A DNA stretch of 20,882 nt, taken from contig NZ_JOGO01000091.1 in NCBI RefSeq assembly GCF_000719475.1, positions 1 through 20,882 on the forward strand, given 5' to 3'. The position numbers were made by a program, and so were the translations under genes. This document shows, one piece after another, positions 1 through 20,882 of this stretch. The stretch's first letter is position 1, and each line of letters starts with the position of its first letter. Source of the DNA: Streptomyces sp. NRRL F-5630. GTDB lineage: Bacteria; Actinomycetota; Actinomycetes; Streptomycetales; Streptomycetaceae. Under the pieces are notes generated by a model, which ran no database searches, was not told where the DNA came from, and worked only from the letters and a program-made list of their open reading frames with translations.

Positions 1-16
1 TGTGTATAAGAGACAG
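1..16 (+). other. Residual Nextera/Tn5 mosaic-end adapter (sequencing artefact)
   Basis: The first 16 bases, TGTGTATAAGAGACAG, equal the last 16 bases of the 19-bp Tn5 mosaic end used in Nextera libraries. They are AT-richer than everything beside them, and the very GC-rich genomic sequence starts at 17. The simplest reading is untrimmed adapter at a contig end rather than a native transposon end. The last codons of the leftmost gene that appear to be encoded here are therefore not real. Confidence 0.95.
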
Positions 17-3000
17 GTCCTGGGGGGCGTGGGGGTCGTCGGCGTCGGCCTCGGCATCGGTCTCGGTGTGGGCGCCGGTTCCGGCATCCGGGGTGTCAAG
101 TGCGTGAGAGGTCCCCGGGGTTCCAGGATCCTGCGAGGCGTCGGAGGTCTGCGCCGCCTCGCCCGCACCCGCTTCGTCCCGTACCCTCCGCGCAGCGCCC
201 GGTTCCGCCGCCGGATCGGCGGGCGTGCCGGATTCCGCGCGCACCGATTTCGGCGCGGGCACGTCGTCGGACCGCTCCGGGGCCTCGGTCTCGCTCGGCC
301 GGGGATCGCTCGCGGGCACTTCGGCAGGGCCGCGCGTCGCGGGCGGCTCCGAACCGTCTGCCGACGCCGGGCTCTCCTCCCCTGCGGGGCCGGAGGCGTC
401 AGAACCGGCGGTGTCAGGACCGGCGGTACGAGGACCGGTCGCCCCGGGGAGGTCGGCCTGGGCATCGCGCCCGTGTCGTCCGTCGTGCCCGTTTCCTTGT
501 GCGTCGACCGGACCGGACGGCTCGGGCCGCTCGTGCTCCACGCCTCCCTCGCGCGCCCCGGGGTGCGGGGTGCGGGAGGGCTCTCCGGTCGGTCCCGGCT
601 CGTCGGTCGCCCCGGTGCCCCCCGAGCGCACGGAAGCACCGCTTCGCACCGCGTCACCGCCTTGCGCGGGGCCACCGGCCGCATCGGAGCAGTCGTCCCT
701 CGCGGGGACGTCGGCCCGGGCAGGACCATCAAGGCGTTCCGGACCGCCGGGCCGCATCGGACCGTGGCCCGTGCCGGTGCTGTCGGCCGTCTCCGCGCCG
801 TCGGCCCGCAGGGGGGCCTCGCTCCGCCGGGCGTCCAGAGCCGGCGTCCGGGCGTCCTTCTCCTCAGCACGCCGCGGCGCTCCGTGGGGCCCGGCGGGTT
901 CCCGCTGTTCGGCCGGTGCCGGGACGGTGGGGCCGCCCGCGGTGCCGGTCGCCGGTTCCCCGGCCGCGCCCGGCCTCCTGGGGCGTCCCAGCGACCCGCT
1001 CGGTACGGGGTCGCCGGACCAGTCGTCCGGCGCGGGCCGCCCGCCGGGGTCCGAGGGCGTCCCGGGCTGCTCAGGCGTACTCGGCCTTCCGGGCACCCCA
1101 ACTGCCCCGGCGCCTCCGGGGACTCCGGCCGGGCCCGCGCCCGCGCCGGGGGTCCGTACGGGCGCCCCGGCGCTCGTCGGCACACCCGTGCCCGTCTCCG
1201 CCGCCCCGCCCGCGGCGATGACCTCCCTCACCTGCCGGGCGAGTTCGGCGCGTCCATCCATCGTCCTGTTCGCGCTCGCCGCCGCGGCCATGGCCTCCCT
1301 GAGCTGCCGGGCGCGTTCGGCCCGTACGGTCCGCCCGGCGCCTTCCGCCGGCCGGTCGGGCCCGGACCCTGGGGCCCGGCCCGGCGGCAGCGGCCGCAAC
1401 GGCAGGTCCGGCTTCCCCGACGGTCCCGGCCGACGCGCCTGACCTGGCTGCCCCGCCTGACCTGGCTGCCCCGGCCGCGACGGCAGACCCGGCTGCCCCG
1501 GTCGCGACGGCTGCCCCGGCTGCCCCGACCCCGTCTGTGGTCCCTGACCAGGCCCGTGGCCCGTACGTGCCCCCGGGCGTCCCGCCGGTGGCACGGCCCC
1601 GGGCGAGCCGGCCTCCGCCGCAGCGGCCCGCTCCGGCCGTCCGGTCCCCCGTACGGGCGCCGTCGCCGGCCGGGTTCCCTCGGTCGCCATTGGTACCGCC
1701 GACGGTGACGGCGACACCGGTGCGTGCGCGGACCCGGGTGCGGGCGCGGGCGGCGCCCCGGCCGGGGCGGCCTGGCCGGGCGGGACCTGGACCTGGGGCT
1801 GGGCCGCCGGGCCCAGGGTCTGAGCCGTCGGCCTCGGGCGGGCCGGTGCCGGTGCGGGAGCGGCGTAGCGGAGGGTGCGCAGGCGGTAATGGGCGGCCAG
1901 TCGGCGCAGTTCGCGCCCGCCGTCCTGGGACACGCCGTGCACATGCAGTGTCGCGCGCTCGCGCAGGGCCGGTGTCAGGGTTCCCAGCAGGTTCGCCAGG
2001 ACCGGCCACAGGGACGCGTCCATGACTTCGCCCGGCATGCCCAGCTCGATCACCGGGCCGGAGGCGTCCACCCGGCGTGCCGTGGGGGACAGCCTCGGGC
2101 CGTTCCGAGGGCCGAGCCACAGGCCCGCCCTGGTGACCGTGACCTGCCAGCGGTCGGTCAGGTCGACCACGCCCTCCTCCGGGCGCGCGGGGCCCGGCAG
2201 CGGCGGGGTCCAGCGCAGCAGCCGGGGCGGCCGGGCACGGCCTTCCCCGTCCGGCGGCCGGCACACGACGGCGTCCACGAACGGTATCCACTTCGGCGTG
2301 CCGTCCGGTGCGGCCAGCACCGACCGCACGGTGTACGACCCCAGCGGACCGCTCGCCGCGACGAGCGGCAGACCGGTCATCACCTCCACGTCGGCGCCCA
2401 GCCGGTCGGACACCGACTGCGCCAGCGGCAGCACGTCACGCCGCCCGCCGGGTGCGAGCCGTACGCCGGACCTGACCTCCTCCGGCAGGGCCGCGAGCAC
2501 CTCGGCGACCTCCTCGGCCGACACGTCCTCGCCGTAGGGCACGCCGATGACCACGGCCGGGCGCCGGGGATCGACCGGCACGGCGTGGTAGAGGTCGCCG
2601 GGCTGGGCCGGAGTGGCCTCGGCGGGGCGTACCAGCAGCCCGGCCGGGATCTGTTCCACCACGCTCCCCCCGGCCGTACCCGACGGCGCGCCACGCAGCG
2701 CGGGCTGCCAGGACGGCCCCGGGCTGCGCGGGCCCAGGGGTTCAGGGTTCGCGCCCGGGGCGAACCGCCACCAGCCGCCCGCCGCCGGCGTCCCGTCTGC
2801 CTCCGGTGCGGGCGGGACGAAGAGCGAGCCGCCCGGTACGACGAGGGGCGGCCCGTCCGGGGCCTTCACCTCGAACCCCCAGGCGTCGGCGATCCGGCGT
2901 GCCGTGGCGGGCCGGTCCTTGACGTCGTGCCCGGCACCGGCCATGACCAGCCGTACGGTCTCGGTGCCCGACTCGCTCAGTGAGTCCAGCAGTTCGCTCA

Positions 3001-3307
3001 GCCTCGGCCAGAAGGAGGCGGCCTCCATCCCCTCGGCGCCCGCGATGACGGTCACGGTCCCGTCGTCGTTACGCATGCCGCGCGCCAGGTCGGCGACGTC
3101 GGCGGGAGTGAGCGTGTCGTCCGAGGGGGTCCGGAGCAACAGCAGACCGTCATGGTCCTCGACCAGGAGGCCTTCCGGCGCGTCCGGCGTCTCCTCCTCG
3201 GCCGGTGCTCGACCGGCCGGGGGCACACCGTCGTCCCGCAGGCGCTTGGCGACAGCCGCGGAACGATCGCGGCGGCGCCGCGCGAAGGGACCACCCCAGG
3301 GTGTCAC
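1..3307 (-). CDS. Large multidomain protein with alpha/beta modules and a long disordered linker; 3' end missing
   Basis: I do not recognise a named family. The frame is open from a GTG at 3305-3307 to the left edge; native sequence ends at 17, giving about 1,097 residues with no stop. The start is supported by AGGAGG 8 nt upstream and by a GTGA overlap with the preceding SseB-domain gene. Residues 46-165 and 380-482 look like two copies of one alpha/beta module (shared core: W-P-x-L, then L-L-x-x-L, then a short beta strand). Residues 215-350 carry another alpha/beta module: a [10 protein letters not shown] strand, then a helix, then S-x-S-D-R-L-G. It resembles VVLAIPFAGE...AVADRLG in the giant protein of this window. 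From about residue 483 on there is Pro/Ala/Gly/Asp/Glu-rich linker with short repeats. Only two cysteines are visible. I see no signal peptide or membrane helix. I infer a second very large protein related to the first, with its downstream modules outside the window. Frame and start are well supported; function is unknown. Confidence 0.85.
1215..1324 (-). repeat. Tandem pair of short helical motifs inside the linker
   Basis: Within the disordered linker of the leftmost gene, two similar stretches read [16 protein letters not shown] and [16 protein letters not shown], separated by about eight residues. Both are predicted to be amphipathic helices, unlike the Pro/Gly-rich surroundings. They could be a docking motif or a small helical hairpin. 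This is a direct observation with no assigned function. Confidence 0.6.
1440..1535 (-). repeat. GQP-type low-complexity repeat in the linker
   Basis: The minus strand encodes an irregular Gly-Gln-Pro repeat (units such as [12 protein letters not shown] and GQAGQP). On the plus strand it appears as repeated ctgccccgg-like blocks. The pattern is collagen-like in composition but not a strict Gly-X-Y register. It is likely a flexible spacer prone to copy-number change. Confidence 0.7.
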
Positions 3308-4221
3308 TCCTCCGGCCTCCTGCCGACCGGGGCCTCGCCCGCCTCGTCGTCCGTCGCCCGGACCGCCGGATCGGCCACCCGTACCGCGTGGATGCGCGGA
3401 GTCCCCGGCTCTCCCGTCGCGTCCACGCTCACCGGGCGGGCCTCGCCGCGCTCCTGGGCCGCGATCTCCTCGGCCAGCGCCTCGGTCTCCATGACCATCC
3501 CCGCCGGTCCGGTCGGGTTGACGTAGAGGGAGTGCCCCTCGGGCAGCGCCTCGACCACGTCGGGCACCGGCACCAGCCGGGCGGCGAACGTCCCGACGAC
3601 GCGGTAGTAGGCGGGACTGGTGAAGACGGGGATCACCGGCTCGCCCTGCGCCGACCGCACGGCCACCGGCTCGCCGTCGGGGCCGACGAGCACCGCGACC
3701 TTCGCGGCGGCCAGCGTACGGAGGACCTCCCCGGCGGGTCCGTAGCCGGTCACGGCGCGCTGGATCGCGGACTCGACCGGGTCGGTGGCCCTGGGCCAGC
3801 CGAGCGCGTCCGGGGAGGGGCGGTACTCCTCGTTGTCCTCCCACGCCACCACCGTGCCCGTGGAGTCCGTACGCCACCGGCCGGGGATCGCCCAGGCGGG
3901 CGGCGCGCCCTCGCCCGACCACGCGGGATCGGGAACGCTCAGCCACCGGTCGGGCAGGCCCCGGGCAGCCTCGACCACTTCCGGGGGCGGTTCGGGCAGG
4001 GACGCGGCCGGGCCGTCCGCCCCGTCGGTCCGGTCCTCGTCGCTCCGGTCCTCGTCGGCCACGGCCGTCGGCACGGCGGTGGCGGCGGGCGCGACGGCGG
4101 CGGACTCGGTGGCGATCTGCCCGAACACCGGTATCACCCCGGCGTCTTCGGCATCGGGGAAGGGCTCTGGTTCGGGCAGAACAGCCTTCTCCGGGACGGC
4201 CCTGTCGTCGTACTCACTCAC
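3304..4221 (-). CDS. SseB-domain type VII secretion-associated protein, paralog 1
   Basis: A 305-residue protein. Residues 1-80 are Pro/Ala/acidic and probably disordered. Residues 88-160 carry the family's N-terminal signature: [15 protein letters not shown], a W-R-T-D strand, [16 protein letters not shown] and ATGYG-like VTGYG. Residues 165-250 match an SseB N-terminal-type domain with [11 protein letters not shown] and the closing NPTGPAGM. A 55-residue charged tail follows. In Streptomyces, proteins with this layout are annotated as type VII secretion system-associated; the molecular role is not established, and a chaperone or adaptor role is my inference. The start is a GTG with GGAG 9 nt upstream. 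The stop overlaps the next gene as GTGA, which suggests translational coupling and a matched dose of the two products. I see no cysteine, signal peptide or membrane segment. Confidence 0.87.
3305..3321 (-). promoter_or_regulatory. Ribosome binding site and GTGA start/stop overlap
   Basis: On the minus strand AGGAGG (3321-3316) lies 8 nt before a GTG start at 3307-3305, whose last two bases form part of the TGA stop (3306-3304) of the upstream SseB-domain gene. A second purine run, GGAGGA, abuts the start. This fixes the start of the leftmost large gene, which is otherwise easy to miss because it has no stop inside the window. Confidence 0.8.
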
Positions 4222-4600
4222 CGGCGGGCACTCCAGAAACAGAAGACACGGTCCATCCTTTCGAACTCACCCTCATCAGTTAACAGTCTGGTGGCGCAGA
4301 CCGCTAAGTCGGGGTTCCCTTCCGTGAGGTGGCGGGGTGTGGAACGTGAACATCGTGTGACAGGACGGGATCGTGGTCCGGTCCGAGAACGACTTCGTTC
4401 CCGGCCGCTTCCGGCAGCGCGCTCCTGACGCCCCGTTCGCAGACCACGAAAGTGTCGTGCTTCGGGGAAGGCGCCGCCCGTCGCCTCCGCGTTCCACCGC
4501 GCGGACAGAGAGCGGAATCGCCGACCACGCGTAAGACCGCCCTCGGTCACGGGCAGGAGACGACCTTGGAGTACCGCGCCCGAGGATACCGTTCAAAGGC

Positions 4601-4620
4601 CAACCGTGGGATCACGGTTG
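4601..4620. promoter_or_regulatory. 8-bp perfect inverted repeat, possible operator
   Basis: The arms CAACCGTG (4601-4608) and CACGGTTG (4613-4620) are perfect reverse complements around a 4-base centre. On the minus strand the repeat lies 12-31 nt upstream of a TATCCT hexamer (4588-4583), so it would cover the -35 region if that hexamer is a -10 box. It could instead be a second weak terminator hairpin behind the main one. The sequence symmetry is certain; the regulatory role is a guess. Confidence 0.4.
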
Positions 4621-4662
4621 CGAGTTCGGTGGCCGCGCTCGCCGTCTCCGCTCCGGTCCGCC

Positions 4663-4693
4663 GGTGGCCCCGGCGGTCTCCGCCGGGGCCACC
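4663..4693 (-). terminator. Strong GC-rich hairpin, probable terminator
   Basis: The arms GGTGGCCCCGGCGG (4663-4676) and CCGCCGGGGCCACC (4680-4693) form a perfect 14-bp stem with a 3-nt loop. It starts 6 nt beyond the stop codon of the second SseB-domain gene (stop at 4702-4700, minus strand). No T-tract follows on either strand, which is common for actinobacterial terminators. It separates the giant-gene unit from the left-hand unit. Confidence 0.75.
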
Positions 4694-4699
4694 CGCGTA

Positions 4700-5644
4700 T
4701 CAGTTCTCTCCCGCCGCTGCGGGCCCGGGCCGCTCCGGCCTCCCGGCCGGCCCGTCGCCGCTGCCCGGCCCGCCCTCCACGGTCTCGTCCGTCGGCCACT
4801 GCGCGTCCGTGGGGAAGTCGGGCCATCCCTCGACCGACCCGAGGTCCGGCAGATCCGCGAAGCCCTCGGGCGAGCCGCCGGACGGCGCGGGAGGAGTCGA
4901 CCACACGTCGGCGGCCTCCTCCGCCTCGTACCGCTCGAGGTCGGACTTGGCCTCCCGCAGCGAGCCCGCAGTGACGAGCTGTCCCACCGGGGCGGAGGAG
5001 CTGAGGAACAGCACCTCCTTCCCTTCCGGCAACCGGTCCAGGAGAGCGGGCACGGACATCACCTCGTGCGGAGGCAGTCTGTCGTCCTCCAGCTCCGGTG
5101 ACGGCGAGAAGACGGGCACGGCCTCGGTACCGTCCTCCGCGTCCGTCACCGCCAGGCCGCCGTTCTCGTCGAGGCACACGGCCACCTCGGCGTCGGCGAG
5201 CATCAGGGCGAACACATCCTCCGAGGCGTATCCGGTGGCGACCAGTTGCACGGCGGCGTCCACCGGGCTGACCGGCGGGGCCCAGCCGTGCGCGTCGGGC
5301 GAGGGACGGTAGTCGGTGTTCACCTCCCATTCGACGATCTCCCCGTTCTCGTCGCTGCGCCAGCGCCCGAGGCTCGCCCAGGTGGGAGCGGGTTCGCCCT
5401 CGTCACCGTTCCAGTGCCGGTCGATCACGGACAGCCAGTGGTTGGGGGCCGTCTTGGCGGCCTTGACGTAGTCCTCGGGTGGCTCCCGGAACCCCGGCTG
5501 GCCCCTCAGCACGGCGGACGGACCGCCCTGGACGGGACCGCCCGGGGGCGGGCCGCCCGGGCCCGCGCCGACGGGCCCGTCCGCGCTGTCCGCCTCGGCG
5601 GTGTTCTCAGGCTCGTGGTCCGGAGTACCGGAAGGGCTCGTCAT
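4700..5644 (-). CDS. SseB-domain type VII secretion-associated protein, paralog 2 (divergent)
   Basis: A 314-residue protein if started at the ATG at 5644-5642, which has GGAG 9 nt upstream. An in-frame ATG at 5659 would add five residues but has no visible binding site. Residues 1-45 are Gly/Pro/acidic. Residues 68-139 hold the family signature ([44 protein letters not shown]). Residues 148-235 correspond to the SseB-like domain, but its two hallmark motifs are altered: FTSP reads FSPS, and NPxGPxGM reads SSSAPVGQL. An 80-residue acidic Pro/Gly-rich tail follows, unlike paralog 3. One cysteine is present. It is the last gene before the hairpin at 4663-4693. Divergence at the hallmark motifs suggests a different partner or role from the other two paralogs; this is inference. 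Confidence 0.83.
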   Translation of the reverse strand: MTSPSGTPDHEPENTAEADSADGPVGAGPGGPPPGGPVQGGPSAVLRGQPGFREPPEDYVKAAKTAPNHWLSVIDRHWNGDEGEPAPTWASLGRWRSDENGEIVEWEVNTDYRPSPDAHGWAPPVSPVDAAVQLVATGYASEDVFALMLADAEVAVCLDENGGLAVTDAEDGTEAVPVFSPSPELEDDRLPPHEVMSVPALLDRLPEGKEVLFLSSSAPVGQLVTAGSLREAKSDLERYEAEEAADVWSTPPAPSGGSPEGFADLPDLGSVEGWPDFPTDAQWPTDETVEGGPGSGDGPAGRPERPGPAAAGEN

Positions 5645-5682
5645 GGGAGGCAACTCCATCGGGATGCGGTGTGCGAGGTGCG

Positions 5683-5724
5683 GTACGAGGTCCGCGGTGT
5701 GCGGTACGAGGTCCGCGGTGTGCG
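5683..5724. repeat. Tandem direct repeat, 2 x 21 bp, in a short intergenic gap
   Basis: Two identical adjacent 21-bp units begin GTACGAGGTCCGCG (5683-5703 and 5704-5724), with partial copies (gtgcg, gaggtgcg) on both sides. They fill most of the gap between the third and second SseB-domain genes. The period equals two helical turns of DNA, and each unit contains the palindrome CCGCGG. The repeat may bind a protein, shape mRNA structure between the two genes, or simply be slippage. Only the repeat itself is seen directly. Confidence 0.8.
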
Positions 5725-5729
5725 GTGCG

Positions 5730-6368
5730 TCACGGTCGGTCGCCGGGGCCGGGCTCCTGGGCCGCCGCTTCGACCGCCCGGCGCAGGGCGTCGGTCTCCA
5801 CGGTCATGCCGACCGGTCCGGAGGGGTTGAGGTACAGCACGTGGCCCGCCGGTATCCGGTCCACCACGTCGGGAACCGGCATCAGTTCGTAGCCGAAGCG
5901 CCCGGCCGCGTGCAGGTACGTGGGGGAGGTGAAGACGGGCACCACCCAGGTCCCGTCGGGTGAGGTGGCCGACAACGGGACGCCGCCGGGGCCCAGCAGG
6001 ACGGCGACCTCCGCCACGGCCAGCGTCCGCGGCACCGCCTCACCCGGGCCGTAGCCGGTGGCGGCGAGCTGGACCGCCTCGTCCACCGGATCGGTCGGCG
6101 CGGACCAGCCGAGTGCCTGGGGCGAGGGGCGGTACGCCTCGTTGGGGCGCCACTCCTCGATGTCGCCGTCCAGGCCGGACCTCCACTGGCCCACCACCGC
6201 CCAGTCGGGCGGTTCGCCCTCCCCCGACCACGCGGGGTCGACCATGCCCAGCCAGTGGTCGGGAGCGAGCCGGGCGGCTTCCTTGATGTCGTCGGGAACC
6301 GGCGGCATGGCGTCGTCGGCGGCCCCGGCCCCGGCGGTGGGCGCCCCGGCGGCGGTGTTGTCGTTCAT
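5730..6368 (-). CDS. SseB-domain type VII secretion-associated protein, paralog 3
   Basis: A 212-residue protein and the most compact of the three paralogs. Residues 1-28 are an Ala/Gly/acidic lead. Residues 37-107 carry the family signature: [42 protein letters not shown] and AATGYG. Residues 114-195 match the SseB-like domain with WVVPVFTSPTYL and NPSGPVGM intact. There is almost no tail. The ATG start at 6368 has GAGG 5 nt upstream and lies only 18 bp after the stop of the giant gene, so the two are very probably co-transcribed. I see no cysteine, signal peptide or membrane helix. It is the best candidate for a dedicated partner of the giant protein, perhaps a secretion chaperone or adaptor; that role is inference from family annotation and position. 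Confidence 0.9.
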   Translation of the reverse strand: MNDNTAAGAPTAGAGAADDAMPPVPDDIKEAARLAPDHWLGMVDPAWSGEGEPPDWAVVGQWRSGLDGDIEEWRPNEAYRPSPQALGWSAPTDPVDEAVQLAATGYGPGEAVPRTLAVAEVAVLLGPGGVPLSATSPDGTWVVPVFTSPTYLHAAGRFGYELMPVPDVVDRIPAGHVLYLNPSGPVGMTVETDALRRAVEAAAQEPGPGDRP

Positions 6369-6386
6369 GAGTTCCTCGCTGGGATG

Positions 6387-9300
6387 TTACGCACGGTCGT
6401 TCAGTATGTGGCGGAGTTTGTCGGCCAGGGAACCGGACGGCTCCAGGCCCCGCGCGCGGAACCAGGCGTCGACCAGGCGCTCCAGCCGGTCGGCCGTCAG
6501 GACACCGTCGTCCGAGGCGGGCAGACCGTCCAGGCCCGGTGTATCCAGCGGGCCCAGGGCCCTCAGCGCGTCCAGGACATCCTCCAGGACGTCCCGGTGC
6601 TCCGCCGACCACTCGGCCACCGCCGGATCGGCCGGGTCGGCCGGTTCGTCCCGCTCCGCGCCCGCCGGCCAATCCGCCGTGTCCGCCGCGTGCTCGTCGG
6701 GGAACTTGCCGTCGACGGCCACGTGCTCCCGCAGCTCCGCCTCGGTCAGCGGGGCGATATTCCGGTAACGGCCCCAGTTGCCGACGTAGTCGAGGTCGGC
6801 CGGCACCGCCTCACCGCTCTGCCTCAGCCGGTCGAGGACGAGCTGGGAGCCCCGCATGATCTCGTCCAGCGAGTGGTGCCTCGCTTGCAGCATCTCGGCC
6901 ATCAGCGCGAGGCGCACCAGGCCCAGGTCGACGTCCAGTCCCCACGCGTCGCGCATCTTCGCGGCCTGCGACATCAGCCGGTGGGACGAGCCCGAGGTGC
7001 CGGCCAGGACCAGGCCGCCGTTCCGCTCGGCCTCGGACTGCGGCCGGGTGTCCATGGCGATGGCGAAGCGGTTCGTGCCCGGGATCCACGCAACGCCGTC
7101 GTCCGGCATCAGGGCCCGCTCGGCCTCGCTCAGCGGCGGCGACAGGTCCTCGGGGCGCACCGGCGTCCGCAGCGCCCGCTCGGCCTCGGCCATGCGCGCC
7201 TGCTCCTCGGGCGTCCTGTCCGGCCGCCCGGTCAGCTCCTCGTAGGCCGCCATCTCTCGCGCCCGCGGCCTCGACGCCACGTACTCGGCGGTGATCACCT
7301 CGGGCATGGGGTCGGGGCTGCCGAGCAGGTCGGAGATCAGGCCGCCCCGCCCGTCCGGTGACTGGCCGCCGATCCACAGCATGCCCATGCGTTCCCGCAG
7401 ATTGCCCGACTCCACCACCGCCAGGAGCCGGTCCCGGCCGGTGCCCACGGCGCCGTCGACGGTGCGGTCGTCCGAGCCCAGTTCCGGCCAGCGGCCCGCC
7501 CGCACGGCCCGCTCCCACAGCTCGCGCACCATCACGCCGAGCTGGGCGTTGGCCTCTTCGTGGCCGCCGAGATACCGGCCCAGCCGCTCCTCGAAGCGGA
7601 CGGCCTCCTCCATGTAGCGGATGCGGGCCCGGACCCACCCCGGCGCCTGCCCGGCCGTCGCCGTGCGCAGGACGGACACCGGCGCCAAGGACAGGGCGTC
7701 CGCCACCCGGCGCAGCCGCTCCTCGCTCGCGGCGGTGGTGTCGCCCGGCCCGTCCGGAAGTCCGGCGAGGTGGCGGTCCCCGTCCTGGACCAGGAGGGCG
7801 GTCGGTGCGCTCCGCGAGCGCTCACCGTGGAACGTCACCTCGCCGGCCGGGTCCGCCACGGCCACCGTCACGCCGAGCCCGCGTACCACCGCCGCCACGA
7901 GCGGCGCCATCGGCACGGTCCCGCCCTCGGTCCCGTAGGAGGAGTCGGCGAGCAGCACCCGGAGATGCTGGGCCGGGCTCAGGGGGACCCGCGAGGCCGG
8001 GAACCGGTCGCCGAGAAGCATCGCCTCCGCGCGCTGGGCGGTCCCGAGCCGTACCCCGATCCTGTCCAGGAGCCGCAGCGGAATGTCCCGGCTCGTGTCG
8101 AGCGGCTCCACCGGCACGTCGGACACGTCGTCGTCGGTGAGGGAACCGTCCAGCCAGCCGCGGAAGTCCTCGGCCGTCTCGATGCCCGCCTGTCCCAGGG
8201 CGTCGGCCGCCACGTACCGGAGGGCGAACAGCAGGGTGTCGACGCTCCGGTCGCCCTCACCCGGCGACTCGTGGAGGGCGAAGACGGTGCCGTCGAGTTC
8301 GGCGGCGTACGGGCCGGTGCGCCGGTAGCCGTCGACGGGCGCGGGAACCTCCGGGGCCACGGCGGTGTTCTCGTCGTTCGCCGGTGCCGGACCGGTGTCC
8401 GCGTCGTCGTGGGCGCCGGCGTCGTCGTCGTCGGTGAGTTCCACGATCCGCGGCCGCGGCTCGCCCTCGGCGTTGCGGTAGGCCGGGTGCGGGTAGGCGG
8501 GCGCCTCCCGGAACTCGTAGTCGGCGAACAGCCGCCCGGTGTTGGGCTCCGTCTCGATCTCGCGGAGGACCACGTTCAGGGCCATGCCCGGCGCGTAGAG
8601 CACCTCGTCCTCTTCGAGCCACGCCGAGAACGGCGTGACCACACGTGCGGTGGAGTGGTCCACGAACCCCCGCATCGGGTGCCGGTCCTGAGCGTCGCCG
8701 ATCTCACGGGCGTCGCCCCGCGTGTAGCCGATCGCCGTCGCCGGGTCCTCGGTGGTGCTGCGGAACCGCGGCATGTACAGCGTGTCCGCAGTGAGGAGCG
8801 GCGAGTTCCCCGGGAACTCGTCCAGACGTCCAGGCAGCCAGCCGCCCCACCACACCTGTCCGTTCAGCGGCGGCAGGATCTCCAGTGCCTCGGCCGCCAT
8901 GCCGACGTGCGCGGCCAGGCCGTCGTACACCCTGTCGGCGACCCGGTACACCTGGCGGCGCACCTCGGCGACGGCCGGGCCGGTCGCCTCCGGGCCCAGG
9001 TTCCGCAACGCGTCGACCGCGTCGAGGAGGTCCTCGTCGGAGATCAACAGCTCCGGCAGGAGCGTGTCGTCGTTCGTGGCGTCCTCCCGCGCGTACCGCC
9101 ACACCTGCTGCCTGACCATCCAGCGGCCGACGGCCTCACCGAAGCGGCCACCGGTGACGTAGGTCTTGAAGAGCGCGTGGTCCTCGCCGCTGTAGAGGAA
9201 CAGCGCGGTCAGGTGACCGGGGCTCAGGGCGCGCAGGGCCGCCACGCCGCCGTCCCCGAACCGCCGCAGCCACGCGGTGGCCACCTCGACCCGTTCCTGG

Positions 9301-12300
9301 TGGGACTCGTCGTCCGGCGTGGCTCCGGTCAGTGCCGCCCTCAGCGCCGCGCCGATGTCCTGGGGGACGGCGAGGTCGTACCTGGAGACGAAGCGCGTCC
9401 TCTTGTCGTAGACGTGGTGGTGCGGCAGGGACGGGCCGATGCCGAAGGCGCGCCCGGCCCACTGGTGCAGCCGCGCACCGTCGCGGGCGAGCGCGGCGCG
9501 CTCCGCCTCGGTGCCCAGGCCCGCCAGGTGCGAGACGCGCAGCACCTCGTGCAGGGAATGGGTGTCCGTCAGGATCGACCAGGACAGCAGCGCCTTGCGG
9601 AAGGCCGTCAGCTCGGACCTGCTCGCCCCGATCGCCCCGTACGCCTGCAACAGCCACAGGGCCGGGCCCACCGTCCCGCCGACGTGGCGGAACCCGCGCA
9701 GGTCGTGCGCGGTCCGGTACGCCCCCTGGCGGGGACCCGGCGGCCTGGGCGCGCGCGGCGAGCGGAGCCAGCCGGGCAGGGTGTGCCGCAGGGTGACGGG
9801 GCCCTGGCCGCCGTACGCCGCGTGGGCGAACGCCCGCATCAGGGCGGGCGCGGACGGCCCGGACGCCAGGAACCGGCGCACCGCGTCCGGCTGCCCCAGC
9901 CACCGCTCGGCCTCCGGCCCCTGGAAGAAGGCGGCGTCCGCGGCGGACGCGCCGTGCCGCTGCGCCAGTACGTGGTGGAGCCGGGCGACGGCCCTCGTGA
10001 CGCCCTGGACGGCCTCGGGGTCGGCGGCCAGCTTCCGCGCCAGGGTCTGCTCGAACTGGAAGCTGAGCTGTCGCCACTCCCGTTCCCGGTACAGCGGGGC
10101 GAAGCGTACGGCCTCGGGCGAGCCGGCGACCCGCCAGCCGGGCACCGACCAGGGCGGGCCGGTACGCGCGGGCGGTCCCGCCGCCACGAGGGAGGGTGCG
10201 GGCGCGGGCTCGGCCAGGCTCGGGTCCGCGCCGGCCCGGAACCGCGGGCGGACATGCAGCCAGCCCGTGGCACCCCCGTCGGCGGACTCCAGGAGGTGGA
10301 TCTCGGCCGTCGGATCACCCTCCTCGTCCTCGCCGGGCGTGACCGCCGTCCGGCCGGTGTTGAGGTACACGTCCAGGCCGGTGAAGTCGGCGATCCCCTG
10401 GGCTCGTTCGACGGCGCGCCGCAGGCTGTCGTCCTGTCCCTGGGGCGCGGTGGCGGCCCCGGTGGCGGCGCGGGGTCCGGTGGCGGGGCGGCTCCCGGTG
10501 TCGCAGGCGAGGACCGTGATGCTGGTGAAGCCCGCCGCGGGCAGGTCCTGGCCCAGGACGTGCCCCACCATCTCGCTGTCCGCGCCGATGGGCATGTCGT
10601 TCCGGCCGGCGACGGCGTAACCGCCCTCCCGGCCGTGGGACGTCCAGAAGAACGTGCCGGATTCTCCCGTGGCGGGGAGCGGACGCCGCACGGCCACGTG
10701 TTCCCCGGCGGGGCCGCGGCTCCACTCGGTGTAGTGCGTGGCCTGGGGCAGGTGGCCGTAGAAGGGCTCGCGCAGCGCCCAGTCGCGCCGGGTGAAGGAC
10801 GCCTTCCCGACCGTCCGGCCGTCCTCACGGATCTCCTGGACGGCGATCGCTTCCGCGGAAGGCGCGGTCTCGTGGCCCGCCCACGGGGTGTTCCAGTAGT
10901 CGGACCTCGGATACGCGGGGGCCGGTGCGTCGAAGCGGTCGTCGTCTCCGAGGCGGGAATCGGCGTCCGAGTACCCGTCGCTGTCCGAGGCCTCGGCGTC
11001 GGACAGGTCGGAGTCGGAGCGACCGAGGTCGAACAGGGCGTCCACCGAGTCCTCGAACGCGGCCGGGGCGTAGGGCAGCGGGTCGGCCTGGGACGCCGTG
11101 GGGAGGCCGTCGGGCAGCGGGGTCGCCTCCTCGGCCACCTCGCTCAGCATCGGAGGGCGCAGGCGGGTTTCGACGAGCCGCCGGCTGACGACGTCGAACC
11201 TCATGCCCGGCGGGTACAGCGCCTCGCCTTCCGACAGGTGCTTGAGGAAGGGCGTGCCGTCGCGCGCCGTCGAGTTCCTGACCTCGATCAGCCTGCGGTG
11301 CGTACGCGCGGGAACCGCCCTGTCGCCCAGGGCGAAGTCGGTCGCCTCCTCGATCCGCAGCGACGTGCTGCGGAAGAACGGTACGTCGATCGTCCCGGCG
11401 CCGTACACGGGACCGTTCTCGGCCGGCGCGTCCAGGGGCCCGGGCGCCCCCCGCTCGCCCCACCAGACGGTCCGCCCGACGGACGGCAGGATCTCCAGCG
11501 CCTCGATGGCCATGTCGATGTGCAGCTTCAGCTCGTCGTGCAGCCGGTCGGCCATCATGTCCACGCGGCGCCGCAGCCGGGCCAGCTCCGGGCTCGGGGT
11601 GTCGAGATCGGGCAGTTCGGACAGTTCCTCGTACAGATCCGTGAACTCGGGCTGGCTGACCAGGGTGAGCGGCGGCCTCTCCAGCTCCTCCTCGCGCGCC
11701 GACTCGAGGATGTAACGCCAGGCGTGGAAGCGCACCAGGTGGCGGCTGAGGCCCTGGCCCAGCCGTTCGCCGTTGAGCACCGCCTTCATCAGCCGGTAGT
11801 CGTACGAGCTGTAGAGGTACAGGGCCGTGATGTGGGCCGGGGTGAGCCGGCTGAGCGCGTCGGCGCCCCGGTCGCCGTACTGCTCCATCCACTCGGCCAT
11901 GACCTGGAGCCTGCGGGAGGAGCCGGACGGCACTTCGCCGCTGAGCACCGCGTCGGCCATCTTGACGAGGGCGTCCGGCACGGCCATCGTCCCGGTGAGC
12001 TCGAACGGGAATGTCATGCGCTGCTGGTAGAGGTCCTGGTGCGGGGGGAGCAGGGCGTCGAGCGTGTCCCTGTCGATCTCGGGGCTGATCAGCCCGCTCT
12101 CGAGGAAGTGACGCACCGTCCAGGCGTGCAGCGAGGCACCGTCCCGGGTGACGGCGGCGCGCTCGTCCGCGGCACCCATCCCGATCAGGTGGGAGGCGCG
12201 CAGGATCTCGGACAGCGACTGCAGGTCGTACGGAATCAGCCAGGTGACCAGAGCGGCCCGGAACAGCGGCAGCGAGGTGGCCGGCAGGCCGAGCGCGGCG

Positions 12301-15300
12301 GCCATCCGCAGCAGGCGCAGCGCGGGGCCGCGCTCACCGCCCACCCGGCGGAAGCCCCGGCTGTCGAAGACGGCGCGGTAGGCGCTGTCCGCGTCGACCC
12401 GCTCGTCGCCGGAGAGGGCCTCCTCGATCCGGCGGGGCAGTCCCGGGCCGGCGTAGGCGGCGCGGACGAGGGCCCGCATCAGCCCGTCGAGCGCTTCCGG
12501 CCCGGGGGGCGCGTCGAGCAGCTCCGCCCACGCGGCGGCCGGGTCCTCCGGCATCGCGTCCGGGTCGAAGAACGCGCGCACCGCCCGCTCTTCCCCGTTG
12601 CGCCCGGCGAGCTGCTCGTACACCCCGCGCGCCACCAGTGCGACCGCCTCGGTGGGTTCGGGTGCGTAGCTCAGCGCCTCGGCGAGGTTGTCCTCCCAGT
12701 CGACGGCGGCCTGCCGCCAAGCGCGCTCCCGGTAGAGGCCCGTGAAGCGCGGCGTGTCCGGGGCCCCGGCCGGCCGCCAGGAGGACACCGACCAGGGCGC
12801 TCCCTCGGCCGCGTCGATGTTTTCGAGCTGCTCCGGGGTGGCGTCCCGCATGGTTCCCGTGACGTTGAACTGCTCGGCGGACGGATAGCCGAACGCGGTG
12901 CGCCGCCCGGTTCCCGCGCCCGGGGCCGGTACGCGGGGGCCCGACCAGTTGTCCGGGTACTCCGTCACCCAGACCGTGGCCCGCCCGTCGGCGTCCTCCA
13001 GCAGGTGCGGCGACGCGCCGGACACCGCCGAGCGCCCCACCGGCAGATGGACCGGCAGCCCCGCTCCGTTCGCCAACCGCCTGGCCCGCGCCCGGGCCTC
13101 CGCCTCGCTGCCCGGCACCTCACCGGGACCGCACGCGAGCACCGTCACACTGCGGAAGCCCCGTCCTCGCGCCGACCGCAGCAGCCGCCCCGCGTACGAG
13201 CCGTCGTCCCGCCGCACGCCACCGTCCTCGGTGACCAGCGCGAGCCCTTCGGCGCCACCGTGCGACGCGAAGAAGAACGTGCCGTCGGCCGTGCCGCCGC
13301 CCGGCAGCGCCTGCTCCGTCGCGACCGGCCGGCCCGCGTCGTCCCGCTCCCACGAGACGAAGCCCGTCGCACGGTCCAGCCGGCCGTACCCGTCCTGTCG
13401 CGCCGCCCAGTCCGCGTCGTCGAACGAGGCCACGCCGATGAGCTCGCCGTCCTCCCCGTGGATCGGGCGCAGCACCGGCTCGGGCCGCTCCCCGCCCTCG
13501 ACGCCGGTGGTCCGCGGACCGATGCCGAACAGCCCGTCCGGGGAGACGAGTCCGGGAGCCCACCGAGCGGCGCCGGACGCGTCCTGACGCGGTGTCGCCT
13601 CCCGGGCGTCGATGGACTCGTACGAGGTCGTCGTCACACCGGCCGGGACGATCGTCCGGGTGGAGATGTCGAAAGAGGCGCCCGGCGGATACAGGACCTC
13701 CGTCTCCAGCGGCGAGACCACGAACGGGCTGACCTCGCGCGCCGTCGAGCGCGCCACGCGCACCAGCCCGCGATGCGAGTCCCCGGGAGTGCCCTTGCTC
13801 CGGTACATGAAGCCGAGTGCCGAATCCTGCCGCAGCGCCGTGCTCCGGAAGAACGGCACCGTGATCCGGTCCCGGCCGTACACCGGACCGTCCGTCGACG
13901 GCGCGTCCAGCGGGCCCGGCAGCCCCCGGTCGCCCCACCAGACGTCCTCGTTCACCGGGGGCAGGATCTCCAGCGCCTCGACCGCCATGTCGACGTGCAG
14001 CGACAGCTCCTCGTACACCGCGTCGGCCATCGCGTCCAGGCGGCGCCGCAGGCGGGCCACCTCGGGGGTCGATTCCTGGAGGTCGTCCGCGTCCCACATC
14101 GCGTCGTACAGGGCGACGAAGCCGTCCCGCTGGCGGAACGTCATCGGGAGCAGGTCCCAGGCGCCGACCTCGGCCATCTTCGAGATCATCGCCCAGGCGT
14201 TGAGGCGCACCAGGCGACGCCCCATCCCCGCGCCGAACCGCTCGCCGTTGAGGAACGCCTTCATCAGCCGGTAGTCGGCACCGCTGTAGAGGTGCAGGGC
14301 CGTCAGGTGCGCCGGGTCCAGCCGCTCCAGTGCTTGCCTGCCCGCGTCGCCGTAGCGGTCCAGCCACGCGTGGAGCGCCCGGCTCCGGTCCGTGTCGGCG
14401 GGCAGGGTCCCGTTGAGCGCGGCGTCGACCAGGGCCACCAGGCCCTCGGGCAGATCGAGCTTGCTGCGGGTGTTGTCCCGGCCGAACCTCATCCGCTCGG
14501 CGTACAGCGCGCGGTGCGGCGGGACGAACCGCCCGGCGGAGGGATCGCCCGGGGCGGTCCGGCCGGACGTCCTGACCGCGTCCGCCACCCAGGCGTGGAG
14601 TCCGGCGCCGTCGCGCAGCGCGAGGTCGCGTTCCGCGTCGGTTCCCAGGCCGATTCGGTGGGAGGCGCGCAGGATCTCGGGGAGCGACTGCAGGTCGGCC
14701 GGGATCGCCCAGGCGACGAGCGCGTCGCGCAGCGCGAGCAGTTCGGCGGGTGACGCGCCGAGCGCCGCGTAGGTGCGCAACAGCCGGAGCGCGGGCCCGT
14801 GCTCGCCGCCCACCCGGCGAAGTCCCCGGCTGTCGTGCACTTCGCGGTAGGCGCTGCCCGCCGTGTACCGCCCACGGCGGCCGGCCGGACGGACCAGGGC
14901 CTCGGCCGCCTCGCGCGGCAGCCCCGGACCCGCGTACGAGGCGTACGTGAGCGCGGTCATCAGCTCGTCGACGGCGAGCGGTCCCGGGGGCAGCGTACGC
15001 AGCCGCTCCAGCTCCGCGGCCGGGTCCGCCGGGATCGCGTCCGGTGCGAAGAAGACGCGCTGGGCCGCGTGCTCGCCGTGGCGGGCGGCGAGTTCGTCGT
15101 ACATACGGGACACCGCGTCGCGGACGGTCTCGGTGAGCCCGTCGGTCCGGCCCGTGTGCTCGGCGAACGCGAGCTCCAGGTCGGCACTGCGACGCCGCCA
15201 CGCCCGGTCGCGGTACATGCTCGCGAACCGCACCGCGCCGGGTGATCCGGCGGGCCGCCAGGACGGCACCGCCCAGCCCGGAGAGTCGTCGGAGGCGGTC

Positions 15301-18300
15301 CCGGTGCCCGTGGGACCGGCGGTGTCGTCGGCGGTGCCCGCCTCCGGGGTGTCCGCCTGACCTGCCGGGGACACGCGAGTGGCGTTGATCTGGACGGGGA
15401 CCGGATACGCGAGGACGGAGCGCTCGCCCCCCTCGACGGAACCGCTGCCGTCGCGGCCGCTGCCGTCCGGCCCCGCGCCCTGTCGGACCGCGTCGGCCGA
15501 GCCGGCGCCAGGCGAGGTTCCGGGCGCGAAGTGGAATGTCCCGACGCCTGAGTCGTGCCGGGTCAGCGGTGCCGGCCGGGACGCGGGGGCGGCGGCCGTG
15601 GTGACGGCCCCGGAGGAGGACGGCAGGACCGGCCGGGCCTTCCAGACGGTCGTCTTCCACTGCCCCAGCTTCTTCTCGCGGAGGGCCGTGATGCGCAGCG
15701 GGTCGAACGGGTCTTCCTCGAGCACGTCGAGCGGTCCGGTGTAGGCCCAGGCGTTCCGGCCGGTCCGGTCGGAGAACGCCTGCGGCCGCTTCCCTCCGTC
15801 GGCCCCGAACTCGGGCATCGGGAAGACGACGGGGGTGCCGACGCTCACCTCGGTCACCAACGGGGCGAGGTCCAGGAGGGCCCAGAGCTCCTCGTCGGGT
15901 ACGGGCATCGGAGGGTGTCCGGGCAGGTGGATCACCACGGTGCCCTGGTCGGTCCCGGTCCAGATCACTCTTGTTGCGCCCGGTGACTCGTCCGACTTCC
16001 ACTTCGCCGGGTGAGCAACGGTGCGGATGGTGCCGCTGGGGCTGCCCTTCACCCGCGCGTACCACTGGTCCACGTCCACACCGTTCGGGGCCGGGCGGCC
16101 GCTCCAGTTGTAGCCGGTCGCCTCCTTGCCGTCGGTGAGGATCTCCTCGAAGGCACCCAGTTCCTTGAGGTGGTGGGCGGCGAGCGCGTGCCGGTCGGTG
16201 ATGTCCAGGCCGCTCACGTGAGCCCGTGCCGCCAGGAGCGTCAGCTCCATGACCTGGTCATCGGTCCACGGGTCCGTGGCCGCCATGTGGAGGACGCCGC
16301 GGCCCAGGTTCTCCTGGTCAGCGTCCGGTGTCCGGAACAGGACCAGGTCGGCCGCGGCCACGGTGGCCCAGAAAGCCCGTGTGATGTCCTTCGGACCCGC
16401 CTGCGTGACATCGGGCAGGTCCAGCGTGCCCTGTACGAGGGTCAGTCCGTTGCCGCCCGAGAACTCGTCGAGCGCGTACCCCAGGGCGGTGTCCCGCACC
16501 ATCTCGCCGAGCCGAGCGTCCGGGCGCGCGGCCACCAGGCCCCGGGCCGCGTCCAGGACCCCCAGGTAGGCGGACTGGTCCGGGGTGTCCCCGCCGATCC
16601 GCCGCGCGAGGAACGTCCACATCTCCATCCGGAACGGCGTGGTCGCCCGCAGGACCGGGTCGTTGAGGCGCAGGGTCTCCAGCGCGCCGATGCCCTTCAG
16701 CACCCGCTCGTACGTGCCCCCCGGCACACCGCGGTCGTCCTCGACGGCGACGCCGAACGCCTCCCGCAGCGCACGCACCAGCCGCAGCGTGGCCGCACGG
16801 GTCTCCGGCGGCACGGCACCCGGGCCGCGGTGCAGCTCCGCGTCGCGCGCCAGCTGGTCCAGCTCGTGATCCAGGGGCTCCGGGCGGACGCGGTCCACGC
16901 GACCGACCACACCTCCCGGAGTGTCCTCCACGGCGAAGTAGTCTTCGCCGACCCCGGCGATCGAGGACTTCGCCTCGACGTCCAGCCGGCCGGCGTTGGC
17001 CGTGTGCTGCGCGAGCGACAGCCCCTCGTCGTCCAGGGGGTCCTCCACACGGGGTACCGGACGGCCCTCCCACTGATCGCGGTCAGGGTCGCCGGCCGAC
17101 AGGCCGAAGCACGCCTCCAGGCCGATCCGGTGGCCGGGGGGCAGCTCCCTGACCTCGCGCAGCCCACCGATGTACCGCCCGCCGTCGGCAGCGGACAGCC
17201 ACACGGTGCGGCCGTCGCGCAGGACGAGTGACATCGCGCCCGGAGTCCCGTGGGCGTAGTACGCGTAGACCGCGCGGTCCGGGGTGAGCGCCTCGGAGCT
17301 GACGTTCTTGTCGCCGTCAGCGGTGGCCACGTAGTGGAGGAGCCGCTTCTTGCGGAAGAAGCTCCGCAGCCGGTCCTCGCGGACCGCCATGTCGTCGTCC
17401 ATCGAGATGCGGCCGAACCGCTCGCTGCGGTCGAAGACCAGGGGATGGGTGGCCACGTCGCTGTCGCGGAACAGCGTGCCGTCGAGGGCGGTCCACTCGC
17501 GGTCCTCGAACGGCGCGGGTACCGCGGGCGGGTCGAACGGCACCCAGTCGCCGTGCCAGCCCTCGGTGTTCCGGACCATCATCGTCGGCACAGAGGCGCC
17601 CAGGCCGTTGTCGTGCCGCAGGCGCCCGTCACCGCTGGGCGCCCACACCCGCCGGCCCATCCGGAGGGCGACCGCGCGCATCAGCTCCATGTACTGCGAC
17701 CCCGCGTACGGAATCGCCAGCACCACCGGCACGTGCGGCGGCAGCTTCGCCAGCTCCGGGTCGTGGGCCAGCCTCTCCGCGAACTCCTCGTGGCTCAGCC
17801 GCCGCCCGTCGAAGGCCCGGTCCCCGATCACGTACGCCTCGCCGCCCCAGGGCGCGGACTGGTCCGGCTCCTCCACCTCCGGCTTGCCCAGCCCGCCCAG
17901 GACCACCCGCACACGGTCGGTCCGCACCCGGTCGGTCAGGGTCCCCGTCAGGTCGCGTCCCCGCACCGTGCCGGAGGCGTCCCGCACCAGGGCGTTCGGG
18001 TCCACGAACGGGTCCGTGGCCTGCGTGGTGGGAGCCGTGGGGCCGAAGACGGTCGCGTCGTCCCGGGCGGTGGCCCCGAAGGCGGTGGTCCGGGCGGTGG
18101 TGGTCTGGGCGGTGGTGAGCAGCCGGGTGGCGGTGATCCAGGGGCCCGGGGCGTTGGTGGCCGGGTCGACGAGGGCGCGGATGCCGAGCGGGATCGAGGG
18201 GTCCGCGCTGGTCAGCGTCATCGGCGCGCCGTAGCCGAAGGCCGGGCGCCCGGTGCGCTGGGAGAACCGCTGCACCAGCTCGGGGCTCAGTGCCCCGTCG

Positions 18301-20882
18301 CCGGTGGTCAGGAACAGCACCGGTACGTCCAGGGGGACCGTGCGCAGCCCGGGAGACATGTCCAGCAACGCCAGGTACTCGTTCTCGGAGACGCGGACGG
18401 GGGCAAGGCCGGGGACGTGCAGCACGATGTTCCCGGCCCGGTCGGCCTCCACGACGTTCAGCAGCGGCATCGGAACGCCCGGGCCGGTCCATTCCGGCTG
18501 GACCGGACGCATGGCGAGCCCGTCGGGCCCGGGCGTCATCTGCCGCACGTTGACCCAGTCGATCCCTGCCGGTGCGGCTGTCCCGGACCAGTTGACGCCC
18601 TGGATGTGCGAGCCCTGCGTCAGCATCGCCGCCTGTGCGAAAGCACCACTCTCGTTCAGGTGGTACGCGGCCAGCAGATCCCGGTCGGAGACGTCCAGGC
18701 CCTCCGCTATCGCCTTGGCCGTCAGCGCCCACAAGCTCTCCTGCCACAACCGGTTCCAGGCGACCGTCGCGTCGAGGTGCAGGACTTGGCGGCCCATCGC
18801 TTCCCGCTCCGCGGACGACAGCGAGCCGAAGATCTGCGCGGCACGGACCATGGCCCAGAAGGTGGACGCCACGTGCCGGGGGGTGAACGTGGCCGAGGCG
18901 GGCAGCGACTGCACGAAACGGGTCACCTGCTCGCCCTGCCGGGAAAGCTGATGGAGCGTGACCTGGACAGCGGGCGACGGCACCGCCCTCGTCAGCTTCG
19001 CACCCGGATCGGCCGCGACCCGGGCCGCCGCGAAGTCGAGCAGGGACAGATACCCGGCGGGGTCCGGGGCCCGGCCGGTGTGCGCCTGGACGAAGAAGTC
19101 GAACATGTCCTGGCGGAACGGTGCGAGGTGGCCGATGTCCGTGTCGTTCGCCCGCATCCGCTCCAGCGCGCCGATGCCCTTCAGCGCCCGCTCGTACCGG
19201 CCCCCCGGCACGCCCCGGTCGTCCTCGACCTCCAGGCCGAACGCCGAGCGGAGCCCACGCACGAGCCGCAGCGTGGTCTCTCGCGTCTCGGGGGACACCG
19301 CGGCCGGGCCACGGTGCAGCCCCGCGTCCCGCGCCAACTGGTCCAGCTCGTGGTCCAGCGGCTCGGGGCGGCGCCGGACCCGGCGTCCGAACACACCGTT
19401 CGCCGCGCCCACGACCACCCGGGCGGTGTCGTCCAGACCGGTGTGCCTGGTGCTGCCTTCGACATCCCGCCGGCTTTCGTTGGACACGAGCTGGTCGAGC
19501 GGCACGTCGCCCAGCGGATCGTCGACGTGAGGCGCCGGAGCGTACACGGGCTGGTCCCGCAGCGGATCGCCGTCCGAAGAACTCCAGCAGACCTCCAGAT
19601 GCATCCGGTGCCCCGGCGGCAGTTCCCGCACCTCGGGCAGCCCGGAGATGTAGCGCGCGGCATCCTCCTTGCCCAGCGTCACCGTCCGGCCGTCACGGAG
19701 GGGAAGATGCATCCTGCCCGGCTCACCATGGGCGCCGAAGACGTACACGGCCGGATCCGGAGCGATCTGCTCGGTACTCGCCGTATAGCGCCCGTCACCG
19801 GCCGGCAGCCTGTGCAGGAGCCGGCTCATCCGGCGGTACGTCCGGAAACGCCGCTCCCGCCGGCGCAGCCCGTCCTCCTCCGCGACGGCCAACCGGCCGA
19901 GCCACTCATGGTGGTCGTCCATCAGCGGACGGGTGAGCACGTCGCTGTCGCGGAACGTCGTCCCGTCCAGCGCCGTCCACTCACGGTCCGCGTACGGCGC
20001 GGTCGCCGCCGATGACGGAGGCACCGGCACCCACGCGCCGACCGCCGCGTCCGGGGAACGGTCCATCAGCACCAGTACGTGCCCGTTCCCGGACCCGTCG
20101 GGAACCAGCCGCCCCTCGCCGCTCGGGCCCCACACGGTCCGGCCGAGCCGGTCGGCCACCGCCCGCAACGTCGCCTGGTACTGCTCCCCCGCGAACGGAA
20201 TGGCCAGCACGACAGGGACGTCCTTCGGCAGCTTCGCCAACTCGGGGTCGGCCGCCAGCGCGTCAGCGACCGCCTCGGCGTCCAGCACCCGGCCGTCCGG
20301 CAGCCGCACCCGCCCGTTCTCGCCTTCGGCCGCCACGACGTAGGCGGTGTCCGGCCACGGCGCGGGCTCGTTCGACACCTCCTTCGGCGCGGCACCCGGC
20401 CGGGTCTCGACGACCCGCACCCGCCCCGGCAGAACCCGGCCCACCACGGGCCTGCCTGTCCAGTCACGGCCCTGCGCACGCCCCGACGGACCCTTGAGCA
20501 GGCCGTTCGGCGACAACATCGGGTCGTTCGGCCCCATGAACCTGCCCGACATGGCCGGCGGCGCGGAAGAGTTCACCGCGGGCGCAGGCGCGGGCGCGGC
20601 CGTCCCCGGCGGTGGCGCGAACAGGGACATCTCCGCGTCCCCCGTCGTCCCACTGCCGAGCGCCTGCCCGGCGGCAGGCCCGTCCCAGGCCCGCACGCTC
20701 TGATGACTGGGGACGATCGAGAACCAGGACAGCTCCAGGTCCATACCCACCGAACCGGCCGCCGAGACCAGCAGGAACTGCAAAGCCACCGGCAACGGAG
20801 GCTCCGGCTGACCGTTGGCGGCGAAGTACGAACCGACCGCGAACCGCAGATCGCCCCACGTCAACGGCGACCGGACACCATT
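6387..20882 (-). CDS. Giant multi-unit 'lonely Cys'-type protein with repeated caspase-like and ADP-ribosyltransferase-like modules; 5' end missing
   Basis: One frame stays open from the right edge to a TAA at 6389-6387, giving at least 4,831 residues. An in-frame TTG at 20864 is probably internal, because the frame continues to the edge; residue numbers in this annotation count from it. Order: hydrophobic lead and Pro/Ala linker (1-115); units A1 and A2 (about 115-1745); Gly/Ser/Thr/Pro linker (1745-1860); units B1, B2 and B3 (1860-4120); acidic linker (4120-4175); OTU-like region (4180-4375); helical C-terminal domain (4385-4825). Only four cysteines occur: 426, 1252, 2578 and 3454. Each lies 43-47 residues after a His-Gly (379, 1205, 2535, 3410), as in caspase-like clan CD peptidases. 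Very long Streptomyces proteins of this kind are, to my recollection, annotated as lonely Cys domain-containing. The SseB-domain gene 18 bp downstream suggests a link to type VII secretion. Neither target nor activity can be read from the sequence, and no recognised terminal toxin domain is seen. Confidence 0.92.
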   Translation of the reverse strand, partial: NGVRSPLTWGDLRFAVGSYFAANGQPEPPLPVALQFLLVSAAGSVGMDLELSWFSIVPSHQSVRAWDGPAAGQALGSGTTGDAEMSLFAPPPGTAAPAPAPAVNSSAPPAMSGRFMGPNDPMLSPNGLLKGPSGRAQGRDWTGRPVVGRVLPGRVRVVETRPGAAPKEVSNEPAPWPDTAYVVAAEGENGRVRLPDGRVLDAEAVADALAADPELAKLPKDVPVVLAIPFAGEQYQATLRAVADRLGRTVWGPSGEGRLVPDGSGNGHVLVLMDRSPDAAVGAWVPVPPSSAATAPYADREWTALDGTTFRDSDVLTRPLMDDHHEWLGRLAVAEEDGLRRRERRFRTYRRMSRLLHRLPAGDGRYTASTEQIAPDPAVYVFGAHGEPGRMHLPLRDGRTVTLGKEDAARYISGLPEVRELPPGHRMHLEVCWSSSDGDPLRDQPVYAPAPHVDDPLGDVPLDQLVSNESRRDVEGSTRHTGLDDTARVVVGAANGVFGRRVRRRPEPLDHELDQLARDAGLHRGPAAVSPETRETTLRLVRGLRSAFGLEVEDDRGVPGGRYERALKGIGALERMRANDTDIGHLAPFRQDMFDFFVQAHTGRAPDPAGYLSLLDFAAARVAADPGAKLTRAVPSPAVQVTLHQLSRQGEQVTRFVQSLPASATFTPRHVASTFWAMVRAAQIFGSLSSAEREAMGRQVLHLDATVAWNRLWQESLWALTAKAIAEGLDVSDRDLLAAYHLNESGAFAQAAMLTQGSHIQGVNWSGTAAPAGIDWVNVRQMTPGPDGLAMRPVQPEWTGPGVPMPLLNVVEADRAGNIVLHVPGLAPVRVSENEYLALLDMSPGLRTVPLDVPVLFLTTGDGALSPELVQRFSQRTGRPAFGYGAPMTLTSADPSIPLGIRALVDPATNAPGPWITATRLLTTAQTTTARTTAFGATARDDATVFGPTAPTTQATDPFVDPNALVRDASGTVRGRDLTGTLTDRVRTDRVRVVLGGLGKPEVEEPDQSAPWGGEAYVIGDRAFDGRRLSHEEFAERLAHDPELAKLPPHVPVVLAIPYAGSQYMELMRAVALRMGRRVWAPSGDGRLRHDNGLGASVPTMMVRNTEGWHGDWVPFDPPAVPAPFEDREWTALDGTLFRDSDVATHPLVFDRSERFGRISMDDDMAVREDRLRSFFRKKRLLHYVATADGDKNVSSEALTPDRAVYAYYAHGTPGAMSLVLRDGRTVWLSAADGGRYIGGLREVRELPPGHRIGLEACFGLSAGDPDRDQWEGRPVPRVEDPLDDEGLSLAQHTANAGRLDVEAKSSIAGVGEDYFAVEDTPGGVVGRVDRVRPEPLDHELDQLARDAELHRGPGAVPPETRAATLRLVRALREAFGVAVEDDRGVPGGTYERVLKGIGALETLRLNDPVLRATTPFRMEMWTFLARRIGGDTPDQSAYLGVLDAARGLVAARPDARLGEMVRDTALGYALDEFSGGNGLTLVQGTLDLPDVTQAGPKDITRAFWATVAAADLVLFRTPDADQENLGRGVLHMAATDPWTDDQVMELTLLAARAHVSGLDITDRHALAAHHLKELGAFEEILTDGKEATGYNWSGRPAPNGVDVDQWYARVKGSPSGTIRTVAHPAKWKSDESPGATRVIWTGTDQGTVVIHLPGHPPMPVPDEELWALLDLAPLVTEVSVGTPVVFPMPEFGADGGKRPQAFSDRTGRNAWAYTGPLDVLEEDPFDPLRITALREKKLGQWKTTVWKARPVLPSSSGAVTTAAAPASRPAPLTRHDSGVGTFHFAPGTSPGAGSADAVRQGAGPDGSGRDGSGSVEGGERSVLAYPVPVQINATRVSPAGQADTPEAGTADDTAGPTGTGTASDDSPGWAVPSWRPAGSPGAVRFASMYRDRAWRRRSADLELAFAEHTGRTDGLTETVRDAVSRMYDELAARHGEHAAQRVFFAPDAIPADPAAELERLRTLPPGPLAVDELMTALTYASYAGPGLPREAAEALVRPAGRRGRYTAGSAYREVHDSRGLRRVGGEHGPALRLLRTYAALGASPAELLALRDALVAWAIPADLQSLPEILRASHRIGLGTDAERDLALRDGAGLHAWVADAVRTSGRTAPGDPSAGRFVPPHRALYAERMRFGRDNTRSKLDLPEGLVALVDAALNGTLPADTDRSRALHAWLDRYGDAGRQALERLDPAHLTALHLYSGADYRLMKAFLNGERFGAGMGRRLVRLNAWAMISKMAEVGAWDLLPMTFRQRDGFVALYDAMWDADDLQESTPEVARLRRRLDAMADAVYEELSLHVDMAVEALEILPPVNEDVWWGDRGLPGPLDAPSTDGPVYGRDRITVPFFRSTALRQDSALGFMYRSKGTPGDSHRGLVRVARSTAREVSPFVVSPLETEVLYPPGASFDISTRTIVPAGVTTTSYESIDAREATPRQDASGAARWAPGLVSPDGLFGIGPRTTGVEGGERPEPVLRPIHGEDGELIGVASFDDADWAARQDGYGRLDRATGFVSWERDDAGRPVATEQALPGGGTADGTFFFASHGGAEGLALVTEDGGVRRDDGSYAGRLLRSARGRGFRSVTVLACGPGEVPGSEAEARARARRLANGAGLPVHLPVGRSAVSGASPHLLEDADGRATVWVTEYPDNWSGPRVPAPGAGTGRRTAFGYPSAEQFNVTGTMRDATPEQLENIDAAEGAPWSVSSWRPAGAPDTPRFTGLYRERAWRQAAVDWEDNLAEALSYAPEPTEAVALVARGVYEQLAGRNGEERAVRAFFDPDAMPEDPAAAWAELLDAPPGPEALDGLMRALVRAAYAGPGLPRRIEEALSGDERVDADSAYRAVFDSRGFRRVGGERGPALRLLRMAAALGLPATSLPLFRAALVTWLIPYDLQSLSEILRASHLIGMGAADERAAVTRDGASLHAWTVRHFLESGLISPEIDRDTLDALLPPHQDLYQQRMTFPFELTGTMAVPDALVKMADAVLSGEVPSGSSRRLQVMAEWMEQYGDRGADALSRLTPAHITALYLYSSYDYRLMKAVLNGERLGQGLSRHLVRFHAWRYILESAREEELERPPLTLVSQPEFTDLYEELSELPDLDTPSPELARLRRRVDMMADRLHDELKLHIDMAIEALEILPSVGRTVWWGERGAPGPLDAPAENGPVYGAGTIDVPFFRSTSLRIEEATDFALGDRAVPARTHRRLIEVRNSTARDGTPFLKHLSEGEALYPPGMRFDVVSRRLVETRLRPPMLSEVAEEATPLPDGLPTASQADPLPYAPAAFEDSVDALFDLGRSDSDLSDAEASDSDGYSDADSRLGDDDRFDAPAPAYPRSDYWNTPWAGHETAPSAEAIAVQEIREDGRTVGKASFTRRDWALREPFYGHLPQATHYTEWSRGPAGEHVAVRRPLPATGESGTFFWTSHGREGGYAVAGRNDMPIGADSEMVGHVLGQDLPAAGFTSITVLACDTGSRPATGPRAATGAATAPQGQDDSLRRAVERAQGIADFTGLDVYLNTGRTAVTPGEDEEGDPTAEIHLLESADGGATGWLHVRPRFRAGADPSLAEPAPAPSLVAAGPPARTGPPWSVPGWRVAGSPEAVRFAPLYREREWRQLSFQFEQTLARKLAADPEAVQGVTRAVARLHHVLAQRHGASAADAAFFQGPEAERWLGQPDAVRRFLASGPSAPALMRAFAHAAYGGQGPVTLRHTLPGWLRSPRAPRPPGPRQGAYRTAHDLRGFRHVGGTVGPALWLLQAYGAIGASRSELTAFRKALLSWSILTDTHSLHEVLRVSHLAGLGTEAERAALARDGARLHQWAGRAFGIGPSLPHHHVYDKRTRFVSRYDLAVPQDIGAALRAALTGATPDDESHQERVEVATAWLRRFGDGGVAALRALSPGHLTALFLYSGEDHALFKTYVTGGRFGEAVGRWMVRQQVWRYAREDATNDDTLLPELLISDEDLLDAVDALRNLGPEATGPAVAEVRRQVYRVADRVYDGLAAHVGMAAEALEILPPLNGQVWWGGWLPGRLDEFPGNSPLLTADTLYMPRFRSTTEDPATAIGYTRGDAREIGDAQDRHPMRGFVDHSTARVVTPFSAWLEEDEVLYAPGMALNVVLREIETEPNTGRLFADYEFREAPAYPHPAYRNAEGEPRPRIVELTDDDDAGAHDDADTGPAPANDENTAVAPEVPAPVDGYRRTGPYAAELDGTVFALHESPGEGDRSVDTLLFALRYVAADALGQAGIETAEDFRGWLDGSLTDDDVSDVPVEPLDTSRDIPLRLLDRIGVRLGTAQRAEAMLLGDRFPASRVPLSPAQHLRVLLADSSYGTEGGTVPMAPLVAAVVRGLGVTVAVADPAGEVTFHGERSRSAPTALLVQDGDRHLAGLPDGPGDTTAASEERLRRVADALSLAPVSVLRTATAGQAPGWVRARIRYMEEAVRFEERLGRYLGGHEEANAQLGVMVRELWERAVRAGRWPELGSDDRTVDGAVGTGRDRLLAVVESGNLRERMGMLWIGGQSPDGRGGLISDLLGSPDPMPEVITAEYVASRPRAREMAAYEELTGRPDRTPEEQARMAEAERALRTPVRPEDLSPPLSEAERALMPDDGVAWIPGTNRFAIAMDTRPQSEAERNGGLVLAGTSGSSHRLMSQAAKMRDAWGLDVDLGLVRLALMAEMLQARHHSLDEIMRGSQLVLDRLRQSGEAVPADLDYVGNWGRYRNIAPLTEAELREHVAVDGKFPDEHAADTADWPAGAERDEPADPADPAVAEWSAEHRDVLEDVLDALRALGPLDTPGLDGLPASDDGVLTADRLERLVDAWFRARGLEPSGSLADKLRHILNDRA
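6390..7710 (-). other. C-terminal helical domain of the giant protein
   Basis: Residues about 4385-4825. A long helical stretch (RYMEEAVRFEERLGRYL onward) leads to a compact block at about 4585-4675 with GTNRFAIAMDTRP, GTSGSSHRLMSQAAKMRDA and HHSLDEIMRGSQ. These polar motifs (G-T-S-G-S-S-H-R and H-H-S-L-D-E) look like a conserved functional site, but I cannot assign a family. An acidic Asp/Ala/Pro stretch and a final helix (SLADKLRHILNDRA) end the protein. This would be the terminal module if the protein works like a polymorphic toxin, which is not shown. Confidence 0.5.
7740..8335 (-). other. OTU-like module of the giant protein, predicted catalytically dead
   Basis: Residues about 4178-4375. 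The segment PGEGDRSVDTLLFALRYVA resembles the GDGDCFYRALL entry motif of OTU-type cysteine peptidases, but the nucleophile position is Arg4206. Near the end, LLVQDGDRHLAGL resembles the closing strand that carries the catalytic His (His4365 here). No cysteine exists anywhere in the module. Family assignment rests on two motifs and spacing only. If correct, the module is a non-catalytic descendant that may bind rather than cut. Confidence 0.4.
8500..10170 (-). other. Unit B3 of the giant protein: helical region plus ADP-ribosyltransferase-like fold
   Basis: Residues about 3566-4120. The unit opens with PPWSVPGWRVAGSPEAVRF, as in B1 and B2, followed by a helical region. The ART-like core reads LYSGEDHALFKTYVTGG, then VWWGGWLPG (Trp4005-Trp4006), FRSTTE (Ser4036) and EEDEVLYAPG (Glu4085 and Glu4087). 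Unlike B1 and B2 it is not followed by a caspase-like core but by an Asp-rich linker and the OTU-like region. The Arg found 3-4 residues after the Trp pair in B1 and B2 is absent. Confidence 0.65.
10215..12810 (-). other. Unit B2 of the giant protein: helical region, ART-like fold, caspase-like core
   Basis: Residues about 2686-3550. It begins PWSVSSWRPAGAPDTPRF. The ART-like core has LYSSYDYRLMKAVLNGE, VWWGERG (Trp3134-Trp3135), FFRSTSL (Ser3166) and SEGEALYPPG (Glu3212 and Glu3214). A Ser/Asp-rich tract (SDSDLSDAEASDSD, near 10940-11030) links it to the caspase-like core: FFWTSHGREGG (His3410), then SITVLACDTG (Cys3454). The motif order matches unit B1 throughout, which supports duplication of a whole unit. 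Confidence 0.7.
12850..15285 (-). other. Unit B1 of the giant protein: helical region, ART-like fold, caspase-like core
   Basis: Residues about 1860-2672. It begins AVPSWRPAGSPGAVRF, then a long helical region. The ART-like core shows LYSGADYRLMKAFLNGE (compare the YSGxxYxxIN helix of R-S-E class enzymes), VWWGDRG (Trp2309-Trp2310), FFRSTAL (Ser2341) and ETEVLYPPG (Glu2387 and Glu2389). The caspase-like core follows with FFFASHGGAEG (His2535), then SVTVLACGPG (Cys2578). The usual NAD-binding Arg of the ART family would fall on the second Trp. Confidence 0.7.
15625..18024 (-). other. Unit A2 of the giant protein: alpha/beta modules flanking a caspase-like core
   Basis: Residues about 948-1747. 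It starts TDPFVDPNALVRDASG and carries VPVVLAIPYAGSQY...GRRVWAPSGDGRL, then EWTALDGTLFRDSDV, then YYAHGTPG (His1205) and ELPPGHRIGLEACFG (Cys1252). The block PEPLDHELDQLARDA and the segment VEDDRGVPGG...LKGIGALE are shared with unit A1. A second alpha/beta module (VGTPVVFPMPEFG...SDRTGRNAWAYTGP) closes the unit. Confidence 0.7.
18025..20530 (-). other. Unit A1 of the giant protein: alpha/beta modules flanking a caspase-like core
   Basis: Residues about 113-947. It starts NDPMLSPNGLLKGPSG and carries VPVVLAIPFAGEQY...GRTVWGPSGEGRL, EWTALDGTTFRDSDV, then FGAHGEPG (His379) and ELPPGHRMHLEVCWSS (Cys426). His-Cys spacing is 47 residues, the same as in A2. Matching positions in A1 and A2 lie 826 residues apart, so the pair arose by duplication of a full unit. 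Confidence 0.7.

Follow-up and report, generated by a model that had tools for sequence, protein, structure and literature searches.

The window analysed here, the whole of contig C91 (20,882 bases) of a 7.06-Mb Streptomyces genome, encodes part of what we think is quite probably a giant polymorphic-toxin-like protein exported through a type VII (ESX-like) secretion system, with three ADP-ribosyltransferase (ART) domains and four caspase-like modules that would cut the chain into separate enzymes. Directly supported are four conserved His/Cys pairs, a predicted caspase-like fold at the first of them, a predicted ART fold, and the closeness of genes of this kind to type VII loci.

Extent and family of the giant gene

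The giant frame (6387..20882, minus strand) runs for 4,831 aa without an internal stop, is open at the contig edge and has GC fractions of 0.75/0.54/0.93 by codon position. At 72% identity over 4,844 columns, residues 2-4829 align with a frame of 13,652 aa from strain SirexAA-E (its residues 8896-13649), so that the window holds about the C-terminal third of the giant protein. Because the window is a whole contig and the orthologous frame is this long, the in-frame TTG at 20864 is very unlikely to be the true start. Antisense frames, such as 7560-14753 (plus strand), were rejected as high-GC shadows whose GC by codon position is unfit for coding. The features of the window are listed below, those of the giant protein from its N-terminal to its C-terminal side; residues are numbered from the contig edge.

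6387..20882, minus strand: the last 4,831 aa of a giant protein of the 'lonely Cys' kind (NF012197 match and SirexAA-E alignment); 5' end lost at the contig edge
20028..20390, minus strand: degenerate caspase-like module, residues 165-285; own HMM E 1.7e-9; Glu-Gly in place of His-Gly, without Cys
19365..19862, minus strand: caspase-like module A1, residues 341-506, His385/Cys432; own HMM E 6.9e-63; AF2, VIA-align, orthologs
18129..18626, minus strand: probably a degenerate copy, at about residues 753-918; matches part of the lonely_Cys model towards its start (NF012197 81-244, E 2.9e-13)
17499..18017, minus strand: probable degenerate copy, residues about 956-1128; 43% identity to residues 119-300 in self-comparison, no match with our own HMM
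16881..17381, minus strand: caspase-like module A2, residues 1168-1334, His1211/Cys1258; own HMM E 1.2e-53; orthologs
15654..16139, minus strand: probably a degenerate copy, at about residues 1582-1743; matches part of the lonely_Cys model towards its start (NF012197 82-242, E 5.7e-18)
13584..15179, minus strand: B1 unit, helical region plus predicted ART fold, residues 1902-2433
12921..13394, minus strand: caspase-like module B1, residues 2497-2654, His2541/Cys2584; own B HMM E 4.7e-72, A-type HMM E 7.4e-9; orthologs
11082..12662, minus strand: second helical plus predicted ART unit; shares 50% identity with the B1 unit (488 bits; alignment A4)
10224..10769, minus strand: caspase-like module B2, residues 3372-3553, His3416/Cys3460; own B HMM E 8.0e-62, A-type HMM E 1.3e-9; orthologs
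8490..10055, minus strand: third helical plus predicted ART unit; shares 42% identity with the B1 unit across 8502-10007 (alignment A4)
6390..8342, minus strand: C-terminal 651 aa; phmmer matches, some partial, to 17 of the 44 other frames or proteins compared
5730..6368, minus strand: type VII secretion system-associated protein (NF033532 lone7para_assoc, E 5.2e-62, above cut-off); SseB N-terminal domain
4700..5659, minus strand: type VII secretion system-associated protein (NF033532, E 3.7e-48, above cut-off)
3304..4221, minus strand: type VII secretion system-associated protein (NF033532, E 2e-53, above cut-off), SseB-like (SseB E 2.8e-8)

A further part of the giant gene seems to lie on contig C97 of the same genome, and secretion genes on C63, assignments made by alignment and position rather than by joining contigs. 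The C97 frame (6,101 aa, open at both ends) aligns to SirexAA-E residues 394-1373 and 2643-4777, its last part matching repeats that are present at two places. The genome also holds a second lonely_Cys frame of 4,694 aa with 2 Cys (C70:16880-30964, minus strand, loci L010-L011).

NCBIfam model NF012197 (lonely_Cys) matches the window protein at E 1.5e-298 and 992 bits against a cut-off of 200, with six stretches passing; the first-pass annotation had also linked the protein to this family name. Scoring of the 1,237 candidates with the most shared words gave at least 27 related proteins, the window protein among them; 26 have a named source, in every case Streptomyces, and so do 12 loci from genomes with a name. 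The window's own entries, P0001 and P0002, were left out of the database protein set. Within the genus, 25 of 121 sampled genomes have a lonely_Cys match (12 above cut-off; frames up to 17,018 aa), one of these matches (G057:C1:7446739-7447554) containing an in-frame TGA, and a search with the B unit gave matches, some weak, in 16 of 295 genomes, with frames up to 19,630 aa.

Cysteine scarcity and conservation of the four sites

Cys occurs in the visible protein only at residues 432, 1258, 2584 and 3460 (426, 1252, 2578 and 3454 when counted from the TTG), with a His-Gly pair 47, 47, 43 and 44 residues upstream, respectively. The first-pass annotation had described exactly these four residues, a spacing of 43-47 from His-Gly, and strong removal of all other Cys, and each of these statements holds. 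At the background of the same genome (8.12 Cys per 1000; 163 ORFs, 70,077 aa, 18 stretches of 20 kb), 39.2 Cys would be expected in 4,831 aa, whereas 4 are observed (binomial P(<=4) = 9e-13). No residue is as strongly depleted as Cys (0.10x background), and Lys (0.37x) comes second; Lys depletion was rejected as a special trait, 19% of 77 large ORFs in this genome being equally Lys-poor. Single proteins vary, and 4 of the 77 ORFs of at least 400 aa are free of Cys, so low Cys by itself does not prove export.

The scarcity extends across the family. In 19 giant frames totalling 185,250 aa, several of which end at contig or stretch ends, we counted 117 Cys (0.63 per 1000); the other ORFs of the same loci have 8.14 per 1000 (139 ORFs). 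A script placed 66 of the 117 in a caspase-like dyad, 10 in a papain-like C..GHAW motif, 5 in STEExCRDF and 2 in YNCVxF, leaving 34 unclassified, of which about 8 look OTU-like by eye (GDGNCLF and similar) and 15 come from frame G122, which has 22 Cys in all. Among 26 database proteins (138,079 aa, 104 Cys), a set that partly overlaps the 19 frames and is not independent of them, 74 Cys are caspase-like, 12 papain-like, 5 in STEExCRDF and 13 other. The enzyme names given to non-caspase motifs are our own interpretation; PF15644, which we take to be a papain-fold family, is a precomputed domain in several of the relatives. Frame G203_21771, which runs out of frame, was excluded from copy, Cys and pooled-composition counts. 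Two very long open frames also stood out: one of 19,630 aa with only 2 Cys (G133:C17, loci L079-L082) and one of 17,018 aa with 14 (G069:C1, loci L075-L078).

The first-pass annotation had looked to homologs for conservation of the four His-Cys pairs, and this is what we found. All four His, Gly and Cys sites are kept in 11 of 11 chosen orthologs (P0003-P0008, L112, L113, L115, L118 and L121; 65-98% identity, some close to each other), a count that excludes the rearranged relatives L116, L119, L120 and P0012 and in which the first His-Gly of L113 was read from a second alignment piece, the main alignment starting at residue 426. Within the best aligned piece, which for P0006 stops at residue 3522, ten of these orthologs carry the four Cys and no others; P0008 has six. 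In the SirexAA-E ortholog, the region corresponding to the window carries its four caspase-type Cys.

Predicted caspase-like modules

We distinguish four caspase-like (clan CD) modules with His and Cys, together with what are probably four degenerate copies. In the AF2 model of A1, His and Cys lie at the ends of two different core strands, as in clan CD, and VIA-align places the predicted fold around this first pair among caspase-like structures, with Z below 8 throughout, a level at which the tool warns of a merely common arrangement. The best rows for the A model are autoprocessing protease domains and CHAT, with non-hydrolytic relatives (GPI transamidase, peptide ligases and Raptor) also listed; in 5 of 50 rows the aligned part was model residues 5-199, which bears on the degenerate module (protein residues 165-285). 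Foldseek found no PDB match for the A model at E <= 0.001, a profile search of the PDB with the A-module alignment gave none, Pfam returned nothing significant and no peptidase on the whole window protein, and PF00656 (caspase) had 0 matches across the genome. The caspase-like reading that the first-pass annotation gave of the Cys sites is supported.

Copies of the modules were collected as 224 HMM matches, each spanning both the His and Cys columns, other matches being set aside; near-identical copies were removed before alignment (68 to 53 and 67 to 38), and for the tree 103 copies were kept after also removing matches under 90 aa. On this tree the His changes four times and copies without both residues fall in few clades, which fits an early divergence of active from degenerate modules rather than many independent losses. 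Joint loss of His and Cys was rejected as independent evidence, given these four changes and a paired test of 3 pairs. Two of the five copies in the His/Cys conservation comparison (G072, G288) look like misalignments.

A shared linker motif was considered as a self-cleavage site and kept only as an idea, D.[LI]F standing upstream of 13 of 54 distinct caspase-like copies examined; its occurrences are mostly before B1-like units, two of which lack it. By eye, the otherwise variable linkers hold short conserved stretches, D.LF before B1 (Cys2584) and YP..DYWN.PW before B2 (Cys3460), which could, judging from the sequence, be recognition or cleavage sites.

Predicted ADP-ribosyltransferase units and the C-terminal region

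The three ART units combine STS-like and ExE motifs with a predicted ART fold, as in R-S-E ADP-ribosyltransferases. Their profile, however, has WWG where Vis has YRG (residues 2305-2325 and counterparts), keeping FRST and ExE and carrying Trp in place of the first-motif Arg of that class, so whether the predicted units are active ADP-ribosyltransferases is uncertain. The C-terminal 651 aa gave no Pfam match; by eye the region looks OTU-like without a Cys and has an HSxxE-like motif, the only feature there that might hint at an MCF1-SHE domain.

Type VII secretion context

Three NF033532 genes stand downstream of the giant frame. Beyond them, a long Pro/Gly-rich frame (2-3334, minus strand) is open at the contig edge and matches nothing in Pfam or NCBIfam at E 0.1. 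EccC was above its family cut-off in 112 of 121 sampled Streptomyces genomes and an EccC-like match at E <= 0.001 was present in all 121, so co-occurrence is meaningless and only nearness counts. In at least 20 of the 25 lonely_Cys genomes, an EccC gene shares a contig with a match, 12-26 kb away, these being raw distances read from tables. The other five have no EccC on the contig among the matches listed, on contigs of 3-4 kb (G032, G112) or 18-42 kb (G000, G077, G084). A second group, 11 genomes picked mainly because of the B unit, shows EccC on the giant's contig within about 10-12 kb of the frame in four (G274, G295, G232 and G122) and shows none there in the other seven.

Adjacency to the type VII core is seen in SirexAA-E, where EccC precedes the giant frame along with frames resembling, by eye, the EccD, EccB and WXG100 genes of our genome, which itself breaks at contig edges around the giant gene. 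PF25547 (WXG100_2) is N-terminal and above cut-off in both relatives tested; the window protein's own N-terminus lies off the contig. The giant protein is probably exported.

Relation to known toxins

The cysteine protease domains of MARTX and large clostridial toxins form MEROPS family C80, autoprocessing domains with an inositol hexakisphosphate-binding pocket and cofactor-triggered self-cleavage; in MARTX toxins a single such domain cuts its own chain into parts. The window modules have 8-12% identity and no sequence match to these domains, and the window protein differs from both toxin groups in having several modules per chain and a type VII link. Compared with Vis, HopU1, XopAI and Tre1, it has three ART copies in one chain and the Trp noted above. 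The NF012197 and NF033532 entries, as displayed, mention the Cys and a connection to type VII secretion and do not refer to a caspase-like peptidase.

Zhang et al. 2012 (PMC3482391) describe actinobacterial giants that exceed 10,000 aa and combine caspase-like, ART, lethal-factor-like, OTU and MCF1-SHE domains, including arrays of caspase-like repeats, some without catalytic residues, for which multiple autoproteolytic events were proposed. The examples in that paper include gi 345002682 (Streptomyces sp.), which is likely the SirexAA-E gene, and gi 357410654 (S. flavogriseus). At 13,652 aa, with two HEFAH motifs (a third HExxH, HEATH, is located apart) and three ART-unit matches, the SirexAA-E frame resembles these giants, and through it the window protein joins their type, with caspase-like and three ART domains in a chain of more than 10,000 aa. 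Since such giants were described there, the interpretation in the first-pass annotation is sound yet not new. Little differs from that account, except that the window has four His/Cys caspase-like modules, not two, and that Cys exclusion is now measured. In the literature searched, outside which most subscription journals lay, we found neither a family-wide count of Cys kept mainly at nucleophiles nor a paper using the term 'lonely Cys'.

Proposed mechanism and alternatives

In the mechanism we propose, the giant chain would leave through the type VII system; once exported, or once inside another cell, it would be attacked at its own linkers by Cys432, Cys1258, Cys2584 and Cys3460, splitting it into separate enzymes much as happens through the single cysteine protease domain of MARTX toxins. 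Degenerate copies may serve as spacers or peptide holders. Other Cys would have been purged because a long chain with several reactive thiols meets an oxidising space, in passage or during a stay, where wrong disulfides must be avoided.

The modules might instead be weapons themselves, cutting target-cell proteins rather than their own chain. The predicted clan CD fold suits this, the two A modules alternate with degenerate copies and not with ART domains, and Zhang et al. 2012 (PMC3482391) regard some caspase-like domains, often the C-terminal ones of polymorphic toxins, as probable toxins. The same source, however, gives the role of processing peptidase to caspase-like domains that lie inside the chain directly before a toxin domain, and both B modules sit between ART domains within the chain; we consider the weapon role unlikely. 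That the modules have kept fold and dyad while taking on another enzymatic or binding role (acyl transfer, ligation, a regulated scaffold) is less likely again: non-hydrolytic relatives are among the fold matches and half of the caspase-like copies in the window have probably degenerated already, but the best fold rows are autoprocessing protease domains and CHAT, and His and Cys are kept in 11 orthologs. Hardly credible, and already disfavoured, is the notion that Cys scarcity is a by-product of composition in a GC-rich, Asp/Pro-rich chain and says nothing of active sites. Lys and Ile are low too and some large ORFs of the genome lack Cys, but the tenfold depletion of Cys is not shared by Trp, Tyr, Phe or His, and most Cys in the 19 giant frames fall in motifs.

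Returning to the self-cutting toxin, a speculative and rather improbable extension is that these are redox-licensed polyproteins, in which nearly only nucleophile Cys are left, the inert chain crosses an oxidising space, and caspase-, papain- and OTU-like enzymes would activate together in the reducing target cytosol, cut the chain and then act.

Although the basic idea of a self-cutting giant toxin is not new, the proposal, if true, would mean that one gene of about 41 kb delivers several self-separating toxins via a type VII system widespread across Streptomyces, and that the survival of Cys only where it is a nucleophile would offer a cheap active-site finder in huge uncharacterised proteins.
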